Shown: in pieces, positions 1-64,000 of the stretch
Numbering within the stretch: position 1 is the stretch's first letter
Layout of the letters: every line of letters begins with the position of its first letter
Source: Spirosoma endbachense
Lineage (GTDB): Bacteria; Bacteroidota; Bacteroidia; Cytophagales; Spirosomataceae
Assembly: GCF_010233585.1 (NCBI RefSeq)
Contig: NZ_CP045997.1
Location: forward strand, 6,409,545-6,473,544
DNA: 64,000 bases
Direction: 5' to 3'
Program-made: the position numbers and the translations under genes
The notes under the pieces: model-generated
The model's database searches: none
What the model saw: the letters and a program-made list of their open reading frames with translations, nothing else
Told to the model about the DNA's origin: nothing

Positions 1-1580
1 AGTTGCGAGATGGCAAATTGAGTGACAACCAACCCCTTTCGCAACGAAAAGCCCCCCACCGCCTGTTGGGAAAGTTTCCCTTTCAGCGCCAGTACAGGTT
101 GAAAACGAGCCAGGATCAGACCAGGATAAGCGCCTGAACAGAAAATCACGACCAGCAACAGGAGGAGTAAAAAGACAAGTAAATCCGTATCTGTCAATGG
201 ATTGAGCGAAAGCTCTATATCAAACCATTGATTGACAAAAGGTAAGGCCACGTACGCCAATCCGAAAGCGATAATCAGGGCTGATCCTGCAATGAGACCC
301 GTTTCGGTAATAAATTGCCAGAAAATCGCTCCTCGCTGGCTGCCCAATGCTTTTCGAACCCCGATTTCCCGGGAGCGCCCGAGCGCCTGAGCTGTTGCCA
401 GATTAATAAAATTGACACAGGCCGTAACGACCAGGAAAAAACCGATCAGGGCAAAGGTCCAGAGGTTTTTTTTCTCGGTATAGCCCCGCAGTTTCGGATT
501 AAAATGGACATCGGCGAGCGGCTGTAATTTAAATCGAAACTGCTTCGCCATCTCTTTGTCATAGTATTTGTTGGAAATCGCCGTAAGAATCCTTGAATCG
601 ACCGTAGCCGCCGATACACCTGGTTTGAGTCGGATAAAACACTGCATCTCCTTGTTGAAACCTAACCACCAGTCTTTTTCGACTATCCAGGGGCTGTGTT
701 CCTGCAAATTGCTGAAGGGAATATAAATTTCCGTATGAAAATCCGTGTTGGGAGGGAGGTTCTGAAGAATGCCCGTAATTCTGACCGACAGGGAATTATC
801 CACCCGTAGAAGCTTGCCGATAGGATCCTGGGTTCCAAAGTATTTTTTTGCGATTCGGTCCGTGATCAGGGCAGTATTGCGTTCCTGCAAGGCTATTTTC
901 GAGTTGCCCTGGATTAGTGGGAAATTGAAAATGCTCAGAAAATCCGGATCGGCAAACGCAATATCTTCCTCAAACTTTTTCTCCGGCGATACGGAAACCA
1001 CGCGTTTTTTAAAGAAGGCGATTCGTCCGACTTCTTCCGCGACACTATAGCCACCTTGGAAGGCTTCACCCATCGGACTGGGAACGCCCGTGCTGTAGGT
1101 CACTTTTTCGGTATGAAGCTCTGTATAAATACGATAGATCCGGTCTTGATTTGCATGGAACGTATCAAAACTCAGATGGTATTTGACCAATGTAAAAATC
1201 AGAATAGTACAGGCAATCCCAAGGCTTAGGCTTACCACATTGATCAGCGTGTATGATTTGTGCCGATTCAGTTTTCTCAAAGCGATTTTAACATAATTGC
1301 TTAGCATAACCAGTGGGTTTGGTGTTGAATAATCAGTCGGTTTCGTGTATAAATGGGCTGATTGGGCTTGTTTACGCCAAAGCCGGGGATGTAACAGCAA
1401 CAGCATTTCCAGCACATACAATAGTCGGGCTTTCATGTACCCATACCGCTGTACTCGCTTTTGAAATAATTCATACAGATCACCCAAAACTTCTTCCCGG
1501 ATATGAGGAGCCGTAATTCGTGCCAGCAGCCGCTCAGCCCAGCCTGGGGGATCCTGATGTGTTTTATTTTTTCGATTCAT
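1..1580 (-). CDS. ABC transporter permease, FtsX/MacB type (3' part outside window)
   Basis: This is an inner-membrane permease of the FtsX/MacB-like family common in Cytophagales, probably exporting a small compound or peptide, or acting in envelope stress. The frame stays open from an ATG to the window edge, giving about 526 residues of a protein usually near 870. An N-terminal extension of about 88 residues precedes the first membrane helix (VSLSLGIACTILIFTLV). A periplasmic MacB-like domain follows, then FtsX helices containing FINLATAQALGRSREIGVRK, a hallmark of this family. The start codon overlaps the stop of the upstream PadR regulator (ATGA), so the two are translationally coupled and probably co-regulated. 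The start is well supported by that overlap. The exported substrate cannot be told from the sequence. Confidence 0.85.
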   Translation of the reverse strand, partial: MNRKNKTHQDPPGWAERLLARITAPHIREEVLGDLYELFQKRVQRYGYMKARLLYVLEMLLLLHPRLWRKQAQSAHLYTKPTDYSTPNPLVMLSNYVKIALRKLNRHKSYTLINVVSLSLGIACTILIFTLVKYHLSFDTFHANQDRIYRIYTELHTEKVTYSTGVPSPMGEAFQGGYSVAEEVGRIAFFKKRVVSVSPEKKFEEDIAFADPDFLSIFNFPLIQGNSKIALQERNTALITDRIAKKYFGTQDPIGKLLRVDNSLSVRITGILQNLPPNTDFHTEIYIPFSNLQEHSPWIVEKDWWLGFNKEMQCFIRLKPGVSAATVDSRILTAISNKYYDKEMAKQFRFKLQPLADVHFNPKLRGYTEKKNLWTFALIGFFLVVTACVNFINLATAQALGRSREIGVRKALGSQRGAIFWQFITETGLIAGSALIIAFGLAYVALPFVNQWFDIELSLNPLTDTDLLVFLLLLLLVVIFCSGAYPGLILARFQPVLALKGKLSQQAVGGFSLRKGLVVTQFAISQ

Positions 1581-1912
1581 GTCAGGTGATCAAAAGCGGT
1601 TTTTGGAATACCTTCCCACAACTCATTCCGGATATGTCGCACTTCCCGCAGGGATTGTTCACCCGCTATAGTTATCGTAAACAGGCGTTTGCGTCGTCCA
1701 CCTCGTTCGGGCGTCGCTTCGCCAAAGCGGGAAATAACCAGGCCTTTTTCTTCTAATCGTTGCATGGTTCGGTGAACGGCTCCTAAGCTTATAGGCCGCT
1801 CTAAACGTTGACTCAGTTTTTCCACAACGGCTATACTGTGGGCATCATCATAGAGTAAAGCAATCGTCAGTAAGACAATCTCTTCGAACTCGCCTAATTG
1901 GGTGCCTTTCAT
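1577..1912 (-). CDS. PadR family transcriptional regulator
   Basis: This 111-residue winged-helix protein has the PadR layout: GEFEEIVLLTIALL at the N-terminus, then SLGAVHRTMQRLEEKGLV as recognition helix and wing, and RGGRRKRLFTIT in the beta hairpin. PadR proteins usually repress a neighbouring transport gene and respond to a small ligand. Here the gene is directly upstream of, and overlaps by 4 bp, an FtsX-type permease, the standard arrangement in Spirosoma-like genomes. A 15-bp perfect inverted repeat lies about 120 bp upstream of the start and is a candidate operator. The family call is secure; the ligand is unknown. Confidence 0.9.
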   Translation of the reverse strand: MKGTQLGEFEEIVLLTIALLYDDAHSIAVVEKLSQRLERPISLGAVHRTMQRLEEKGLVISRFGEATPERGGRRKRLFTITIAGEQSLREVRHIRNELWEGIPKTAFDHLT

Positions 1913-2032
1913 AAGTCGATATTACCACTTGAGGAAGTAAGGTTTATCTTTCTCTTTTGCATAGCAAATCAGAGGCCAACAACCCTTATAGGCTCTAAGT
2001 GCCCAAAAATGCCCCTTTCGTACTTCTTTGGA

Positions 2033-2066
2033 ACAGTTTACCGTCCGAAAACGGACGGTAAACTGT
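2033..2066. promoter_or_regulatory. Perfect 15-bp inverted repeat upstream of padR
   Basis: The arms ACAGTTTACCGTCCG and CGGACGGTAAACTGT flank an AAAA centre. A further partial half-site, GTGGACGG, follows about 5 bp later. No T-run follows on either strand, so an operator is more likely than a terminator. The position upstream of padR suggests autoregulation, which is inference. Confidence 0.5.
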
Positions 2067-2345
2067 CCAGATGTGGACGGCCCTTGGTCGTTATTCTGCT
2101 CACCTCAACGATGCACCTAAAATAGGAAGAGAAGGGTACGTCTGCCGGTTTGGTGAGAATAGTAAGGCTTAACCTATCTGTCTCGTAAAACGCCCGTGGC
2201 TGATGGCGTAACCTAGATTGACGCTCTTTGAGTAAATTGGCTATCTTTATTCGTGACAGGCAAACAACTTTGTCAACTGCGGGTTTATTGACTTATGCCA
2301 AAGCCAAAGGCTCCCTGGCTACCACTTGAGGATCAGGAAAATCGT

Positions 2346-2353
2346 TACATTTG
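2346..2353 (+). promoter_or_regulatory. Bacteroidota -7 element TACATTTG
   Basis: TACATTTG matches the Bacteroidota TAnnTTTG consensus exactly. A TTG lies 17 bp upstream as a possible -33 element. The 122-residue gene starts 23 bp downstream, so this is its likely promoter. Confidence 0.45.
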
Positions 2354-2376
2354 TTTCTCGTGTAAGCGCATAAGCA

Positions 2377-2745
2377 ATGCCGATCAGTCAGCCCCTTGAT
2401 ATTGAACAGGCCAGAAACCTACTCCTTTTCCTATCGGTTGATGGAGTAGTGGGCGTGACTTACCCTGAGCAAGTGTACTATGCCCAATTTACCAAAGCTT
2501 TAAAAGACATTCGGGCAGCCACGCTTAATTTGGAACAATCGGCTGAAATCATAGTCGCCGTGATCAATCAGGGGTGTAAACTGGCCAAATCAACCGAGTG
2601 GATTAACCGGGAACTGCTCTTTGAGGCCCAGGCAGTATGTCTCAACATGCGTAACGAGTTAATGCTGTCGGCTGTCAGGCACGCTCATGGTAGTGATATA
2701 GCCCTGGACTTGTATAATGAGCGCTTAAGTCGTTATGACTATTGA
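2377..2745 (+). CDS. Hypothetical protein, 122 aa
   Basis: I do not recognise this protein. It is a soluble, mostly alpha-helical sequence with no signal peptide, membrane segment or catalytic motif. The only cysteines are two isolated ones in the second half. The ATG is chosen because a good TAnnTTTG promoter element lies just upstream. Codon use resembles the chromosomal neighbours, which argues for a real gene. It stands alone between the padR-permease unit and an ECF sigma gene read from the other strand. Confidence 0.55.
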   Translation: MPISQPLDIEQARNLLLFLSVDGVVGVTYPEQVYYAQFTKALKDIRAATLNLEQSAEIIVAVINQGCKLAKSTEWINRELLFEAQAVCLNMRNELMLSAVRHAHGSDIALDLYNERLSRYDY

Positions 2746-2866
2746 TTGCTAAACTTGCTTATCTGCGAAAAGTAAGCAAACAGTCTTCCCAAATCCTGAT
2801 TCAGCTACTGGCCAAATCAGGATTTATTGAATCAGAAGGAACCGTCCCTGGAGGTATAAGGAGCAC

Positions 2867-3403
2867 TCAAACAAAATCGGCATACATAGCGACTAATTTA
2901 TCCCGGCTTCTCTTCAGCCTCATCTTAATCGCGCTTTCTGTGAGCTGGTAGCGATCGCTAAGTTCCTTAATCGATAATCCCTGCTCATGTTTTAGCCGAA
3001 GCAGCAGCACCTCATCAGGCGGTAGCTGATCCAATACTCCCTCTAACCGTTGTAATGAGGAGTGGGTTGATTCTGCATCCTCCGCATCCTTAAAACTGTT
3101 CGTCAGTTCATCCGATAAGGCCTCTGTCGAGAATCGCTTTCCTAATCGCAGCTGATCCAGGCAGTAGTTGTGGGCAATGGCATACAGCCAGGTAGATATT
3201 GCTGAGCGGCTTTGAAAGCGATCCAGCTTGGTAAATGCTTTGATAAAAATATCCTGGGTGTAATCCTGTGCTGTCTCGGAATCATGGGTCATAGACAGAC
3301 ACTTTTGAAAGACTTTGTGGACATACTGAGAATAGAGTGTCTCAAAGGAATCAGTGGTAGTCGCCGGATGATGTTGCTCATGGGGCAGGCTAGTTTGTTG
3401 CAT
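2867..3403 (-). CDS. RNA polymerase ECF sigma factor (sigma-70 family)
   Basis: This 178-residue protein directs RNA polymerase to a specific promoter set. Region 2 is visible (FETLYSQYVHKVFQKCL, then QDIFIKAFTKLD and STWLYAIAHNYCLD). Region 4 follows as LPPDEVLLLRLKHEQGLS and a helix-turn-helix ending AIKMRLKRSRDKL. Length and layout fit an ECF factor. No anti-sigma gene adjoins it: downstream on its strand is unassigned sequence, and upstream is the AT-rich gap before the four small paralogues. Its regulon cannot be read from the sequence. Confidence 0.9.
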   Translation of the reverse strand: MQQTSLPHEQHHPATTTDSFETLYSQYVHKVFQKCLSMTHDSETAQDYTQDIFIKAFTKLDRFQSRSAISTWLYAIAHNYCLDQLRLGKRFSTEALSDELTNSFKDAEDAESTHSSLQRLEGVLDQLPPDEVLLLRLKHEQGLSIKELSDRYQLTESAIKMRLKRSRDKLVAMYADFV

Positions 3404-3759
3404 GAAGAGGGCTTGTGAACGAGTAGTTTAGGCTAGTTACGGATATAAAGGTAAGCTGGATTCCTGGGAGAACTTTGTGGTATAATTTGCAAATAAATAT
3501 GACCATTTTGTCTATGTTAAACAAAAAAACATAAACAATAAGGTGCTTGGGATTATAATTGTACTTTTAGTATTGATAATATAATTTATCTAATTAGGCA
3601 TAATGTTTTTGTTTAACCTATCTCCTCCCAGCTATTTTTTGATATAGATCTACTATTTACTAGACGGTATCTGCCTATGAGTTGATAGGTAGTTGGCTGA
3701 TAGGGCCGTTGCATTGCCATTGGTCAAGTAACGATACCAGTGCACCTATTAAAAGAGAC
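3404..3759. other. AT-rich intergenic region
   Basis: This gap separates the small-paralogue array from the ECF sigma gene on the same strand. It holds an imperfect inverted repeat (GTTAAACAAAAA near 3513 and its complement near 3608). It presumably carries the sigma gene promoter, but no clear -7 element was found. No coding sequence is seen. Confidence 0.4.
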
Positions 3760-4104
3760 TCATATAGCTTGCGTAATGCCATTTTCGATCAGAAACTCGT
3801 TCAATTCGATCAAAGTTAACGAGCCGGATAACAGATCGGCCAGGTCCATGACCTCGTCGGGGTAGAATTGGAATGCCTGACCGTCCATTCCTGGAGGGCA
3901 GAGCCAAATGGAGACCGCTGGCGACGAGGTTTGTGACCGCTCGATGCCTGCTGCCAGTCGGGCAATTTTTCGATCAAACTGCCGTAGCATCTCTGTTTCC
4001 AGCGCGCACTGGATCTCCCCAAAATACAGCCTGAATTGGCCTTCGTAGGGGCAGTAATGCACGCACCCGTAACAACTGGCATAGAGTGGTTCGTTAGTGG
4101 GCAT
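3760..4104 (-). CDS. Small Cys-containing paralogue (DUF6686-like), copy A
   Basis: This 114-residue soluble protein begins with CYGCVHYCP and continues FRLYFGEIQCAL, the same plan as its three neighbours: a CxxC-type motif, then a hydrophobic strand with an F, then helices. It looks like the Bacteroidota family I remember as DUF6686; that name is from memory. The C-terminus ends in a helical stretch that also aligns with its neighbours. It lies 8 bp after copy B and is probably in one transcript with it. Function unknown; the CxxC pattern could bind zinc. Confidence 0.65.
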   Translation of the reverse strand: MPTNEPLYASCYGCVHYCPYEGQFRLYFGEIQCALETEMLRQFDRKIARLAAGIERSQTSSPAVSIWLCPPGMDGQAFQFYPDEVMDLADLLSGSLTLIELNEFLIENGITQAI

Positions 4105-4112
4105 GCACCTTG

Positions 4113-4463
4113 TTAGTTTAGAGGGAGCTGTCTCTGGGTGAACAGATTCATATCCAGGCGCATACAGGCCAGACTCAACCCCCGCAGGAGTCGATCCCGA
4201 TCGTTTGCGTTCAGGTGTAACCCAACGGCCTGAAAACCTACCCGCGCCGTCGTATCACGCACATCGAGCAGGTTCACTACATAATTAGGAGAAGTTGGTA
4301 AACTATCCAGTCGGGTAACCAGCGCATGCAAATCGGTTAGCGTAAGGGCCAATGCCATACCCTGGAAGTAAAGCTCAATTTCTCCGCAGCAGCGGCACTG
4401 AGCCAGCAGTAAACCAGGTTCATCGACTAAGATACGGTGAGAAGATTGTGAGTCAGCGATCAT
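4113..4463 (-). CDS. Small Cys-containing paralogue (DUF6686-like), copy B
   Basis: This 116-residue protein contains CRCCGEIELYFQGMALALT, which aligns with CEGCRTINVAFQNSLFCLT of copy C. It then has a central variable part and a C-terminal helix pair (DRDRLLRGLSLACMRLD). No signal peptide or membrane segment is present. It sits 22 bp downstream of copy C and 8 bp upstream of copy A, consistent with one operon that arose by tandem duplication. Function unknown. Confidence 0.65.
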   Translation of the reverse strand: MIADSQSSHRILVDEPGLLLAQCRCCGEIELYFQGMALALTLTDLHALVTRLDSLPTSPNYVVNLLDVRDTTARVGFQAVGLHLNANDRDRLLRGLSLACMRLDMNLFTQRQLPLN

Positions 4464-4485
4464 AGATTTTGGGATTTTTGACGGA

Positions 4486-4836
4486 TCAGTTCATGCGGCA
4501 CCGATCCAAAATGCGTTCGGCCTCCAGGATCGGTGCTGCCTCGGTTAGAAGCGCACAGAGATTAGTCAAATCTGCTTCCGAAAACAGCAGAAAGTAGTTT
4601 GGCACTGGCGTTGCCAAAATCAACTTCTTACCATGAGTGGTGCAAAAGGGGCGCGTGGTCAGCCGATCAGCGATCAGTTTGGTAAAGGCGCCAATCTGAT
4701 CGAGTGTAAGGCAAAACAGCGAATTCTGAAACGCTACGTTGATCGTGCGGCAACCTTCACATATCCCTACGTACCCAAATTCGTTCTCGGCAAAGGTTCT
4801 AAACGATCCGCCGTCGTGATGATGATTGTGATTCAT
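4486..4836 (-). CDS. Small Cys-containing paralogue (DUF6686-like), copy C
   Basis: This 116-residue protein has an N-terminal histidine cluster (MNHNHHHDGG), then FGYVGICEGCRTINVAFQNS. This copy fits the family pattern best: CxxC, a short strand, LTLDQIGAFTKLI, a mid-protein strand, then SEADLTNLCALLTEA. It is the second gene of the four-copy array. The histidines and cysteines make metal binding plausible, but that is inference. Confidence 0.65.
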   Translation of the reverse strand: MNHNHHHDGGSFRTFAENEFGYVGICEGCRTINVAFQNSLFCLTLDQIGAFTKLIADRLTTRPFCTTHGKKLILATPVPNYFLLFSEADLTNLCALLTEAAPILEAERILDRCRMN

Positions 4837-4881
4837 AACAAAAGCAACTAATCAGGAAGATTTGATTTGAGCCGTGGTAAT

Positions 4882-4974
4882 TCAGGCGTTTTCGTGGACC
4901 AAATACGAACGGTAATCCGCGAGTCGCTCTGAAGTGACAATCAGCCATTCACGGGCGTTGGAATTAATTGACAT
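4882..4974 (-). CDS. Possible 30-aa microprotein coupled to copy D
   Basis: An ATG lying in the last codons of copy D opens a 30-codon frame ending in TGA. The product would begin MSINSNAREWLIVTSERL. The 11-bp overlap with copy D suggests translational coupling, and the composition looks protein-like. There is no homology evidence and it may be chance. Confidence 0.3.
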   Translation of the reverse strand: MSINSNAREWLIVTSERLADYRSYLVHENA

Positions 4975-5311
4975 CATTCCATATTCTGGACAAACTGGTG
5001 ACTTTCAGGGCCGACCACCCCAATAACGCCTTCAATTCTATCAGGTCAGCGCGGGTTAGTAAGCCAAATAACGTAACGTTCAGCGCTTCGCTGTGAGTAG
5101 AATGGCCATCTAATTGGCTGGATTTAACCGGCAACTTCATCGGGTCATAGGCCATAACGGAGTCGTGGAGACGAAGAAATTCATCGGCTGTCAGATAACG
5201 GTACAGGGTACCAAACTGAAAGGCATACCAGAGTTCACCGTTGTTGTGCAGTACAACCTTACCTTGTCGGGTTTGGGCCAGTTGAATCGGTAGTGCTGTC
5301 CAGTTTTTCAT
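4964..5311 (-). CDS. Small paralogue of the DUF6686-like array, copy D (Cys lost)
   Basis: The ATG start gives 115 residues, matching the 114-116 of the other three copies. A GTG 57 bp further upstream would add 19 residues that have no counterpart. The sequence VVLHNNGELWYAFQFGTLYR aligns with the CxxC-strand segment of the other copies, but both cysteines are replaced (HNN). The later helix LLTRADLIELKALLG also aligns. This is the most diverged and the promoter-proximal copy, 127 bp ahead of copy C. Loss of the cysteines suggests a changed or non-metal role. Confidence 0.6.
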   Translation of the reverse strand: MKNWTALPIQLAQTRQGKVVLHNNGELWYAFQFGTLYRYLTADEFLRLHDSVMAYDPMKLPVKSSQLDGHSTHSEALNVTLFGLLTRADLIELKALLGWSALKVTSLSRIWNDVN

Positions 5312-5637
5312 TGTGACTTCGTTTTGTGCCTGAGCGGACGACCCGACCGAACAATGGTCAGTCGCCACGCTGAGGACTTAAATCTATTCAATTGATTTTC
5401 AGTGAATCAGGAGCTAAGTAAGCATGTCCTGTGGTATAAATTCTTAACTTGTCTATACCAGCAATAGCAGGTGCTCATAGAGTTTTAAGTAAGAATCTGA
5501 CAGTTACAGAACATCGAAAGACTAGAGGTTATGGCACAAACGTATTTCTTATTTATAATTATTCCAAATAATTGCCAAAGTTATTTAGATTGAATATAAA
5601 TAATCTGTACAAATCCTGTTCGGATGAGATCAGGTTT

Positions 5638-5838
5638 TCAATCAGGAAAGTGAATAGTATAGCCAATTCCTTGAATCACTTCCCCGTTTTTTTTCTGGTT
5701 AGTTTTGTATAATTCAGGCCAGGGATTCGTCATAAATCGACCAAAGATTAGTGGAATATATTGATCCGTGAATTCGACAGTATAGCGGTCGATATGGTGG
5801 TGATTTGTTGTCGGTTTCTCAAAACCAACACGGGGAGG
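5638..5838 (-). pseudogene. C-terminal remnant of an unidentified gene
   Basis: A frame without a usable start reads about 65 residues on the minus strand, including IDRYTVEFTDQYIPLIFG and NPWPELYKTNQKKNGEVIQG, and ends in TGA. Composition and codon choice look like a real protein. The upstream side runs straight into a 16-bp tandem repeat and a copy of the dispersed GC-rich repeat, so the 5' part appears to have been lost there. The family was not recognised. Confidence 0.4.
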
Positions 5839-5880
5839 ACGGTTCGCCGATGCGACGGTTCGCCGATGCGACGGTTCGCC
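5839..5880. repeat. 16-bp tandem repeat (2.6 copies)
   Basis: The unit ACGGTTCGCCGATGCG occurs twice and is followed by a partial third copy. It abuts a copy of the dispersed intergenic repeat on one side and the gene remnant on the other. Confidence 0.8.
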
Positions 5881-5881
5881 A

Positions 5882-5910
5882 GCGGTGGCACGGCTCGAAG
5901 CGAAAGGCCA
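5882..5910 (+). repeat. Dispersed intergenic repeat, copy 1
   Basis: The core GGTGGCACGGCTCGAAGCGA followed by AAGGCC matches the arms of the long inverted repeat after fecR and the copy near 12.15 kb. It behaves like a REP-type element of this genome. Confidence 0.5.
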
Positions 5911-5988
5911 GAATTTACACTCTAATTAAACAAAATTTCACAACGTAGATCGTCTCGTTTAATGCCCTGATTCTTATTGTTTTAAACG

Positions 5989-6020
5989 ACAACGGGAGAC
6001 CTGAAAGGGCCTCCCGTTGT
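5989..6020 (-). terminator. Stem-loop after the M3 peptidase gene
   Basis: The 10-bp stem ACAACGGGAG/CTCCCGTTGT with a 12-nt loop lies 24 bp past the stop codon. The T-run after it is weak (GTTTAAAAC), so termination is likely but not certain. Confidence 0.6.
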
Positions 6021-6043
6021 CCATGATTGATACTCGGTCAAGC

Positions 6044-8197
6044 TTATACGTCCTTCATTAACCCACGTCGGCGAAGCAGGGGCTTAATATCGGGTTCACC
6101 ACCCCGGAATTTGCGGTAGAGCGTCATCGGATCCTCAGTGCCGCCCCGTTCGAGAATGTTTTTACGAAACGACTGGGCTGATTTTGCATCAAACAGCCCC
6201 TTTTGTTTGAACACCTCGAAGGCATCGGCATCGAGAACCGCCGACCAGATGTAACTGTAATAACCCGCCGAATAGCCACCCGAGAAGATGTGCTGAAAGT
6301 AGGTGCTCCGATAGCGTGGAGGAATCTGATCGATAAGGCCAATCTTGTCCATTGCCTGTTTCTCGAAGGCTACTACATCTGAAGGGGCCTGACCCGGCTT
6401 CAGCGTATGGTAGGCCATATCGAGCAGCGAAGCGGCTAAATACTCACTGGTTTCAAAGCCCTGATTGAACAGGCTGGTCCGTTTGATCTTGTCGACGAGC
6501 GCATCGGGAATGACAGCGCCAGTCTGATAATGTTTGGCGAACAGTTTCAGCATTTCGGGTTCAACGGCCCAGTTTTCCATAATCTGCGACGGTAGTTCTA
6601 CAAAATCGCGGGGTACCGATGTACCTGACTGGCTGCCATAATGAACATTTGACAGCAACCCATGCAGGGCGTGGCCAAACTCGTGGAAGAAAGTGCTGGT
6701 TTCGTTTAAGGTCAGCAGCGCAGGCGCATTGCCACTCGGTTTGGAGAAATTGCAGACAATGGAAACAACCGGCGTTATTTTCTTGCCATTTTCGACTTCC
6801 TGCCGACGATAGCTGGTCATCCAGGCGCCACCGCGTTTGCTGGCTCTTGGGTAAAAATCCATATAGATCAACCCCAGATGTCGCCCATCTGCCTCTTTGA
6901 CCTCATACGCCATAGCATCTGGATGGTACACCGGCACGTCGGTACGACGCTCGAAGCGCAGGCCATAGAGCCGGTTGGTAAGCGTGAAAATACCCTCCCG
7001 CACACTTTCCAGGGAGAAGTAGGGTCGTAATTCCTGCTCGTCGAGGGCGAACTTTTCTTTACGTAGTTTCTCGGCATAATAGCGCCAGTCCCAGCTGGCC
7101 AGTTTCTCGCCTTTGTTCCGGTCCGAAACCGCTTCTTTGTCCATCATCGCCTGCAAGTCGGCGGCTTCCTGCCTGGCAACGGGGACGGTTGCCGACCAAA
7201 GCTGATTCAACAATTGGGCTACTTTCTCCGGGGTTTGGGCCATACTTTCTTCCAGCACGTAAGCGGCATGGTTGTCGTAACCCAGCAACTGGGCTTTTTC
7301 GGCCCGTAGTGCCACCATGTTTGCCATGATTGCCTTGTTGTCATGCTCGTCATTGTGATTGCCTCGTTCGAGGTAGGCCCGGAAAATTTTCTCACGCAGG
7401 CTCCGGTTGTCAGCATATTGCAAAAACGGCATAATGCTTGGGTTTTGCAGAGTGAACACCCACTGTTGAGCCGACTTGCCATCTGCCAGATTTCGCTTCC
7501 TGGCTTCCTCAGCGGCTGCAGCTACGACTGAAGCGGGCAAACCACTCAGATCTTCAGCTTTGTCGATGACCAGCGTATATGCATTATTTTCAGCCAGCAG
7601 ATTCTGGCCAAACTTCAGTGTCAGTACAGACAGTTCGCCGTTAATTTGCCGCAGGCGGTCCTGCTTATCAAGGGTCAATGCCGCACCGTTCCTCACAAAG
7701 TTCCTGTACATCTTTTCCAGCAGCCGCAGTTGATCGCCCGATAGTTTGAGCTTGCTGCGATCTTCATAAACGGTTTTCACCCGCTTAAATAACAGCGGAT
7801 TGAGCATTACATCGTCACTGTGTTTGGCTAGTTTGGGGGCTACCGTCTGGGCAATTTTCTGTAATTGATCATTGGTATTAGCCCCGTTGAGATTACCCAA
7901 AACAATGTTGACCCGACGGAGCAAATCACCACTGGCTTCAACCGCTTCGATGGTGTTGGCAAAAGTTGGGGCCGCTGTCTGTTTGGTGATGGTTGCCATT
8001 TCGGCTGTTTGCTGCCGAATACCCTCCTCAATCGCTGGCTCAAAATGCTCGGGCTTTATCTGATCGAAGGGTGGAACACCAAACGGCGTGTTGTAGGGGC
8101 TAAAGAACGGATTTGTCGCGGAATCGACCAGATCGACGTCAGGTGCAAAAGCTGTCATCAGGATAGTCAGCGCTAATAGAGTTAGTCCAAATTTCAT
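6044..8197 (-). CDS. dcp: M3 family oligopeptidase / peptidyl-dipeptidase (Dcp-like)
   Basis: This zinc metallopeptidase cleaves short peptides, releasing C-terminal dipeptides if it is a true Dcp. The zinc site HEFGHALHG is intact in the second half, followed by the family sequence FVELPSQIMENW and, near the end, FQHIFSGGYSAGYYSY. About 717 residues matches the M3 family. I chose the ATG giving MKFGLTLLALTILMTAFA, a signal peptide, over a GTG seven codons upstream. Export to the periplasm fits a role in peptide scavenging. A stem-loop follows the gene. The M3 call is certain; the dcp symbol is by family similarity. Confidence 0.9.
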   Translation of the reverse strand: MKFGLTLLALTILMTAFAPDVDLVDSATNPFFSPYNTPFGVPPFDQIKPEHFEPAIEEGIRQQTAEMATITKQTAAPTFANTIEAVEASGDLLRRVNIVLGNLNGANTNDQLQKIAQTVAPKLAKHSDDVMLNPLLFKRVKTVYEDRSKLKLSGDQLRLLEKMYRNFVRNGAALTLDKQDRLRQINGELSVLTLKFGQNLLAENNAYTLVIDKAEDLSGLPASVVAAAAEEARKRNLADGKSAQQWVFTLQNPSIMPFLQYADNRSLREKIFRAYLERGNHNDEHDNKAIMANMVALRAEKAQLLGYDNHAAYVLEESMAQTPEKVAQLLNQLWSATVPVARQEAADLQAMMDKEAVSDRNKGEKLASWDWRYYAEKLRKEKFALDEQELRPYFSLESVREGIFTLTNRLYGLRFERRTDVPVYHPDAMAYEVKEADGRHLGLIYMDFYPRASKRGGAWMTSYRRQEVENGKKITPVVSIVCNFSKPSGNAPALLTLNETSTFFHEFGHALHGLLSNVHYGSQSGTSVPRDFVELPSQIMENWAVEPEMLKLFAKHYQTGAVIPDALVDKIKRTSLFNQGFETSEYLAASLLDMAYHTLKPGQAPSDVVAFEKQAMDKIGLIDQIPPRYRSTYFQHIFSGGYSAGYYSYIWSAVLDADAFEVFKQKGLFDAKSAQSFRKNILERGGTEDPMTLYRKFRGGEPDIKPLLRRRGLMKDV

Positions 8198-8218
8198 TTG
8201 ACTGAGAGGATTCGTCAC

Positions 8219-8836
8219 TATTCAAGTGATATTCTGTAAAAATAGTATACCCCCTTCATAAGGCTATCAATTATATTCATGGTATCCTAATTTTAATAGG
8301 ATTGGATTATGGTCGGACTGAATCAGTTAAGGCCAAAACAGAGGCTGTTGATATCAATTTCCTGGGGCGCGAAACAGCGAATTCTTTCTTTATTAGCCTA
8401 CGCAGTTATAGACTTAGTCCAGGCTGCCCCGCAACTTTTGAGATTAATCCATTACAAATTCGGATACGAATCAAACAAAAAAGTGCTCAGATTATTGAAT
8501 TTGTGCGCTTTAGCTTTGCCTTCCAGAAAAGTCGGTTCAAGTGATTGAAATTCAATAAATTACCTCTATTTCCCATTATACATACCTTTTGCTTAGCCCC
8601 AAGTTTACTAAAATTTGTAACACTATTGTTTATAATACATACATTGCAAAAAAATGTACTGATACCAGGCCGCTTTGGATGATGTCTTATTAGTATCTAG
8701 TGCTTTTTCCAGTATACCTGCCGGTAGCACCCAGGATATGTTTGTTTATGACGCCTAAATCGCGACTAAGGGATTACAAAAAAATCTTATTTTCGTTCGC
8801 TTTGCTCCACCCAAAACCGCTTATTCTAATTTTGCC
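8219..8836. other. Intergenic region, no convincing gene
   Basis: This stretch lies between the divergent M3 peptidase and LytM-like genes. It contains two overlapping short frames near 8302-8548 that look like noise and no strong hairpin. TAATTTTG sits immediately before the next ATG, too close for a normal leader unless that mRNA is nearly leaderless. Confidence 0.4.
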
Positions 8837-9775
8837 ATGATTCGCCTGCTCACACTCATCGGCCTAACCCTTTTGCTTTTCGCTAGAGCCAACGCCCAAT
8901 CGCCAGTTGAGGTATTTTATGAAAAAGATAACACAGGGGCGTATGCCTTTTACAGTCGTAATACTGCCTTCTGCCCCTACACCATAACCATTACATTCAC
9001 CGAATTGAACGGGATGCGTTCCTCAGCAACGCTACCTTACCAGACAGAGGTTAGGCCGGGGCAGCAGTCTCTTTTTAAGCTACAGCCTCAATCCAATCAA
9101 CCAAGTTCGTTTCGATATACATTTAATTTCATAAAGGGCTGTAAACGACCTAAAGCCGATACGACAATGGCTTATCTGCTGCCAGCTAGTCCGGGAAAAC
9201 GGGTCATTGTAAGCGAATTAGCTTATATCGGTAAACTCTATGCCGGTCAGGCAGAGCCCAAGGACTGGTATTCGCTGGCCATTAAAATGAATAGTGGAGA
9301 CACCGTGTTTGCGGCTCGCCGGGGAATGGTATCAGCGGTGGTCAGGGATGCCGCGCCCATCGGGACTCATCTGAGCTTTCACCGCGACGACAATAAGGTC
9401 GAGATCAATCATGCCGACTGTAGCTTTGCCACCTACACTGTTTTCCGGCCGAAAAGTATTTTTGTTGAGCCGGGTCAGTTTGTCGAAGCGGGCACCCCAC
9501 TGGGTATTGTTGGGGGTGAAAATTACGATTTTGGACCGCATGTGCGGTTTGCCGTGCATTATAATTACGAAGCTCCTGTGATCAAAAACGGTCAGCCCAC
9601 CGATCAGAAGCAGTATTGGGCCTATATACCGGTTCGATTCTGGCTCAAGGATGAGCAGAAAGCTGGACGGTTAGAGCCTCGAAAGCCATACCTGTCTGAG
9701 CATCCTGAATCTATTATTGAACAGGAAATGAGCAAACGGGAAGTGAAGAAGTGGCAAAAGAGTCACGTAAAATGA
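8837..9775 (+). CDS. Secreted M23/LytM-like protein with degenerate metal site
   Basis: The protein has a signal peptide (MIRLLTLIGLTLLLFARANA) and a C-terminal LytM/M23 beta-sheet domain, recognisable from GTPLGIVGGENYDFGPHVRF. In active M23 peptidases the equivalent of GPHVRF is PHLHF and a more N-terminal HxxxD supplies the other ligands. Here the second His is Arg and no HxxxD is seen, so zinc binding and hydrolysis are probably lost. It may be a peptidoglycan-binding or scaffolding protein, like EnvC/NlpD-type inactive LytM factors. The 312-residue length is normal for such proteins. The next small frame starts inside the stop codon. Confidence 0.75.
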   Translation: MIRLLTLIGLTLLLFARANAQSPVEVFYEKDNTGAYAFYSRNTAFCPYTITITFTELNGMRSSATLPYQTEVRPGQQSLFKLQPQSNQPSSFRYTFNFIKGCKRPKADTTMAYLLPASPGKRVIVSELAYIGKLYAGQAEPKDWYSLAIKMNSGDTVFAARRGMVSAVVRDAAPIGTHLSFHRDDNKVEINHADCSFATYTVFRPKSIFVEPGQFVEAGTPLGIVGGENYDFGPHVRFAVHYNYEAPVIKNGQPTDQKQYWAYIPVRFWLKDEQKAGRLEPRKPYLSEHPESIIEQEMSKREVKKWQKSHVK

Positions 9776-10131
9776 GGACGTGCCATCAGAGAGGACGTGC
9801 CATCAGAATAGATTCAGCGTTCTGTTGTTATCGATGTGCTAAGACGGCAAAGAGAAAGCGAGATGTGGCCGTTGTCAATCTTGACCCTACAGATGAATCA
9901 CGTAAGCAAGAAGTAGATCGCCTTTGGCATATTCTGCCCAACCAGGACCCTAAATATGCCGGAAATTATGTTATTCCGATTGCTTTTATTCTTGGCGAAG
10001 GTGGCCAAGATCGATTGAAGCCGATTTCCAATCAGGAAGACAAATTCAGCATACAGGGTTCCTATATGTTGCTCAAAGAGGTATCGGTGACAGGCTGGCT
10101 CGAATGTGAGCGAAGAGCATTGTCTAACTAA
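9772..10131 (+). CDS. Hypothetical protein, 119 aa, coupled to the LytM-like gene
   Basis: I do not recognise this protein. The ATG overlaps the TGA of the upstream gene (ATGA). The first codons run through a 17-bp direct duplication, so the N-terminal dozen residues are partly repeat-derived (RTCHQRGRA). The rest (VVNLDPTDESRKQEVDRLWH, then YVIPIAFILGEGGQDRLKP) looks like a genuine folded protein or the tail of one. No signal peptide is present. It may be a gene fragment. Confidence 0.4.
   Translation: MRTCHQRGRAIRIDSAFCCYRCAKTAKRKRDVAVVNLDPTDESRKQEVDRLWHILPNQDPKYAGNYVIPIAFILGEGGQDRLKPISNQEDKFSIQGSYMLLKEVSVTGWLECERRALSN
9774..9807. repeat. 17-bp perfect tandem duplication
   Basis: GAGGACGTGCCATCAGA occurs twice head-to-tail, starting within the stop codon of the LytM-like gene. 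It looks like a recent slippage event. Confidence 0.85.
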
Positions 10132-10341
10132 GTGCTCTTGTAAAAATCTTAGAGCAATCTCATGTTACCGCCTTTATAATTTCTGGTTTTTCTCTCATAC
10201 ATAATTCTGAATTGTCGTAACGAGAATACGAAAGAAAAGAGTGGTTAATACTGCATTTTTTGTCGTACCGAATAGCTATTCACGCTTCTAAAACGCCTTG
10301 TGCTACGGGAAGCCGTGTCAACTGAAGTCGTGACACATAGT

Positions 10342-10704
10342 TTACCATTGTTGAATAATTAAACCAAGTTGCTTATCGATTAAAGCAAATTCTTTCGCTC
10401 CCCAGGGCCTAAGTGTAATTTTATTTAGATTGGGATGAAGAAACTCAGGATAGGAAGATGTTATCTTTTGGTAAGCCTCTTCGATATCATCGGTTACTAA
10501 TCTAAATTCAGGATTATGTTCTTGAGCTAACTCCGCGTTTTCAAAAAGATTAATACGTAACCCATTTTTTTCAATCACACAAAATGGATTGCCGGTACCT
10601 AATTCATTATGTTCGATAGTAAATTCAAGACAATTGACGAATAATTTTAAAGCGTCGTTAATGTCCGTGTAAAACACATTCGGAACTATTTTAGTAAATT
10701 TCAT
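10342..10704 (-). CDS. VOC (glyoxalase/bleomycin-resistance fold) family protein
   Basis: This 120-residue single-module vicinal-oxygen-chelate protein shows FYTDINDALKLFVNCLEF at the start (the family's strand-helix-strand opening). It has PFCVIEKNGLRINLFE in the middle and LRPWGAKEFALIDKQLGL at the end, where metal-ligand positions lie. VOC proteins include lyases, dioxygenases and drug-binding proteins; which applies here cannot be said. The gene is monocistronic between intergenic gaps. Confidence 0.75.
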   Translation of the reverse strand: MKFTKIVPNVFYTDINDALKLFVNCLEFTIEHNELGTGNPFCVIEKNGLRINLFENAELAQEHNPEFRLVTDDIEEAYQKITSSYPEFLHPNLNKITLRPWGAKEFALIDKQLGLIIQQW

Positions 10705-10928
10705 AATTGCTTCTTTTTGTTTTTGTATTTATCAGGACCTGGGTTGACGTGGCTTTTCGATTGACTATATGATGCTCAGGAAAGTTCAATTTAGTTGCCT
10801 GATAGCAAGTTAATATTCTTTCTATTACTGTATTATTATGGCTAGTATGAATAAGAATTATTTATGTAAGTTGCTTATTGGCCATTTCTATATAAAACGT
10901 AGGATTATTAACTAATTATTCAACATAC

Positions 10929-11900
10929 CTATTCGCGTTTTGCTCGGGACTTAATATGGCTTTGCGCCATTCGATACACCTGTGCAATGAACTTTTCCTG
11001 ACTTGTCACAGAAAGGTTTGGGTCTAGTTTGGCCTTGGTTTCTTTTATGATTTCTGCCAATGGTTTTCCCTTTCTGTATAAGATCATAACCTGATCGCGA
11101 ATGAAAGCTAGTACGTTTCGATAGACAAGTAATTCTTTTTTGGAACACAGTGGACCATGTCCGGGAATAAACCGGGTATTATCGTCCGCACGAGCTAATA
11201 GCGTATCAACGGCTTCAATCATGCTAAAAATAGTACCTCCTGCGTCTTCATCAATCACGGGTAGGCCGTAGGTGACGAAAATATCACCAGTATGATAGAT
11301 ATCTGCCCGTTTAAAATGGGCTACTGCATCGCCATCGGTGTGGGCATTTTTGAAGTACAACAACTCAATGGTTTCATTGCCTTCATGAAATTCGGCCTTA
11401 TCGGTAAAGGTTATGGTAGGAAGTGCCTGAGCGGGATAGGGCTGTTGAACTTCGTATACGTGACCACGAATCACTTGTTTAGCCATCATGCGAAGCCGGG
11501 TGTTGGCGTGGGCGACAATCGGAATCTTTTCAGCACCAAAAGCAATATTGCCGTTGGTATGGTCGAAATGATAATGGGTATTAATAATTGCCTTGATGGG
11601 TTTAGACGTAATGGTCTGTAGGAGTTGCTTAATCCTGTTGGCAAGTACAGACCACTGATTATCGATCAGATATACTCCGTTATCGCCCACAAATACCCCA
11701 GTATTACCGGCAATTCCATTGGGCGAGATAATGTAAATATTCTCATGGATTTTGATTAGCTTTTCTGGAATACTGCCCATTGATAAGGCTAATGTATCAA
11801 TATACTGAGTGTTCTCTTTGGGTTCTCCTGCATCCTTAACCTGCGCTCTTGCTGGCAGCGTAAGAACTAACAGACAGTATAAAGCACGTAAACCTTTCAT
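10929..11900 (-). CDS. Secreted MBL-fold metallohydrolase
   Basis: This is a zinc hydrolase of the metallo-beta-lactamase fold with a signal peptide (MKGLRALYCLLVLTLPARA), so it is periplasmic. The metal motif NTHYHFDHTNGN (HxHxDH) is intact. Further ligands are visible as HTDGDAVAHF and IPGHGPLCSK. The C-terminal 80 residues are helical. The sequence resembles the cyclase/quinoprotein-relay type MBL proteins rather than a clinical B3 lactamase, because the region after the HxHxDH motif is of the general hydrolase type. The substrate is unknown. No operon partner. Confidence 0.85.
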   Translation of the reverse strand: MKGLRALYCLLVLTLPARAQVKDAGEPKENTQYIDTLALSMGSIPEKLIKIHENIYIISPNGIAGNTGVFVGDNGVYLIDNQWSVLANRIKQLLQTITSKPIKAIINTHYHFDHTNGNIAFGAEKIPIVAHANTRLRMMAKQVIRGHVYEVQQPYPAQALPTITFTDKAEFHEGNETIELLYFKNAHTDGDAVAHFKRADIYHTGDIFVTYGLPVIDEDAGGTIFSMIEAVDTLLARADDNTRFIPGHGPLCSKKELLVYRNVLAFIRDQVMILYRKGKPLAEIIKETKAKLDPNLSVTSQEKFIAQVYRMAQSHIKSRAKRE

Positions 11901-12286
11901 CTGGTTTGTGTTTTTATAAAATTTGATGAATAGATAAACTGGCCTATTCTTAAGATCGCCGATTCCTACAGTTAAGAGTACGTGAAGATAGTTAAGCAGG
12001 TAAGCATGAGGCTATGTGTATTAGTTAGTAATAAAACAGTTACACCTTTATGGCTAAATCAACTACGGTACTGAATGTCAATAAAATAAATCTGCCATGC
12101 TAACTATAAACTATTTAGCGAACGGCAATCTTAATCGTATCAGGGCTTTCGCTTCAAGCCGTGACACCGCAATCGCGGACGACGGTGGTTAACCATGACG
12201 CTCTAAAATAACCAGGGCCCGCCGTGCAGTGACACACCGCTGACGACCCTGAGCGGGGGATCCTAATTTCATTTAGCTACAAAGCC
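11901..12286. other. Intergenic region with dispersed repeat copy
   Basis: This region separates the MBL gene from the oppositely oriented PhyH gene. Its distal half is GC-rich and holds a copy of the dispersed repeat plus further imperfect palindromic sequence. No gene is seen. Confidence 0.45.
12141..12170 (-). repeat. Dispersed intergenic repeat, copy 2
   Basis: Read on the minus strand it gives GCGGTGTCACGGCTTGAAGC followed by GAAAGCCCT, which differs from the post-fecR arms at a few positions only. The conserved part is CACGGCTxxxAGCGAAAG. Confidence 0.55.
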
Positions 12287-13068
12287 ATGCTGGAAGGTTT
12301 GACTAAACAACAAATTGAACAATTTGTTCATGATGGGTTTATCCGCATCGATAACGCATTTTCTGAAGAGAATGCGCAAGAAGTGAGGGACATTCTTTGG
12401 CAAAACTTGCCCTGCGATCCTAACAACCCTGGTACCTGGACAAAACCCGTAATACGACTTGGCATGTACGCCCAGGAGCCTTTTGTTCGGGCGGCTAATA
12501 CGGACGTGCTTCATCGTGCATTTGACCAGTTAGTCGGCTTCGGAAAGTGGATTTCCTGTAAAAGTATGGGTACGTTTCCTGTCCGTTTTCCGTCAAATGA
12601 TGAGCCAGATGATACGGGCTGGCATGTAGATGCCAGTTTTCCGGGAGCTAATCCTGCCAACTATTTAGAATGGCGTATTAATGTGCGATCAAAAGGTCGT
12701 GCTTTACTCATGTTGTTTCTGTTTTCGGATAGTACGAAAGATGATGCCCCACCCGAATCCGTACGGGGTCGCATCTGGATGTCGCCCGATTACTGGCGGA
12801 AGCAGGAGAAGCAGGACTTTCTTTTATGGAACTTGCCGGTAAACTGGAGCAATTACCCCAAAGAAATGAAACAATGGCCATTGGGAAAGCAGGCACGGTT
12901 TATCTGTGTCATCCTTTTTTGGTTCATGCAGCTCAGCCTCACCGGGGCAAAGAGCCAAGATTTTTAGCCCAGCCGCCCTTATTGCTCCGTAATGAGTTGA
13001 TGATTACGGGCTCAGAAGTGGGCTACACGCCAGTAGAAGAAGCTATACGTATTGGTCTGGAAAATTAA
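12287..13068 (+). pseudogene. Phytanoyl-CoA dioxygenase (PhyH) family gene with a frameshift
   Basis: This would be a Fe(II)/2-oxoglutarate-dependent oxygenase of about 260 residues. The first frame carries GWHVDASF, the HxD iron motif, and is good as far as SDSTKDDAP. The second frame then continues TRIRTGSHLDVARLL and on to VYLCHPFLVHAAQPHRG, containing the distal His and the Arg that binds 2-oxoglutarate. The switch falls at a CCCC run (12747-12750) and is explained by one missing C. All catalytic residues survive, so this is either a very recent mutation, a sequencing error, or a slippage-regulated gene. Without repair the product is truncated and lacks the distal ligand. Confidence 0.75.
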
Positions 13069-13261
13069 TTGATTCATAAATAGCCAATTGGTGAACTGAA
13101 AATCAGTTACTTAGCTTTTGTTGATGTTAGTGAGTAGTAGAGCGTGTATAAGTCAGGTTAATCTAAAAAAGCGTATAAACGGCTTCCACTTAATAAAAGT
13201 CTTAACACATTCTTAAGGCCAGTATGTACCTTACATATTGGAAATTCAAGGCCATAAAACC

Positions 13262-13289
13262 AGGACTTTCGCTCGGAAGCACGGTCCGC
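13262..13289. repeat. Degenerate copy of the dispersed repeat
   Basis: AGGACTTTCGCTC followed by GGAAGCACGG matches the left half of the family well and the right half poorly. It lies in the gap before the TPR gene. Confidence 0.3.
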
Positions 13290-13340
13290 CGTTGCGGCCA
13301 GCACTAGTTAGTAAGGCTATATTCATAAAATCAGGCTAGT

Positions 13341-15044
13341 ATGAAGCGTCGAAAAACAGTCCGGATAACTTTAGTTGCTGTCCTTTTAACGACCTTATTT
13401 GTCTTTAATTCAGCGCGTAGACCAGTTCTGGAACGTAATAATAGTATAGTGCTTTGCGGATCTGGGTCCGATGGTATCGTCAATCCGATGGAAAACGGCA
13501 AGTTCATGGTTCCACTACCGGGTTGGGGAAATTATTCCTACAAGATTTCGACGACTACCGATAGTGCGCAGTTCTATTTTGATCAGGGCCTGACGATGTA
13601 TTACAGCTACCATATGAAGGAAGCTATGGCTTCTTTTAAAGAAGTGTCCCGTCAGGATCCCAATTGTTCAATGGCGTGGTGGGGGCAGGCATTGGCGGGC
13701 GGGCCTTATTATAATGCGGCTCATACCTACACCGTTCCGCCAGGCATGCCCGCTATTCTGACACGCATGAACGAACTCGCCGATCGCGCCAGTCCGAAAG
13801 AGAAAAGGCTGATTCAGGTGATGAATACCCGCTATTCGTCTGATCCGGCCGATGCCAACCGGAAAGAACTCAATCAGGCTTATGCGTCAGCAACCAAACA
13901 GTTAGTAGCCGAATTTGACGATCCGGATATTAAAATGCTCTATGTGGACGCCATCATGTTGATCCATGCCTGGGATTTTTGGACTAGCGATGGTAAGCCT
14001 AAGGCCTGGACTCAGGAAGTAGTAGACATTAGTGAAAATGTGCTTAAAAAATACCCGGATCATCCGGCCGCTCTACATTATCATATCCACCTGACCGAGG
14101 CATCTAAAAATCCACAGGTGGCCCTGGCCAATGCCGATAAACTAAAAAACCAGCTTCCGGGGGTTGCACATATGGTTCACATGGCGAGTCATGAATACCA
14201 GCGGAATGGGCTTTTTGCCGAAGGAGTGATTGTCAATGACAAGGCAGATGTCAATCTGTTAAAGTATGATTCGCTGGCAGCAAATCTTGGCCTGGTGAAA
14301 CATTCACCGCATTATTTTGCGGTACAAACCTATTGTGCCTTGAGCGGGGGTATGTACGAAACCGGTCTAAGGGATGCCCTCCGGTGTCGCAAATCAGTCT
14401 CTCCTGTCGCCGGGAATACCTACGATCAATATCTGTATATGCTGCCATCGCTAACGCTGGTCAGACTAGGTAAATGGAATGAGATTTTAGCGTCGGAGAA
14501 GCCAGCCGGAGACTGGGGTTATGCAACCCTTCTCGATCATTTCTCACGGGGAATGGCTCTGGTGGGTACCGGAAAAATCGCTGAAGCCCAGCAAGAGCAG
14601 CAACTTCTTGTTGACGGATTAAAAGACCCCATTCTTGAAAAGCGACGTATTCCTTTCAATGCCCCGCTTCCAGTGGCCCAAATTGCTAATCATATTTTGG
14701 AAGCCTCCATCCTTTTTGCCGACAAAAAATATGAGCAGGCTGTCGTAAGCCTGAATAAAGCGATCAGCCTGGAAGATCAACTAATCTACACGGAGCCTAG
14801 TGACTGGCCTTTACCAGCCCGGCAATTTTTAGGTGCTTACTGGCTTGGCATGAAAAAGGCAAGAGAAGCTGAAGAAGTATACCGCCAGGATCTGGTTCAT
14901 CATCCCGGTAATGGCTGGTCTTTAGTAGGCCTTCACAAAGCCCTTAGCCTTCAGGGTAAGAGCGCTGAACTGCCGCAGATTGAAGCCAGTTACCGATCAG
15001 CCTTTTCGAAAGCTGAGCATATTCCCACTTCTTCGGTTTACTAA
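13341..15044 (+). CDS. Exported tetratricopeptide-repeat protein
   Basis: This 567-residue protein has an N-terminal signal or anchor (ITLVAVLLTTLFVFNSA). Degenerate TPR helices start with AQFYFDQGLTMYYSYHMKEA and continue through DPNCSMAWWGQALAGGPYYN to the end. The WWGQALAGGPYYN block is typical of a family of TPR proteins in Bacteroidota and Acidobacteria of unknown role. C-terminal repeats such as FADKKYEQAVVSLNKAISLE look canonical. It probably acts as a periplasmic protein-protein scaffold. Monocistronic; no terminator hairpin was seen before the convergent gene. Confidence 0.8.
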   Translation: MKRRKTVRITLVAVLLTTLFVFNSARRPVLERNNSIVLCGSGSDGIVNPMENGKFMVPLPGWGNYSYKISTTTDSAQFYFDQGLTMYYSYHMKEAMASFKEVSRQDPNCSMAWWGQALAGGPYYNAAHTYTVPPGMPAILTRMNELADRASPKEKRLIQVMNTRYSSDPADANRKELNQAYASATKQLVAEFDDPDIKMLYVDAIMLIHAWDFWTSDGKPKAWTQEVVDISENVLKKYPDHPAALHYHIHLTEASKNPQVALANADKLKNQLPGVAHMVHMASHEYQRNGLFAEGVIVNDKADVNLLKYDSLAANLGLVKHSPHYFAVQTYCALSGGMYETGLRDALRCRKSVSPVAGNTYDQYLYMLPSLTLVRLGKWNEILASEKPAGDWGYATLLDHFSRGMALVGTGKIAEAQQEQQLLVDGLKDPILEKRRIPFNAPLPVAQIANHILEASILFADKKYEQAVVSLNKAISLEDQLIYTEPSDWPLPARQFLGAYWLGMKKAREAEEVYRQDLVHHPGNGWSLVGLHKALSLQGKSAELPQIEASYRSAFSKAEHIPTSSVY

Positions 15045-15138
15045 GTCGTTTCTACACTTTTTTCTTTATATATCATTGAATATTAGATAATTATATGGTA
15101 AAAGTATACGTCTGGTTTTAAGTCAGGCTTTGATCATA

Positions 15139-16245
15139 TTACCTGGGAGAAAGCTGGATAACCACACGTCTGCTGATTGTTTTTACGGCCTCTGAAGCTT
15201 CTGCCGATGCCTTTGTATCGGGGCCTTCCCAACTGGCCTTAATCTGGTTAGCAGGGACACCGCGCTCTTTTAAATAATTCTCCACTGCTTTTGCCCGGTA
15301 CTCCGCTAGAACCAGATTCAATTCGCGTTTTCCTACATTGTCCGTGTAACCAGTCACCGTTGCTACCAGGTTTGGCTGCTTTACCAATCGATGCGCTAGT
15401 GAATCCAACGCTACTTTGACCCCCGGCCGTAGTATATGACTGCTTTGATCGAAATAGAGAATATTAATGCTTAAAGCGAGTTCAGTTGCGGTGTATGTGT
15501 TGGGTGCGGCCTCATTTAATGTACTTACTTCAGCAGGCTTCATGGCCTTAACCGCCTTAAACGTAGCACCCGGCCTGACGGTCATTTTTTCGCTGAGAAA
15601 CAAACGATTATCGAGCGTTGATATGGTGGTTATATAGTCATCGGGCGCAATTGGAAACGATCGGCTTATCGGCGATTTATAGGCAATAGTCGCCTGCAAA
15701 TGACTCGATGGTTTAGTCAGACTGGTTAAGTGATACTTTATCGTCAGGCTATCAGGCATGGAAAAAAATAGAGCCAGTAGAGCGCCTTTGTCGGGAGGTA
15801 TCGGTGGTGAGCCTATTTTGGCCATAGCTGTTAAATTGCCTATATTAAACCGAGCCTTTGGTGGAATGTCCGTTGTAAAATGAACAGGTATGGTAACCGG
15901 TTGATACCCTTTCATCTCAATAGTTAAGTGAGTGGCAGAGGTAGGCAGTAAAACATCAAAATCACCTGATGGCTGGCATTCCGCTAGTTTCGAACGACCT
16001 TGCTGAGTCACCGCGACAAGGCTGGCTTTCAAGCCAAGCGCTGTAGCATAATCATGACAACGTCCGAAAACGTGATAGGAAGCCGTTGTCGATTTGGCCT
16101 GTGCTTGAGCCTGGGCTACGACGAACAGGCAGGCGATGAAGCCCAGGAAACACCAGAGCGATCTCCATCTGGTTTTGGCACTAACCACAGGCATGAACGT
16201 TTTAAACGGCACGATTAGCCGAAGGTCTACATTAGAAACGGTCAT
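15139..16245 (-). CDS. OmpA family protein (C-terminal peptidoglycan-binding domain)
   Basis: The last 120 residues are an OmpA-like domain: LNILYFDQSSHILRPG, then VTGYTDNVGKRELNLVLAEY and RAKAVENYLKERGV, which contain the Asp and Arg that bind diaminopimelate. A hydrophobic signal (CFLGFIACLFVVAQAQAQA) precedes the mature part. If translation starts at Met18 the signal peptide has ordinary length, so that start (16194) is quite possible. The middle 200 residues are beta-rich and unassigned. Likely an outer-membrane-associated or periplasmic protein tethering the envelope to peptidoglycan. Confidence 0.85.
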   Translation of the reverse strand: MTVSNVDLRLIVPFKTFMPVVSAKTRWRSLWCFLGFIACLFVVAQAQAQAKSTTASYHVFGRCHDYATALGLKASLVAVTQQGRSKLAECQPSGDFDVLLPTSATHLTIEMKGYQPVTIPVHFTTDIPPKARFNIGNLTAMAKIGSPPIPPDKGALLALFFSMPDSLTIKYHLTSLTKPSSHLQATIAYKSPISRSFPIAPDDYITTISTLDNRLFLSEKMTVRPGATFKAVKAMKPAEVSTLNEAAPNTYTATELALSINILYFDQSSHILRPGVKVALDSLAHRLVKQPNLVATVTGYTDNVGKRELNLVLAEYRAKAVENYLKERGVPANQIKASWEGPDTKASAEASEAVKTISRRVVIQLSPR

Positions 16246-16463
16246 ACAAGTTTATACTCCAGGAAAATATGGAGAATAATAATCAGTAGCACGAGGTAAT
16301 TCAAACGCGGGGTCCGCGTTGCACTTGCCAATGAACTACTCAATGATCCGTGAATAAGTTTATACTGTTTCATTTGCCATCCGGAAGCACAACCGCACCA
16401 GTGGCCGATAGATTTCCTTAACGAATTGATCAGCGATCAATTCTGTCCTATCCGGGAGGGGTA

Positions 16464-17597
16464 CTACTCAAATTTGCCAGGCTTTTGAAAAATATAACTA
16501 TTCTGCTTTGGTAAGATTTTATCTAACCAATTCATATTCTGAATTGTCAGGCTGGCAGTCCCATTTTTGAGAGAATCAAACGAAATGCCGGGTTGTCGAA
16601 TGAGTAATTCACGACTGGCTAATGGCTCGCCCAGACTACTAGCCCTAAAATCGTAGGTCGTGCAAACGCAGATTAGCGTATCCGTTCGAAGCCAATCGTG
16701 GTTTTCACCCCATATGCCACAATTGAAATGCCGATAACCAATGGCATCTTTTCGGCCATTCCCATTTTGGTAAACACTCATGAAAAAATGGAGCTGGGGA
16801 ATAGCGCCATCGATAAATTCAATCCAGCCGGCGAATTCCATGGCTTTCCAGTAGCGTTCGAAAGTGAGATAACCGTCTTTATCAGATGCTATAGCCCAGG
16901 CTATCCGATTGAAAATATAGTCATCCGTTTTTCCCCGGGCTTCATACGTACGATTGTAGCTGTACCAATTACCTATGACGCCTTTGGCCAACGTAGAAAT
17001 ATGCGCTCTTTTTCGAATGATGTGCCCTTTGGGAATGGCGGAGGGCTGTTTAGTGAATAATAGCCAACTTAGTATCACCAGCATACCAACCGTTCCGATA
17101 GCAATCACTTTCAGCCAACGTACGTGAATCCAGAGACGTTGATTGATTGCCGTCAGGCTTTGAATGGTTCGTGCCGCGTCAGCATCAGCTTTTTCTTTTT
17201 CATTTTGTACTGAATTCAGGTCTGACTCATAGACATTTTTATACGCGTTAAAATCGGGATAACCCAGCGTTTTTGCCAGTGCCAGAAAGAACTCTGGATT
17301 GGCATTAATATCGGCCTTTTTCTTAATGAGATTATCATAATGATTCCGGTAATTGCTTCCACTGAATCGGTGTCCTGTTTTCAGGGCGACATAGTCCGGC
17401 AACCGATTTTTACCGAGGTAGGGGCTAAATTTGGCCCATATTTCCTCCCCTTTGGCATTGCGCATGTTACCCAACACCTGATTCATGGGAGCAGGTGGGT
17501 TCTCAGGACCATTGAATTCCAGCTCTAATTCTTCCCGAAAATACTGGCGCAGGACTTCGTTCCACAATTTTTCAAATAGCAGGCGGTCGGTAACCAT
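16464..17597 (-). CDS. Hypothetical single-pass membrane protein, 377 aa
   Basis: I do not recognise the family. The first 140 residues are charged and helical (WNEVLRQYFREELELEFNG; NHYDNLIKKKADINANPEFF) and should be cytoplasmic. A short coiled region leads to one transmembrane helix (VIAIGTVGMLVILSWLLF). About 190 residues then lie on the other side, with several Trp and Tyr residues and a WGENHDWLRTD segment. The N-terminal part could be a signalling or effector-associated domain and the C-terminal part a ligand-binding one. Monocistronic. Confidence 0.6.
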   Translation of the reverse strand: MVTDRLLFEKLWNEVLRQYFREELELEFNGPENPPAPMNQVLGNMRNAKGEEIWAKFSPYLGKNRLPDYVALKTGHRFSGSNYRNHYDNLIKKKADINANPEFFLALAKTLGYPDFNAYKNVYESDLNSVQNEKEKADADAARTIQSLTAINQRLWIHVRWLKVIAIGTVGMLVILSWLLFTKQPSAIPKGHIIRKRAHISTLAKGVIGNWYSYNRTYEARGKTDDYIFNRIAWAIASDKDGYLTFERYWKAMEFAGWIEFIDGAIPQLHFFMSVYQNGNGRKDAIGYRHFNCGIWGENHDWLRTDTLICVCTTYDFRASSLGEPLASRELLIRQPGISFDSLKNGTASLTIQNMNWLDKILPKQNSYIFQKPGKFE

Positions 17598-17849
17598 AAA
17601 ACAAATTAAATGAATCGCTACGGCCGATAAGAAAGCGCCAAAATAGAGGGACTACACACGTTGTTATCGACAAAAACAGCTGTGTAAGTCTGTGTAAGCA
17701 TCGCTGCACACAACTAAATAAAGGTGCAACCTTGACTTTACAATCAAAAATAATGGAAATTTCATACCGAAACGGCAGAAGGCCATCCCAGGCTTTGTGG
17801 CGATAGCTGCAGCCTTTCAATTACTCAGACCAGTTAAACACGTTCGACA

Positions 17850-18359
17850 ATGAAAACTCTTATAGCCGAATATCAGGCAAAATCAAACAACTCATTATCG
17901 TTTGAGTTGACGCAGGGCAATGAATCGATTGGGAAACTTTCCTACAAAAACTGGTTTCAGTTTACTGCTTCAATCGAACTGGCGAACTATTCGACCTATC
18001 AGCTTATTCCAAAGGGATTTTGGGGATCAACCATTGAACTTAAATACAACGACACTGTGCTGCTGAAATTCTCCATGAACTGGAATGGAAGTATTGCCCT
18101 ACAAACCTATTATAATGACATTGAGAAAGAATATATTTTTAGGCACCAAGGTGTTTTTAACGAATCTTTTAGCCTCATAGACCAGGACGAAACTGAACTA
18201 TTAGTCATGAAGCCACATCTGAAATGGAGCAACCTGAATTATGAATATCAGATCCAAACATCCGATCGTTTTGAGTCTTTTTTAAATAAAGAAATACTAC
18301 TGCTGACTTCCATACACTGCGCCAACTATTATATGTCAATGATGGCCGGTACTTATTGA
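17850..18359 (+). CDS. Hypothetical protein, LURP-one/tubby-like fold suspected
   Basis: This 169-residue protein has alternating short beta strands (SLSFELTQGNESIGKLSYKN; FNESFSLIDQDETELLVMKP), and a hydrophobic helix near the end (LLLTSIHCANYYMSMMAG). The pattern of a strand-rich barrel with one C-terminal helix recalls LURP-one-related proteins, but that is a fold guess from reading, not a match. No signal peptide. Divergently oriented from the 377-residue membrane protein, with GTGTAAG repeats in the 250-bp gap between them. Confidence 0.55.
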   Translation: MKTLIAEYQAKSNNSLSFELTQGNESIGKLSYKNWFQFTASIELANYSTYQLIPKGFWGSTIELKYNDTVLLKFSMNWNGSIALQTYYNDIEKEYIFRHQGVFNESFSLIDQDETELLVMKPHLKWSNLNYEYQIQTSDRFESFLNKEILLLTSIHCANYYMSMMAGTY

Positions 18360-18619
18360 CCCGTGATTTATTGACCCCGAATAAATTTGAAATGCTTACG
18401 TTGCCGCCTGGGAGGAACACCTGTATTATAGAGTTATTCACTCATCAATAATGCTTCAAACCTAAACAGGTCAAACGAGGAATTTAAGCACAATGGTTCA
18501 ATGCAAAATGACTAGTATGGATAAAGATTTTTGCAATTATTTGACTTCTGCGGATTGTGTTAATGGATGCAACTTTTAAATAATGTATGACAGTTAGTAG
18601 GTTTAACTAAATTAATAGT

Positions 18620-18627
18620 TAGATTTG
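18620..18627 (+). promoter_or_regulatory. Bacteroidota -7 element TAGATTTG
   Basis: The TAnnTTTG consensus match lies 16 bp before the start of the 152-residue membrane protein gene. No clear -33 TTG is seen at the usual distance. Confidence 0.35.
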
Positions 18628-18643
18628 CCACGCCGTACTAGCT

Positions 18644-19102
18644 ATGAAAATGACTTTATCCAGTATACTTAGGGGTTCAGTGAGCTTGAGTGCAATTCTG
18701 GTCTTACTAGTTGTTACTTTTACCAATGATCATTTTAAGTTTCAGTACGTTATATTTACTGAAGTCTTAACGTTAGTTATCGCTTCATTAAGTTTATTTA
18801 AAAATATATTTCAGCGAATAGCTAGAGACTCTTTATTGCTATCATTCTTTTTACTTTTTATATTATCGTTATATGTACTTGCAAGATCGCCGATAACGAA
18901 TGTTCCAAAGCTAATTCGGGATTTGTCTATTTGCTCTCTTATACTTTTATCCTACTCTATAGTAAGCTATTTGTTTGTTTTATTAAAGGAGGATTTTGAT
19001 CGATCGGAAGGAAAAAAAATAGTTTTTGCATCGACTTTAATTGCGGGAATTTCTGTACTTGTTATGTACTCTTTATATCATCTATTTAAAATACCATTTT
19101 GA
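18644..19102 (+). CDS. Small polytopic membrane protein, 152 aa
   Basis: Four hydrophobic segments can be seen (VSLSAILVLLVVTFT; IFTEVLTLVIASLSLF; LLSFFLLFILSLYVLA; LSICSLILLSYSIVSYLFVL), and a fifth at the C-terminus (IAGISVLVMYSLYHLF). There are no catalytic motifs, so I cannot name the family. Base composition is more AT-rich than the flanking metabolic genes. A second 152-residue membrane protein follows after a terminator-like hairpin; the two are similar in size and topology but not obviously in sequence. Confidence 0.55.
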   Translation: MKMTLSSILRGSVSLSAILVLLVVTFTNDHFKFQYVIFTEVLTLVIASLSLFKNIFQRIARDSLLLSFFLLFILSLYVLARSPITNVPKLIRDLSICSLILLSYSIVSYLFVLLKEDFDRSEGKKIVFASTLIAGISVLVMYSLYHLFKIPF

Positions 19103-19120
19103 CGCTGATCGTATCAATAA

Positions 19121-19164
19121 GAATAGCAAAATAGCTTGTTCATAGGTGAGCTATTTTGCTATTC
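19121..19164 (+). terminator. 16-bp perfect stem-loop
   Basis: GAATAGCAAAATAGCT pairs with AGCTATTTTGCTATTC across a 12-nt loop, 18 bp after the stop of the first small membrane protein. No long T-run follows, so it may also serve as an mRNA-stabilising stem. Confidence 0.65.
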
Positions 19165-19375
19165 TGTTGAGAAAAAAAGGCCGTTAAACAATTGTTTATT
19201 AGAACCTCAAATTCGATTTGAGTTGGAGGATTTACTTCTTTGCCATAAAAGGTAAATTTCTTAAATCACAATATAAAAGAGAATTATCTCAACTCTATAA
19301 TGGAGCTTTGAATTAATCTGTAATGAAGTGTATGCTTTTTTATGAAAGGAGACTACTATAATTGTAATTCGCTGC

Positions 19376-19834
19376 ATGAAAACTCAGAGAATCGTTGAAT
19401 ATGATTGGTTTTACCTCAAGCCAAGAATTCTTATTCTCCTATGCATACTATCGTTTTTAGAGATACATGAATATGATGACAAATGGAATCTGCCTATCAT
19501 CATATGGGGATTAATGGGAGTTTTTGCTGGGGCAGGGGTAACAAAAATCATTTCTGGCTTATTTGTATTATGCTGGCTTTATCTATGGGTGCTGATCTTG
19601 CAAAAAAAAATGGCTCTTAACGCGAAGCTAATAACTCCCTTTGTAGTTCTTTATGCTGATGCTTTATTGGCAGGGTATCAGCAAATAAACTATTACGCAA
19701 GCGTGGGGCATATAAATGAACGAGCTTTGTTCTACATCATACCTTTTGTTGCCTTTCTAACCTGCACTATATTGCTTATCAGGGTATTAAAAGAAGAACT
19801 AGTTAGTGTTTCAGGCCAAAGCCAGAGAAATTAA
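19376..19834 (+). CDS. Small polytopic membrane protein, 152 aa
   Basis: Four hydrophobic segments are visible (ILILLCILSFLEI; GLMGVFAGAGVTKIISGLF; VLCWLYLWVLIL; ALFYIIPFVAFLTCTILLI). A charged N-terminus and a short polar C-terminus are likely cytoplasmic. The family is not recognised. AT-rich like the preceding gene. Convergent with the XRE regulator gene downstream. Confidence 0.55.
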   Translation: MKTQRIVEYDWFYLKPRILILLCILSFLEIHEYDDKWNLPIIIWGLMGVFAGAGVTKIISGLFVLCWLYLWVLILQKKMALNAKLITPFVVLYADALLAGYQQINYYASVGHINERALFYIIPFVAFLTCTILLIRVLKEELVSVSGQSQRN

Positions 19835-19906
19835 GAAAGCATTGCCTAAAATTAATACCGCCCTTATCAGCACGCTCCGTCACGGCTCGTTCTATTTTGA
19901 AATAAC

Positions 19907-21406
19907 TCATTTGCCAGACGATGCCGCACGGAGTTGCTCGATTGTAGCCTGAATAGTCTTCATCCGTTGCTGGTGCGACAGTACAGTCGGGGGGGCGGCC
20001 CGCACGGTACAGTCAGCGATAGGACAACGCTCACAAGTTTCGCCTACCTGAACGGTTGGTAACTTCGGGTCGCCGATAAAGGGGATCTTCTCGAGCAGCG
20101 TTTCGTCGATGGGAAAGCCAATATTAATGCTGCTATTATCAGGGGTGGGGGGCGACGATTTGGCGATCGAAAAGACAAAATACGTCGTGTTGTTGGTCAC
20201 GAATGAAATGCGCTGCGCCCGGCAGATAGGTTGTCCATCCCACTGCCCCGATTCCTGAAGCTGACGAAGTTCGTTCAGAATCGTTACCGACATCTGTCTG
20301 CGGCAATAATGTTCGTCGCGGGCGATGCCATGTGGCGTATGCAACTTGCTCAAGTGCAATTCCTTGGCCATAATAAACCGGCCATTGAGTAACTGATTGA
20401 AGCGCAGAAAAAACAAATTATTTAGCCCGAAATAACCCGATAGTAGATTGGTAACCCGCAGCAGAAACATCTCCGGCGTCACTGTAAACTGAGCCAGCAT
20501 CTGTAGCATTCGTTCGTTGTCCCAATCGGGTTGCTGCACCATTATCCTTAGTTTGTCGAGTAGCTGCTGCCGGGGAATCAGAATGCAGCGGGCGAAGTAA
20601 GACGCCTGGAAGTTATGCAGCACTTCATCGAACGATCTGGCTTCCAGTACAGATGATTCGAGCGGTCGGATGGTTAGTCCGAGCCAGTGATAACCTACTT
20701 CCCGCGACAGCGTAAAGACTTGTTGTTCAATGGATAATTCGCTGTTTACAAGCAACTTTTGTTGTTCTGGCAGGTAGACCGATCGAAGCGACATCAGAGC
20801 AGGCTGCGTGGTTTCGTCGTAAAAATCGACGGTGCAGCCATATACCTCATTCAGAACCCGAATCAGCCAGTTGCCATACTGGCCGGGCAATTCAGGCCGC
20901 GGGTAATCGGTCAGGAAGGTGTCTGCCTGCTTTTCGAGTTCCTCGAAATAATTATTGTGCATGGCCTGGTATGTCCGTAGGGCCGAAAAATAAAACTGCT
21001 CGACACTCAGATCGTAATTCCGCCCGATTTCGATCAGTGTATTGATAAATGCGCTCAGCTTCGCCGGGGCAGTGGCCATCACTTCTAGAAAATAGCCTGG
21101 CTCAATACCGAACAGATCTAATGGTAATTCGGTCAGTATGTTGGAGTTAAGTAGTTCTACAACCGGTTCCAGCGACTTGCTGACCTGAAGCGATACAAGG
21201 GTATCATAATTGCTATTGAGTGCTTTGGCTAAAGCAAATATCTTCTCGGTCTTCGGGTATTTCTTCCCTTTTTCTATTTCGTTCAGGTACGATGGTGATA
21301 AACCTGTTCGGTCGGCGAGTTCATAGGTCGATAAGCCCAGATCATTACGTAGCTGCTTGATTTTCAGGCCAAAAATGAGCCTTACTTTCTCCCGGTCGGT
21401 TGTCAT
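19907..21406 (-). CDS. XRE-family regulator with ImmA-like and C-terminal Cys domains (RamB-like)
   Basis: The N-terminal helix-turn-helix (IKQLRNDLGLSTYELADRTG, then LSPSYLNEIEKGKKYP) is a clear XRE domain. A central domain follows with the layout of ImmA/IrrE, but the peptidase motif is degenerate (REVGYH instead of HExxH). The last 100 residues carry CERCPIADCTV, the cysteine cluster of the short-chain acyl-CoA-regulator type family to which RamB belongs. The start is placed at the internal ATG giving MTTDREKVRL: the upstream 26 residues are hydrophobic and TATTTTTG, a -7 element, ends 4 bp before this ATG. Divergent from pckA-fbp, which it probably controls in response to a carbon-source metabolite. 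Confidence 0.8.
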   Translation of the reverse strand: MTTDREKVRLIFGLKIKQLRNDLGLSTYELADRTGLSPSYLNEIEKGKKYPKTEKIFALAKALNSNYDTLVSLQVSKSLEPVVELLNSNILTELPLDLFGIEPGYFLEVMATAPAKLSAFINTLIEIGRNYDLSVEQFYFSALRTYQAMHNNYFEELEKQADTFLTDYPRPELPGQYGNWLIRVLNEVYGCTVDFYDETTQPALMSLRSVYLPEQQKLLVNSELSIEQQVFTLSREVGYHWLGLTIRPLESSVLEARSFDEVLHNFQASYFARCILIPRQQLLDKLRIMVQQPDWDNERMLQMLAQFTVTPEMFLLRVTNLLSGYFGLNNLFFLRFNQLLNGRFIMAKELHLSKLHTPHGIARDEHYCRRQMSVTILNELRQLQESGQWDGQPICRAQRISFVTNNTTYFVFSIAKSSPPTPDNSSINIGFPIDETLLEKIPFIGDPKLPTVQVGETCERCPIADCTVRAAPPTVLSHQQRMKTIQATIEQLRAASSGK

Positions 21407-21410
21407 ACTG

Positions 21411-21518
21411 CAAAAATAGCTATTCGCAGAGAATACGTTGAGAAATAAAGAATTTTTAGCGATTGAAAATATTTTAGCGAACATTCGCTTTTTTTATAAT
21501 GATCGCTAATTATATTTG
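21411..21518. promoter_or_regulatory. Divergent regulator/pckA control region with repeated AGCGA half-sites
   Basis: The pckA side has TATATTTG (21511-21518), an exact TAnnTTTG element; the regulator side has TATTTTTG on the minus strand (21411-21418). Between them lie a palindrome AGCGAACATTCGCT and further half-sites (TTTAGCGAT, ATCGCTAA). The arrangement suggests the XRE protein binds AGCGA half-sites and controls both directions. Confidence 0.5.
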
Positions 21519-21555
21519 TCGGGTAAACGATTTATTCACCGAAACTCCTGCTTCT

Positions 21556-23163
21556 ATGGTCGCTAAAGTTGTTCGTCGCCCCCAGTCAGTGCACACATTG
21601 CCCAACGAAAAGGCCCTGAAATTTCTGGGTGTGCAGACGAGTAAAGAAGTTCATTTTCAACTTTCACCAACTGAACTGGTTGAGTACGCGCTGCGTCAGG
21701 GTGAGGGCGTACTGACTAACACCGGCGCGCTGATGTGCGCTACAGGACGCTACACGGGCCGGTCGCCCAAAGACCGGTATATCGTGCGCGACAGCCTGAC
21801 CGATATGAAGGTAGACTGGGGGACGGTGAATATTCCGTTTGACGAAAAACGATTCGATCAGCTTCACCGCCGTATGCGCCATTATGTGGAATATCATCCT
21901 GTTTTTGTGCGCTACGCACTGGCCGGTGCTGATCCGGCTCACCAATTGAAACTGTGTATACTGACCACGTCGGCCTGGCATAATCTGTTCTGTAGCAATA
22001 TGTTCCTGCGCCCGGCAGATGACGAGCTGGTCGATTTTGAGCCCGACTTTACGATACTGGCAATTCCTGACTTTATGGCGATTCCGGATGAAGACCAGAC
22101 CCGTGGCAGCAATTTTGCCATACTGAATCTATCCAAACGGGTTATTCTGATTGGTGGTACGGGCTACGCGGGCGAAATCAAGAAAGGTGTTTTCTCGGCA
22201 CTTAACTTCCTGCTGCCGCATAAGAACATACTGCCTATGCATTGCTCAGCGAACGTCGATCTGGGCGATCCAACAGACGTAGCCTTATTTTTTGGGCTGT
22301 CGGGTACAGGTAAAACCACACTGTCGGCTGATCCTGAACGTGGCCTGATTGGCGATGATGAACATGGCTGGAGCGATGCGGGTATCTTCAATTTCGAAGG
22401 GGGTTGTTACGCTAAAGTCGTTGATCTGACCCGGGAACAGGAGCCGCAGATTTTCGACGCTATCCGCTACGGATCGATTGTGGAAAACACCCGTACGCTC
22501 CGCAACTCGCGCGTTGTCGACTATACCGACACGACACTGACACAGAACACGCGCACGTCGTACCCGATTTCCTTCATCGACAATGCCGTCGAGCCGTCGG
22601 TAGGTACGCATCCCCGGAATATTTTCTTCCTGACCTGCGATGCTTTTGGTGTGCTTCCACCTATTTCCCGACTGACGCCCGAACAGGCGATGGATTATTT
22701 CATACTGGGCTACACGGCGAAAGTGGCGGGTACAGAAATGGGCGTTACCGAACCAGAGGTTACGTTCTCGGCTTGTTTCGGCGCTGCCTTTATGCCTTTG
22801 CATGTGAGCCAGTACGCTCATATGCTGGGTGATAAAATCCGTCGGCATAACGTGAATGTATGGCTCGTCAATACCGGCTGGACCGGTGGTAGTTTTGGCA
22901 TCGGGCAGCGTATGAAACTGGCTCACACCCGTGCCCTGATCCGGGCCGCTCTGACAAACACGTTGACAAACAGCCCCTTTGCAATACATCCGGTATTCGG
23001 CCTGGCTATGCCGACCGCCTGCCCCGGCGTACCGGCAACAATTCTGAACCCACGCCAGACATGGGCCGACCCAGCAGCTTACGACATGAAAGCCGACCAT
23101 CTGAATAATCTGTTTATTTCTAAACGGAAATCCATTACCAACGCTCCGACAGCTACCGTATGA
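21556..23163 (+). CDS. pckA: Phosphoenolpyruvate carboxykinase (ATP)
   Basis: This enzyme converts oxaloacetate and ATP to phosphoenolpyruvate, CO2 and ADP, the committed step of gluconeogenesis. The P-loop [14 protein letters not shown] and the metal/substrate segment [20 protein letters not shown] are intact. The early motif [12 protein letters not shown] and the C-terminal [13 protein letters not shown] also fit. With the ATG used here the protein has 535 residues, the normal size. An ATG 57 bp upstream would lie before the -7 element and is unlikely. The gene overlaps fbp by ATGA, forming a two-gene gluconeogenic operon. Confidence 0.95.
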
Positions 23164-24191
23164 TTACCTTTATAGATACAGTAGTACCCGTAGCAGCGCA
23201 ATCTGCCCAACCGGACCTGGCTCTTCCGGTTGGCACCACCCTGGATCGCTTCATCCTGAGCGAACAGAGTGCATTTCCGTTTGCTACGGGAGAACTGTCG
23301 CAGTTGTTGCGTGACATTGCGCTGGCCAGCAAGATTATTAACCGTGAAATTAACCGGGCAGGACTGATCGATGTGACGGGTGCTGCCGGAACCGACAACG
23401 TGCAGGGCGAATCGCAGCAAAAACTCGACGTCATTGCTAACATTCGGTTTATCCGTGCGCTCAAAAATGGGGGTGAAGTCTGCGCCATTATTTCGGAAGA
23501 AGAAGATGACATAATTCTGACGGGCAACCTCAACGGTAAGTACGTCGTAGCCATCGATCCGCTGGATGGCTCCTCCAATATCGACGTTAACGTTTCTATT
23601 GGAACGATTTTCTCGATCTACCGCCGATTATCGCCTATTGGCTCCGTGCCTACTCTTGCCGACTTACTTCAGGGTGGACGGCAGCAGGTGGCGGCCGGGT
23701 ACGTACTATACGGCTCATCGACCATTCTGGTATTTACGACCGGGCAGGGTGTCAACGGTTTTACACTCGATCAGTCGCTGGGCGAGTATATTCTTTCTCA
23801 CACCAATATGAAGCAGCCCCGGACGGGTTCGATTTTTTCGTGCAACGAGGGGAACGTAGCGGAATACCCGGATAAGATCCAGACGTATTTGAATACGTGC
23901 AGGCAACGCCGGATGACAGGTCGCTACATTGGCTCGCTGGTGGCTGATTTTCACCGAAATCTAATCAAAGGCGGTATTTACCTTTATCCGCCTACGTGCA
24001 AATCACCGGGAGGTAAACTCAGGCTGCTATACGAGTGCTTCCCGATGGCGTTCATTGCCGAACAGGCTGGCGGAAAAGCAACCGACGGCAGGCAGGCCAT
24101 TCTCGACATTGCTCCAACAGATCTGCACCAGCGTTTGGTACTGTATGTAGGTTCGCCTGATCTGATCGACGAGTTGCTTACGACAAAATAA
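23160..24191 (+). CDS. fbp: Fructose-1,6-bisphosphatase class I
   Basis: This Mg-dependent phosphatase converts fructose-1,6-bisphosphate to fructose-6-phosphate in gluconeogenesis. The metal-site signature [19 protein letters not shown] is intact, preceded by [26 protein letters not shown] and [20 protein letters not shown] are further family blocks. The 343-residue length is normal. The start codon overlaps the pckA stop, so translation is coupled. A strong stem-loop overlaps its stop codon. Clustering of the two irreversible gluconeogenic steps under one regulator is informative. Confidence 0.95.
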
Positions 24192-24228
24192 ACGAAAAGC
24201 GACCTGAATTTCAGGTCGCTTTTCGTTT
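24190..24228. terminator. Bidirectional terminator between fbp and the MFS gene
   Basis: A 19-bp perfect stem (AAACGAAAAGCGACCTGAA and its complement) with a 1-base centre, overlapping the fbp stop. T-rich ends occur on both strands. It separates convergent genes. Confidence 0.85.
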
Positions 24229-24242
24229 ATGATAGGGTGGTA

Positions 24243-25523
24243 TCAGGCAACAATTTCTTTTGGCTTTATGGTTGATTCCGGTTCGTCGCGGAGTTGCTGG
24301 CTGGCGTCGATCCTGAACCACAGCAGACCGCCCACGATAACGATGCCGCCGATCAGCTGAACCGGAATTTCGTAGCTCCCGGTGGCGTGTAAGATGAAAC
24401 CGAAGGCAGTAGCCATAATGGCCGATCCCAACTGTCCGGCCAGGCCCATCGTACCCGATACCGCCCCGGCATGTTGCCCACCAATGTCAGTCGCTGCCGA
24501 CCACGACACGGGCAGCGTGAAGTCTTTAAAAGCCAGCCCCAGCCCCAGCAGTACAATGGCGATGCTGCTATCTTTAGTCAATGAACCGGCAATCATGCAG
24601 ATTCCCGCCATGACCAGCCCAAACATACCCACGTAGCGACGACCAAAGGTCAGTCCCCGTTTTTTGGTGAAATAATCGGAGGCAAATCCACCAGCCAGAC
24701 AGCCGAACATCCCTAATATAAACGGAAGCGATACCATCCATCCCAACTGTGATTTGGGAATGCCCCGCCCGTTTTGCAAATATTTGGGCATCCACGACAT
24801 GTAGAAATAAGCGCCATAAAGCAGGCAATGATACATACCCATCAGCGCCCAGATGCTGGAGTTACCGAAAACCATTTTCCAGGAAAGTAGCTTGTGTGAT
24901 ACGGCCTTTACGCTACGACTGGCTTCGATTTCGATGATTTCGTCGGGGGTGATTCCATGGATGTCGCGGGGTTCGTCGCGGAACCACCAAAACCAGTAAG
25001 CCGCCCAGAGCAGCCCCAATCCGCCAAACAGGTAAAACACGCCCCGCCAACCGAAACTTTCGGCTAGCTGGATCGACATAATCGGTGCCATGGCTCCGCC
25101 CATCCTGCTACCCATCCAGACAATCGACTGCATACGGCCCCGCTCGATCGATGGGAACCATCGGGCAATGGCTACCGATACGGTCGGAAACGCACCCGCT
25201 TCACCTGCTCCGAACAAAAACCGAACGATCAGCAGGAAGTAAAAGCCCGTAGCCAGACCCGTCAGCAGCGTAAAAACCGACCACCAGAGCACAATGCGGA
25301 AAAGAGTCTTACGCGGTCCTACCCGGTCGACCAGCAAACCGGTTGGAATTTCAAAAGCTCCGTAGGCCAGCGAAAACGCCGACATAACCATGCCCCACTG
25401 CTGGTCAGACAGGCCCAGCTCGCGGGTGATATCGTCTCCTACTGACGAAATGGAGTTGCGGTCGAGGTAGGTGATGATCGCAAAAACGACGAATACAAGA
25501 ATGAGTTGATAGCGTTTTTTCAT
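24243..25523 (-). CDS. MFS transporter, ACS (anion:cation symporter) type
   Basis: This 426-residue, 12-helix major facilitator begins with TYLDRNSISSVGDDITRELG and AYGAFEIPTGLLVDRVGPRK, the segment typical of sugar-acid and dicarboxylate carriers (ACS family). A second-half repeat contains GCLAGGFASDYFTKKRG. It is the last gene of the tcuA-prpF block and probably carries the acid that those enzymes degrade. The substrate is inferred from context only. Confidence 0.85.
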   Translation of the reverse strand: MKKRYQLILVFVVFAIITYLDRNSISSVGDDITRELGLSDQQWGMVMSAFSLAYGAFEIPTGLLVDRVGPRKTLFRIVLWWSVFTLLTGLATGFYFLLIVRFLFGAGEAGAFPTVSVAIARWFPSIERGRMQSIVWMGSRMGGAMAPIMSIQLAESFGWRGVFYLFGGLGLLWAAYWFWWFRDEPRDIHGITPDEIIEIEASRSVKAVSHKLLSWKMVFGNSSIWALMGMYHCLLYGAYFYMSWMPKYLQNGRGIPKSQLGWMVSLPFILGMFGCLAGGFASDYFTKKRGLTFGRRYVGMFGLVMAGICMIAGSLTKDSSIAIVLLGLGLAFKDFTLPVSWSAATDIGGQHAGAVSGTMGLAGQLGSAIMATAFGFILHATGSYEIPVQLIGGIVIVGGLLWFRIDASQQLRDEPESTIKPKEIVA

Positions 25524-25527
25524 GATG

Positions 25528-25937
25528 TTAGAGGTCGAGTTGTTTTGCGTTGTCAGCAGGCCGGGCCCGTCGGCGAAACGACAATAGCTGGCCGGTAAAA
25601 ATCAACACCATACCCAGAATACTTTGCTGGGAATAGTGCTCATCGAACGCGATGTACCCAACGATAATGGCGAAAATGACTTCAGAATAGCGGATAATGG
25701 CTAGAAAGCTAATATCTTCGGTAGGTGCCTGGATGGATTTGGTCATGATGTTCTGGGCCAGAACTCCACGCTCAGCAACCAGCCGATCACCGACCGGAAA
25801 AAGATGTGCTGTGCCCTGTTGAACTGAGGCAACAGCCTGATCAGCGACTGCAAAATGGTGAAGCGTAACGTGCTCAGAATCATATACTGTATAAATCGGC
25901 TGATTCCATTCAGGCAGGGTGGGTTAGTAGAAGACAT
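25528..25937 (-). pseudogene. EamA/DMT transporter with a large internal deletion
   Basis: The upstream part encodes an EamA N-terminus (FIQYMILSTLRFTILQSLIR, then AQHIFFRSVIGWLLS). The downstream part encodes the very C-terminus (FLAIIRYSEVIFAIIVGYIA, then ILGMVLIFTGQLLSFRRR). About 200 residues that should lie between them are missing, and the two parts are in different frames, meeting around 25743-25790. A normal EamA protein has about 290 residues and ten helices; this cannot fold as a transporter. It still lies in the prpF-MFS transcript. Confidence 0.75.
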
Positions 25938-27081
25938 ACCCCTGCATTAATTTACGGGCTGTTCGCATCGTACCGACCTTTCGAACCTGAATCCGATCCC
26001 CTTGTCTGTCAAGCTCAATGTTGACTTCGATCACGCCCGCTGGATGCTCAATTACGATAAGTTCGGTCGGTTTGCCGTTTTCGCGACCAACTTCGCTGGC
26101 TACTGTGCCTTTGATCTTCAAGGCCGTGCCGATACAGATAGCCCCCGTAACCGCGTGGCTGGGGTGCAGGGTGTGCGGAGTCAGGTAACGTGACCGGATG
26201 TTGGCTGTTTTAGTCTGGGGCGTTGAGAGAATACCGACCTTGGGCAGTACACTGTTCGATACGTCACCCAGCCCCGCCAGCCGACCGGCTTCCCGGCGGA
26301 TGCGTTCCAGTCTTTCCATCAGCACCCGGTTCGTTTTAAAAAAGGATTCGTCTTCGCCCCCTGTCAGGCCAATAGCATCGGCTCGTAGCAGCACCATCAC
26401 CGTACCCGCGTCCAGAATCGACACGTCCAGGCTGTCGATTCGGTCTTTGAGGTGGCCGGTGGGCAGGAGTTTCTTTGTTTTGCCGCCAACCTGATCGAAC
26501 AGATTCATGAGGATAGGGGCCGCCGTTCCCGGCACGCCGTCGATCCGGGCCGTACCGGTATACTGCACCCGACCGTTGGGGGTCTGCACGATCTCCTCAA
26601 TGACGGAATTTGTGTTGATATTGTATATCATCACCTTCGTTTCGGGACCGGTGACCTTCACCCAGCCTTTCTCGATGGCAAACGGGCCAACACCCGCCAT
26701 CATGTTACCACAGGGTGGAAGGGTATCGACGAGTGGATTTTCCAGATCGATCTGAGCGAACAGGTAATCGACGTCGATGCCGGGGCGGGTCGACGGCTGG
26801 GCCATGACGACCTTACTCGTTACGGTTTCTGCTCCCCCCAGCCCGTCAATTTGCCGGGCGTCGGGCGATCCCATGATCCGCAACAGAATAGCGTCGCGTT
26901 CGGTACGGTTGCGTGGCAGGTCGCGCAGGTCCAGGAACGGGCCACGCGACGTGCCTCCGCGCATAAACACGCACGGAATGGCATTGGCGGGTGGTACAAC
27001 CGGTTGGCACTGGACCAGCATCGGGAACATACCGGCGTGCCAGCACATAAGTCCAATCAGGAGTGCGGTAGGTCGTTTCAT
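25924..27081 (-). CDS. PrpF-family isomerase (4-oxalomesaconate tautomerase / aconitate isomerase-like), exported form
   Basis: PrpF-family enzymes shift double bonds in methylaconitate, aconitate or 4-oxalomesaconate. The substrate-binding opening IPCVFMRGGTSRGPFLD and the motifs DGLGGAETVTSKV, PCGNMMAGVGPFAI and HPSHAVTGAICIG are all present. Unusually, about 33 residues precede the normal N-terminus and look like a signal peptide (TALLIGLMCWHAGMFPMLVQ, then CQP), so the enzyme may act in the periplasm or be lipid-anchored. It overlaps tcuA by 4 bp, which supports a shared pathway. Family certain; the exact substrate is not. Confidence 0.85.
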   Translation of the reverse strand: MKRPTALLIGLMCWHAGMFPMLVQCQPVVPPANAIPCVFMRGGTSRGPFLDLRDLPRNRTERDAILLRIMGSPDARQIDGLGGAETVTSKVVMAQPSTRPGIDVDYLFAQIDLENPLVDTLPPCGNMMAGVGPFAIEKGWVKVTGPETKVMIYNINTNSVIEEIVQTPNGRVQYTGTARIDGVPGTAAPILMNLFDQVGGKTKKLLPTGHLKDRIDSLDVSILDAGTVMVLLRADAIGLTGGEDESFFKTNRVLMERLERIRREAGRLAGLGDVSNSVLPKVGILSTPQTKTANIRSRYLTPHTLHPSHAVTGAICIGTALKIKGTVASEVGRENGKPTELIVIEHPAGVIEVNIELDRQGDRIQVRKVGTMRTARKLMQGYVFY

Positions 27082-28625
27082 GAGTTTAGCGAAGATGGTT
27101 TCTGATGACTATATTGTGCTGCCGACTTACCCGCGTACCGCCCGAAAACTGCACCAGAGGTTAGGCCGGAGCCGCCAGGATACCCGTGGAAGAAAACGCC
27201 CCCGACTAGTTCGCCACAGGCAAACAGGCCCGGAATCGGTTCATCGGCAGCGGTCAGCACTTCGCCGTTTCGATTTACGGCCAGTCCGCCGTAGGTGAAG
27301 GTAATACCACACGTAACGGGATAGGCTTTGAATGGCGGAGTGACGAGTGGATTGGCCCAGTTGGTTTTTTCGGGGAAAAGCCCCGCTGTACGTTTGCCAT
27401 CTTTTCGGGTTGGATCGAACGGTATATGATCGCTGATTTCAGTAGCCCGATTATACGCGTCAACGGTCCTCAATGCGGTCGCCTGATCGATGCCGTCGAG
27501 TTTCCCGATCAGGTCGCTCAGCGTATCGGCTTCCACGACGCTCGTAAACCGGAACCGGTAGTCGGCATAGAGATATGGTTCGACACTGGCGTCGAAAAGC
27601 TGCCAGGCAACGTTTCCCGGCTGCTCGATGATCGCCTTGCCGAACTGGGCATAGGTGTAATTTCGCATATCCAGTCCTTCGTCGACGAACCGCTCTCCGA
27701 GCGCGTTGAGCATCAGTCCGTACAGATACGATATTTTTCGGTAGTGTTTGCGTTCGTTGTGCGGCAGGTCGATATTGCCATAATCGGGCATGTTCTTGTC
27801 CATCGGCACGGCATGGCACCCACCAAAATTCCCCCGCAGAGCCGCCCCCAGTTTAGTGGCCAGTTCGAGACCTTTACCCGTATTATGGCGGGTGCCCCGC
27901 ACTTTGGCGTTGGCCCAGGCATCGCCAAGAAACTGCGTACGTAATTCTTGGCTGGCTTCAAATCCCCCGCAGCCCAGCACCACTGTCCGGCACGGAATCC
28001 AGATGGGTATACCTGAACGCAGGCATCGCACGCCCTGCATGTCACCCGCCTGCATCACGATTTCTTCGGCGGAGCAATTGTACAGGATCGTTCCCCCTAG
28101 CCGTTCAAACTCCGCTCGTTCGGCCCGCACCAGCCCGTCGCCTTCACCTTCTACGTCAAGGGCCAATCCGCCCCAGAACGTATGCCGACCGGCTTTCAGA
28201 AAACTCTGCCGGGCATAGCTGGGGTCGAAACGAATATTATGACTCGACAGCCACTGCATAACACTCAGGCTTTCATCGACCAGAAACTGCTGAGTTTCAG
28301 TGGGTGGTTCACCCTGATTAAAATACTGGAGGTCGGCCAGAAACTGTTCTTTCGGGTAACTGCCGAAGTCAGTATTTGCCAACCGATCGTCGGTCAGATC
28401 GCGGATCAGGGGCTTCAGGTCCTCGTAAGAATAGAAGGCAAAGCGCATGGCTCCGGCTGTGTAGCGGCTATTGCCTCCCCACTCCAGGGCATCGGCCTTT
28501 TCGACCATTAGTACATGAGCACCGTTTTCGAGGGCCGAAATGCCTGCGCACAGGGCCGCGCTTCCGCTCCCGATAATTAATACGTCGACACTTGGCAATT
28601 CATCCCGGTTAGGTATAATCGTCAT
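27078..28625 (-). CDS. tcuA: FAD-dependent tricarballylate dehydrogenase-like flavoprotein (TcuA-like)
   Basis: This 515-residue flavoprotein belongs to the fumarate reductase/succinate dehydrogenase group. The FAD-binding opening VDVLIIGSGSAALCAGISAL and the later VVLGCGGFEA are visible. The C-terminus has TYGGLAVNRNGEVL and GLFACGELVGGVFFHGYPGG, SGLTSG, the usual family ending. Best match by memory is TcuA, which oxidises tricarballylate to cis-aconitate; a related 3-oxosteroid or urocanate-type activity cannot be excluded. The TcuB electron-transfer partner is not present in the window. It is followed, with overlap, by the PrpF-family gene, which would act on an aconitate product. Confidence 0.75.
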   Translation of the reverse strand: MTIIPNRDELPSVDVLIIGSGSAALCAGISALENGAHVLMVEKADALEWGGNSRYTAGAMRFAFYSYEDLKPLIRDLTDDRLANTDFGSYPKEQFLADLQYFNQGEPPTETQQFLVDESLSVMQWLSSHNIRFDPSYARQSFLKAGRHTFWGGLALDVEGEGDGLVRAERAEFERLGGTILYNCSAEEIVMQAGDMQGVRCLRSGIPIWIPCRTVVLGCGGFEASQELRTQFLGDAWANAKVRGTRHNTGKGLELATKLGAALRGNFGGCHAVPMDKNMPDYGNIDLPHNERKHYRKISYLYGLMLNALGERFVDEGLDMRNYTYAQFGKAIIEQPGNVAWQLFDASVEPYLYADYRFRFTSVVEADTLSDLIGKLDGIDQATALRTVDAYNRATEISDHIPFDPTRKDGKRTAGLFPEKTNWANPLVTPPFKAYPVTCGITFTYGGLAVNRNGEVLTAADEPIPGLFACGELVGGVFFHGYPGGSGLTSGAVFGRYAGKSAAQYSHQKPSSLNS

Positions 28626-28639
28626 CAGCTAGTAGGTAG

Positions 28640-28666
28640 AGGCCCCGGCAAATCGGGCCGGGGCCT
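28640..28666 (-). terminator. GC-rich stem-loop between the TonB receptor and tcuA
   Basis: AGGCCCCGGC pairs with GCCGGGGCCT over a 7-nt loop, just after the receptor stop and just before the tcuA start. There is no T-run, so it may only reduce, not stop, read-through into tcuA. Confidence 0.5.
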
Positions 28667-28670
28667 GTTA

Positions 28671-31600
28671 TCAAAATGCGTAATTAACGGTCAGGTTCAT
28701 AAACCGCCCCTGCATACCGAATTGATTGGTCCGTCGTGAGAATACCACTTCGTTAGCCGTTTGAGGAATCTGAAGCAGGCTAGGGTAGACGTCGAAGATA
28801 TTATTAGCCATGCCGATAATCGACAGCTTCCGGATGGGCCGGAACGTTACCGACAGGTCGAACAGGGTTTTGGCCCCAAACACCTGATAAGTCGGTGCAT
28901 TGACATCGGTGGGTTTCTGGGCCAGTGTCGCCAGTGGGTCCGATACCTGCCCGAATCGCGACCCACGCACCATCAGCCCGATTTTGCCGAAGTCATACGA
29001 AAGGGTTCCAATAAACTTGCCTTTCGGCAGCCCTTCGGTGATATACAGCGTTGCTACCTGATCAGCTACCTCAACGCCTGTCGAAGTTTTGCGAGTAGCC
29101 CGCACTATTGTGTTCATCGACGAATAGGCCAGGTTTATGCCCAGTTTACTCTTCACTCCCACAGGCCGATTGTAAGTCGTAACCAGTTCGAAACCACGGG
29201 TGCGCGTGTCGATGGCGTTGACGAATACGTTGGCTGATTGCGGGAATCCAGCCGCTACGAACTGCGGAATTTTTGAGACATTGATATTGCCCGAGAGCAT
29301 GATCCGGTTGTTAACGTCGATCTGATACAGGTCAGCCGTAAGGGTAAAATACTGGCCGATTTTCGAAGTGATCCCCGTCGAATAATCCCACGAAATTTCC
29401 TGTTTCAGCCCGTCGACACCCAACTGTTGTGCCAGATCTGACGAGGCCGGTATAATGGGGTTAATGATCGAATTGTTGTTGTTATCGAACGAGATATTAA
29501 TATAGTTGCTGTAATAAGTCTGCGTCATGGAAGGCGCTCGAAAACCCCGGCTGAACGACGCCCGAACAGCAAACGGTTCGGCGATCTTGTAGCGGGAGTT
29601 GAGCTTGTATGACAGGTTGGAGCCGAAGTCGCTGTAATTTTCGAACCGGACGGCGGCCCCCACCAATAGCTTTCTGGTCAGATCGCTTTCTCCTTCGACA
29701 TACACCCCAACATTGGTACGCCCCCACTGACCGGCTGCTCGGTCGCTGAAGCCTTCCCGCCCCGACGACCCGACATCTTTGGTTTGCCGGAGCGGGCCAG
29801 CCTCGTAGGAAGACGGGTCGCCAGAGCGCAGCCGGTAGGTTTCGTAGCGTATTTCCGTACCCGCACCGAGGTTGAAGTTCGGATAGCTTCCCTGGCGGAA
29901 GGTACGGGCAACATCGGCATTGAACAGGGATTGTGTAATGCGGGTCTGCCCAACGTAGAACGATGTCGGCGACTGATCACCCAGGCTGGGATTTACCGTA
30001 TTATTGGCATACCAGTCGACTTGGTTCATGCTTTGTGAGAGACTGAAATCGCTATTCCAACTCCTTAGCTTACCTTTTATTCCAGCCGTCAGCGAGTAAT
30101 CCAGCAGATTGGCTGGTGCTTCCGGGTTGTAGCCGTTCGGGAAGATAGACAGCACCGACCGGCGAGTGTTCGACGGAGCTCTGGTAAACACACCCGTTAC
30201 GACGTGCTTGTGCGTATAGCCGCCAAAGCCGTATAGCTGCCAGTTGTTGTTGAGAGGCAGGCCCGCGTTGATGAACAACCCATAGGTGGTATTGCGGGCC
30301 GATCCCAGCACTGCCTGTTTCAGGTCGATGTTGTTCTGTTTGACAAGCAGTGCATCCTGTACGGGGTCTGCGACGTAGAAGCCGCTTGATGCTTTGTACG
30401 TACCCGATCGGTCGTAGCCATCCGTGTGCGAGTAGGTCAGCGTGGTGTTAAAAAAGCCGCGCCTGGCCAGTTTCAGTCCGAAATTAGCGTTCAGGTTATA
30501 CGTGGCCCCGTCGGTGATAAGCGCCGGTGGCGTATGTCCGGTCATGTCCAGATTCGGTTTGGAATAGCCGATTCCCGTGAATACATTGACCGTACCTCCT
30601 TCGGCGGCATCGTTGAGTTCGAGGTTGATAACCCCGGCAATGGCATCGGAACCGTATTGTGCAGCGGCTCCGTCGCGCAGGACCTCGACCCGTTTTAGTG
30701 ATAAAGCCGGCACGGCGTTAATGTCCGTTCCCACTTGTCCTTTTCCGACACCATCGTTGATGCTCAGAAACGATACTTTGTGCCGACGCTTGTTGTTAAC
30801 CAGCACCAGCACCTGATCGGGACCCAAGCCACGCAATGTAGCTGGATCGACAAAAGGGGCTGCATCATTGATCCCGAACTTAACGGCGTTGAACGAGGGA
30901 GCCGCGAATGTAATGGCCTGACCCAGATCGACTTGCCCCGATGTTTGAAGTTCTTTGGCGTTGATAACGTCGATGGCCACTGGCCTGTCGACATCCGTAC
31001 GGGGCTGGGCAAACCGCGATCCTACTACGACGACTTCGGACAGGCTGGCTTCCGACTGTTTCATTCCTACGGTGAGTGGCGTAAAGTTCTCGATGACCAG
31101 TTCCCGGCTGATGTAGCCGATGTAGGAGAAGATAAGCGTTTCGCCCCTGTTGGCGTCGATGGTAAAATGGCCATCGGGGCTAGTGACCGTACCGCGTTGG
31201 GTTCCTTTGATCACTACGCTGACGCCCGGCATGGCTTCGCCCCGCTCGTCCAATACCTTTCCGGTCATGGCTTCCATACTGGCGAGTCGAGGTTCGTTTG
31301 GGCCTGTGCCGGCCGAACGGTTCAGGATAATTTTGTTACCGCTCACTTCGTAGCTTAGTTGCAGGGGTTGCAGCAACTGATTCAATACGTTTGATAGGGG
31401 ATCCTGTCGAATACTGAGCGTCACCAGCCGATTGCTCTGAATCAGTCGGGAGCTGAAGACAAACTTTACCTGCGCAAGCGTTTCAAGCTGGGCCAGCACC
31501 CGTTCGAGCTGTTGATTGTAGCATTGAAGCGTTACTGTTCGGTCGAGTACTTCCTGTGCTCTGATTTCGGTGGCATAGGTCAGTCCGGAAAACAGCAGAG

Positions 31601-31673
31601 TGACCAGTAACGGGGCGCAACTCAATTTCATGAGTCTGAGCAGCAGTGAATGCCGGGTAATGAAAAAATGCAT
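28671..31673 (-). CDS. TonB-dependent receptor with STN and carboxypeptidase-like domains
   Basis: This outer-membrane active transporter has about 1000 residues. After a signal peptide (LLRLMKLSCAPLLVTLLFSG) comes an STN domain (VTLQCYNQQLERVLAQLETL) used for signalling to an anti-sigma factor. A carboxypeptidase-regulatory-like domain follows (GKVLDERGEAMPGVSVVIKG), then the plug with RVEVLRDGAAAQYGSDAIAG, and the barrel ending MNLTVNYAF. The start is set at the internal ATG giving MHFFITRHSL; the earlier in-frame start adds 37 atypical residues. It follows a sigma factor and FecR and precedes tcuA/prpF, so its ligand may be a ferric or free tricarboxylate. Confidence 0.85.
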   Translation of the reverse strand: MHFFITRHSLLLRLMKLSCAPLLVTLLFSGLTYATEIRAQEVLDRTVTLQCYNQQLERVLAQLETLAQVKFVFSSRLIQSNRLVTLSIRQDPLSNVLNQLLQPLQLSYEVSGNKIILNRSAGTGPNEPRLASMEAMTGKVLDERGEAMPGVSVVIKGTQRGTVTSPDGHFTIDANRGETLIFSYIGYISRELVIENFTPLTVGMKQSEASLSEVVVVGSRFAQPRTDVDRPVAIDVINAKELQTSGQVDLGQAITFAAPSFNAVKFGINDAAPFVDPATLRGLGPDQVLVLVNNKRRHKVSFLSINDGVGKGQVGTDINAVPALSLKRVEVLRDGAAAQYGSDAIAGVINLELNDAAEGGTVNVFTGIGYSKPNLDMTGHTPPALITDGATYNLNANFGLKLARRGFFNTTLTYSHTDGYDRSGTYKASSGFYVADPVQDALLVKQNNIDLKQAVLGSARNTTYGLFINAGLPLNNNWQLYGFGGYTHKHVVTGVFTRAPSNTRRSVLSIFPNGYNPEAPANLLDYSLTAGIKGKLRSWNSDFSLSQSMNQVDWYANNTVNPSLGDQSPTSFYVGQTRITQSLFNADVARTFRQGSYPNFNLGAGTEIRYETYRLRSGDPSSYEAGPLRQTKDVGSSGREGFSDRAAGQWGRTNVGVYVEGESDLTRKLLVGAAVRFENYSDFGSNLSYKLNSRYKIAEPFAVRASFSRGFRAPSMTQTYYSNYINISFDNNNNSIINPIIPASSDLAQQLGVDGLKQEISWDYSTGITSKIGQYFTLTADLYQIDVNNRIMLSGNINVSKIPQFVAAGFPQSANVFVNAIDTRTRGFELVTTYNRPVGVKSKLGINLAYSSMNTIVRATRKTSTGVEVADQVATLYITEGLPKGKFIGTLSYDFGKIGLMVRGSRFGQVSDPLATLAQKPTDVNAPTYQVFGAKTLFDLSVTFRPIRKLSIIGMANNIFDVYPSLLQIPQTANEVVFSRRTNQFGMQGRFMNLTVNYAF

Positions 31674-31831
31674 AGATTTAAGGGGGTTTAGTATTGGCAA
31701 TAAGAACCTGACGCCCATCGGGAGATGGGTAAAAAGCCCCTTAACTGCGCTGGAAACGGGTTTAGGGGCACTTGCTATCGGCAACTCTGTTCGCGCAGAG
31801 CTGCCGTTTTTTTTAACACTGTTTACATGTA

Positions 31832-31911
31832 TAGGACTTTCGCTGAGAGCCGTGCCACGGTTATCAGGAGTAGCATCAGAAACCGTGGCACGGCTCTCAG
31901 CGAAAGTCCTA
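31832..31911. repeat. 31-bp perfect inverted repeat made of two dispersed-repeat copies
   Basis: The arms, 31 bp each with an 18-nt loop, contain CACGGCTCTCAGCGAAAG, the core of the dispersed repeat. The structure begins 2 bp after the fecR stop on the minus strand and lies ahead of the receptor gene. It should fold very stably in the mRNA and may attenuate or process the transcript between regulator and receptor. Confidence 0.9.
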
Positions 31912-31913
31912 AT

Positions 31914-33011
31914 TTATTTACAGCCTTTTCCATTGACGATGATCTGCCCATCGACGACTTCATACTGCGCTTCGATTGCCCGGCAGACCAGATTAAGCTT
32001 ACCGTATAGTGATTCGTCGGCCAGCGACGCTGTTACAGGGCAATCGCTCATAAGCGCAGCATCGTATTCAATGGGAATGCCGTAGGCTCGTTGAATACGC
32101 TCAAAGACCGTAGAAGCGGGTGTATTGCGAAAATCGAAATCGACCAGCGCTTCGGGCTGAATCAATTGTGGACTCCCGACGATGCTCCGGGCAAAACTGT
32201 CAGCCTTTCGGTTGTATACAAGCTGTTGATTGGGGGTGATAATAACGCCCTGAAGCTTTTTAACAATCACCGGCTGACTAACCGTTGTTTCGCGGTAGAC
32301 GGATACTTTACCTGTCCGAACCACCACCTCAACTCTTTCCTGGTCGGTACGAGCCTTTATTAGAAAGCTGGTACCCAATACCTTAGTGGTGATTTCGCCA
32401 GCATGGACCAGAAAGGGCTGCTTCGGATTCCGGGCCACGTCGAAAAAACCATCACCATCCAGATATACCTCCCGAACGGACCCCGTGAATCGGGCGGGAT
32501 AACTTAGTCGGCTGTTTTTAGCCAGCCGAATCCAACTACCATCGGGCAGGTCGACGCGGAGCGGCTCACTGTTGGGATTGACTTGCTCGATAAGATCTTT
32601 CTGACTTACCTGCTGGGTGTAAAGTGAAGCAGGAATGGTGGTTTGGTACACGTAGGTCCATATGCCCATGGCGAGTAGCACCGACGCGGCCAGCCCCCAC
32701 CGCACCCAGTTGTTGCTCCAGAGTGGCCGAGCGATCGGATGGTGGGTCGTGTTAGCCAGGCTGTCCTGCATCTGAAGGAATTGCTGGCGAATATACTCCT
32801 CCGACCACTTGAGCGAGAGTCGATTTAAAAGCGAAACGGCGGCATCGACCGTCGGCAACTGATCGGGATGGTCTTCCAGAAACTCGTTCCACTCCCAAAC
32901 GTCGGCTTCGTTTTTTTGAAAATAGTAATTCAGAAAGCCTTCGTTGGTCAGCAGATCGTCGAGAGTAAGCGGGTACGTTGGTTTCACTGCGACGCATCGG
33001 TTGGTCTTCAT
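31914..33011 (-). CDS. FecR family anti-sigma/signal transducer
   Basis: This 365-residue inner-membrane regulator has an N-terminal cytoplasmic part that holds the sigma factor, and one transmembrane helix (WGLAASVLLAMGIWTYVYQ). A periplasmic FecR domain follows (VNPNSEPLRVDLPDGSWIRL, then REVYLDGDGFFDV), and a C-terminal STN-like domain (FDFRNTPASTVFERIQRAYG) that meets the receptor. It lies between the sigma gene and the TonB receptor, the standard order of these trans-envelope signalling systems in Bacteroidota. Confidence 0.9.
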   Translation of the reverse strand: MKTNRCVAVKPTYPLTLDDLLTNEGFLNYYFQKNEADVWEWNEFLEDHPDQLPTVDAAVSLLNRLSLKWSEEYIRQQFLQMQDSLANTTHHPIARPLWSNNWVRWGLAASVLLAMGIWTYVYQTTIPASLYTQQVSQKDLIEQVNPNSEPLRVDLPDGSWIRLAKNSRLSYPARFTGSVREVYLDGDGFFDVARNPKQPFLVHAGEITTKVLGTSFLIKARTDQERVEVVVRTGKVSVYRETTVSQPVIVKKLQGVIITPNQQLVYNRKADSFARSIVGSPQLIQPEALVDFDFRNTPASTVFERIQRAYGIPIEYDAALMSDCPVTASLADESLYGKLNLVCRAIEAQYEVVDGQIIVNGKGCK

Positions 33012-33085
33012 TTATACAGAGGAACCCGATGGTCAGAATCTTCTCGTTTTTGTAGAAAAAAATGTAGAAATTTTATACTTATCGC

Positions 33086-33646
33086 TCAGATTGGCTTCAG
33101 CAACGTTTTTAAGCGCTTCAATGCTTCGTGCAACGTTTTATAAATACTGTCGATTTGCAGGCCTGTCTGCTCGGAAATTTCCTTGTACGACAGTTCTTCG
33201 AAGTATTTGAGCGTAATGATCTGTTTCTGGCGGGAGGTCAGTTCATTCATCGCCTGTACAAGTTGGCTGCGCCGAATAGCATCTTCTTCCTGTGCCACGA
33301 GAATATCTTCATAAGACGTTACGGGCAGATAAACCTCATCCAGCGGCTCTGTGGCCGTCTGCTGGAGTTTAGCTAGGGCTTTCACGAGTCTTTTTTTTAA
33401 CGAACCTTTCAGATAAGCTTCAAACGATACCACGTCACCTAGTGTATGCCGGTACTGCCAAAGATCCTGAAAGATCGCCTGAATGGCTTCTTCGGTGAGG
33501 GTACTGTCAAATGACCATTTTATTCCAGCCCGAAAAAGTGGATTGTAGTACGTAGTAAATAAATACTGAAGCGCCTTCTCATCGTTTTGCCTGAGGGCCT
33601 GAAGGACTAGGGCATCTACATATTGGTCATTTTCTGCATTATTCAT
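33086..33646 (-). CDS. ECF RNA polymerase sigma factor (FecI-like)
   Basis: In this 186-residue sigma factor, region 2 covers LQYLFTTYYNPLFRAGIKW to YLKGSLKKRLVKALAK. Region 4 covers LTSRQKQIITLKYFEELSYK and EISEQTGLQIDSIYKTLHEA. It is the first gene of the sigma-fecR-receptor-tcuA-prpF-MFS block and is presumably released when the receptor is occupied. It is diverged from the other two ECF factors in the window. Confidence 0.9.
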   Translation of the reverse strand: MNNAENDQYVDALVLQALRQNDEKALQYLFTTYYNPLFRAGIKWSFDSTLTEEAIQAIFQDLWQYRHTLGDVVSFEAYLKGSLKKRLVKALAKLQQTATEPLDEVYLPVTSYEDILVAQEEDAIRRSQLVQAMNELTSRQKQIITLKYFEELSYKEISEQTGLQIDSIYKTLHEALKRLKTLLKPI

Positions 33647-34033
33647 GGATAAAATAAGAATAATGTAAAGCTGCCAATAAAGGTAGGCTTTTCAAGTCAC
33701 ATAAGTTCAAATAGGGTGACTATATCGTTCAGGAGATTATACTAAATGATGGGAGTGGGATTATAAACTCTGTAATTGTCTCGCAATTACAGGAAAATTA
33801 AACTGGACAATGCTCATGCTGTAAAAGCCTGCCTGGAAAATAATCAGGTAAGAGTCTTAAGGTAAACGATGCCATGCTAAGAACAGAGAATTTCAGGTAA
33901 AAGCTCGAAAATTCGCATACAAAAAATGCTTGGCTATTTTACGAGAACTTAAGAGTGGGAATGTCGATTAGGCAAGCCACTTCCAGATTTAAAAGCCCTC
34001 TAAACAGAAATAAATCTTTAAAATAGAGAAACT
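33647..34033. other. Intergenic region between divergent genes
   Basis: This region separates the FecI-like gene from the broken secreted-protein gene. It should contain both promoters, but no full TAnnTTTG element was found. No coding sequence is seen. Confidence 0.35.
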
Positions 34034-34554
34034 ATGAAAAGTTACATCCTTAAACTTTTGTTGTGTATTCTGACCTTGCTACCCACCCTGATATATGGTC
34101 AGCAGAAAACCAGTCCGAATCCCGTAAAATCCGTTAAGGGATTGCCGGAAGGTACCGATTCGATACTCGTTGAGTATGCAACGCTGATGAAAATTGCCCG
34201 GAAATATGGTTTGGAAAATAATTGGAGCTTTACGCCTACGGCAGGCAATCCCAGGGGTAAGTCGCCCAAAAGGATCTTTTTAAAAATGAGCCTAGAGTAA
34301 TTTGATGACTGGATGAAAACTTTTTCATTCGTTGAGGAAAAAGTAAAATTTTGCAGCAATTCTTTTTAGTGGATTTTCAGAAAGTGAGCACTGTTCAGGA
34401 GTACACGGCCTTGAAACGAGCTTATGTGAAGAAATACCCGGACTATTTAAAAGACGAAATGGGTTTTCGGGAGGCCGACATCCAGAAGGAAGAAAAGCAT
34501 CCTGAATTAGTTTCGCTAAACACGCCTAATTTTCGGCCATCCGTTAAAAAATAA
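34034..34554 (+). pseudogene. Small secreted protein gene with a stop and a frameshift
   Basis: The first part encodes a signal peptide (YILKLLLCILTLLPTLIYGQ) and continues to KRIFLKMSLE, then TAA. The same frame resumes directly as FDDWMKTFSFVEEKVKF, and after a T-run a +/-1 shift leads to QQFFLVDFQKVSTVQEY and on to a clean C-terminus (NTPNFRPSVKK). Read together the three parts make one coherent protein of about 170 residues. The family is unknown. Two independent lesions argue against sequencing error. It lies next to the integration site of the mobile element. Confidence 0.55.
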
Positions 34555-34595
34555 ACAACAGTAGTAGTACTCTTTTCTGGCTGTATGATAAGCTT

Positions 34596-34635
34596 GCGGA
34601 CTTTAGTTATGCGGCTAAAGTCCGCATTCATTTTT
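34596..34635 (+). terminator. Rho-independent terminator
   Basis: GCGGACTTTAG pairs with CTAAAGTCCGC across an 8-nt loop, followed by ATTCATTTTT. It lies 42 bp after the broken secreted-protein gene. Confidence 0.8.
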
Positions 34636-34810
34636 AGACTTCATTGGGCTTAGTGCAAAGAGGGCTTCATGTACGAAATGTCTTTTTTATATGGGAAGCT
34701 CCGCTAGAACACCCAAATAATAGCATACGCATCCTGATAATGACCTTTTTCTTGAAGGTTTGAGCGTTTCCCATTCGGGTAAAAGCTATGTATTTGCTGT
34801 TTCGGAAACA

Positions 34811-34845
34811 AAAAACCGCCTGTATGCTTCATACAGGCGGTTTTT
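34811..34845 (-). terminator. Original tRNA-Arg terminator, displaced by the insertion
   Basis: AAAAACCGCCTGTATG pairs with its complement over a 3-nt loop; on the minus strand it is followed by a run of T. It begins 10 bp beyond the left copy of the tRNA 3' end, exactly where a tRNA terminator should sit if the element were absent. Confidence 0.8.
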
Positions 34846-34855
34846 CTACTGTTTC

Positions 34856-34870
34856 GTGCTCCCGAAGGGA
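34856..34870. other. Attachment site, distal copy
   Basis: GTGCTCCCGAAGGGA repeats the 3' end of tRNA-Arg. The match continues imperfectly (CTCAAA against TTCGAA), as expected past the crossover point. Confidence 0.85.
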
Positions 34871-35500
34871 CTCAAATATGTTTTTGATTATCAGGCATTT
34901 AGGTGCAACTTTAAATAAGCTGTATCAAAACTGTATCGACACCAATTGGTCAGTTAGCTTAAGCTCGTCAAGAATTATGGTTTCCGTTTGTACCTACACG
35001 TACTTTTATAAACGTACAATGAAGGTTGAATACAAGTAGGATACTAGGTGACTAGGAATCAGTTTAAGGAGGATTTTCTATACGGGCTTCTTGCTAAGGG
35101 ATCATCAATGAGTACAACAATTGCCAATTTAGAGGGCCTTATCCATTCCAGCCCAGATTTCAGGAAAGATTATTATATAGCAGTATAGGTTGAGGAGATT
35201 GTTTCTGAAGTTAAAACAAGATAACTAAAAAGCTCACTCTTGCCTGCCTACTCTAGTTATCCTGGGTATTCAATCGTAGCCGCTAATCGAGTAATGTCAG
35301 TGTGATAATCTCCTTATTTAGTTTGCTTGTAACTTACCATGATTAGTGCAAAATACTAATATTACGAGTCTGTTCACAGAACAAATTTTACTATTAGAAG
35401 ACAGTATACAGTTTATCTTGAGATTATCATTTTACAACAAATAAATATAATTTATTTAACTTAAATAATTCGTATAAATGTTTAAGTCTGTGAACAAAAA
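34871..35500. other. Left end of the element, no gene assigned
   Basis: This region contains a recombinase arm-site candidate and AT-rich sequence. A 26-codon frame at 35108-35188 with AAGGAGG ahead of it could be the start of a truncated gene. Nothing else is supported. Confidence 0.4.
34922..34937 (+). promoter_or_regulatory. Recombinase arm-type site candidate, left
   Basis: GTATCAAAACTGTATC occurs here and again, same orientation, at the integrase end of the element. Paired identical sites near both attachment sites suggest integrase or excisionase binding. Confidence 0.5.
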
Positions 35501-37228
35501 TCATTTAATTTTTACAAAATCAACACCCACTCTGGCAGGATGACCGAAAGCGTGATTAGCTATCCTTTGGGTATAATCACTTCTTAAGGTAGTAATATAT
35601 TCAACATCAAAATAATTTAGATTCTGATCAAATTTTTCTCTTGCATAATTATTTGTTATATCCCAAATTCTAATTTTGTTGCCGATAAGCTTATTATTTT
35701 CAACATTATAAACTTTCGGTTTTATATAAAAAGGTTTATAGAGAAAACGGTTTAGCACTTCTATATTATGAACTAATTTTCCAATTAACCCATTTTGTAA
35801 AGCAAGGTCACCTTTTAATTTCTTGGAGTCATCCTCAGAATTCGAAAGAATTAATTCTTTAATTTTTTTGAGCTCTGGTTTTTCTAAATCGCCCCAATAA
35901 ACTGCCCTTCTGTTTGGTAAAAAACTCAAGAAAGCTGTATCTCCCAATCTTAACGCTAATTCTAAATCGTTAAATTCAGTTCCTTTTACAAAGTAAAAAT
36001 TGTGATCAATTTTATTTGGATAATAACAATCACATAGAGCTGTTACGCACAAAAAATAATCATTCCCTTCACCTTTAAAAATATCTCCGAAGTTCAGATT
36101 AGGTATGTCGTCCGGATTTAGGCTCTTTACAGAAACAGAATTATAAAAAACATTCAATTGAAACAGGTCTTCTATGCTTGGCTCTTTGTTTTTCAGTTCA
36201 TTACTTTTAAAATCTAAGAAGTCTTCTTTCAATAATTCAAGCTTAGCTGTTCTCAATTTTAATGTTGCTTGCTCTAACAATAACTTCTTGATAATAATGC
36301 CAAAAGTCTTATCATCCTTAAGATGATTTCTAAATTGAAAAAGAGCTTCTGTTGAAGACTTTAATATAGTTTCATCAATAAAACTTTCATTTGAGTTAAA
36401 AACAGATTGCATTTCTAATCCCAATAACTGAAAAAAACTTCCATTATTTTTTATTACAATTTCTGAAATTCTTCCCAAAAGCTTATTATAATCAGCATCT
36501 TCTTTTAAATCTTTTTTTAACGTCAATACAAAAGTATTATTGATGATAAAAGAATTATCTCCTACGTTTAATACTTCATAATCATTATTCGCATATTCCG
36601 GAATAATAACCTTTTCACCTACAAGCGAAATATATATGTAACGTAAAATTAATTCGACAGATTTTTCTCTTATTCTTTCAATAGGGAAATTGTCAATTTC
36701 TATAGCATTTTCTTTAAAGAAATCGTTTATATTATTATTACTATTCCATAATTTCTGAATTTCTTCGGGTTCAATATATTCATAGGTTGTTTTTATACTC
36801 TCAAAATCTTCTTTATTTAATCCAGAAAAATATGCATCCAAAAAAAGCGGAATTTCATTGAAATTTGCTGAACTGGAATATATACAACAGAAGTTTATAT
36901 ATGGTGTGCTAACAGCTTTATTTAACAACTTTAAAGAATATTCTTGTCCTGCAATCCCAGATAATTCCCAATCTAAAAGAATTAAATCTTTTCCTTTAAA
37001 TAAGTAATCTAGAGTTTGGGGATTTTCAAGATTTGCTGCTTCAAACTTATGAACTATTAAGCTTTTTCCATTCTCCTTAAAAGTTTTATAAAGATCTTCC
37101 GATAATTTTTCTTCCATTATATCAGTATTGATCGGAGTCCCCGAGTAAAAATCCTTAGCTTTTTCATCAATAAATACAGCAGAATTGATAGATGAATTCA
37201 ATATGGTGAAGGCTTTAGAACTATACAT
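35501..37228 (-). CDS. Receiver-like conflict-system protein, 575 aa
   Basis: The first 140 residues match the layout of a response-regulator receiver domain: SAVFIDEK (acidic pair D21, E22), LILLDWELSG (phospho-acceptor candidate D86), CCIYSSSAN (Ser at the Thr/Ser switch position, 118-120) and SGLNKEDF (K139 at the conserved Lys position). The remaining 430 residues are not a known output domain to me; they contain CVTALCDCYYP near the middle and NHAFGHPARVGVDF at the end. No DNA-binding HTH is seen. It starts 1 bp after the ATPase gene stops and is strongly AT-rich like it. It probably receives a signal from the kinase-like partner and acts as effector or switch. Pfam's Response_reg_2 may describe the N-terminus; that is from memory. 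Confidence 0.7.
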   Translation of the reverse strand: MYSSKAFTILNSSINSAVFIDEKAKDFYSGTPINTDIMEEKLSEDLYKTFKENGKSLIVHKFEAANLENPQTLDYLFKGKDLILLDWELSGIAGQEYSLKLLNKAVSTPYINFCCIYSSSANFNEIPLFLDAYFSGLNKEDFESIKTTYEYIEPEEIQKLWNSNNNINDFFKENAIEIDNFPIERIREKSVELILRYIYISLVGEKVIIPEYANNDYEVLNVGDNSFIINNTFVLTLKKDLKEDADYNKLLGRISEIVIKNNGSFFQLLGLEMQSVFNSNESFIDETILKSSTEALFQFRNHLKDDKTFGIIIKKLLLEQATLKLRTAKLELLKEDFLDFKSNELKNKEPSIEDLFQLNVFYNSVSVKSLNPDDIPNLNFGDIFKGEGNDYFLCVTALCDCYYPNKIDHNFYFVKGTEFNDLELALRLGDTAFLSFLPNRRAVYWGDLEKPELKKIKELILSNSEDDSKKLKGDLALQNGLIGKLVHNIEVLNRFLYKPFYIKPKVYNVENNKLIGNKIRIWDITNNYAREKFDQNLNYFDVEYITTLRSDYTQRIANHAFGHPARVGVDFVKIK

Positions 37229-37229
37229 T

Positions 37230-40124
37230 TTATTTAGTAATTTGGTTTATTACGAAGCAAGCTCCATTTAAAGAATTATATTTTTTATCGTTAGTTGCGT
37301 AAATATCCAAATTGGCTTCGTTTAAACTTTGCTTTGATAAATAAAGCCCAATCCCTCTGCCATTAGGGCGTTGAGAATAGAACAAATCAAAAACCTTATT
37401 AAGCCTATAGTCAGGTATTTTTTCTCCTGAATTAGCAATAATGATCTCTTTGGGATTCGGTAAATAATCAAGTTTAATAATACGCTGTTCTTTATTTCGC
37501 ATCCAGTAAATAGCATTGTTTATAATATTAATAAATACTGTGTGAATTACCGGCTCTTTAATGCTAATTAAATGTGTTTTAAATTCATCAGAAACTTCAA
37601 GTCTTATGCTATATTCTTCAATCTGATTTTCAAAAAAATCAAGTAAATAATTGTAAATTGTATTTCCTGGAATGTCTTTAACTAATGCACCAGAAATCCT
37701 GTACAACGGAGAAAGTAGCGCATATTTATCTTCCAGTTGTTTGAAATTTCTTTCTAAGAAACCAAACTCCTTAATTGAATTAACTTCTGAATTTTTACTT
37801 AGTTCTCCTAACTGGCTATTTATTTTTGCATACAGTTGATTGAATTCATGGTCGATAATTTCAACTGCAATCCCTAATTGAGCTGTATCTCTGGTTTGCT
37901 CCCATTGGTATTTCATTTGTTCATATTGAGCTTTATAAGCGCCTTGAACTTGTTCTTCGTCAATATCGAATGATAATCGCTTTATATGCTCCACCAACGG
38001 AAATAATGTTTTTCCAGCTTCTTCTAACAGAGTATAATATTGTTTTTCAATCTCGTCAGCAAATTGTATTATCTGATATTTGGAAACTATGCTTTTTATT
38101 GTCGTTTCTTTATTCTCTGATAGAGAAGAAGTTAATCGTTTTGCTCTATCTCTGTATTCTTTAATTAATAAAGCAGATTTTTCATCAAGTTGTTGTCGAT
38201 ATTCATTGAGTGATTTTTCCAGAGAATAAATATATCCGTTATATTTCTTCGTAAAATCAATTTTTAAATCCCTAATTTCTAATTTATCCTGTGCTTTTTT
38301 ATTTAATTCTTCCCTTCTCGGGGTAACAGATTCAATATAATTATTTAAACGATTTTCAAACTTATATAACCGTTCTTTTTGCGTTTCAGTAGGTCTATAT
38401 CTTCTAGGAACTTTAGGAATTAATCCTTTAAGGTCTAAGTCAAGCTTTTGAAGTTCATCTAAAATATACTCAACTTCTGAGTATGTGATATTGATATTAT
38501 CTAGTTTTTCATCTAATGTATTGAGAAGACTTTCATACTTAGTTTGGTGTTCATCTAATTTTTGAGGGTAAGTATTCAATGCTTTAGTGAATGCAATCTT
38601 TTCTACTTTTTCTCTAGCTTTGTCTGCCTCTAAAGCTTTATTTTGATCTTGAATCTCAATTAATTTATCTCTAAAAAGCGACTGTTTAGGTGTTGTTGCA
38701 AAAAAATCTTGTGCTAAGGCAATAAAAAAATTTGTAGCATCACTGGTGAATGCTCGGTATTGGGCATTGTTTATTAATCCCTCTCTACTAGACTTATCTC
38801 TTAAATCAGGGTTTCTTTCTCTGGTCAGAGCTATATAACCATACATTCTTCGATAAGAAAAATAATATGTACCTGCTCTTTTAGACCTTCTAAGTTCAAA
38901 GTTCAAAAAGTCGGCATTTTCTCTTCCATAAGGTAACACCCTGAAATCATCTCTGAATACGTATAGGCCTCCATACTCTCTAACTTTAGTTGAGATTTTT
39001 TCAAATTGGATTTCTGATAAATTCGAAGAATTTTCTATTCCCTGAGAATATCCTAATTCAATTGGAATACTACCATAAAAAGAACGTTTATCTTTTTTTC
39101 TGGGATTAGTATAGTTGTAGTCAATGGTTTTATCAAATATTCTTAAAATACCATCAAAAGTACCATTTCCGTCAAAACGCCCCTTTATATAGACATCCGC
39201 TAAATCAAAATCAGATTTTTCAAAAAAGTTACCTTGTTTAGTTAACAAATCATAAGTTTCTAAATCTTTATGAATGTTAAAAACAGCTTCTATTTTGATT
39301 GAAGTTTCTTTAAAAGGGTTAGTAAACCCTATCAGGCTTGATGTAACAAAGTTGCCTTCGTCTATTTTGTCCTCATCTTTTTCTGATAATTCTATAATTT
39401 GGTTTATAGGATTAAATACTAAAAACATTGTCCCGTGTGAATCATCAGAATTATAGAAGGATAATATATTATTCAGAATTGGTTTTTCCAATTCTGAATT
39501 TATCGTATCTGAAATAATATCGAATTTTAATTCTATTTGTTTTCCCTCCCAAATTGGACTATTATCTGAATCAAATTCTTTGTCAAAATTCGATAAAAAC
39601 ATATTTTTCAATTCATGGAAATCCACATTAATCGATTCTGTTTTTTCAACAGACCTAATCGGAATTGTAATATCATCCAGAAATAAATTATAATTTTCTA
39701 ATAATCTCCAATCGAAATATATTGCTTGCAGTGGATAACCGATTTTCTTTGTAAGCATCAGCATTGGATTACCTAAATAAGCTACGGATAAGCGTCCAAT
39801 ACCTTTTTCTCCGGCTTTAATACGTGGTCTTTTCCATAAAGTATCCTCGGATTCTTCCTCTAATTCTGCCCTTGACTTGGAGTCTGTTCCAAGTACTAAC
39901 CACTTATCTAAAACATCAGTGCCGGACATTCCTTTTCCGTCATCAGAAATTACAAAATAAGATTTTGAAAGTCCGTTGTAGCCTTCTTTAAATAAATCAG
40001 CGCTTAATTTATCCGCATAAGCGTCGTAACCGTTTTTCCATAACTCGGTAATTGCCGTAGGCAGATCTGCAATTTGTCCTTTCCCGAGTAAGTCTACCGC
40101 CCTTGCTTTTGTTCTAAACTGCAT
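37230..40124 (-). CDS. Dual-GHKL protein: MORC/HSP90-like ATPase plus histidine-kinase-like ATPase
   Basis: Residues 20-115 form an HSP90/MutL/MORC-type ATPase: ITELWKNGYDAY (E27, N31, D34), SDDGKGM (60-66) and AGEKGIGR (104-111). About residues 480-740 are a long charged coiled coil. Near residue 758 comes IDHEFNQ, at the place of a histidine-kinase H-box. It is followed by a second ATPase with NIINNAIYW (N box), IANSGEKIP (G1), FDLFYSQRPNGRGIGLYL (F and G2 boxes) to the end. The family of HEF-type kinases in Pfam (HEF_HK, from memory) fits this C-terminus. It overlaps the methyltransferase gene by 11 bp and precedes the receiver-like gene by 1 bp. MORC-like ATPases next to DNA methylases are known from predicted restriction systems. 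Confidence 0.8.
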   Translation of the reverse strand: MQFRTKARAVDLLGKGQIADLPTAITELWKNGYDAYADKLSADLFKEGYNGLSKSYFVISDDGKGMSGTDVLDKWLVLGTDSKSRAELEEESEDTLWKRPRIKAGEKGIGRLSVAYLGNPMLMLTKKIGYPLQAIYFDWRLLENYNLFLDDITIPIRSVEKTESINVDFHELKNMFLSNFDKEFDSDNSPIWEGKQIELKFDIISDTINSELEKPILNNILSFYNSDDSHGTMFLVFNPINQIIELSEKDEDKIDEGNFVTSSLIGFTNPFKETSIKIEAVFNIHKDLETYDLLTKQGNFFEKSDFDLADVYIKGRFDGNGTFDGILRIFDKTIDYNYTNPRKKDKRSFYGSIPIELGYSQGIENSSNLSEIQFEKISTKVREYGGLYVFRDDFRVLPYGRENADFLNFELRRSKRAGTYYFSYRRMYGYIALTRERNPDLRDKSSREGLINNAQYRAFTSDATNFFIALAQDFFATTPKQSLFRDKLIEIQDQNKALEADKAREKVEKIAFTKALNTYPQKLDEHQTKYESLLNTLDEKLDNINITYSEVEYILDELQKLDLDLKGLIPKVPRRYRPTETQKERLYKFENRLNNYIESVTPRREELNKKAQDKLEIRDLKIDFTKKYNGYIYSLEKSLNEYRQQLDEKSALLIKEYRDRAKRLTSSLSENKETTIKSIVSKYQIIQFADEIEKQYYTLLEEAGKTLFPLVEHIKRLSFDIDEEQVQGAYKAQYEQMKYQWEQTRDTAQLGIAVEIIDHEFNQLYAKINSQLGELSKNSEVNSIKEFGFLERNFKQLEDKYALLSPLYRISGALVKDIPGNTIYNYLLDFFENQIEEYSIRLEVSDEFKTHLISIKEPVIHTVFINIINNAIYWMRNKEQRIIKLDYLPNPKEIIIANSGEKIPDYRLNKVFDLFYSQRPNGRGIGLYLSKQSLNEANLDIYATNDKKYNSLNGACFVINQITK

Positions 40125-41190
40125 TTTTATGATTTTGAATTATAGCTTTACCTATTGCAGTGGCATATTTTGGAGGTACAGCATTTCCAATCATTCTTGC
40201 GGTATTTTCAATACTTGTTGCTTTAAAAATATAGGTTTTAGGAAAAGACTGTAATACAGCTCCCTCTCTTAATGAAATTGCTCTGTCTTCTTCAGGATGC
40301 CCGAAGCGTCCATTAGAGATACTGAAAAATTTTGTTGTAATTGTAGGGGATGGTCTATCCCACCACATACGCCCATAAACGTCACTAAAACCTTCTGTCT
40401 TCCCCTTATGACATTTTGGCGCTAAATTTTCATCATCAACATACGCCATTCGTCCACCTCCATCTTTGGGGGTTACAGCTAATCGATCTAAGTTTACTTT
40501 TTGTAAGCCTGCAACTGTATGTAAAAAATCTGAAGAATCCTTGTGCCCAGGTCTAACTTTTGGGAATCCATTATGCTCACCGATAACGTCTCGAACAGTT
40601 ATTTTTTTCTCTTGAGCTATTACCGGTATTAATTCTTTTGATGAAACACGATTGGCAATTAATGTAAATCTTTTTCTATACTGAGGAACTCCATAATTGC
40701 TAACTTCATGTACATCAAAATGAACTTTATATTTATTTTCTGCTAACCAATTAATAAATTCGTCTAACCCACTTTCTTCCTTGCGTTTTAAAACGCCAGG
40801 AACATTTTCTACAACAACATAACCCGGATTAAAATATTCTACAAAGCGTTTAAACTCGATAAGTAGATTTTTTGATTTATTCGATTTCGTCTTGTCTGTA
40901 TATATTAGGCTCCAAAATTGGCAAGGGCTACATCCGATTAAAATAAGTTCGTCATCGTTTTTAAAGAGGGAAAGTTGTTCTTGAAGAGTCTCTTCCTTTA
41001 GATTAAAAACATCGGCATGAATAAATTCTGCACCATGAATGTTAGCCTCATAAGTAGATTTGCAATTTCCATCAAAATCAATCCCAGCAACTATTTGAAC
41101 TCCAGCTTCTTGCATTCCAAAACTCATTCCACCTCCAGAGCAAAAGAAATCCACGGCTTTCAGGCCACATTTTGTCTTTGTAGTCTCCAA
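40114..41190 (-). CDS. DNA (cytosine-5) methyltransferase
   Basis: This 358-residue enzyme methylates C5 of cytosine in a short DNA target. Motif I is VDFFCSGGGMSFG (13-25), motif IV GCSPCQFWS with nucleophile C90, motif VI VVVENVPGVL (E128), motif VIII PQYRKRFTLIA (169-179) and motif X MIGNAVPPKYATA near the end. A target-recognition region of about 100 residues lies between VIII and X. All catalytic parts are intact. It opens the three-gene operon; a perfect TACATTTG promoter element lies about 107 bp upstream. No restriction endonuclease gene adjoins it, so self/non-self marking may serve the ATPase and receiver proteins instead. Confidence 0.95.
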   Translation of the reverse strand: METTKTKCGLKAVDFFCSGGGMSFGMQEAGVQIVAGIDFDGNCKSTYEANIHGAEFIHADVFNLKEETLQEQLSLFKNDDELILIGCSPCQFWSLIYTDKTKSNKSKNLLIEFKRFVEYFNPGYVVVENVPGVLKRKEESGLDEFINWLAENKYKVHFDVHEVSNYGVPQYRKRFTLIANRVSSKELIPVIAQEKKITVRDVIGEHNGFPKVRPGHKDSSDFLHTVAGLQKVNLDRLAVTPKDGGGRMAYVDDENLAPKCHKGKTEGFSDVYGRMWWDRPSPTITTKFFSISNGRFGHPEEDRAISLREGAVLQSFPKTYIFKATSIENTARMIGNAVPPKYATAIGKAIIQNHKNAV

Positions 41191-41296
41191 TGCTAAACTT
41201 ATTTAATAAGGTATTTTCAGATTTTAAAATCACAAATAGGCTTGTATAAGCTCATTATACAATTACACCACCATTGTTATCATAATATAGTGTATA

Positions 41297-41304
41297 CAAA
41301 TGTA
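41297..41304 (-). promoter_or_regulatory. -7 element TACATTTG ahead of the methyltransferase operon
   Basis: This is an exact TAnnTTTG match on the minus strand with a leader of about 100 nt to the methyltransferase ATG. A TTG lies 23 bp further upstream. It survives intact between the operon and the inserted IS. Confidence 0.4.
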
Positions 41305-41354
41305 GGAGCTTTTAGGAAAAGCTACACAAGAAATCTATTGTTATTATTGATATG

Positions 41355-42209
41355 TAAGAACCTGTTAAAAAATAGGTTGAAGACTCAGAAAAGACAGAAT
41401 TAGTCAATCGTTGGGGATGAGCTGATCAAAGCCATACCCCTCCTTGACTGATTCCGCCGGGAAAGTTATCCAAGAAATCTTGGCTGACAAGAGAAATCGA
41501 AAATATTCCCTGCGCCGTATTTTTGATGCCCTGCTTTATATCACTAAAACAGGCGGCCAGTGGCGCCAAATGCCTAATGACCTACCGCCTTGGCCATTAT
41601 GTTATTACTACTTCCGGAATTGGAGCGCCGAAGCAATGGCGCAACAACGGCACTTGGGAAAAGCTTAATAAAGCGTTCGTCGAACGCAGACGAAATAAAG
41701 CTAATCTAGAAGCCTCACTAGTGTGGGTGTAATTGATTATCAGGGTGTTAAATGTAGCGAATAGAGTGTAGTGTCTAAGGCTATGATGGCTGCAAGTAGA
41801 TTAACGGCCCTAAGCTGCATATTGTAGTCGATACGTTAGGACTGGTTTTGGTTGTCGTCGTCCATGCCGCCAATATTCATGATAGTCCGGCGGCACGACT
41901 AGTGATAAGTCGGCTAGCTCTGCTAGGTTTTGAACAGATCAATAAGCTCTTAGCTGACAGCGGCTATGGCAAGAAGTTAGCGGGTTGGATGAAAAAGTCG
42001 TATGGACTGATTCTAGAAGTGGTTAAGGTGAGCGAGTTGGCTGGTTTTTAGATGATACCCATGCGTTGGAAAGTTGAGTGGACGTTTGCCTAAAGAATTG
42101 GTCACGACGCTTGAGCAAGGACTATGAATGTGGGGTTAATTCACACGAATCGTTTGTATATTTATCCAATATCAACCGAATGCTTAAGCATTTTTAAACA
42201 GGTTCTTAA
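41355..42209 (+). mobile_element. IS5-family insertion sequence, degraded
   Basis: Terminal inverted repeats begin AAGAACCTGTTAAAAAA on the left and AAGAACCTGTTTAAAAATG on the right (complement), with TTA/TA at the junctions. The length of about 0.85 kb fits the IS1031-like group. The transposase inside is broken. Confidence 0.75.
41444..42051 (+). pseudogene. IS5-family transposase, multiply disrupted
   Basis: The N-terminal IS5-type domain is visible (KYSLRRIFDALLYITKTGGQ, WRQMPNDLPPW). After frame changes the DDE core appears as KLHIVVDTLGLVLVVVVHAA and NIHDSPAARLVISRL, with a stop codon before GPKLHIVVD and another shift near the end. The sequence cannot make an active transposase. It is oriented opposite to the methyltransferase operon. 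Confidence 0.8.
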
Positions 42210-42357
42210 AGTTTAATGCATTTGAAATAGATTTTATTCTATTACCTCCAATAACTGTATTATACAGCGGTAAACTGTCATAGTTTTGTCCAAGCCATCT
42301 TAATGAGCCTTTTCCTAAAATCTTTTCAAGAATAATTATTGATTCATTAGTAAGCAT
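42184..42357 (-). pseudogene. 5' fragment of a gene cut by the IS
   Basis: An ATG opens a frame reading MLTNESIIILEKILGKG, SLRWLGQNYDSLPLYNTVIG, GNRIKSISNALNFK and then enters the IS, where it stops. The composition matches the AT-rich cargo. The family is not recognised. It reads toward the methyltransferase gene, so the lost gene was the next one upstream in the same direction. Confidence 0.5.
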
Positions 42358-42748
42358 ATTTTAAATCAATATTTAATAAGTTGTAGAAGTTATGGCCTTT
42401 CCTTATAATAAAAATAAAATAAATTTAATATTTAAGCAGCCTCTTTGTGCCTAATTTAATCCATCTCTCAAACATTATGTTTGGAGGCGTGAATTTTATG
42501 AACTCTTATAGATCATTTATAGATATTGATAATCAACGTCTTACATTGTGTTATTCTACTTCTGTACCAAAATAGGAGCAATTACTGTTAAAATTGATTT
42601 GTTATATAGATTATTTCTATATTAAAATAATATTGATAGATTATTTCTATTTAGTGAAGACAGCTTGAGAAAGTATATCTTGTCATAGTAGTACGTGAAA
42701 ATTTATTCGTTATTCATATCGAATAAAGGAGGGGGCTAACCCCCTCTT
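42358..42748. other. AT-rich intergenic region within the element
   Basis: No gene, hairpin or promoter consensus was found here. It separates the methyltransferase operon from the ATP-grasp pair. Confidence 0.35.
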
Positions 42749-42955
42749 TTATTCGCCCCTATAAGCTTTATCCATTGCCTCATCTACCCGCTTTTTCATT
42801 TCATTCTCAGAGGGGCTTTCAACTTGTAGATGATAAACTGTCTTTCCCCTTTGGCCTCTGCCCAGATTGATGCGAAACTTGTAAGCTAGCTTGCCATGAA
42901 TATTGAGGCTCCCATCGGGTAAGTAATCGGGTATGTCATCGGTTGGCTCTGGCAT
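42749..42955 (-). CDS. Small protein (68 aa) overlapping the ATP-grasp ligase
   Basis: I do not recognise this protein. The N-terminus is acidic (MPEPTDDIPDYLPDG) and a basic middle follows (INLGRGQRGKTVYHLQV), with a helical C-terminus (ENEMKKRVDEAMDKAYRGE). It overlaps the end of the RimK-like gene by 20 bp, so the two are translated together. Being small, coupled and Glu/Asp-rich at both ends, it could be the substrate of the ligase, but there is no repeat or leader typical of a known graspetide precursor. Confidence 0.55.
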   Translation of the reverse strand: MPEPTDDIPDYLPDGSLNIHGKLAYKFRINLGRGQRGKTVYHLQVESPSENEMKKRVDEAMDKAYRGE

Positions 42956-44027
42956 AAGTCTTTTTGTTTACTTGGTTTAACTTCTCATAAAAATTGGTGT
43001 GTAAGCTCGCGACCTGGGGATGATTAGCTAGATGAGTGACATCTCCCATTACATGAGCCACGTATATCTTACCATCATCATCAGTAAACGTATCAGTGCG
43101 GTAAGCACCGTAGCCTTCTTTAGTGGTTGCTCCTCGCTTTTTTTCTTTTATACAATATTCAATCAGGTTCTTAAAGAAGTTAATACCTGTTATGTCAATA
43201 ATCTTGGTCCCTGGATTGCCGTTTACCTCGATGACATAGCTAATACCTTCCTTATCCTTCATCAAGTCTACGCCTGAGTACTCTAAGCCAACTGCTTTAC
43301 TGGCATCAATACAGAGCTGTTGATCTTCTTTTGATAGGACGAGCTTGCGGCCAGAACCCGACTTGGATAGGTTGGCCCGAAAGTCGCCTTTGTTGGCCGT
43401 TCGTTCCATAGCTGTTACTACTTCATCACCTACCACAATCGCTCGTATATCAGTGAAATTACCGTCAATGTAGCGCTGAAGCTTTACATTGATTTCATGC
43501 TTATAAAAACTCTCTAGGGTTGTGTTAGCTGATAGCTTGGTTTCCAGAATTGAAACACCTGAACCTTGAGAGCCATATACTGATTTAACGACAACTGGTA
43601 AACCGTCCATAAGATCTTCAATGATGTATTGAACGTGAGCCGGGGCTTTTGACCAAACCGTCTTAGGGGTTTTTAAGCCAGCTTGTGAAAGCCGAAGCGT
43701 TGTTTGGATCTTATTTGAGGCAGTACGAAGCGGTTCTCCTTTTTGTGGGGAGTAGATCCCCAGATTATTGTTTAAGTGTTCCAGGACAACCGTTTTGTGT
43801 TCTAATTGTCCTGAAAGCCGGGGAATGATAAAATCGTAATCTTTTATTTTTAATCGTTGGGGTTTTTCCAGTTCTGGATTGCCATCATAGATACGATCAT
43901 AGCCGCTAACGTTTTCACTGATGTACAGATACAAGTCTAAAGGCTCGTAGGCTTGCAAAGTACAATCCGTCTCTTTGGCGGCTTCTAGGAGATACTTACC
44001 GGCAGTACCTAGTGTTAGGATATGCAT
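42936..44027 (-). CDS. RimK-like ATP-grasp ligase
   Basis: This 363-residue protein has an ATP-grasp fold like RimK and glutathione synthetase, which join an amino acid to a carboxyl group at the cost of ATP. The ATP-binding loop PVVVKSVYGSQGSGVSILE and the metal-binding end YVIEVNGNPGTKIIDITG are intact, as is EYSGVDLMKD. An additional 70-residue C-terminal segment (DGKIYVAHVMGDVTHLANH and onward) is not part of the core fold. It is encoded with a 68-residue partner on a mobile element, which suggests modification of that partner or of a phage or host protein. The substrate is unknown. Confidence 0.8.
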   Translation of the reverse strand: MHILTLGTAGKYLLEAAKETDCTLQAYEPLDLYLYISENVSGYDRIYDGNPELEKPQRLKIKDYDFIIPRLSGQLEHKTVVLEHLNNNLGIYSPQKGEPLRTASNKIQTTLRLSQAGLKTPKTVWSKAPAHVQYIIEDLMDGLPVVVKSVYGSQGSGVSILETKLSANTTLESFYKHEINVKLQRYIDGNFTDIRAIVVGDEVVTAMERTANKGDFRANLSKSGSGRKLVLSKEDQQLCIDASKAVGLEYSGVDLMKDKEGISYVIEVNGNPGTKIIDITGINFFKNLIEYCIKEKKRGATTKEGYGAYRTDTFTDDDGKIYVAHVMGDVTHLANHPQVASLHTNFYEKLNQVNKKTYARANR

Positions 44028-44077
44028 AGGGATTAGAGATTTGGGAAAAAGGTAAAATGGTCGTTATTGATGCATAT

Positions 44078-44122
44078 CAATTGCCAATTCATATATCGCT
44101 CCGAAGGCCGTTTTGGCAATTG
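44078..44122. repeat. 10-bp inverted repeat upstream of the ATP-grasp gene
   Basis: CAATTGCCAA and TTGGCAATTG are separated by 25 bp in the gap upstream of the ligase gene. A possible operator. About 20 bp beyond it GGGGGGCTGTG recurs, part of the 34-bp repeat found at the primase gene. Confidence 0.45.
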
Positions 44123-44297
44123 CAATTTGGCTCAGTGCGCGTCTAGGGGGGCTGTGTGTGCCAGTGCCACGATTTTTGCATTTTTTAAGGGTTAAGTAAT
44201 TGATTATGAGCATTTTTGTTGATTTTTAGATTTCAAAAATTGAAGGTAAGCGTTGCAAAATAGTGATGTGAATGGTTTTTAATGAATTGATTTACAG

Positions 44298-44537
44298 TTA
44301 GTTGTTATATTTTTTGCTTGTAAACGTTGGTTCATTCCAAAGGGTATTTTGTGCAATTTGGCATCCCGCTTGCCTTAAAATCTTCTCTTTAAGATCTGCT
44401 GTGATAGGAATCTGATTACGGTATTTGTGTAGATACTTAATACGCTGTTCTACAGGACGACCTGTTTTCTGCCATAGCTCAGGGCTAGAAAGCACGATCT
44501 CAAATGCTTCATCGGTGGTGTAAGTCTCTTTTTCCAT
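44298..44537 (-). CDS. Hypothetical protein, 79 aa
   Basis: This small, charged helical protein contains TTDEAFEIVLSSPELWQKTG and VEQRIKYLHKYRNQIPITAD. The chosen ATG lies 10 bp after the primase gene ends; an earlier start would overlap that gene by 38 bp. The segment resembles short accessory proteins found beside replication genes in Bacteroidota mobile elements, but I cannot name a family. Confidence 0.5.
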   Translation of the reverse strand: MEKETYTTDEAFEIVLSSPELWQKTGRPVEQRIKYLHKYRNQIPITADLKEKILRQAGCQIAQNTLWNEPTFTSKKYNN

Positions 44538-44547
44538 AGTATGATAG

Positions 44548-45342
44548 TTAGATGATTGATTGTATTGCTTTGTGAGCGTTGGCAATGGTGCGTTGTAGAT
44601 AGCTTTCCAAATACTTGCCTTTTCTGACTGCTAGGTCTGGACTAGTCCTTTCCAAGTGTTGACTAATTTCGATGTCGGTTTTACCTGCTCTGATGAGTCC
44701 ACAGGCTACACCAAAGTCTTGTTCACTACTGCTATTCTTGCTGGGGCTATGCTGATAGAGCGGCATACTATTTATTGCAGTTGTATTTTTATTGAGCACA
44801 GCCCCCCCACAGGGGTAAAAAGTTGACAGCCGGTTTGCGGCTCGACATAGCCGAACAAACGGAAACAATCCACTTTGTAAGCGGTACTTTTCTTTTCGAT
44901 TAGTGAAGCCTGGCAAACGCCCAACGTGATCCGGTTCTGCACTGGCAAGGTCTGCTCCTAATTGAATAGCTAGCGTTTGACAGGATACTTTAGCAATATC
45001 CCGGTTAGCTGGTATCGTTGGAAGAATTAGCCAAGCTTGATAGTTGGTGGGGCTAGTTTCAATCAGCAAACAGGGCTTAAGTCTAGCCAGCTCGCTTAAT
45101 GAATCGAAACTCAGATCATCAAGTAAGACGTATTGATAGCCAATTGGACGGGCATATATATCGAACCCCTTGCTATTCTTATCCCGCAAATAGCGGACGG
45201 TTTCAGATTTTGCTAACTGATCGGGCGTATAGTCCACCCAAAAACCTTCATCGGTCAATCGATTCTTAAGCTGCACCTTATAACTAGCCGCATCGAAAAC
45301 GGACAGGTATCGTTCAATTGCTGTTTGAGTTAAGTTGCTCAT
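44548..45342 (-). CDS. RepB-like primase domain protein
   Basis: In this 264-residue protein the first 170 residues have the primase layout of plasmid RepB-type proteins: GFDIYARPIGYQYVLLDDLS with the metal-binding Asp pair, TSPTNYQAWLIL, and DHVGRLPGFTNRKEK. A linker follows (GAVLNKNTTAINSM), then a C-terminal helical part (FGVACGLIRAGKTDIEISQH). It would lay primers for replication of the element. Unusually, a 34-bp repeat lies inside the gene at the linker and its inverted copy sits just upstream of the start codon. Confidence 0.75.
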   Translation of the reverse strand: MSNLTQTAIERYLSVFDAASYKVQLKNRLTDEGFWVDYTPDQLAKSETVRYLRDKNSKGFDIYARPIGYQYVLLDDLSFDSLSELARLKPCLLIETSPTNYQAWLILPTIPANRDIAKVSCQTLAIQLGADLASAEPDHVGRLPGFTNRKEKYRLQSGLFPFVRLCRAANRLSTFYPCGGAVLNKNTTAINSMPLYQHSPSKNSSSEQDFGVACGLIRAGKTDIEISQHLERTSPDLAVRKGKYLESYLQRTIANAHKAIQSII

Positions 45343-45386
45343 AAGTCTTACTTTTTTACCCCTGTGGGGGGGCTGTGCTCAATAAA
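44788..45386. repeat. 34-bp perfect inverted repeats flanking the primase N-terminal coding part
   Basis: The repeat contains GAGCACAGCCCCCCCACAGG. One arm is 44788-44821, inside the primase gene; the other is 45353-45386, 11 bp ahead of its start codon. The arms are identical over all 34 positions and differ outside. The enclosed 531 bp could invert or the arms could pair in RNA. Confidence 0.85.
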
Positions 45387-45448
45387 TTCTTGTTAGCCTA
45401 ATCTTGGAATTTCGCAGTGACATAAATTCTGGAAAGTTTGGCCAACAC

Positions 45449-45521
45449 CTACATTTGCTACATTTCCTACATGATTGCCGTTTTTTTGATTTTTTGAATG
45501 TAGATCATGTAGAAAATGTAG
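45449..45521. repeat. Iteron-like array: three 9-bp repeats facing three inverted copies
   Basis: CTACATTTG, CTACATTTC and CTACATGAT follow at exact 9-bp steps (45449-45475). After 22 bp of T-rich DNA come ATGTAGATC, ATGTAGAAA and ATGTAG at the same step (45498-45521). The position between the two replication genes suggests a replication origin or an operator. Confidence 0.6.
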
Positions 45522-45596
45522 CTGTTAGGAAAAACTTTTTGAGTTGTCATTCGCACGCGATAGGTTTAGATAACTGATTGCATAACATGCATTTAG

Positions 45597-47027
45597 TTAA
45601 GGAAAAGGCTTGCTTGCATAGACGACATTGCCAATTGTCTGCCTTTTTACCTGTATATGGTTCTTTTCAAGCCTATCCTTGAAATTCTTGAGGTTCAAAA
45701 AGGCAAATCCAGAAATAGTACAAAAAGCCTTGTAATGTTCGTAGATGCTTTGAAGTGATAAATAACTTACAGAAGGCTGGTAGTTTTCTTCCATTAAAAA
45801 GACTGCCACAGTGTCGGCTTCCTGCCGGTATTTAGCCAAGACTTGACTAGCCTTTTCGCTATGTGTAAACCGTTTATTGGCTAGCAGTCGATTCATACCG
45901 CTTAAGATCCAGTTAAACACACCTGACAGTTCTCTCTGGATAATCTTTGTGGGTAATTCAGGGTCTTTCTGCTCATCAGTAATGGTCACCTCAAAGGGTA
46001 CGATCAGGAACCGGCGAAAAAAAGCTTCGGAGTGCTCAACCTCTTTAGGTAGAGTATTACAGTTGAACATAAGCTTGGCGTAATCCCGCATAATAAAGGG
46101 ATCTCGATACAAGAGCTTGGCTTCAACGGGTTCGCCTGATGCGAGTTGCTTGAACACATCACTCTCTAGGCTCCCTTTAATCTCACTGCCATAATTGAGA
46201 AGCTTATCAGCTAGCTTAGCGCGGTGGGCTTCGTTACTTAAACTTTGCAAGGAATAATTCGAAACATTTTGTCCACCCAATAGGGCATTCACTACTTCAA
46301 AAAACACCGATTTACCATTTGAGCCAGTACCATAAAGCAGTAAGACCTTTTCTAGTTTTAGATGTCGGATGAAGACATAGCCGATATATTCGGCTAGGAG
46401 AGATTGTAAATCGGTATCAGGCAGAACCGTGTCCAAATAGCGTTGAAAAATGGGCGCTTTGGCGTTTGCTTGATAAGCGAAAGAGAGCTGATAGGTTAGA
46501 AAGTCTGCTTTATCATGAGGTCGAAGGCGCTGACTGTCTGGGGTAATCTCGTACGTACCATTCTGCATATTGATCAGGACGGTTTGAGGAGATTGCGGAA
46601 GGACAGGGAAATGGCTAGATGAAAGAAACTGGCGATAAAGACGGTCACGAAATTCATAATGGCGTGAGTTGAACTTATCCACGCCCATTTTTTCGGAAGT
46701 TCTACTTAACAGATCCTGTATTTCGTTCTCTTCAGTTACCTGCCAGAAGGCCCTATTATAGAGATAGACAATTCCGTTCCGTCTGCACAAGGCATAACCG
46801 TTAACCTGGGCTTGAGCGAGCAAGTGTTCTACGGTACATATTAAGTAATGCTTTTGGGTAAGTTTACGGTCGGGATCTTCCACAAATACAGGTCCAGCCA
46901 AGTGCCTAAAGTCTGCCTTTTTAATAGTAGCTAATACTTTGGAAAAGATCAGATGAGGCTCCTCAATTGGAAACGACTGATTACTATCTATCAATGGGTT
47001 AGGTTGCACTGTAATGACATTGTTCAT
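45597..47027 (-). CDS. P4-family phage/plasmid primase-helicase
   Basis: This 476-residue SF3-type helicase is of the P4/D5 group, which opens the origin of satellites and plasmids. An N-terminal D5-like part (FWQVTEENEIQDLL) precedes the Walker A loop LYGTGSNGKSVFFE (231-244). Walker B and sensor segments are AKLMFNCNTLPKE and FFRRFLIVPFEVT. The C-terminus has a small winged-helix-like part (LKNFKDRLEKNHIQVKRQT). It is shorter than P4 alpha because the primase domain is absent, and the separate RepB-like gene just downstream may supply it. Confidence 0.85.
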   Translation of the reverse strand: MNNVITVQPNPLIDSNQSFPIEEPHLIFSKVLATIKKADFRHLAGPVFVEDPDRKLTQKHYLICTVEHLLAQAQVNGYALCRRNGIVYLYNRAFWQVTEENEIQDLLSRTSEKMGVDKFNSRHYEFRDRLYRQFLSSSHFPVLPQSPQTVLINMQNGTYEITPDSQRLRPHDKADFLTYQLSFAYQANAKAPIFQRYLDTVLPDTDLQSLLAEYIGYVFIRHLKLEKVLLLYGTGSNGKSVFFEVVNALLGGQNVSNYSLQSLSNEAHRAKLADKLLNYGSEIKGSLESDVFKQLASGEPVEAKLLYRDPFIMRDYAKLMFNCNTLPKEVEHSEAFFRRFLIVPFEVTITDEQKDPELPTKIIQRELSGVFNWILSGMNRLLANKRFTHSEKASQVLAKYRQEADTVAVFLMEENYQPSVSYLSLQSIYEHYKAFCTISGFAFLNLKNFKDRLEKNHIQVKRQTIGNVVYASKPFP

Positions 47028-47065
47028 ATCTTTGTCGGGTATTAACTGATAGGTTAATTATGTAC

Positions 47066-47100
47066 AAAGCCGCTTGCGAGTCTAGAACGCAAGCGGCTTT
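47066..47100. terminator. Stem-loop between the 95-aa gene and the P4-type helicase gene
   Basis: AAAGCCGCTTGCG pairs with CGCAAGCGGCTTT across 9 nt. T-runs are stronger on the plus strand (TTTTTTATT) than on the minus. Confidence 0.65.
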
Positions 47101-47101
47101 T

Positions 47102-47389
47102 TTATTGGCCTATGAACATGGCTTCGAACATATCTTGTAGTTCGTAGAGCTGGCTAATCATTTGCCGGTATTGCATTAACTCATCTTTTTCCATTGCAGG
47201 AACATTAGTAGCTAAATGACGAATAGCATCTCCAACAATAATCCCTAATCCAAGTGGTGTATTGCGGTGCTCATTATCAGCCAATTCAAACATGGCAGTA
47301 ATCATAGGTTCAATGTTAATTGACATACCTGTTTTTGGGTGAGGAAATAGGAGTGGTGTGTTGCCATTACACTTATAGTAATTATTCAT
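47102..47389 (-). CDS. Hypothetical protein, 95 aa
   Basis: This small soluble protein contains GMSINIEPMITAMFELADNE and a helical C-terminus (ELMQYRQMISQLYELQDMFE). No known motif. It sits between the HTH gene and the helicase gene in the replication part of the element, framed by two hairpins. A regulatory or replication-accessory role is likely from context only. Confidence 0.5.
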   Translation of the reverse strand: MNNYYKCNGNTPLLFPHPKTGMSINIEPMITAMFELADNEHRNTPLGLGIIVGDAIRHLATNVPAMEKDELMQYRQMISQLYELQDMFEAMFIGQ

Positions 47390-47430
47390 ACATTTGGAGA
47401 GATAGAGGGGTGAAGCTTCGGTTTTACTCT

Positions 47431-47457
47431 AACCCGGCTGGTAGAAACAGCCGGGTT
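47431..47457 (+). terminator. Terminator-like hairpin with plus-strand T-run
   Basis: AACCCGGCTG pairs with CAGCCGGGTT and is followed by TTTTTA on the plus strand. No plus-strand gene precedes it, so it may end an antisense or small RNA, or act in the leader of the 95-residue gene on the minus strand. The rest of the gap up to the HTH gene (to 47733) shows no gene. Confidence 0.55.
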
Positions 47458-47733
47458 TTTTATTGTAAAGCCATGAACTAGTACTTAGTCCAAGTGCTTG
47501 CTTAATGATGGAAAACAAACTAATAGGGATAAGGCAACGCCTTACATAGAACATATAGACCTTCTGTCTTTGCCATCAGCTAGCAAAACGCGTTGTTAAT
47601 ACCCTGTTAAACTGGAAGTGGATAGGAGTTAATAGGCTAAGTATATAGCCTTACTTGGTAGAAGAGTATAAGGGAATGGCTCAAAATCAGCACATGGATT
47701 TATCACCAATACGTGTTGTGAAGAATGAACTGT

Positions 47734-48015
47734 TTACGATTCTTTAGGGTAACCTCTCCTCATAAAGTCTTCTACGTCAGCCCGTTTGATCCAAACAGAA
47801 CGAGTTTTTTTATCTGGTACAGAATGAGGGCGTGATACAGGGAAAGCGCCATCGTTTACTAATTGCCAGAAACGGGTTTTTCCAAGCTTGAATATGCGTT
47901 GTACATCATTTGGAGTGAGCCACTCATCGGGTTGAGCAGCTAGAAGCAGATCCAATTTTTCATTGATCTGTTCAAGAAGGGGGGCGTTAGAAAACATACG
48001 TTCGATGTGGTTCAA
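47734..48015 (-). CDS. Excisionase-like HTH protein (HTH_17/AlpA type)
   Basis: This 93-residue protein has a N-terminal helix, then the winged HTH LTPNDVQRIFKLGKTRFWQL and VNDGAFPVSRPHS. A basic wing follows (KKTRSVWIKRADVEDFMRRG). The pattern is that of excisionase/AlpA proteins, which bend attachment-site DNA or activate satellite genes. The position next to the recombinase genes fits this. Confidence 0.8.
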   Translation of the reverse strand: MNHIERMFSNAPLLEQINEKLDLLLAAQPDEWLTPNDVQRIFKLGKTRFWQLVNDGAFPVSRPHSVPDKKTRSVWIKRADVEDFMRRGYPKES

Positions 48016-48087
48016 TAGAACTTACCAACGCAAGTAATAAAAAAAATAGTAATAAAAATATTTGTGACTATTTTTTTATAGAAGCCA

Positions 48088-48888
48088 TTACAATGGTCTT
48101 TCCATAAAGTATAGAGTAGTTGGCTTTAATAATTGTAAAATAGCTGGTATCATATTTTCTATAAAATCCTTATCAGGCCCATTATACTTTTCTCTCCAAA
48201 TGGTGACAAATTCTCCATCAATCCAGTCACATCGATAAATGCCTAAAGGAAAAACACTTCGGAAGATCCCTTTTTGATAGTGTGTTGCCAAAAACGAATA
48301 ATTGGCTAATGCGAGTTCGTAACTCGGGGTTGGCTCTTTTACAATTTTAGAAATGTTTTCATAGATATATTTTGCTTCGAGTCTATCCCAATCAATTAAT
48401 TTTGCAAAGTAACTTCTCTCTTTATGATCTACTACAGTCTTATCAAAAACTAAGCATCCTAATAGAATTTCTTTAAGAGACGATTCTATTAAGTCATCCA
48501 ACTCCTTTTGCTCATGTAAGTTTCTTTCTGTACCCCATAAAATTCCATTATAAACAATTCTGTTAGATAAATCTAAGGCATTATAATCTATTAAGTCCTG
48601 TGCTGTATTAGTTTGAATTGTTTGTACTGTTTTTTTTATGATCCTTTCTTCTTCGAGGAATAATGATTTATTATTTTCTATAAAAATTTCGAACTCAGCA
48701 TCAGATGTATAGAGATTGGTTAAACTCTTGAAATGCCTAGTTTGAGAGTTTGCAGTAACCTGCACGTAAATTGGATACAGCAACTTGTCATCATTACTCT
48801 TTGCTTTTAGCTTTTTATTTAAGTAAAAACGCACAGATACCTTTTTATCAAATTTGTGCTTTTTATACTTTCGTTTTGTACGTTCCAT
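48088..48888 (-). CDS. Orphan integrase-arm-like protein, 266 aa
   Basis: The first 60 residues (KVSVRFYLNKKLKAKSNDDK and LLYPIYVQVTANSQTRHFKS) resemble the arm-binding domain that opens Bacteroidota tyrosine recombinases. The remaining 200 residues lack the R..HxxR..Y catalytic residues and do not look like a core-binding domain. It lies between the true integrase and the excisionase-like gene. It could compete for arm sites or be a directionality factor; this is inference from layout. Confidence 0.5.
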   Translation of the reverse strand: MERTKRKYKKHKFDKKVSVRFYLNKKLKAKSNDDKLLYPIYVQVTANSQTRHFKSLTNLYTSDAEFEIFIENNKSLFLEEERIIKKTVQTIQTNTAQDLIDYNALDLSNRIVYNGILWGTERNLHEQKELDDLIESSLKEILLGCLVFDKTVVDHKERSYFAKLIDWDRLEAKYIYENISKIVKEPTPSYELALANYSFLATHYQKGIFRSVFPLGIYRCDWIDGEFVTIWREKYNGPDKDFIENMIPAILQLLKPTTLYFMERPL

Positions 48889-48963
48889 TCTGATGCAAAA
48901 TGATTAAATATATTCTACAAGTAGGATCATAAATCACGCGATGGCTCTATATATGATCCCGCA

Positions 48964-49027
48964 AAAAGTGATGCTAGAGCTTACACGTGGATTACATAAT
49001 CCACGTGTAAGCTCTAGCATCACTTTT
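48964..49027. terminator. 31-bp perfect stem-loop at the integrase stop codon
   Basis: The arm AAAAGTGATGCTAGAGCTTA continues for 11 more bases; both arms are identical complements around a 2-nt centre. It includes the integrase stop codon. Probable strong terminator isolating the integrase transcript. Confidence 0.85.
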
Positions 49028-50231
49028 GATAAGAATTAGGCCACTTAATAGCTCGTAAGGCGGTTTCAATTGCATGGCCTGACGTATGTACATATCCCAT
49101 TGTGGTCTGTATATCCGAGTGTTGAGCCAGCTCCTTAACCATTGGCGTTGGTAAGACGGTTGATAGATAGGTAAGGCCAGAATGCCGGGCAGTATGAAAC
49201 GTAACCGCCTTAGTAATTCCGGCCATTCGAATAACCTCTTTAAGATGTTTATTCATTTTCACATGAGACCGTCTAAAGAAAGGTTGTGAATCCGTACGTG
49301 AATAGGTTATTAGTATTCGCTCTGGCTTGCTGTGTCCGTCAGCAGTTGGAAACAATAGCCCAAGCGGTAAACGAGCTTCCTTTTTAGATTTTTGCGTTAC
49401 AAATTCAAGCAGTATGCCCTCATTAGTTTGCAAGATGTGTTTGCGACTAATCCGGGTAATATCGCTGATCCGTAGTGAGGTATAAAAGGCAAACAAAAAG
49501 GCATCACGGTAAAAGGTTAAATGCTGGTTTTCTTCCGTAAATATTAACCGTTCGATTCGCTCGATTTCTTCAATTTGTAAGGCTACCTTATTGACTCGGG
49601 CTTTCTTTGGCCTAAAGTCGTTATAAGGGTTCTGTTGGGGTAAAAAAAGTCCTTTGCGTTCGGCATTGTCCAGGCATTTCTTGATTGCTTGATGATACTT
49701 ATAGATATAATTGGCTCCAAGCCGAAGAGTGGTCTTTAGGTGGAAGTCAAACCGTTCTATAAAGTCCAGAGTTAACGTATCAAATTCCAGATCGTTACCC
49801 GCGTTAAATTCATGCAAGCGCGTCAATACTAATTGAGAATGTTGAAAGGCCCGGTAAGACAGCTCGGGCTTTCTGCGTTGCAACTGCTCCCGATAGTGGC
49901 TTGAAAAGGTGGCCTTCGCTTTATTAGGCTGATTAGCAGCCTTTAGCATCAAGTCAAAATCTTTCAGAGTAAACGCCTGTTTGTATTGACTCTCAAACAG
50001 GGTTTCAAAATCGCTCAGATCCGTTATCTGCTTACGAACTTTACTCATGTGAGTAGGATTCTTCAGCTCATCTTTACGAAAATCCCAGTCCTCTTTTCTG
50101 ACTTTAAAGCCTGTTGCAAAATACCGTCGCAAGCCATTTTGATAGGCTTCAATAACAACGGGTGCTTTACCGTCTTTAGTGGTCTGTTTACGGCGGTTGA
50201 ACAGAAGTCGATACCTTACTTTGTGCGTCAT
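49020..50231 (-). CDS. int: Tyrosine recombinase (integrase) of the element
   Basis: This 403-residue site-specific recombinase uses the MTHKVRYRLLFNRR start; a TTG 42 bp upstream is less likely. The arm-binding domain is at the N-terminus, a SAM-like core-binding domain in the middle (LTLDFIERFDFHLKTTLRLG), and the catalytic domain contains SLRISDI (Arg), FHTARHS (HxxR), LAQHSDIQTTMGYVH (His and Tyr nucleophile). All five catalytic positions are visible. It is divided from tRNA-Arg by about 200 bp containing an arm-site copy. It should catalyse integration at the tRNA 3' end. Confidence 0.92.
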   Translation of the reverse strand: MTHKVRYRLLFNRRKQTTKDGKAPVVIEAYQNGLRRYFATGFKVRKEDWDFRKDELKNPTHMSKVRKQITDLSDFETLFESQYKQAFTLKDFDLMLKAANQPNKAKATFSSHYREQLQRRKPELSYRAFQHSQLVLTRLHEFNAGNDLEFDTLTLDFIERFDFHLKTTLRLGANYIYKYHQAIKKCLDNAERKGLFLPQQNPYNDFRPKKARVNKVALQIEEIERIERLIFTEENQHLTFYRDAFLFAFYTSLRISDITRISRKHILQTNEGILLEFVTQKSKKEARLPLGLLFPTADGHSKPERILITYSRTDSQPFFRRSHVKMNKHLKEVIRMAGITKAVTFHTARHSGLTYLSTVLPTPMVKELAQHSDIQTTMGYVHTSGHAIETALRAIKWPNSYQK

Positions 50232-50289
50232 GGCAAACTGATTGTTTGGTTTGCACCAAACATCTACCGACAACGGCCCAAAAAAATGC

Positions 50290-50305
50290 GTATCAAAACT
50301 GTATC
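50290..50305 (+). promoter_or_regulatory. Recombinase arm-type site candidate, right
   Basis: Identical copy of GTATCAAAACTGTATC found at the left end, same orientation, upstream of the integrase start. Confidence 0.5.
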
Positions 50306-50382
50306 AAACCCAACGAACCGTAATGAACTATAGAGGGTTCGAAATGGTTCGCTAGCACACTCTAATATGCTCTTATTCAACA

Positions 50383-50419
50383 AATAAGGCTTATAAATCG
50401 CTGATTTATAAGCCTTATT
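50383..50419 (-). terminator. Element-supplied terminator for tRNA-Arg
   Basis: A 17-bp stem (AATAAGGCTTATAAATC and complement, 3-nt loop) begins 14 bp past the tRNA 3' end, on the element side, with TTTGTTG following on the minus strand. It would replace the native terminator lost by the insertion. Confidence 0.65.
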
Positions 50420-50431
50420 GAAATTTACTCA

Positions 50432-50446
50432 GTGCTCCCGAAGGGA
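50432..50446. other. Attachment site, tRNA copy
   Basis: GTGCTCCCGAAGGGA forms the acceptor and T-stem end of tRNA-Arg and equals the free copy at the other end of the element. Confidence 0.85.
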
Positions 50447-50504
50447 TTCGAACCCCTATCGTCGGTACCGGAAACCGAAATTCTATCCATTGAACTACGG
50501 AAGC
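50433..50504 (-). tRNA. tRNA-Arg (anticodon CCG)
   Basis: The acceptor stem GCTTCCG pairs with CGGGAGC (one G-T). The D-arm is GTTC...GAAT, the anticodon stem TCGGT/ACCGA holds the loop TTCCGGT giving anticodon CCG, which reads CGG. The T-arm has TTCGAAT. The CCA end is not encoded. It is the integration target of the adjacent element and is regenerated intact. Confidence 0.93.
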
Positions 50505-50679
50505 AGGATTTCCCTATTTGGGAGTGCAAATATACTAGCTTTTGCGCTAATAACGCAAGTGGATCTCTAAGATGATTTAATAGGAGAACAATTAGACCTG
50601 TATGCAACCTGTCTTTCTTCGCTGTGTATTAGGCGATTTTTTGTGCAATGAGCTATAAATGAGCGCATAATAGTTACTG

Positions 50680-51831
50680 CTAGGTTTTCTCTTCGATCTC
50701 ACCAATCTTTTTGGCCCGTTTAGGCAAATGCTCTGCCAATTGCTGGAAGTTCTTAATGGGTGGGCGGGGTTTTTCGGCTTCACCGATCAGGAATCCATAA
50801 GGATTTAGCGATTCGACCGCATCAAAAATAACTTTTAGAATGGCCGTCATCGGTAAAGCCAGAACAAGACCAGGAAATCCCCACACATTTTCCCACAAAA
50901 TGAGCACAATAATGGCTGCCAATGGATTGATACTTACTTTCGAACCGACAATGTAAGGTGTAATAAAATTGCCTTCCAGAGTCTGGACAAATAGAAAAAC
51001 ACCAATCACACCCAGTGCTTTCAGGGGATTATCTTCCGTAACGAGCGCATAAGCTGCTGGTAGAAGCGAGCCTAGTGAAATGCCAAAGTAAGGGATGAGG
51101 ACCAGACAGGCTCCGAAGAAGCCAAAGAAAATAGCATAATCGATACCCAGAATAAGCAGCCCCACGGTCATCAATGTGCCAATGATCAGAATGACAAGCA
51201 CCAACCCGGCAAGGTAGTCTTTCACAACATTATAAATGCCACTTAGCACGGCATCGATCTTCGACCGTCGCGTACCATTAAATACTCTGTAAAAAAACGA
51301 CCGGAAAAAGTCGCGGTAGAGCAGAAAGAAGAAAATAAATAATAATACCAGAAAAACATCCGTCAGGGTGCTGGTTGTGGCTAAGAGTGTACTGGTCAGA
51401 ATAGTGCCCCCTTCAGACAGCGCCTGATTCAGGTATTTCCGGACTTCATTGACTTGTCGCTGACGGTCGATATTCAGGCGTTCATCGGCGTAGGTTTGAA
51501 GTTGAGCCAGATACTCATTGCCACGCTTGATTAATTGGGGTATTACTTCCGCAAAACTGCTGATCTGCATTGAGACGGCGTAAAGAATGCCGACAATAAC
51601 GGCCAGTGTCAGGATTAAACACAACGTAATGGCTAGTATACGAGGCACCCGCCAATTTTCGAGCCGTTGTGCTAATGGAAAGAGGAGAACAGAGAAGAGA
51701 ATTGCGAAGACCAGGGGAATCAGTAATCCCTGTAGGGCATGCAATCCGTAAATAATGATAACTAATGACAGTAATACGCAGGCAATTTTAGCGTATGAGG
51801 GGAGCTTAACCTCCCGTGCGCGAGTATCCAT
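50680..51831 (-). CDS. AI-2E family transporter (TqsA/PerM-like)
   Basis: This 383-residue inner-membrane protein has eight predicted helices. It opens with two (IACVLLSLVIIIYGLHALQG; LLIPLVFAILFSVLLFP), then a coiled segment (RQRQVNEVRKYLNQAL), then FGACLVLIPYFGISLGSLLP and the family ending ILWENVWGFPGLVLALPMTA. Members export autoinducer-2 or exchange sodium and protons; which applies here is unknown. It is monocistronic, upstream of tRNA-Arg on the same strand. Confidence 0.88.
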   Translation of the reverse strand: MDTRAREVKLPSYAKIACVLLSLVIIIYGLHALQGLLIPLVFAILFSVLLFPLAQRLENWRVPRILAITLCLILTLAVIVGILYAVSMQISSFAEVIPQLIKRGNEYLAQLQTYADERLNIDRQRQVNEVRKYLNQALSEGGTILTSTLLATTSTLTDVFLVLLFIFFFLLYRDFFRSFFYRVFNGTRRSKIDAVLSGIYNVVKDYLAGLVLVILIIGTLMTVGLLILGIDYAIFFGFFGACLVLIPYFGISLGSLLPAAYALVTEDNPLKALGVIGVFLFVQTLEGNFITPYIVGSKVSINPLAAIIVLILWENVWGFPGLVLALPMTAILKVIFDAVESLNPYGFLIGEAEKPRPPIKNFQQLAEHLPKRAKKIGEIEEKT

Positions 51832-52117
51832 GATGCTGCATAAACGCTATTTAGAGACTAATCGTTATTTTCTTTTTGTGAATCGATAAATTAATGAGGA
51901 GCTAACTGATTTTCAACAGCTTTGTTTCTTAAGCGGTATGGCGTAACGTAGAAGGCTAATCGACTAGAAGTCAGTTACTAGGTAAGCGTAAAAAAGTTTG
52001 TTGGCTTGTTAAATTATTGTTAAGTATGTGTTCCTTAGGCGTAACGTTGTGGATAAGCCACGTAACTTCGGGGCAGCCTAAGCTAAAAATAGGCTTTTCT
52101 CACCAACTCTGCTTCAC

Positions 52118-52825
52118 ATGAGTGCTGCTAAAGCTGCTCAACCGCTGCATCGCATCTTAGTCGTAGACGACGACGCTGACATTGTCGAGATGCTCGAATA
52201 CAATCTCGCCAAAGAAGGTTATGATGTCCGTACGGCAACTGACGGACGTAAAGCCGTCGAAATTGCACGGTCTTATTTACCCGAGCTGGTTATGCTCGAT
52301 ATTATGATGCCGCACTTGGACGGCATCGAGGCTGGTCGACAATTGCGTGACATTCCGGAGTTACGCCAGACCTACATTCTTTATCTGACAGCCCGCTCAG
52401 AGGAATACTCCGAGGTGGCCGCTTTTGATGTAGGTGCCGACGATTATATTACCAAGCCAATCAAACCACGAGCCTTGATGAGCCGGGTAAATGCTCTTTT
52501 CCGCCGGGAAGCGCAGAAAGCTGATCCAGGCGAACAGATCAATATTGCCGAATTGACGATTAATCGCAAAAATTATTCGGTCACTCAGGACGATAAGTCT
52601 GTGATTCTTCCAAAAAAAGAATTTGAATTACTGTTTTTCCTGGCACAGCATCCTAATAAGGTGTTCAGTCGAGAAGAACTCCTTCAAAAAATCTGGGGAG
52701 CAGACATCTATGTCCTCGAACGCACGGTAGACGTTCATATTCGTAAACTCCGCGAGAAAATTGGGGATACACATATCCGAACCCTCAAAGGTGTAGGGTA
52801 TATGTTTACAGACCAACCCGAATAA
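52118..52825 (+). CDS. Response regulator, OmpR/PhoB type
   Basis: This 235-residue protein has a receiver domain with the acidic cluster VVDDDAD (16-22), phospho-acceptor D61 in LVMLDIMMPHLDG and the Lys of YITKPIKP. The C-terminal winged helix covers ILPKKEFELLFFLAQHPNKV to VDVHIRKLREKIG, ending TLKGVGYMF. It pairs with the kinase gene 96 bp downstream. PhoB-type phosphate or envelope sensing is the likely theme. Confidence 0.93.
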   Translation: MSAAKAAQPLHRILVVDDDADIVEMLEYNLAKEGYDVRTATDGRKAVEIARSYLPELVMLDIMMPHLDGIEAGRQLRDIPELRQTYILYLTARSEEYSEVAAFDVGADDYITKPIKPRALMSRVNALFRREAQKADPGEQINIAELTINRKNYSVTQDDKSVILPKKEFELLFFLAQHPNKVFSREELLQKIWGADIYVLERTVDVHIRKLREKIGDTHIRTLKGVGYMFTDQPE

Positions 52826-52826
52826 G

Positions 52827-52917
52827 CGAATGAGTGAATTAGTGAATAGGCGAATATGTTTATTGAACAGTGGTTGGCTGACTAGCTCATTTGGCCAACC
52901 ACTCATTCACTCATTCG
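52827..52917. repeat. Nested double stem-loop between the two-component genes
   Basis: The outer arms CGAATGAGTGAAT and ATTCACTCATTCG and the inner arms AGTGGTTGGC and GCCAACCACT fold into a branched hairpin that fills the whole gap. It could set the ratio of regulator to kinase. Confidence 0.7.
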
Positions 52918-52921
52918 TCTA

Positions 52922-53956
52922 ATGTCCCTAAGTCCCCGATTTATTGCCCTGTTGCTGGCGTCGTTAATTTCGGCGCTGACGCTGGCGTTTTTGACGTTTG
53001 TGGAGGGCGTAACCAACAACATGCTGTTTGTGGTTGGTGTATCATCGTTTGTTATCTCGTTTTTTCTGGTATTATACGCGATTGAACTGCTGGTATTCCG
53101 GGAGGTCAATAAGATGTATAAGACGATCCACAAACTTAAAATCCGCGATTTTACGATCTCCCGTAAAACAATTATCAAGAACACCAATCCCTTCAAAAAG
53201 CTAAACGACGAAATTTTTGTCTATGTCGCTAAAAAACAGAAAGAGATTGATGAACTAAAGCGCCTGGAGCAATTTCGGCGCGAATTTCTGGCGGATGTTT
53301 CACACGAATTAAAAACGCCCATTTTTGCCGCTCAGGGCTTCATTCATACGCTTATCGACGGAGCCGTAGATGACGAACAAGTTCGGGATAAGTTTCTGTC
53401 GAAAGCTGCCAAAAGCCTGGATGGGCTCGATGCGCTGGTTAAGGATTTAGTCGCTCTCTCGCAGTTGGAAACCGGCGAAGTGAAAATGAGTTTCGAGCGG
53501 ATCGATATTGCTCACGTGACTCAGGAGGTATTTGAACAACTAGAGAAAATTGCTCAGGCTAAACGTGCGTCTCTTAAGGTGCGTCTCGACCGGCCTGGTC
53601 CGGTTTGGGTAAAGGCCGATATGCAACGCATTACACAGGTGATGACCAACCTGATTGAAAACGCGATCAAATACGGCAATGAAAACGGGAAGGTTATCGT
53701 CAGTCTGGAAGAAGATAAGAAACACACGCTGATTTCTATTCGCGACGATGGCCCCGGTATTCCGCCAGAACATTTAAGCCGGATTTTTGAACGATTCTAC
53801 CGGGTCGAAAAAAGCCGTTCCAAAGACCGGGGCGGCACGGGTTTGGGATTGGCAATCGTCAAGCATATTCTGAATGCTCACAAAGCCAAGATTACGGTGA
53901 TGAGCAAACTGGAAAGAGGCACGACGTTTCGGTTTAAGTTAGAACGAATGGAATAG
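52922..53956 (+). CDS. Sensor histidine kinase, PhoR type
   Basis: This 344-residue kinase has two N-terminal membrane helices (FIALLLASLISALTLAFL; VGVSSFVISFFLVLYAIEL) with hardly any periplasmic loop, so it probably senses through a membrane partner. The phospho-His box is FLADVSHELKTPIFAAQGF. The ATPase has NLIENAIKYG (N box), IRDDGPGIPPEH (G1), IFERFYRVEKSRS (F) and GGTGLGLAIVKHIL (G2). It acts with the upstream PhoB-type regulator. Confidence 0.93.
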   Translation: MSLSPRFIALLLASLISALTLAFLTFVEGVTNNMLFVVGVSSFVISFFLVLYAIELLVFREVNKMYKTIHKLKIRDFTISRKTIIKNTNPFKKLNDEIFVYVAKKQKEIDELKRLEQFRREFLADVSHELKTPIFAAQGFIHTLIDGAVDDEQVRDKFLSKAAKSLDGLDALVKDLVALSQLETGEVKMSFERIDIAHVTQEVFEQLEKIAQAKRASLKVRLDRPGPVWVKADMQRITQVMTNLIENAIKYGNENGKVIVSLEEDKKHTLISIRDDGPGIPPEHLSRIFERFYRVEKSRSKDRGGTGLGLAIVKHILNAHKAKITVMSKLERGTTFRFKLERME

Positions 53957-53985
53957 CCGAGACATGGTTATACCGTCGAGTTCGC

Positions 53986-55251
53986 TTAAATCAGTCGTTT
54001 TAAGGCAAAATTGGCAACGAAAATCTGACCGTTGCGCCTGACCAGCACCGACACTTCTTTTCCTTCGCCTTTTTGGAGTATTTTGTAAATATCGCTGATC
54101 GATAGTTCGCTAACCGAGCTATTGTTAACAAACAAAACTTCGTCACCCTCCTCAATGCCAGCCAAGGCAGCCGGCGAGCCTTCAATGATCTTGCCTACGT
54201 AATAGTTACGGAATCGCTCACCTTTTGCGCGGAGTTCTAATCCACTCATGTCGTGTTCAAACGATTCACGCATTAAACGTTTGATCGGCTTCATGACGAT
54301 GTAGCGATCCGGATAATTAAACGTGACGTTAAACCGGCGTAATAACTCGCAGCCAACATTTCCCTGACGTTCGGGCATATCGACGAGTTTCATGCCAAAA
54401 GCGGCACTGTCTGGAAATGACGCCAGAATATTATCCAGCTCATACCGCCCAAATTTTACTTTCTGGATTCGGCCCATGCTGCCATTAATAACACCATTTA
54501 AGCCGCGGCCTAATTGTGCCCGAACAACTTTTGCGGGCAACGGCATCGCTGACGTACTTCTCGAACGATCGAGCAGGAGCGCATGACCGGCACCCGTATC
54601 TAAAACTACCCGAAGCGGCATTGATTTATCGCCGTCGAAAACAGCCAGCGCGTCGGTATAGGCTTTGGTGTCCTGAATGGTGATCGGATAGCGATCACCT
54701 TTCCGTTTTTTATACCGGTACTTTTTCGGCTGCATGATCATAAGCTCCCGGCGCTGAAAATCGACGTTTACCACAAAATTGGCAAAGAGCTCATAACCAA
54801 AAATACCATGAACCGGGGTTCCGACATACTCCGATAGCTTTAAAATATCTTCGTCCAGAATAACAAGGTTATGGTGCGAAGCACGCATACCGCCCATACT
54901 CAGGTTCGTATTGATCGCGATAGAAGCCGTTAAGTTGCCGCCTTCTCCCGCGCCGGTCAGCTTCACTTTGCGTGACAGGGTGAGCGGCTGCTTGCGGAAA
55001 ATACTGGGGTCTGTGATGATTGTATTCCCAACTCCCGTATCTAAAATAAATTGCAGCGTATCGGAATCATTGATCTGGACGGGTACAATGATGAGATTTG
55101 AATGCAGCTGGAACGGAATTCGGGTCCATGAACGATTACCGGCGATATAAAAGCCGTAGCGGTCCCGATCTGGAGTATGCTTACGGTGATCATCACCCCA
55201 AGCCACCAAACCGGTGCAAAGCATGCAGATTATCAGGATCACCGCTTTCAT
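53986..55251 (-). CDS. Secreted retropepsin-like aspartyl protease with PDZ domain
   Basis: This 421-residue exported protein has a signal (AVILIICMLCTGLVAWG). Two aspartyl-protease halves can be seen, each with a D-T-G active site: LQFILDTGVGNTII and RVVLDTGAGHALLLD. A PDZ domain closes the protein (IIEGSPAALAGIEEGDEVLF). Two DTG motifs in one chain make a self-contained pepsin-like active site, unlike viral retropepsins which dimerise. It probably works in the periplasm or on the cell surface. Substrates unknown. Confidence 0.85.
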   Translation of the reverse strand: MKAVILIICMLCTGLVAWGDDHRKHTPDRDRYGFYIAGNRSWTRIPFQLHSNLIIVPVQINDSDTLQFILDTGVGNTIITDPSIFRKQPLTLSRKVKLTGAGEGGNLTASIAINTNLSMGGMRASHHNLVILDEDILKLSEYVGTPVHGIFGYELFANFVVNVDFQRRELMIMQPKKYRYKKRKGDRYPITIQDTKAYTDALAVFDGDKSMPLRVVLDTGAGHALLLDRSRSTSAMPLPAKVVRAQLGRGLNGVINGSMGRIQKVKFGRYELDNILASFPDSAAFGMKLVDMPERQGNVGCELLRRFNVTFNYPDRYIVMKPIKRLMRESFEHDMSGLELRAKGERFRNYYVGKIIEGSPAALAGIEEGDEVLFVNNSSVSELSISDIYKILQKGEGKEVSVLVRRNGQIFVANFALKRLI

Positions 55252-55490
55252 GTAAATGTGTTTATGGCATTGAAATTACGTATTTTTTACTTGAATAACA
55301 CAAAAAATAGATGACTGGTTTACTGAGTTAACAAACGGTCAACAGAGTATCTGGCCAACTGCGTAAAATTTAGCGCCGGGCCGCGTGGAGTGTTCGGCTG
55401 AAAACCCCTAATTTCGCCCGTAATTGATGAACATGAGTCCTGTTTGTTTAATTCGGATCAGTTGATTATTAGCACATTATTCCCTCTATT

Positions 55491-56255
55491 ATGCGTAAAA
55501 AGATAGTTGCCGGTAACTGGAAAATGAACAAAACCTTCGAGGAAGCTAAAGCCCTGCTGTCGGAGGTTATCAATATGGTTAATGATGAAGTTACGGGCGA
55601 TGTCGAGGTGGTACTTTGCCCACCAGCACTGTATCTGGCCGCTTCGCGTCAATATGTCGCGCAGGGTGGCAAGATTTCAATCGGAGCGCAAAATTGCCAT
55701 GAGAAGGCATCGGGTGCCTACACGGGCGAAATTTCGGCTCCAATGCTCCAGTCGATCGGGGTTGACTATGTTATTCTGGGCCATAGCGAACGTCGGCAAT
55801 ATTTTGGCGAAACCAACGCACTCCTGGCAGAAAAGGTGAACATTGTTCTCGAAAATGGGCTGATACCAATCTTTTGCTGCGGTGAGTCACGCGATCTCCG
55901 TGAAAATGGGGATTATATTGGTTTCGTAAAAGATCAGGTCACAGAAAGCCTTTTTCACCTGTCGGCCGAATCGTTTGCTAAAATCGTCATTGCCTACGAA
56001 CCGATCTGGGCTATTGGTACTGGCCTGACGGCTTCGTCGGCCCAGGCGCAGGATATGCACTTTGAGCTTCGTCAGCACATTGCCAGCCAATATGGTGATG
56101 CTATCGCTCAGGATATCACGATCCTTTACGGTGGTAGCGCTAATGAGAAAAATGCTGCCGAACTCTTCGCTCAACCCGATGTTGACGGAGGCCTCATTGG
56201 TGGAGCCTCGCTCAAGTCGCGGGAGTTTCTGACCGTTGTTAAGGCGCGTCAGTAA
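55491..56255 (+). CDS. tpiA: Triose-phosphate isomerase
   Basis: This glycolytic/gluconeogenic enzyme interconverts dihydroxyacetone phosphate and glyceraldehyde-3-phosphate. The catalytic Lys is in AGNWKMNK, the His in VILGHSERRQYF, the Glu in VIAYEPIWAIGTG, and the phosphate loop is LYGGSANEKNA. The 254-residue length is normal and nothing is odd. It is cytoplasmic, and no partner gene is fused or overlapping. Confidence 0.97.
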   Translation: MRKKIVAGNWKMNKTFEEAKALLSEVINMVNDEVTGDVEVVLCPPALYLAASRQYVAQGGKISIGAQNCHEKASGAYTGEISAPMLQSIGVDYVILGHSERRQYFGETNALLAEKVNIVLENGLIPIFCCGESRDLRENGDYIGFVKDQVTESLFHLSAESFAKIVIAYEPIWAIGTGLTASSAQAQDMHFELRQHIASQYGDAIAQDITILYGGSANEKNAAELFAQPDVDGGLIGGASLKSREFLTVVKARQ

Positions 56256-56411
56256 CTAATTGAGCCAACCTGTTTTCCTGCGGGCCAGAGAACATAGAGG
56301 AGCAATGAGCTAAACTTATGTATTCTCTGGCCCTGACGGGAAATTGGTTCATAACCTGGCCAAGTCAATCTATAAAACACTGGGAATCGTATCGAGCCTG
56401 ACCTGATCAGT

Positions 56412-56930
56412 ATGACAGCAGCCTATTTTGTCCGGGCATTTACTATGCAACCTCATCCTGAGGGTGGCTACTTTGCCGAAACCTATCGCTCATTGGAAAC
56501 GATTCCGCACTCGGCTTTACCAGATCGATTCACGGGCTCACGTACGTTCGGGACCGCGATTTATTTCCTGCTGGAAAGCCACCATGTTTCGGCGCTGCAT
56601 CGAATTCAGGCGGACGAAATATGGCATTTCTACGCAGGTGGACCGCTGGAAGTGTTCGTGATTTCGCCAGCTGGCGAACTGAACGTTATACGGCTAGGCA
56701 ATAATATCGATGAGGGTGATGTGTTTCAGGCTGTTGTACCTGCCGGATGCTGGTTTGGCTCAAAACCGGCTGATGGAAGTGCTTTTTCGCTGGTAGGCTG
56801 CACAGTTGCGCCCGGTTTCGACTTTGCCGACTTCGAAATGGCCGATCAGGATACGTTACTTCAGGCTTATCCTCAGCACCGGGAGGTGATCGAGAAATTA
56901 ACTAAACCGCCTGGACCACAGGCGGTTTAG
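56412..56930 (+). CDS. Cupin protein, DUF985 family
   Basis: This 172-residue cupin-fold protein contains PHPEGGYFAETYRS, GTAIYFLLESHHVSALHRI, DEIWHFYAGGPLEVFVI and VPAGCWFGSKPA, the DUF985 pattern. The His and Glu residues in SALHRIQADEIWHF form a plausible metal or ligand pocket. The role of the family is not settled. The stop overlaps a bidirectional terminator shared with the convergent adhesin gene. Confidence 0.85.
   Translation: MTAAYFVRAFTMQPHPEGGYFAETYRSLETIPHSALPDRFTGSRTFGTAIYFLLESHHVSALHRIQADEIWHFYAGGPLEVFVISPAGELNVIRLGNNIDEGDVFQAVVPAGCWFGSKPADGSAFSLVGCTVAPGFDFADFEMADQDTLLQAYPQHREVIEKLTKPPGPQAV
56902..56930. terminator. Bidirectional terminator at the cupin stop codon
   Basis: CTAAACCGCCTG pairs with CAGGCGGTTTAG over 5 nt; the stem includes the stop codon and lies between convergent genes. 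Confidence 0.75.
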
Positions 56931-56931
56931 A

Positions 56932-57987
56932 TTACCTGAAATTTACATTGCCAAACTTCGATACAACCCGGACTTTGGTGCCAGAGCCACTACCAATTTT
57001 GCCAATATACTGTTTGGTCAATCGTGGGCCAGAATGCCCGTTTTTATCCTCAGGCTGGCTCGTGAAGTGCATTGACTGTCCCGATGAATAGTTAAAGTTT
57101 CCATAGCTGACAGTCACGTCGAAGTCGCAGTTGTTACCGCTTTCCATGGGGAGCGCAACAGAGGAATAATTGGCCTGAATATCGACATTGTCGACTGTCT
57201 TCGGAAGCTGATCGATCCGGAATCCACCCGAAAAATCAAGTTTAATTCGTCCCGATTCGCGCAGGGTTCCAATCTTGGCGCCTGAATAATTGATATCGGC
57301 GTCGAGCTTGCCAACATTACCAATCGTCATTTTACCAAATTTATTATTCAGCGTTAGTACGTTTACACGGTCCAGATCAAGGCTTGCATAAGCGATGTCC
57401 AGCTTTCCTTCGTCGAGATTCCGGATATCGGCTTTTCCATAGGCTACATCTATATCGTTCTGACGACCGGTAAGTTCATCGGCGCTGAAGTTGCCATAAC
57501 GGCAGTGAACAGAGAGTGGTGCATGAAACGAAGGTATGTTCGTATTGCCAAACTTGTTCCGAATTGTCAGAGCGTTTTGCTTGGGCATCATTACCTCGTA
57601 ATTGATCTTTACAAAGTTCCGTTCGCCATTGCTTTTCCAGCTATTCATGCTCCAGTTCGACAGACTGTTCTGGCTAAAATTCGTGCGAATCAGGATCTGG
57701 TTGCCATTCCGTTTTTCTTCAATAGAGACGGCGTCTAAAAACCGTTGTACTCGTTCATCAGAATCTGAATTGGCTACGATGGTAATCTGAACACGGATTT
57801 CACTTTTATCCCACAGTCCAACTGATATCTGGCCAAATTGATTGTCAACGACCAGGTTATCTTTAGCGTCGACATCGAACAGCTTGATAATGGTTTTCTT
57901 TCGTTCAATCGCGCCGGTTTCAATCGGATCCTCTGCCCACGTCAATAAAGGGCATAGGACAAGCAGCAGGCTATACAGGGTTTTCAT
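56932..57987 (-). CDS. Secreted DUF4097-like putative adhesin
   Basis: This exported beta-rich protein starts MKTLYSLLLVLCPLLTWA; the upstream in-frame ATG would place 14 polar residues before the signal, so it is not used. The mature part is a run of short strands with repeated patterns (VDNQFGQISVGLW; IRNKFGNTNIPSFHAPLSVH; LNNKFGKMTIGNVGKLDADI; VSKFGNVNFR), a right-handed parallel helix like DUF4097. The NKFG/DQFG repeat every 70-90 residues is characteristic. It overlaps the anti-sigma-like gene by 17 bp and is probably controlled by the sigma factor of this operon. Confidence 0.8.
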   Translation of the reverse strand: MKTLYSLLLVLCPLLTWAEDPIETGAIERKKTIIKLFDVDAKDNLVVDNQFGQISVGLWDKSEIRVQITIVANSDSDERVQRFLDAVSIEEKRNGNQILIRTNFSQNSLSNWSMNSWKSNGERNFVKINYEVMMPKQNALTIRNKFGNTNIPSFHAPLSVHCRYGNFSADELTGRQNDIDVAYGKADIRNLDEGKLDIAYASLDLDRVNVLTLNNKFGKMTIGNVGKLDADINYSGAKIGTLRESGRIKLDFSGGFRIDQLPKTVDNVDIQANYSSVALPMESGNNCDFDVTVSYGNFNYSSGQSMHFTSQPEDKNGHSGPRLTKQYIGKIGSGSGTKVRVVSKFGNVNFR

Positions 57988-58597
57988 TAGTTTGCTGTTT
58001 AATACGCTTAATAACGCGCAACTGTTCATTGAGCAGGTTGATTTGAAGTTGCAGGTTTTGAATCATTGCTTCTATCAGCATTTCCTGATTCGGATTTTTA
58101 GGCAAATCGGCTTTCAGGGATTGATATGAATTTTCGAGCCGATTCAGATCCGTTGCAAATTCCTGATAGAGACTGGGATTATCTTCGGTCATGTGTTTCA
58201 GTTCATCGCGTTTGCCGTCGATCAGGCGGGTGTATTGAACCACTTCTTTTGCATAGGTCGGTCCAACTGCTACCACCTCGGGCTGATGGGTAACGCCATA
58301 CTGATAGTTCATGTATAAAAAGCTCCCTGCCAGCAACAACACGGCAATGGATGCTGCTACCCGCCAGTCTAAGCCAGGCCAGCCTATTTGCATGCTGCCA
58401 AACCGCGACGGATTTTTATGTATAGTCTGAAACGGTGATGTATTGTTTGGCCGAGTTTCACCCACGGTGGATCCAGTCGATTGCTGTTTAGGCAACCCGG
58501 CTTCTATTTTTCGCCACAAATCAAGCGGAGGTTCTTTGTCATCAAAGGCCTCACGGTTGTCGCGTACGAAGCGTTCTAAATTATCTTTTCTCATCAT
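57971..58597 (-). CDS. Anti-sigma-factor-like membrane protein
   Basis: In this 208-residue protein the N-terminal 90 residues (ERFVRDNREAFDDKEPPLDL, WRKIEAGL) are cytoplasmic and of the type that binds ECF sigma factors. One membrane helix follows (AASIAVLLLAGSFLYMNYQ). The periplasmic part is helical (ELKHMTEDNPSLYQEF; NQEMLIEAMIQNLQLQINLL). It lies 12 bp after the sigma gene, and the two are translationally close, which fits a sigma/anti-sigma pair. Confidence 0.75.
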   Translation of the reverse strand: MMRKDNLERFVRDNREAFDDKEPPLDLWRKIEAGLPKQQSTGSTVGETRPNNTSPFQTIHKNPSRFGSMQIGWPGLDWRVAASIAVLLLAGSFLYMNYQYGVTHQPEVVAVGPTYAKEVVQYTRLIDGKRDELKHMTEDNPSLYQEFATDLNRLENSYQSLKADLPKNPNQEMLIEAMIQNLQLQINLLNEQLRVIKRIKQQTNENPV

Positions 58598-58609
58598 TGG
58601 CTTTGTTGT

Positions 58610-59170
58610 TTATTGCAATAGTTCCAGCAACCTTTTTTTTCCACGTAAATACTGAGTTCTCGAAGTCGTTTCGCTGATTTTCAATACGTTACCGATCTCT
58701 TCGTGGTCGTAACCCTCGAACAAATACAACGATAACACAACGCGATATCCTTCGGGCAATTGTTGCATCGCCCGCCGAACCCGCTCGACCTCCAGCTGAG
58801 TTCCTTCTTCGTCATAAGGCTCTGGATCGGCAAAGTCGGGTCCATCGTCTTCCCCCAATCGATTTGATTCCAGATCGACAAGCTCCAGCCGACGGCTTCG
58901 CAGGTGATTAATGGCCCGGTTAACCACAATCTGCTTCAGCCACGCACCGAATGTACTCTGCCCCCGAAAAGACCCGATGTGGTTGAATGCATCCATGAAC
59001 GCTTCCTGTAGTACATCTTCTGCTTCGGCCTCATGGTTGAGAATGCGCAGGCAGACGTTATACATCGCTTTGACGTACTGCTGGTAGAGTTCATACTGAG
59101 CCCGTCGCTCACCCTGTTGGCAGCGTTTGACCAGTTCAGCATGGCGATCCGGGTATGGTTTTGGTTCCAA
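58610..59170 (-). CDS. ECF RNA polymerase sigma factor
   Basis: In this 186-residue sigma factor region 2 covers YELYQQYVKAMYNVCLRIL and DVLQEAFMDAFNHIGSFRGQ, then STFGAWLKQIVVNRAINHLR. Region 4 covers LPEGYRVVLSLYLFEGYDHE and EIGNVLKISETTSRTQYLRG. It is the first gene of a sigma/anti-sigma/adhesin operon. The type is common in Bacteroidota envelope-stress control. Confidence 0.92.
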   Translation of the reverse strand: MEPKPYPDRHAELVKRCQQGERRAQYELYQQYVKAMYNVCLRILNHEAEAEDVLQEAFMDAFNHIGSFRGQSTFGAWLKQIVVNRAINHLRSRRLELVDLESNRLGEDDGPDFADPEPYDEEGTQLEVERVRRAMQQLPEGYRVVLSLYLFEGYDHEEIGNVLKISETTSRTQYLRGKKRLLELLQ

Positions 59171-59335
59171 CAGCTTCAGCGTATTCTGTGGTTTAGGTTG
59201 TAATCACAGAAAAGATGGAAGAAAAAAGCGAATGTTGCACAGATATGTAAAAAATAATGTAGCTACGCTAAATAGATGGTGTCAGGCGTGCAATAAAGTA
59301 GATTTAGCTCCGTTCTTATCCTTTGTATATAGCTG

Positions 59336-59388
59336 ATTTAGTGTGACAGACAGGCTTTTAGCTCAAAAACCTGTCTGTCACACTAAAT
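59336..59388. terminator. 19-bp stem-loop at the S46 peptidase stop codon
   Basis: ATTTAGTGTGACAGACAGG pairs with its complement over a 15-nt loop; the stem touches the stop codon of the S46 peptidase gene. A T-run follows on the plus strand. Confidence 0.8.
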
Positions 59389-61562
59389 TATTTTTTTGTA
59401 GAAATTTTATTAGCTGATCCCGTGGGGATCGTTCCGGTTAATTCACTGACGATCCGATCAGCCTTGTATATATAGCGCATGGCCGCTACGATCCCGCCAG
59501 TATGAACCGAGATTGTCCGGTTGGCATCCGGTACAAAAATAAATTCTCCCGGCAAACTTTCCATATTACCATCGAACGCCAGTCCGACCGCTTCCCGGTT
59601 TTTATTGATCATGGGGCTGCCTGAATTTCCACCAATAATGTCATTCGTGGAAATAAAACACATAGGTTGTTTAAGCAATTCGGCGGGTGGGTTTTTCCAG
59701 CGGGCGGGCAGATTCCACGGCGCTTTATCGGCAAACGAATAATTGCGGTCATAGAGTCCGGCAAATGTGGTTAGAATGGGTGCCTTTGTTCCGTTATAGT
59801 CATAGCTCTGCACGACACCATCATTAATCCGAAGCGAGAAGGTCGCATCGGGCGGTACGGCAGAACCATAAACATCGTAGAGCATTCGGCCCAGCTGACC
59901 GCGCAGCACCTCCTGTCGTTGCGAGATCTGCCGTGCCTGCCGTGCCGACGTTACATAACGGGGAAAACCGATACGAGCCAGAGCTAATAGCGGATCATTG
60001 GAAGCCGCTATGGCTCCCGGTCGGGTAGCCAGTTCTTTAACAAATGCCGGATCTTTCAACTTTGTGGTTTTAACCAGATAAGCAGCCGCTTCTTTGGGCG
60101 TTCGGTTTTTGCCGGAAGCTGTTTCAAATGCCGCTTTTATGTAAGGGTCGTCGTTACCCAGGCCAATTTGCGCTTCGGCCAGGTGAGCGGCCAGGTAGGC
60201 CTCTTCCAGTACAGCGCTTTTGACGTTTGGTGTGACAACCAGAGAACGTGCATTTTCGGCATCCTGCGGACGCGAGGTTAGTAACTCGCCATATTGTGTT
60301 AGAACATTGGCAAATGTGAGCAGCTCACCCATCATTCGCTCGCTCGGAGCCAAATAGTTGGCATCTCTGAACAGGCTCCGCAACTGTGCCGTATTAGCGG
60401 CCAGGTCATCCCAGGTTTTTAACTGATCGGTGGGGAGGTTCTTGGCTTTTGCTGCGGACTGAAACTGGCGTTCAAAGGTAGCCTTACGTGCTAATAAGCT
60501 TGCATCGCGCAGACCTGCCAATTGGCCGCCATACGCTTTGAGACTATTATCGTAGCTGAATATCTCATTTAAAATACTGTCATTTTTGGCGGTTGCATTA
60601 TAGGACTTCAGGGCCGCAGACCGGTTACGCAGTAGCTGGATGGTTGCTGGTGTCTGTAGATCCCGGTCAAATTCGAGTTCGGCTACGGTTTTGAGCCGCT
60701 CGGTATGCCCCGGATTGCCAATGACAAAAATGGGCTCTCCATCGCGGACGCCGTTCGTGTTGAATTTGAAGAAATGGGTCGTTTGCAGTGGTTTTCCATT
60801 ATCGTAAACCCGGAAAAAAGAGCAGTCAAGCGCATAACGGGGATAGGTGAAATTGTCATAATCACCGCCGAAAAAACCAAGCTGCAACTCGGGCATGAAT
60901 ACAAGCCGCACATCGGTATAGCGTTTGAAGCCGTAGAGTGCATATCGACCGCCATCATAGAATGTGATCGTTTGCAGTTCCAGTCCCTGCCAGCCTTCCT
61001 TGCTTCCATATTCCTGCTTTATGGTCGTAAAAGCCTGTTCACGAGCCTGCAACTGTGCCTGTTCGGAGCCAGCGACGTTCATCGCATCCTGAACCCGTTT
61101 CGTAATATCGTCGATCTTAACCAACTGATCGACAAACAGGCCATCCACTTTTCGTTCTTCGGTTAGGGTTTTTGCATAAAAACCAGTCGCATTCAGATCT
61201 TCGCCTTTACGGGTTACGCCCGTGCCCGACTCGCGGGCACAATGGTGGTTTGTCATCACCAGTCCATTGGCCGATACGAATGATGCCGAGCAGTAGTCCG
61301 CAAAACGTAATGAAGCCAGCCGGGCTTCATCAAACCATTTTTCGTCGGGTTTAAAGTTGTACGTCTTCGTAAAATAGTCCTTGGGTGGACTGTCGAAGGT
61401 CCACATTTTCCCCAGGTCGAGCGGGCCACCTATGGCGCTATCGGATTGGTCGGCCGACGCGGCTGCAGAATAGGATTGTGTCGTTTGCGCAGAGAGTGGG
61501 CCGACCAGGTTGGCTATCAATGCAGCTGTCAGCAAAGTGGAGCGAAGGTTGATCCTATGCAT
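59388..61562 (-). CDS. S46 family dipeptidyl-peptidase (DPP7/DPP11-like)
   Basis: This periplasmic serine exopeptidase removes N-terminal dipeptides. The start ATG gives a signal (STLLTAALIANLVGPLSA); a TTG 24 bp upstream is less likely. Catalytic His is in SANGLVMTNHHCARESG, Asp in FFGGDYDNFTYPRYALDCSF, and Ser in DIIGGNSGSPMINKNREAVG. About 724 residues is the family length. It should feed dipeptides to uptake systems. DPP7 versus DPP11 preference depends on a residue near the Ser that I cannot assign by eye. Confidence 0.93.
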   Translation of the reverse strand: MHRINLRSTLLTAALIANLVGPLSAQTTQSYSAAASADQSDSAIGGPLDLGKMWTFDSPPKDYFTKTYNFKPDEKWFDEARLASLRFADYCSASFVSANGLVMTNHHCARESGTGVTRKGEDLNATGFYAKTLTEERKVDGLFVDQLVKIDDITKRVQDAMNVAGSEQAQLQAREQAFTTIKQEYGSKEGWQGLELQTITFYDGGRYALYGFKRYTDVRLVFMPELQLGFFGGDYDNFTYPRYALDCSFFRVYDNGKPLQTTHFFKFNTNGVRDGEPIFVIGNPGHTERLKTVAELEFDRDLQTPATIQLLRNRSAALKSYNATAKNDSILNEIFSYDNSLKAYGGQLAGLRDASLLARKATFERQFQSAAKAKNLPTDQLKTWDDLAANTAQLRSLFRDANYLAPSERMMGELLTFANVLTQYGELLTSRPQDAENARSLVVTPNVKSAVLEEAYLAAHLAEAQIGLGNDDPYIKAAFETASGKNRTPKEAAAYLVKTTKLKDPAFVKELATRPGAIAASNDPLLALARIGFPRYVTSARQARQISQRQEVLRGQLGRMLYDVYGSAVPPDATFSLRINDGVVQSYDYNGTKAPILTTFAGLYDRNYSFADKAPWNLPARWKNPPAELLKQPMCFISTNDIIGGNSGSPMINKNREAVGLAFDGNMESLPGEFIFVPDANRTISVHTGGIVAAMRYIYKADRIVSELTGTIPTGSANKISTKK

Positions 61563-61755
61563 CAGAGAAAAGGAGCTGTTAATCAATAAAACGTGAATTT
61601 AAGGGCAAACGTTTTACAGGAAGTTATTTTATCCTTCGGCAATAGGTCTTTTCAGGGGCCGAAAACTTTTAACCGAAGCTTAATTATAAGCCTTTAATCA
61701 ATTGTTGATCATACACATCTAACCTATGAATTGCGTAAAAAACAGATCCATAGTT

Positions 61756-61938
61756 ATGAAAACGAATAAATTGCTTGGGCTCCTGACAGCACTAGTTCTG
61801 CTCGTATCAGTGGCCGGTTGTGCCCCGGCCTATTATGGCAACCGTTACGGTAGTTATCACGGACGGCATCATCATCCATACGCGGCTCGTCCGGTTCCAC
61901 CCCGGCCTTATGGAGGCTATGGGCATCCGGGCTGGTAG
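61756..61938 (+). CDS. Small lipoprotein with Gly/His/Tyr-rich tail
   Basis: A lipoprotein signal ends in a lipobox (LVLLVSVAGC), so the Cys is lipidated. The mature part is only about 40 residues, rich in Tyr, His, Gly and Pro (YYGNRYGSYHGRHHHPYAA). An ATG 30 bp upstream would add ten residues before the signal. The His cluster could bind metal. A perfect 22-bp terminator follows. Confidence 0.75.
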   Translation: MKTNKLLGLLTALVLLVSVAGCAPAYYGNRYGSYHGRHHHPYAARPVPPRPYGGYGHPGW

Positions 61939-61949
61939 ATCAGATTTTG

Positions 61950-61996
61950 TGTCAAATGCGACGGGGCGCTTCTGAAGCGCCCCGTCGCATTTGACA
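61950..61996. terminator. 22-bp perfect bidirectional terminator
   Basis: The stem begins TGTCAAATGCGACGGGGCGC and ends with its complement, 3-nt loop. It lies between the convergent lipoprotein and NDH-2-like genes. Confidence 0.9.
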
Positions 61997-62000
61997 TTTA

Positions 62001-63341
62001 TCAGCTCATTTCATTTTTCAGCATAATTTCCTGCCCAACCTTATCGTCTTTTCGAACAAAAGGCCGAATAATGATCCGGGTGCCTCGCTGATAGGTGAAG
62101 AGTCGATAGATCCAGTTACTGAAAACGATCAATTTACTGCGGAACCCGACCAAATACCAGATGTGAACAAACAGCCACGCCATCCAGGCAATGAACCCGC
62201 CGAGATGCACATTGCCCGGTAAGTCGGCTACGGCACGGCTACGCCCAACAATGGCCAGCGATCCTTTATCGAAGTATTCGAAGGGCTCGGTAGGCTCGTT
62301 CTTCATTAACCGGCGTAGATTTTTGGCCAGATGAACGCCCTGCTGAATAGCGGGTTGCGCAACACCGGGGTGGCCTTTCGGGTATTTTTCCAGCTTCATA
62401 AAGGCAATATCCCCGATAGCAAATACATCGGTCATCCCCTGGATACGATTAATCGGATCGACCAGAATTCGTCCTTTTTCTATTGACTCTGCTGGTATAC
62501 CCTCAATCAGTGCTCCTGTAACCCCAGCCCCCCATACCAGTGTCTGGGTTTTAATCTGTTCTCCCCCTTTGAAGGTTACCGTCTCGCCATCGTACGATTC
62601 GACCAGCGTATTTAATTTGACAACAACGCCAAGGTCTTCGAGGTAACGTTGTGCTTTCTGTCCGGCTTCATCCGACATAGGCGGCAATACCTTGCCTAAG
62701 CCCTCCACGATATAGATTTTCATCTCACTGAAATCCAGTCCAGGATAATCGTTTGGCAGGACGTGTTTACGCATTTCGGCCAGCGATCCGGCCATTTCAA
62801 CACCGGTTGGACCGGCTCCGGCAATGACGAACGTCAGTAGACTTTGTCGTTCCGCCGAATCGGTGGTGACGCTGGCCTGTTCAAAACATTGCAGAAACTG
62901 ACTCCGGACGTTGAGGGCTTCCGGAATGGTTTTAAGCGGGAATGAGTATTTCTGGATCTGCTCATTCCCGAAAAAATTGGATTTTGAGCCAGTAGCAATA
63001 ACTAGGTAATCGTAATGCAGGTCACCGATCAACGTAGTCACGGTTTTGGTGGCAGGGTCAATCTTGTTGACCCGCACCATCCGGTAATGAAAGTCGGTGT
63101 GCCCATCGAACATCTTTCGGAAAGGTTCGGCAATGGCATCCGGCTCCAGACCGGCAGTTGCTACCTGATAGAGCAGCGGCCAGAAACCGTTATAATTTTG
63201 TTTATCGAACAGCACTACCTGCACATCCTTATCTTTCAGGCTCTTGGCTAAATTCATGCCGCCGAACCCTCCACCTATAATGACGACGCGCGGTTTAGCC
63301 GTATCGGGTATGTTGAGCGAAAGTTTATCGAATTGAAGCAT
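62001..63341 (-). CDS. ndh: NAD(P)/FAD-dependent oxidoreductase, NDH-2 type
   Basis: This 446-residue flavoprotein is like type II NADH:quinone oxidoreductase, passing electrons from NADH to the quinone pool without pumping protons. FAD-binding opening RVVIIGGGFGGMNLAKSL, NAD-binding FVIAGAGPTGVEMAGSLAEM and the second FAD segment VFAIGDIAFM are intact. The C-terminus has the hydrophobic stretch FIAWMAWLFVHIWYLVGFRS that anchors it to the membrane. Length and motifs are normal. Confidence 0.88.
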   Translation of the reverse strand: MLQFDKLSLNIPDTAKPRVVIIGGGFGGMNLAKSLKDKDVQVVLFDKQNYNGFWPLLYQVATAGLEPDAIAEPFRKMFDGHTDFHYRMVRVNKIDPATKTVTTLIGDLHYDYLVIATGSKSNFFGNEQIQKYSFPLKTIPEALNVRSQFLQCFEQASVTTDSAERQSLLTFVIAGAGPTGVEMAGSLAEMRKHVLPNDYPGLDFSEMKIYIVEGLGKVLPPMSDEAGQKAQRYLEDLGVVVKLNTLVESYDGETVTFKGGEQIKTQTLVWGAGVTGALIEGIPAESIEKGRILVDPINRIQGMTDVFAIGDIAFMKLEKYPKGHPGVAQPAIQQGVHLAKNLRRLMKNEPTEPFEYFDKGSLAIVGRSRAVADLPGNVHLGGFIAWMAWLFVHIWYLVGFRSKLIVFSNWIYRLFTYQRGTRIIIRPFVRKDDKVGQEIMLKNEMS

Positions 63342-63565
63342 TGTCGTGAAGTTTTTGTCCAGAGGTTGTTTCTGCTTGTATTACCTAATAATCAGGTGTT
63401 TTGTTTCATAGAACGACCGGAAAGTAAGCGGGCAGAAAACGATAACCTTCTACTATATATACGTTTTTTTAGCAGAAAAGGTTAATATATTAAGTAGCTT
63501 TGTTGTTCTCCCGACCAACGTTATCAAGCCTCCCTACGGTCCAATCTGCTTTTTGATTAGTTTGT

Positions 63566-64000
63566 ATGCGTTTAGGTCTATGCGGTCTGATAAGCTTTTT
63601 ATTTTTTTGCCATTGTACACAGGGGCAGAATCCGTCCAGACGGGCTACGATTAGCGGTTATGTTCGCGAAATTGGTAGCCAGGAGGCTCTGATTGGTGTC
63701 AATGTGTATGTGCCCGGCACAACGACCGGTACAACAACCAATACTTACGGTTTCTATTCACTGACGTTGCCTATGCAGGACAGCCTGCGGTTAGCGTATT
63801 CGTTTGTTGGGTACGAAACGGTTCTGCATACGAGCCAATTGCGGACCAGCCAAACGATAAACATCGATTTAACGCCGGGGCAGGCACTGGCAGAGGTTGA
63901 TGTGAAGGCCGGGCCAAGAGGTGAAAAAGTCAGTGAGAGCGCGCAGATGAGTACGATTGACATACCCATTGCGCAAGTCAAGAAGATTCCGGCCTTTCTG
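63566..64000 (+). CDS. TonB-dependent receptor, 5' part only
   Basis: The frame is open to the window edge, giving 145 residues. A signal (LCGLISFLFFCHCTQGQ) is followed by a carboxypeptidase-regulatory-like domain (ATISGYVREIGSQEALIGVN, then TYGFYSLTLP) and the beginning of the plug (EVDVKAGPRGEKV; IDIPIAQVKKIPAFL). This opening is standard for outer-membrane receptors of Bacteroidota. The ligand is unknown; the barrel lies outside the window. Divergent from the NDH-2-like gene. Confidence 0.85.
   Translation, partial: MRLGLCGLISFLFFCHCTQGQNPSRRATISGYVREIGSQEALIGVNVYVPGTTTGTTTNTYGFYSLTLPMQDSLRLAYSFVGYETVLHTSQLRTSQTINIDLTPGQALAEVDVKAGPRGEKVSESAQMSTIDIPIAQVKKIPAFL

Follow-up and report, generated by a model that had tools for sequence, protein, structure and literature searches.

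Three adjoining genes on a mobile element of Spirosoma endbachense, coding for an m5C DNA methyltransferase, a fusion of a MORC-type ATPase with a histidine kinase, and a receiver protein, are best explained as a defence cassette of the restriction-modification type that is operated by a two-component phosphorelay, an explanation to which we give an even chance of being correct. The kinase–receiver pair itself is not new. Its two Pfam families, HEF_HK and Response_reg_2, were defined by Bellieny-Rabelo and colleagues (2021; PMC8011034), who put their linkage at 91.6% across 644 regions, noted a C5-methylase upstream and an excess of restriction genes (including Vsr and HNH_2), and who proposed a two-component-like system, related to the paraMORCs, whose signalling controls restriction-modification. 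The trio, which the preliminary description of this DNA had offered as an undescribed system, thus belongs to a family already known as a computational prediction. The features of the cassette and of the element carrying it are as follows:

40114..41190, minus strand: m5C DNA methyltransferase gene (358 aa, TTG start; Pfam DNA_methylase)
37230..40124, minus strand: gene for the fusion of MORC-type ATPase and histidine kinase (964 aa; HATPase_c_3, HEF_HK, HATPase_c)
38670..40124, minus strand: MORC-like ATPase and transducer region (residues 1–485)
37692..37880, minus strand: HEF_HK box (residues 749–811; Pfam 2.5e-20; His759 codon 37848–37850)
37251..37553, minus strand: kinase ATP-binding domain HATPase_c (residues 858–958)
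35501..37228, minus strand: receiver protein gene (575 aa; Pfam Response_reg_2)
36449..37192, minus strand: split receiver domain (residues 13–260; Asp86 codon 36971–36973, Lys239 codon 36512–36514)
35504..36103, minus strand: C-terminal domain of the receiver protein (residues 376–575; core G...C-x-T-x-x-C-D and R-x-G)
49020..50273, minus strand: tyrosine integrase of the element (Pfam Phage_integrase 9.3e-12)
50432..50504, minus strand: tRNA-Arg, the insertion site (ARAGORN; empty site in genome G001)
34856..34876, no strand: attachment site repeating the end of tRNA-Arg (21-nt direct repeat of 50432–50452, 90% identical)

Layout, domains, and conserved residues

Within the window (the whole stretch of 64,000 nucleotides that was analyzed), the operon is read from the minus strand in the order methyltransferase, kinase protein, receiver protein. 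The HEF_HK gene (2.5e-20) and the Response_reg_2 gene (7e-23) adjoin with a single base (37229) between them, which is the pairing reported in PMC8011034, and the C5-methylase gene frequent in those regions lies upstream of the kinase gene (40114–41190), overlapping it by 11 bases (40114–40124). Coordinates, lengths, overlap, and gap had all been given correctly in the preliminary description, and in the HMM search that it proposed, DNA_methylase, HATPase_c_3, HEF_HK, HATPase_c, and Response_reg_2 all scored above the Pfam cut-offs. PADLOC and NCBIfam held no convincing model for the kinase or the receiver protein, the best matches being Cas2_II and ZorA (0.0012) in PADLOC and general sensor kinases, far below the cut-offs, in NCBIfam.

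That the trio sits on a mobile element, as had been supposed, was borne out by the integrase, by the adjoining tRNA-Arg, whose end recurs as the 21-nt repeat, and by an unoccupied site in another genome of the genus (G001). The latter is collinear with the window on both flanks and lacks positions 33770–50417; its matches to window positions 33769 and 50418 are ∼320 bases apart. The trio is the cargo closest to one end of the element, with integrase and tRNA-Arg at the opposite end. The same element carries a gene for a RimK-type ATP-grasp ligase (42936–44027), which adjoins primase genes (Pfam), and a gene of 266 aa (48088–48888) for which Pfam, PADLOC, and NCBIfam gave no match at E 0.1. Upstream of the methyltransferase gene, positions 41330–42210 resemble, when read by eye, a decayed transposase gene.

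The methyltransferase (DNA_methylase, 1.7e-51) has the PCQ, ENV, QxRxR, and GNAVP motifs and is, as described before, a complete m5C enzyme; PCQ, ENV, GNAVP, and the Q, R, and R of QxRxR did not vary among the 66 methyltransferases aligned. Its closest solved relatives are M.HaeIII and DNMT1. The kinase protein was matched by HATPase_c_3 (1.8e-10), HEF_HK, and HATPase_c (1.1e-9). In its model (a single chain, like all models on which structure-based claims rest here; mean pLDDT 81.7, pTM 0.57), residues 1–485 match the fold of Morc3 and residues 743–961 a kinase fold, which together with the domain matches supports a protein with two GHKL ATPases and a kinase box; the HEF_HK box itself is poorly modelled (pLDDT <50 at residues 749–757). 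GHKL motifs together with an S5-type transducer, the mark of MORC and paraMORC proteins, are present, and the GHKL residues E27, N31, D61, G63, G65, G105, K107, G108, and G110 were found in 55 of 55 aligned rows. Altogether, 26 of the 30 positions checked in the kinase protein were identical in all 55 rows, among them both ATP sites and H759, the histidine singled out in the preliminary description. It sits in the box next to HATPase_c, as expected of a two-component phosphorelay.

The receiver protein (Response_reg_2, 7e-23, above the cut-off; mean pLDDT of the model 87.5) retains the full set of acid pair, aspartate, serine/threonine, and lysine: D21, D86, S/T118, and K239 were present in 68 of 68 aligned receivers. 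The lysine, K239 in the model, lies past the stretch covered by Pfam (13–153), and PMC8011034 places a conserved lysine in a split strand 5. When the whole receiver model was compared by Foldseek with the PDB and with viral proteins, no match was obtained at E 0.001; the receiver fold of the whole model appeared in a second fold look (VIA). With an invariant histidine in the kinase box and these residues in the receiver, among them D86, which the preliminary description had also named, both the receiver assignment and the phosphorelay layout suggested earlier are supported.

The analysis establishes the order of the genes, their domains, the conservation of their motifs, their predicted folds, and the exchange of modules, whereas the signal, the phosphotransfer, the output, and the role in defence are inferences. 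By analogy with the DNA-clamp action of MORC2 (PMC12216690), the MORC-like ATPase would probably close on DNA as a dimeric clamp. The methyltransferase would mark, and so protect, self DNA; on DNA that is foreign or unmarked, closure of the clamp would turn on the fused histidine kinase, which would phosphorylate itself at His759 and hand the phosphate on to the receiver protein at Asp86. In this state the receiver would, via its C-terminal domain, give a nuclease licence to destroy the DNA.

C proteins control the expression of their own restriction-modification cassettes, and the relay could, in a comparable way or like CapK-CapS, control transcription of the cassette, delaying or raising its expression on stress or infection with no direct part in cutting. 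Signalling that controls restriction-modification is what PMC8011034 proposes, and once DNA is damaged, immune operons are regulated by the CapK-CapS kinase pair (PMC13373217). However, Pfam recognized no DNA-binding domain, whether helix-turn-helix or other, in the receiver protein, and the sensor part is modelled as a MORC ATPase, not as a small-ligand domain, which makes control of transcription unlikely.

Occurrence of the trio and exchange of its modules

When genome contigs were searched with the alignment of the kinase, 223 relatives emerged, the best 80 of which were analyzed. The receiver gene followed the kinase gene in 77 of these 80 loci; in the other three (L064, L066, and L072) the contig ends within the kinase gene, and in three of the 77 pairs (L020, L028, and L058) the kinase or receiver gene is broken. 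A methyltransferase gene was found immediately upstream in 70 of the same 80 loci (in L058 as fragments), elsewhere within 3.5 kb in five (L010, L061, L076, L082, and L083), and ∼3.6 kb away in L077. The sequence of L040, L051, L062, and L075 contained none, that of L040 comprising just 581 bases upstream. As a control independent of the kinase, 392 genomes of the phylum were searched with Response_reg_2, of which 18 gave a match at E 0.001 and nine, including the window's own, a match above the cut-off. A kinase gene adjoined in nine of nine, and all of the other eight had the order methyltransferase, kinase, receiver; no kinase was present within the 3.2 kb examined at the 10 places below the cut-off. 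Because every one of the nine receivers adjoins a kinase and the eight other genomes share one order, the association is not due to chance, and the survey of gene neighbourhoods called for in the preliminary description thus came out in favour of co-occurrence.

To what extent the three genes diverge together was assessed in 66 complete trios, to which the best 80 of 223 loci contributed 63, the others being the window, L005, and L006. The parts of the kinase and the receiver domain diverge in step (r ∼0.85 over 1412 close pairs), and the methyltransferase follows them more loosely (0.52 to 0.69). Judged by identity, not by a tree, the best match of the methyltransferase was more than 10 points above the one carried by the nearest kinase in 19 of 66 trios, and the same held for the receiver in 11 of 66. 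When 34 loci were grouped by the class of their downstream gene, methyltransferases within a class were more alike than expected from their kinases (difference 0.033, permutation p 0.003 to 0.004), a weak test that treats related loci as independent and depends on two classes, the effect vanishing without HNH_2 (p 0.33) or without AAA_15 (p 0.25). Receivers showed no excess likeness in the same test (p 0.7). Since dropping either class removes the effect, single cases were relied on. L026 and L056, both with HNH_2, share 83% identity in the methyltransferase, 38% in the kinase, and 25% in the receiver; L047 shares 70–76%, 40–42%, and 26–28%, respectively, with L057, L060, L071, and L073, all with AAA_15. 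Conversely, L046 and L047 have kinases and receivers that are ∼89% alike, methyltransferases that are 46% alike, and different downstream genes. In the HNH_2 and AAA_15 classes, methyltransferase and downstream gene therefore appear to travel together between unlike kinase–receiver cores, and the simplest reading of these sequence comparisons is a kinase–receiver core around which restriction cassettes are swapped.

More distant relatives of the kinase protein were found in other settings. Two genomes of the same genus, G011 and G005, code for a shorter MORC-kinase (788 and 792 aa) and a partner of 687 or 659 aa; the partner in G011 has the C-terminal domain of the receiver (hhalign 95.9%, E 5.6e-9). 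Shorter MORC-kinase and partner are part of six-gene runs of matching sizes (L160:253–12435 and L161:1112–13233); HEF_HK is just below the cut-off in the MORC-kinase of L160, the G011 run, and another gene of this run has a PAPS_reduct domain. Campylobacter contributed 43 of the 81 plasmid records with a match, and on one such plasmid (L158:5989–10439) a kinase protein of 731 aa and a response regulator of 340 aa have an m5C methyltransferase gene beside them on the opposite strand. On an Allorhizobium plasmid (L008:6796–11482), an N6_N4_Mtase gene and genes for a dual-HATPase protein of 756 aa and a receiver-like protein of 409 aa lie in a row. The receiver protein itself had no plasmid match by tblastn; the receiver gene thus diverges fast, given that receivers adjoin the kinase on at least three plasmids. 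Viral contigs contributed 35 loci, in 25 of which the match to the kinase protein does not include its first 350 to 388 residues. One, L132, is an IS3-truncated copy from E. coli; in L132:9094–13580 and L159:8799–13581, the truncated kinase gene and an intact-looking receiver gene lie beside an integrase, and among 5426 complete E. coli genomes there are 485 in which one place covers 80% or more of this stretch. An intact trio on a viral contig, L129, had no match in the E. coli genomes.

The pair thus joins m5C methyltransferases and varying nucleases, and distant MORC-kinases occur with an N6_N4_Mtase (L008) or with a PAPS-reductase-like gene (L160, and L161 with the same gene sizes). It is possible, and we suggest it tentatively, that MORC-clamp kinase and C-x-T-x-x-C-D receiver form a general, exchangeable on-switch for DNA-modification defence, that is, a phosphorelay-licensed restriction.

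Downstream genes and the output of the relay

The eight element proteins scanned with Pfam (35501 to 50273) contained no nuclease domain. No endonuclease gene, as expected next to the methyltransferase of a type II system, stands beside the window trio, and the restriction nuclease or Vsr gene frequent near the pair according to PMC8011034 is missing near the window's pair. No ORF of 100 aa lies between the receiver stop (35501) and 33647, and thus none before the attachment repeat. A degraded nuclease beside the trio was considered and rejected after both gaps had been searched: remnants of the relatives' neighbour genes were present in neither, the best matches comprising 20 to 39 residues at E 0.003 to 0.005.

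The earlier statement that no endonuclease is recognizable therefore holds for the window. For the family it does not: a gene of the HNH, HNH_2, Vsr, NOV_C, or DUF6602 family directly follows the receiver gene in 25 of 69 loci, or in 30 when AAA_15 is counted. NOV_C and DUF6602 are presumably nuclease-like families, and Vsr is counted in its familiar role. The 69 loci are those of the best 80 of 223 in which the sequence continues for at least 400 bases past the receiver gene; L020 was included manually, L028 (the hit being a piece of its own receiver) was taken to have no fourth gene, and four broken or cut loci and seven with too little sequence were left out. A gene of at least 100 aa was found within 150 bases after the receiver gene in 51 (35 on the same strand, 16 on the opposite one), and in the other 18 no gene follows directly. 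Among the 51, Pfam detected Vsr (9), HNH_2 (8), DNA_methylase (5), AAA_15 (5), NOV_C (3), HNH (3), and DUF6602 (2). In L046, a gene for an AAA ATPase and then one for a protein with DUF2357 and PDDEXK_7 lie downstream.

Since no nuclease gene adjoins the window trio, the proposed licence would have to be directed at an unlinked nuclease, unless it takes effect via the C-terminal domain of the receiver. Were the receiver itself the effector, phosphorylation would free a toxic or DNA-attacking C-terminal domain, the trio would be complete, as in phosphorelay abortive infection, and the nucleases would be add-ons. The window and the 18 loci without a gene right after the receiver, among them those with the methyltransferases nearest to the window's (L015, L012, and L016), are consistent with this, as is the conservation of the domain (C399 and G381 in 68 of 68 rows, D400 in 66, R566 in 65, and G568 in 67). 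However, nuclease genes adjoin the receiver in many relatives, the invariant residues form no set recognizable as a nuclease site, and for the domain no significant match to a known enzyme or nuclease fold was obtained with the whole receiver model, nor a relative by profile search. Other protein contexts were not encountered among 11 of 54 matches inspected, all 11 looking like fragments of receivers of the HEF_HK/Response_reg_2 family; a region search that started from a distant partner yielded 25 proteins of 424–735 aa without a Pfam label, one of them named a response receiver. On balance, we consider a receiver acting as effector rather doubtful.

The window copy could also be a remnant, the element having lost its nuclease, with methyltransferase and relay persisting as a selfish or neutral leftover. 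L009, the closest relative whose kinase protein is of full length (88% identical), points towards such a loss: its receiver gene overlaps by 1 base with an ORF that is cut by the contig end and clusters with AAA ATPase genes of other loci (AAA_22/AAA_5 matches). The absence of 100-aa coding between receiver stop and attachment repeat and the seemingly decayed transposase gene noted above would fit as well. In contrast, L015, L012, and L016, equally without a downstream gene, favour a stable trio form over recent loss; among the matches listed for their 41 flanking genes (25 of 62 Pfam families), there was no restriction nuclease. Moreover, all three window proteins are full length with intact motifs, and neither gap holds a trace of the relatives' neighbour genes, so that we regard a remnant as quite improbable.

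Comparison with known systems

In the usual picture of restriction the choice is fixed, and DNA is either methylated or cut. If the trio is indeed a restriction cassette run by a phosphorelay, a histidine-kinase relay between DNA clamp and cut would render restriction signalled and tunable, and prokaryotic MORC-type ATPases would gain a measurable output, a phosphate on one aspartate. The pair, familiar to specialists, has been a prediction since 2021, and no functional test of it was found in the open PMC literature; invariant residues, module exchange, and trio-only copies keep such a test small and clear, and the MORC-kinase fusion and the complete receiver set make it concrete. Detocs also employs a His-Asp relay in phage defence; its effector is a nucleotide-degrading enzyme, and it is not known to have a methyltransferase or a MORC sensor. 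A nucleoside-phosphorylase-type effector as in Detocs was not among the Pfam matches of the window's three proteins.

Prokaryotic MORC-type ATPases were predicted in 2008 to serve restriction (PMC2292703), and the link to restriction drawn in the preliminary description is supported. The window shares with the MORC and paraMORC systems, which the S5 motif separates from each other, an N-terminal GHKL ATPase with transducer beside a cytosine methylase and, in some relatives, Vsr; a C-terminal histidine kinase and a receiver partner replace the helicase or fused nuclease described there. LlaJI combines m5C methyltransferases with a McrB-like and a PD-(D/E)XK subunit (PMC1459862), a plan that the downstream genes of L046 resemble, but its four genes, as far as given in the accessible part of that report, include no kinase or receiver, whereas the window has no restriction subunit. 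CapK-CapS is likewise a kinase–substrate pair serving diverse immune operons (PMC13373217), yet it consists of an anti-sigma-type kinase and a STAS-like repressor, not a His-Asp relay, and the available portion of its description mentions no methyltransferase. VcSduA, a GHKL Shedu protein, also has a GHKL ATPase, whose supposed role in phage defence is to gate a nuclease (PMC12137116); in contrast to the trio, it is a single protein with its own nuclease and, according to the text at hand, without kinase, receiver, or methyltransferase. HATPase and REC are named in a figure legend on predicted, unvalidated systems from a machine-learning study (2026; PMC13092281). Closest are the elements of PMC8011034, where HATPase_c_3, HEF_HK, and HATPase_c form the commonest architecture (174 of 222). 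Unlike many of these, the window copy has no nuclease or Vsr gene nearby; in its domains, its neighbours, and its upstream C5-methylase it agrees with the elements as presented in the accessible sections of that study and does not differ from them in kind.
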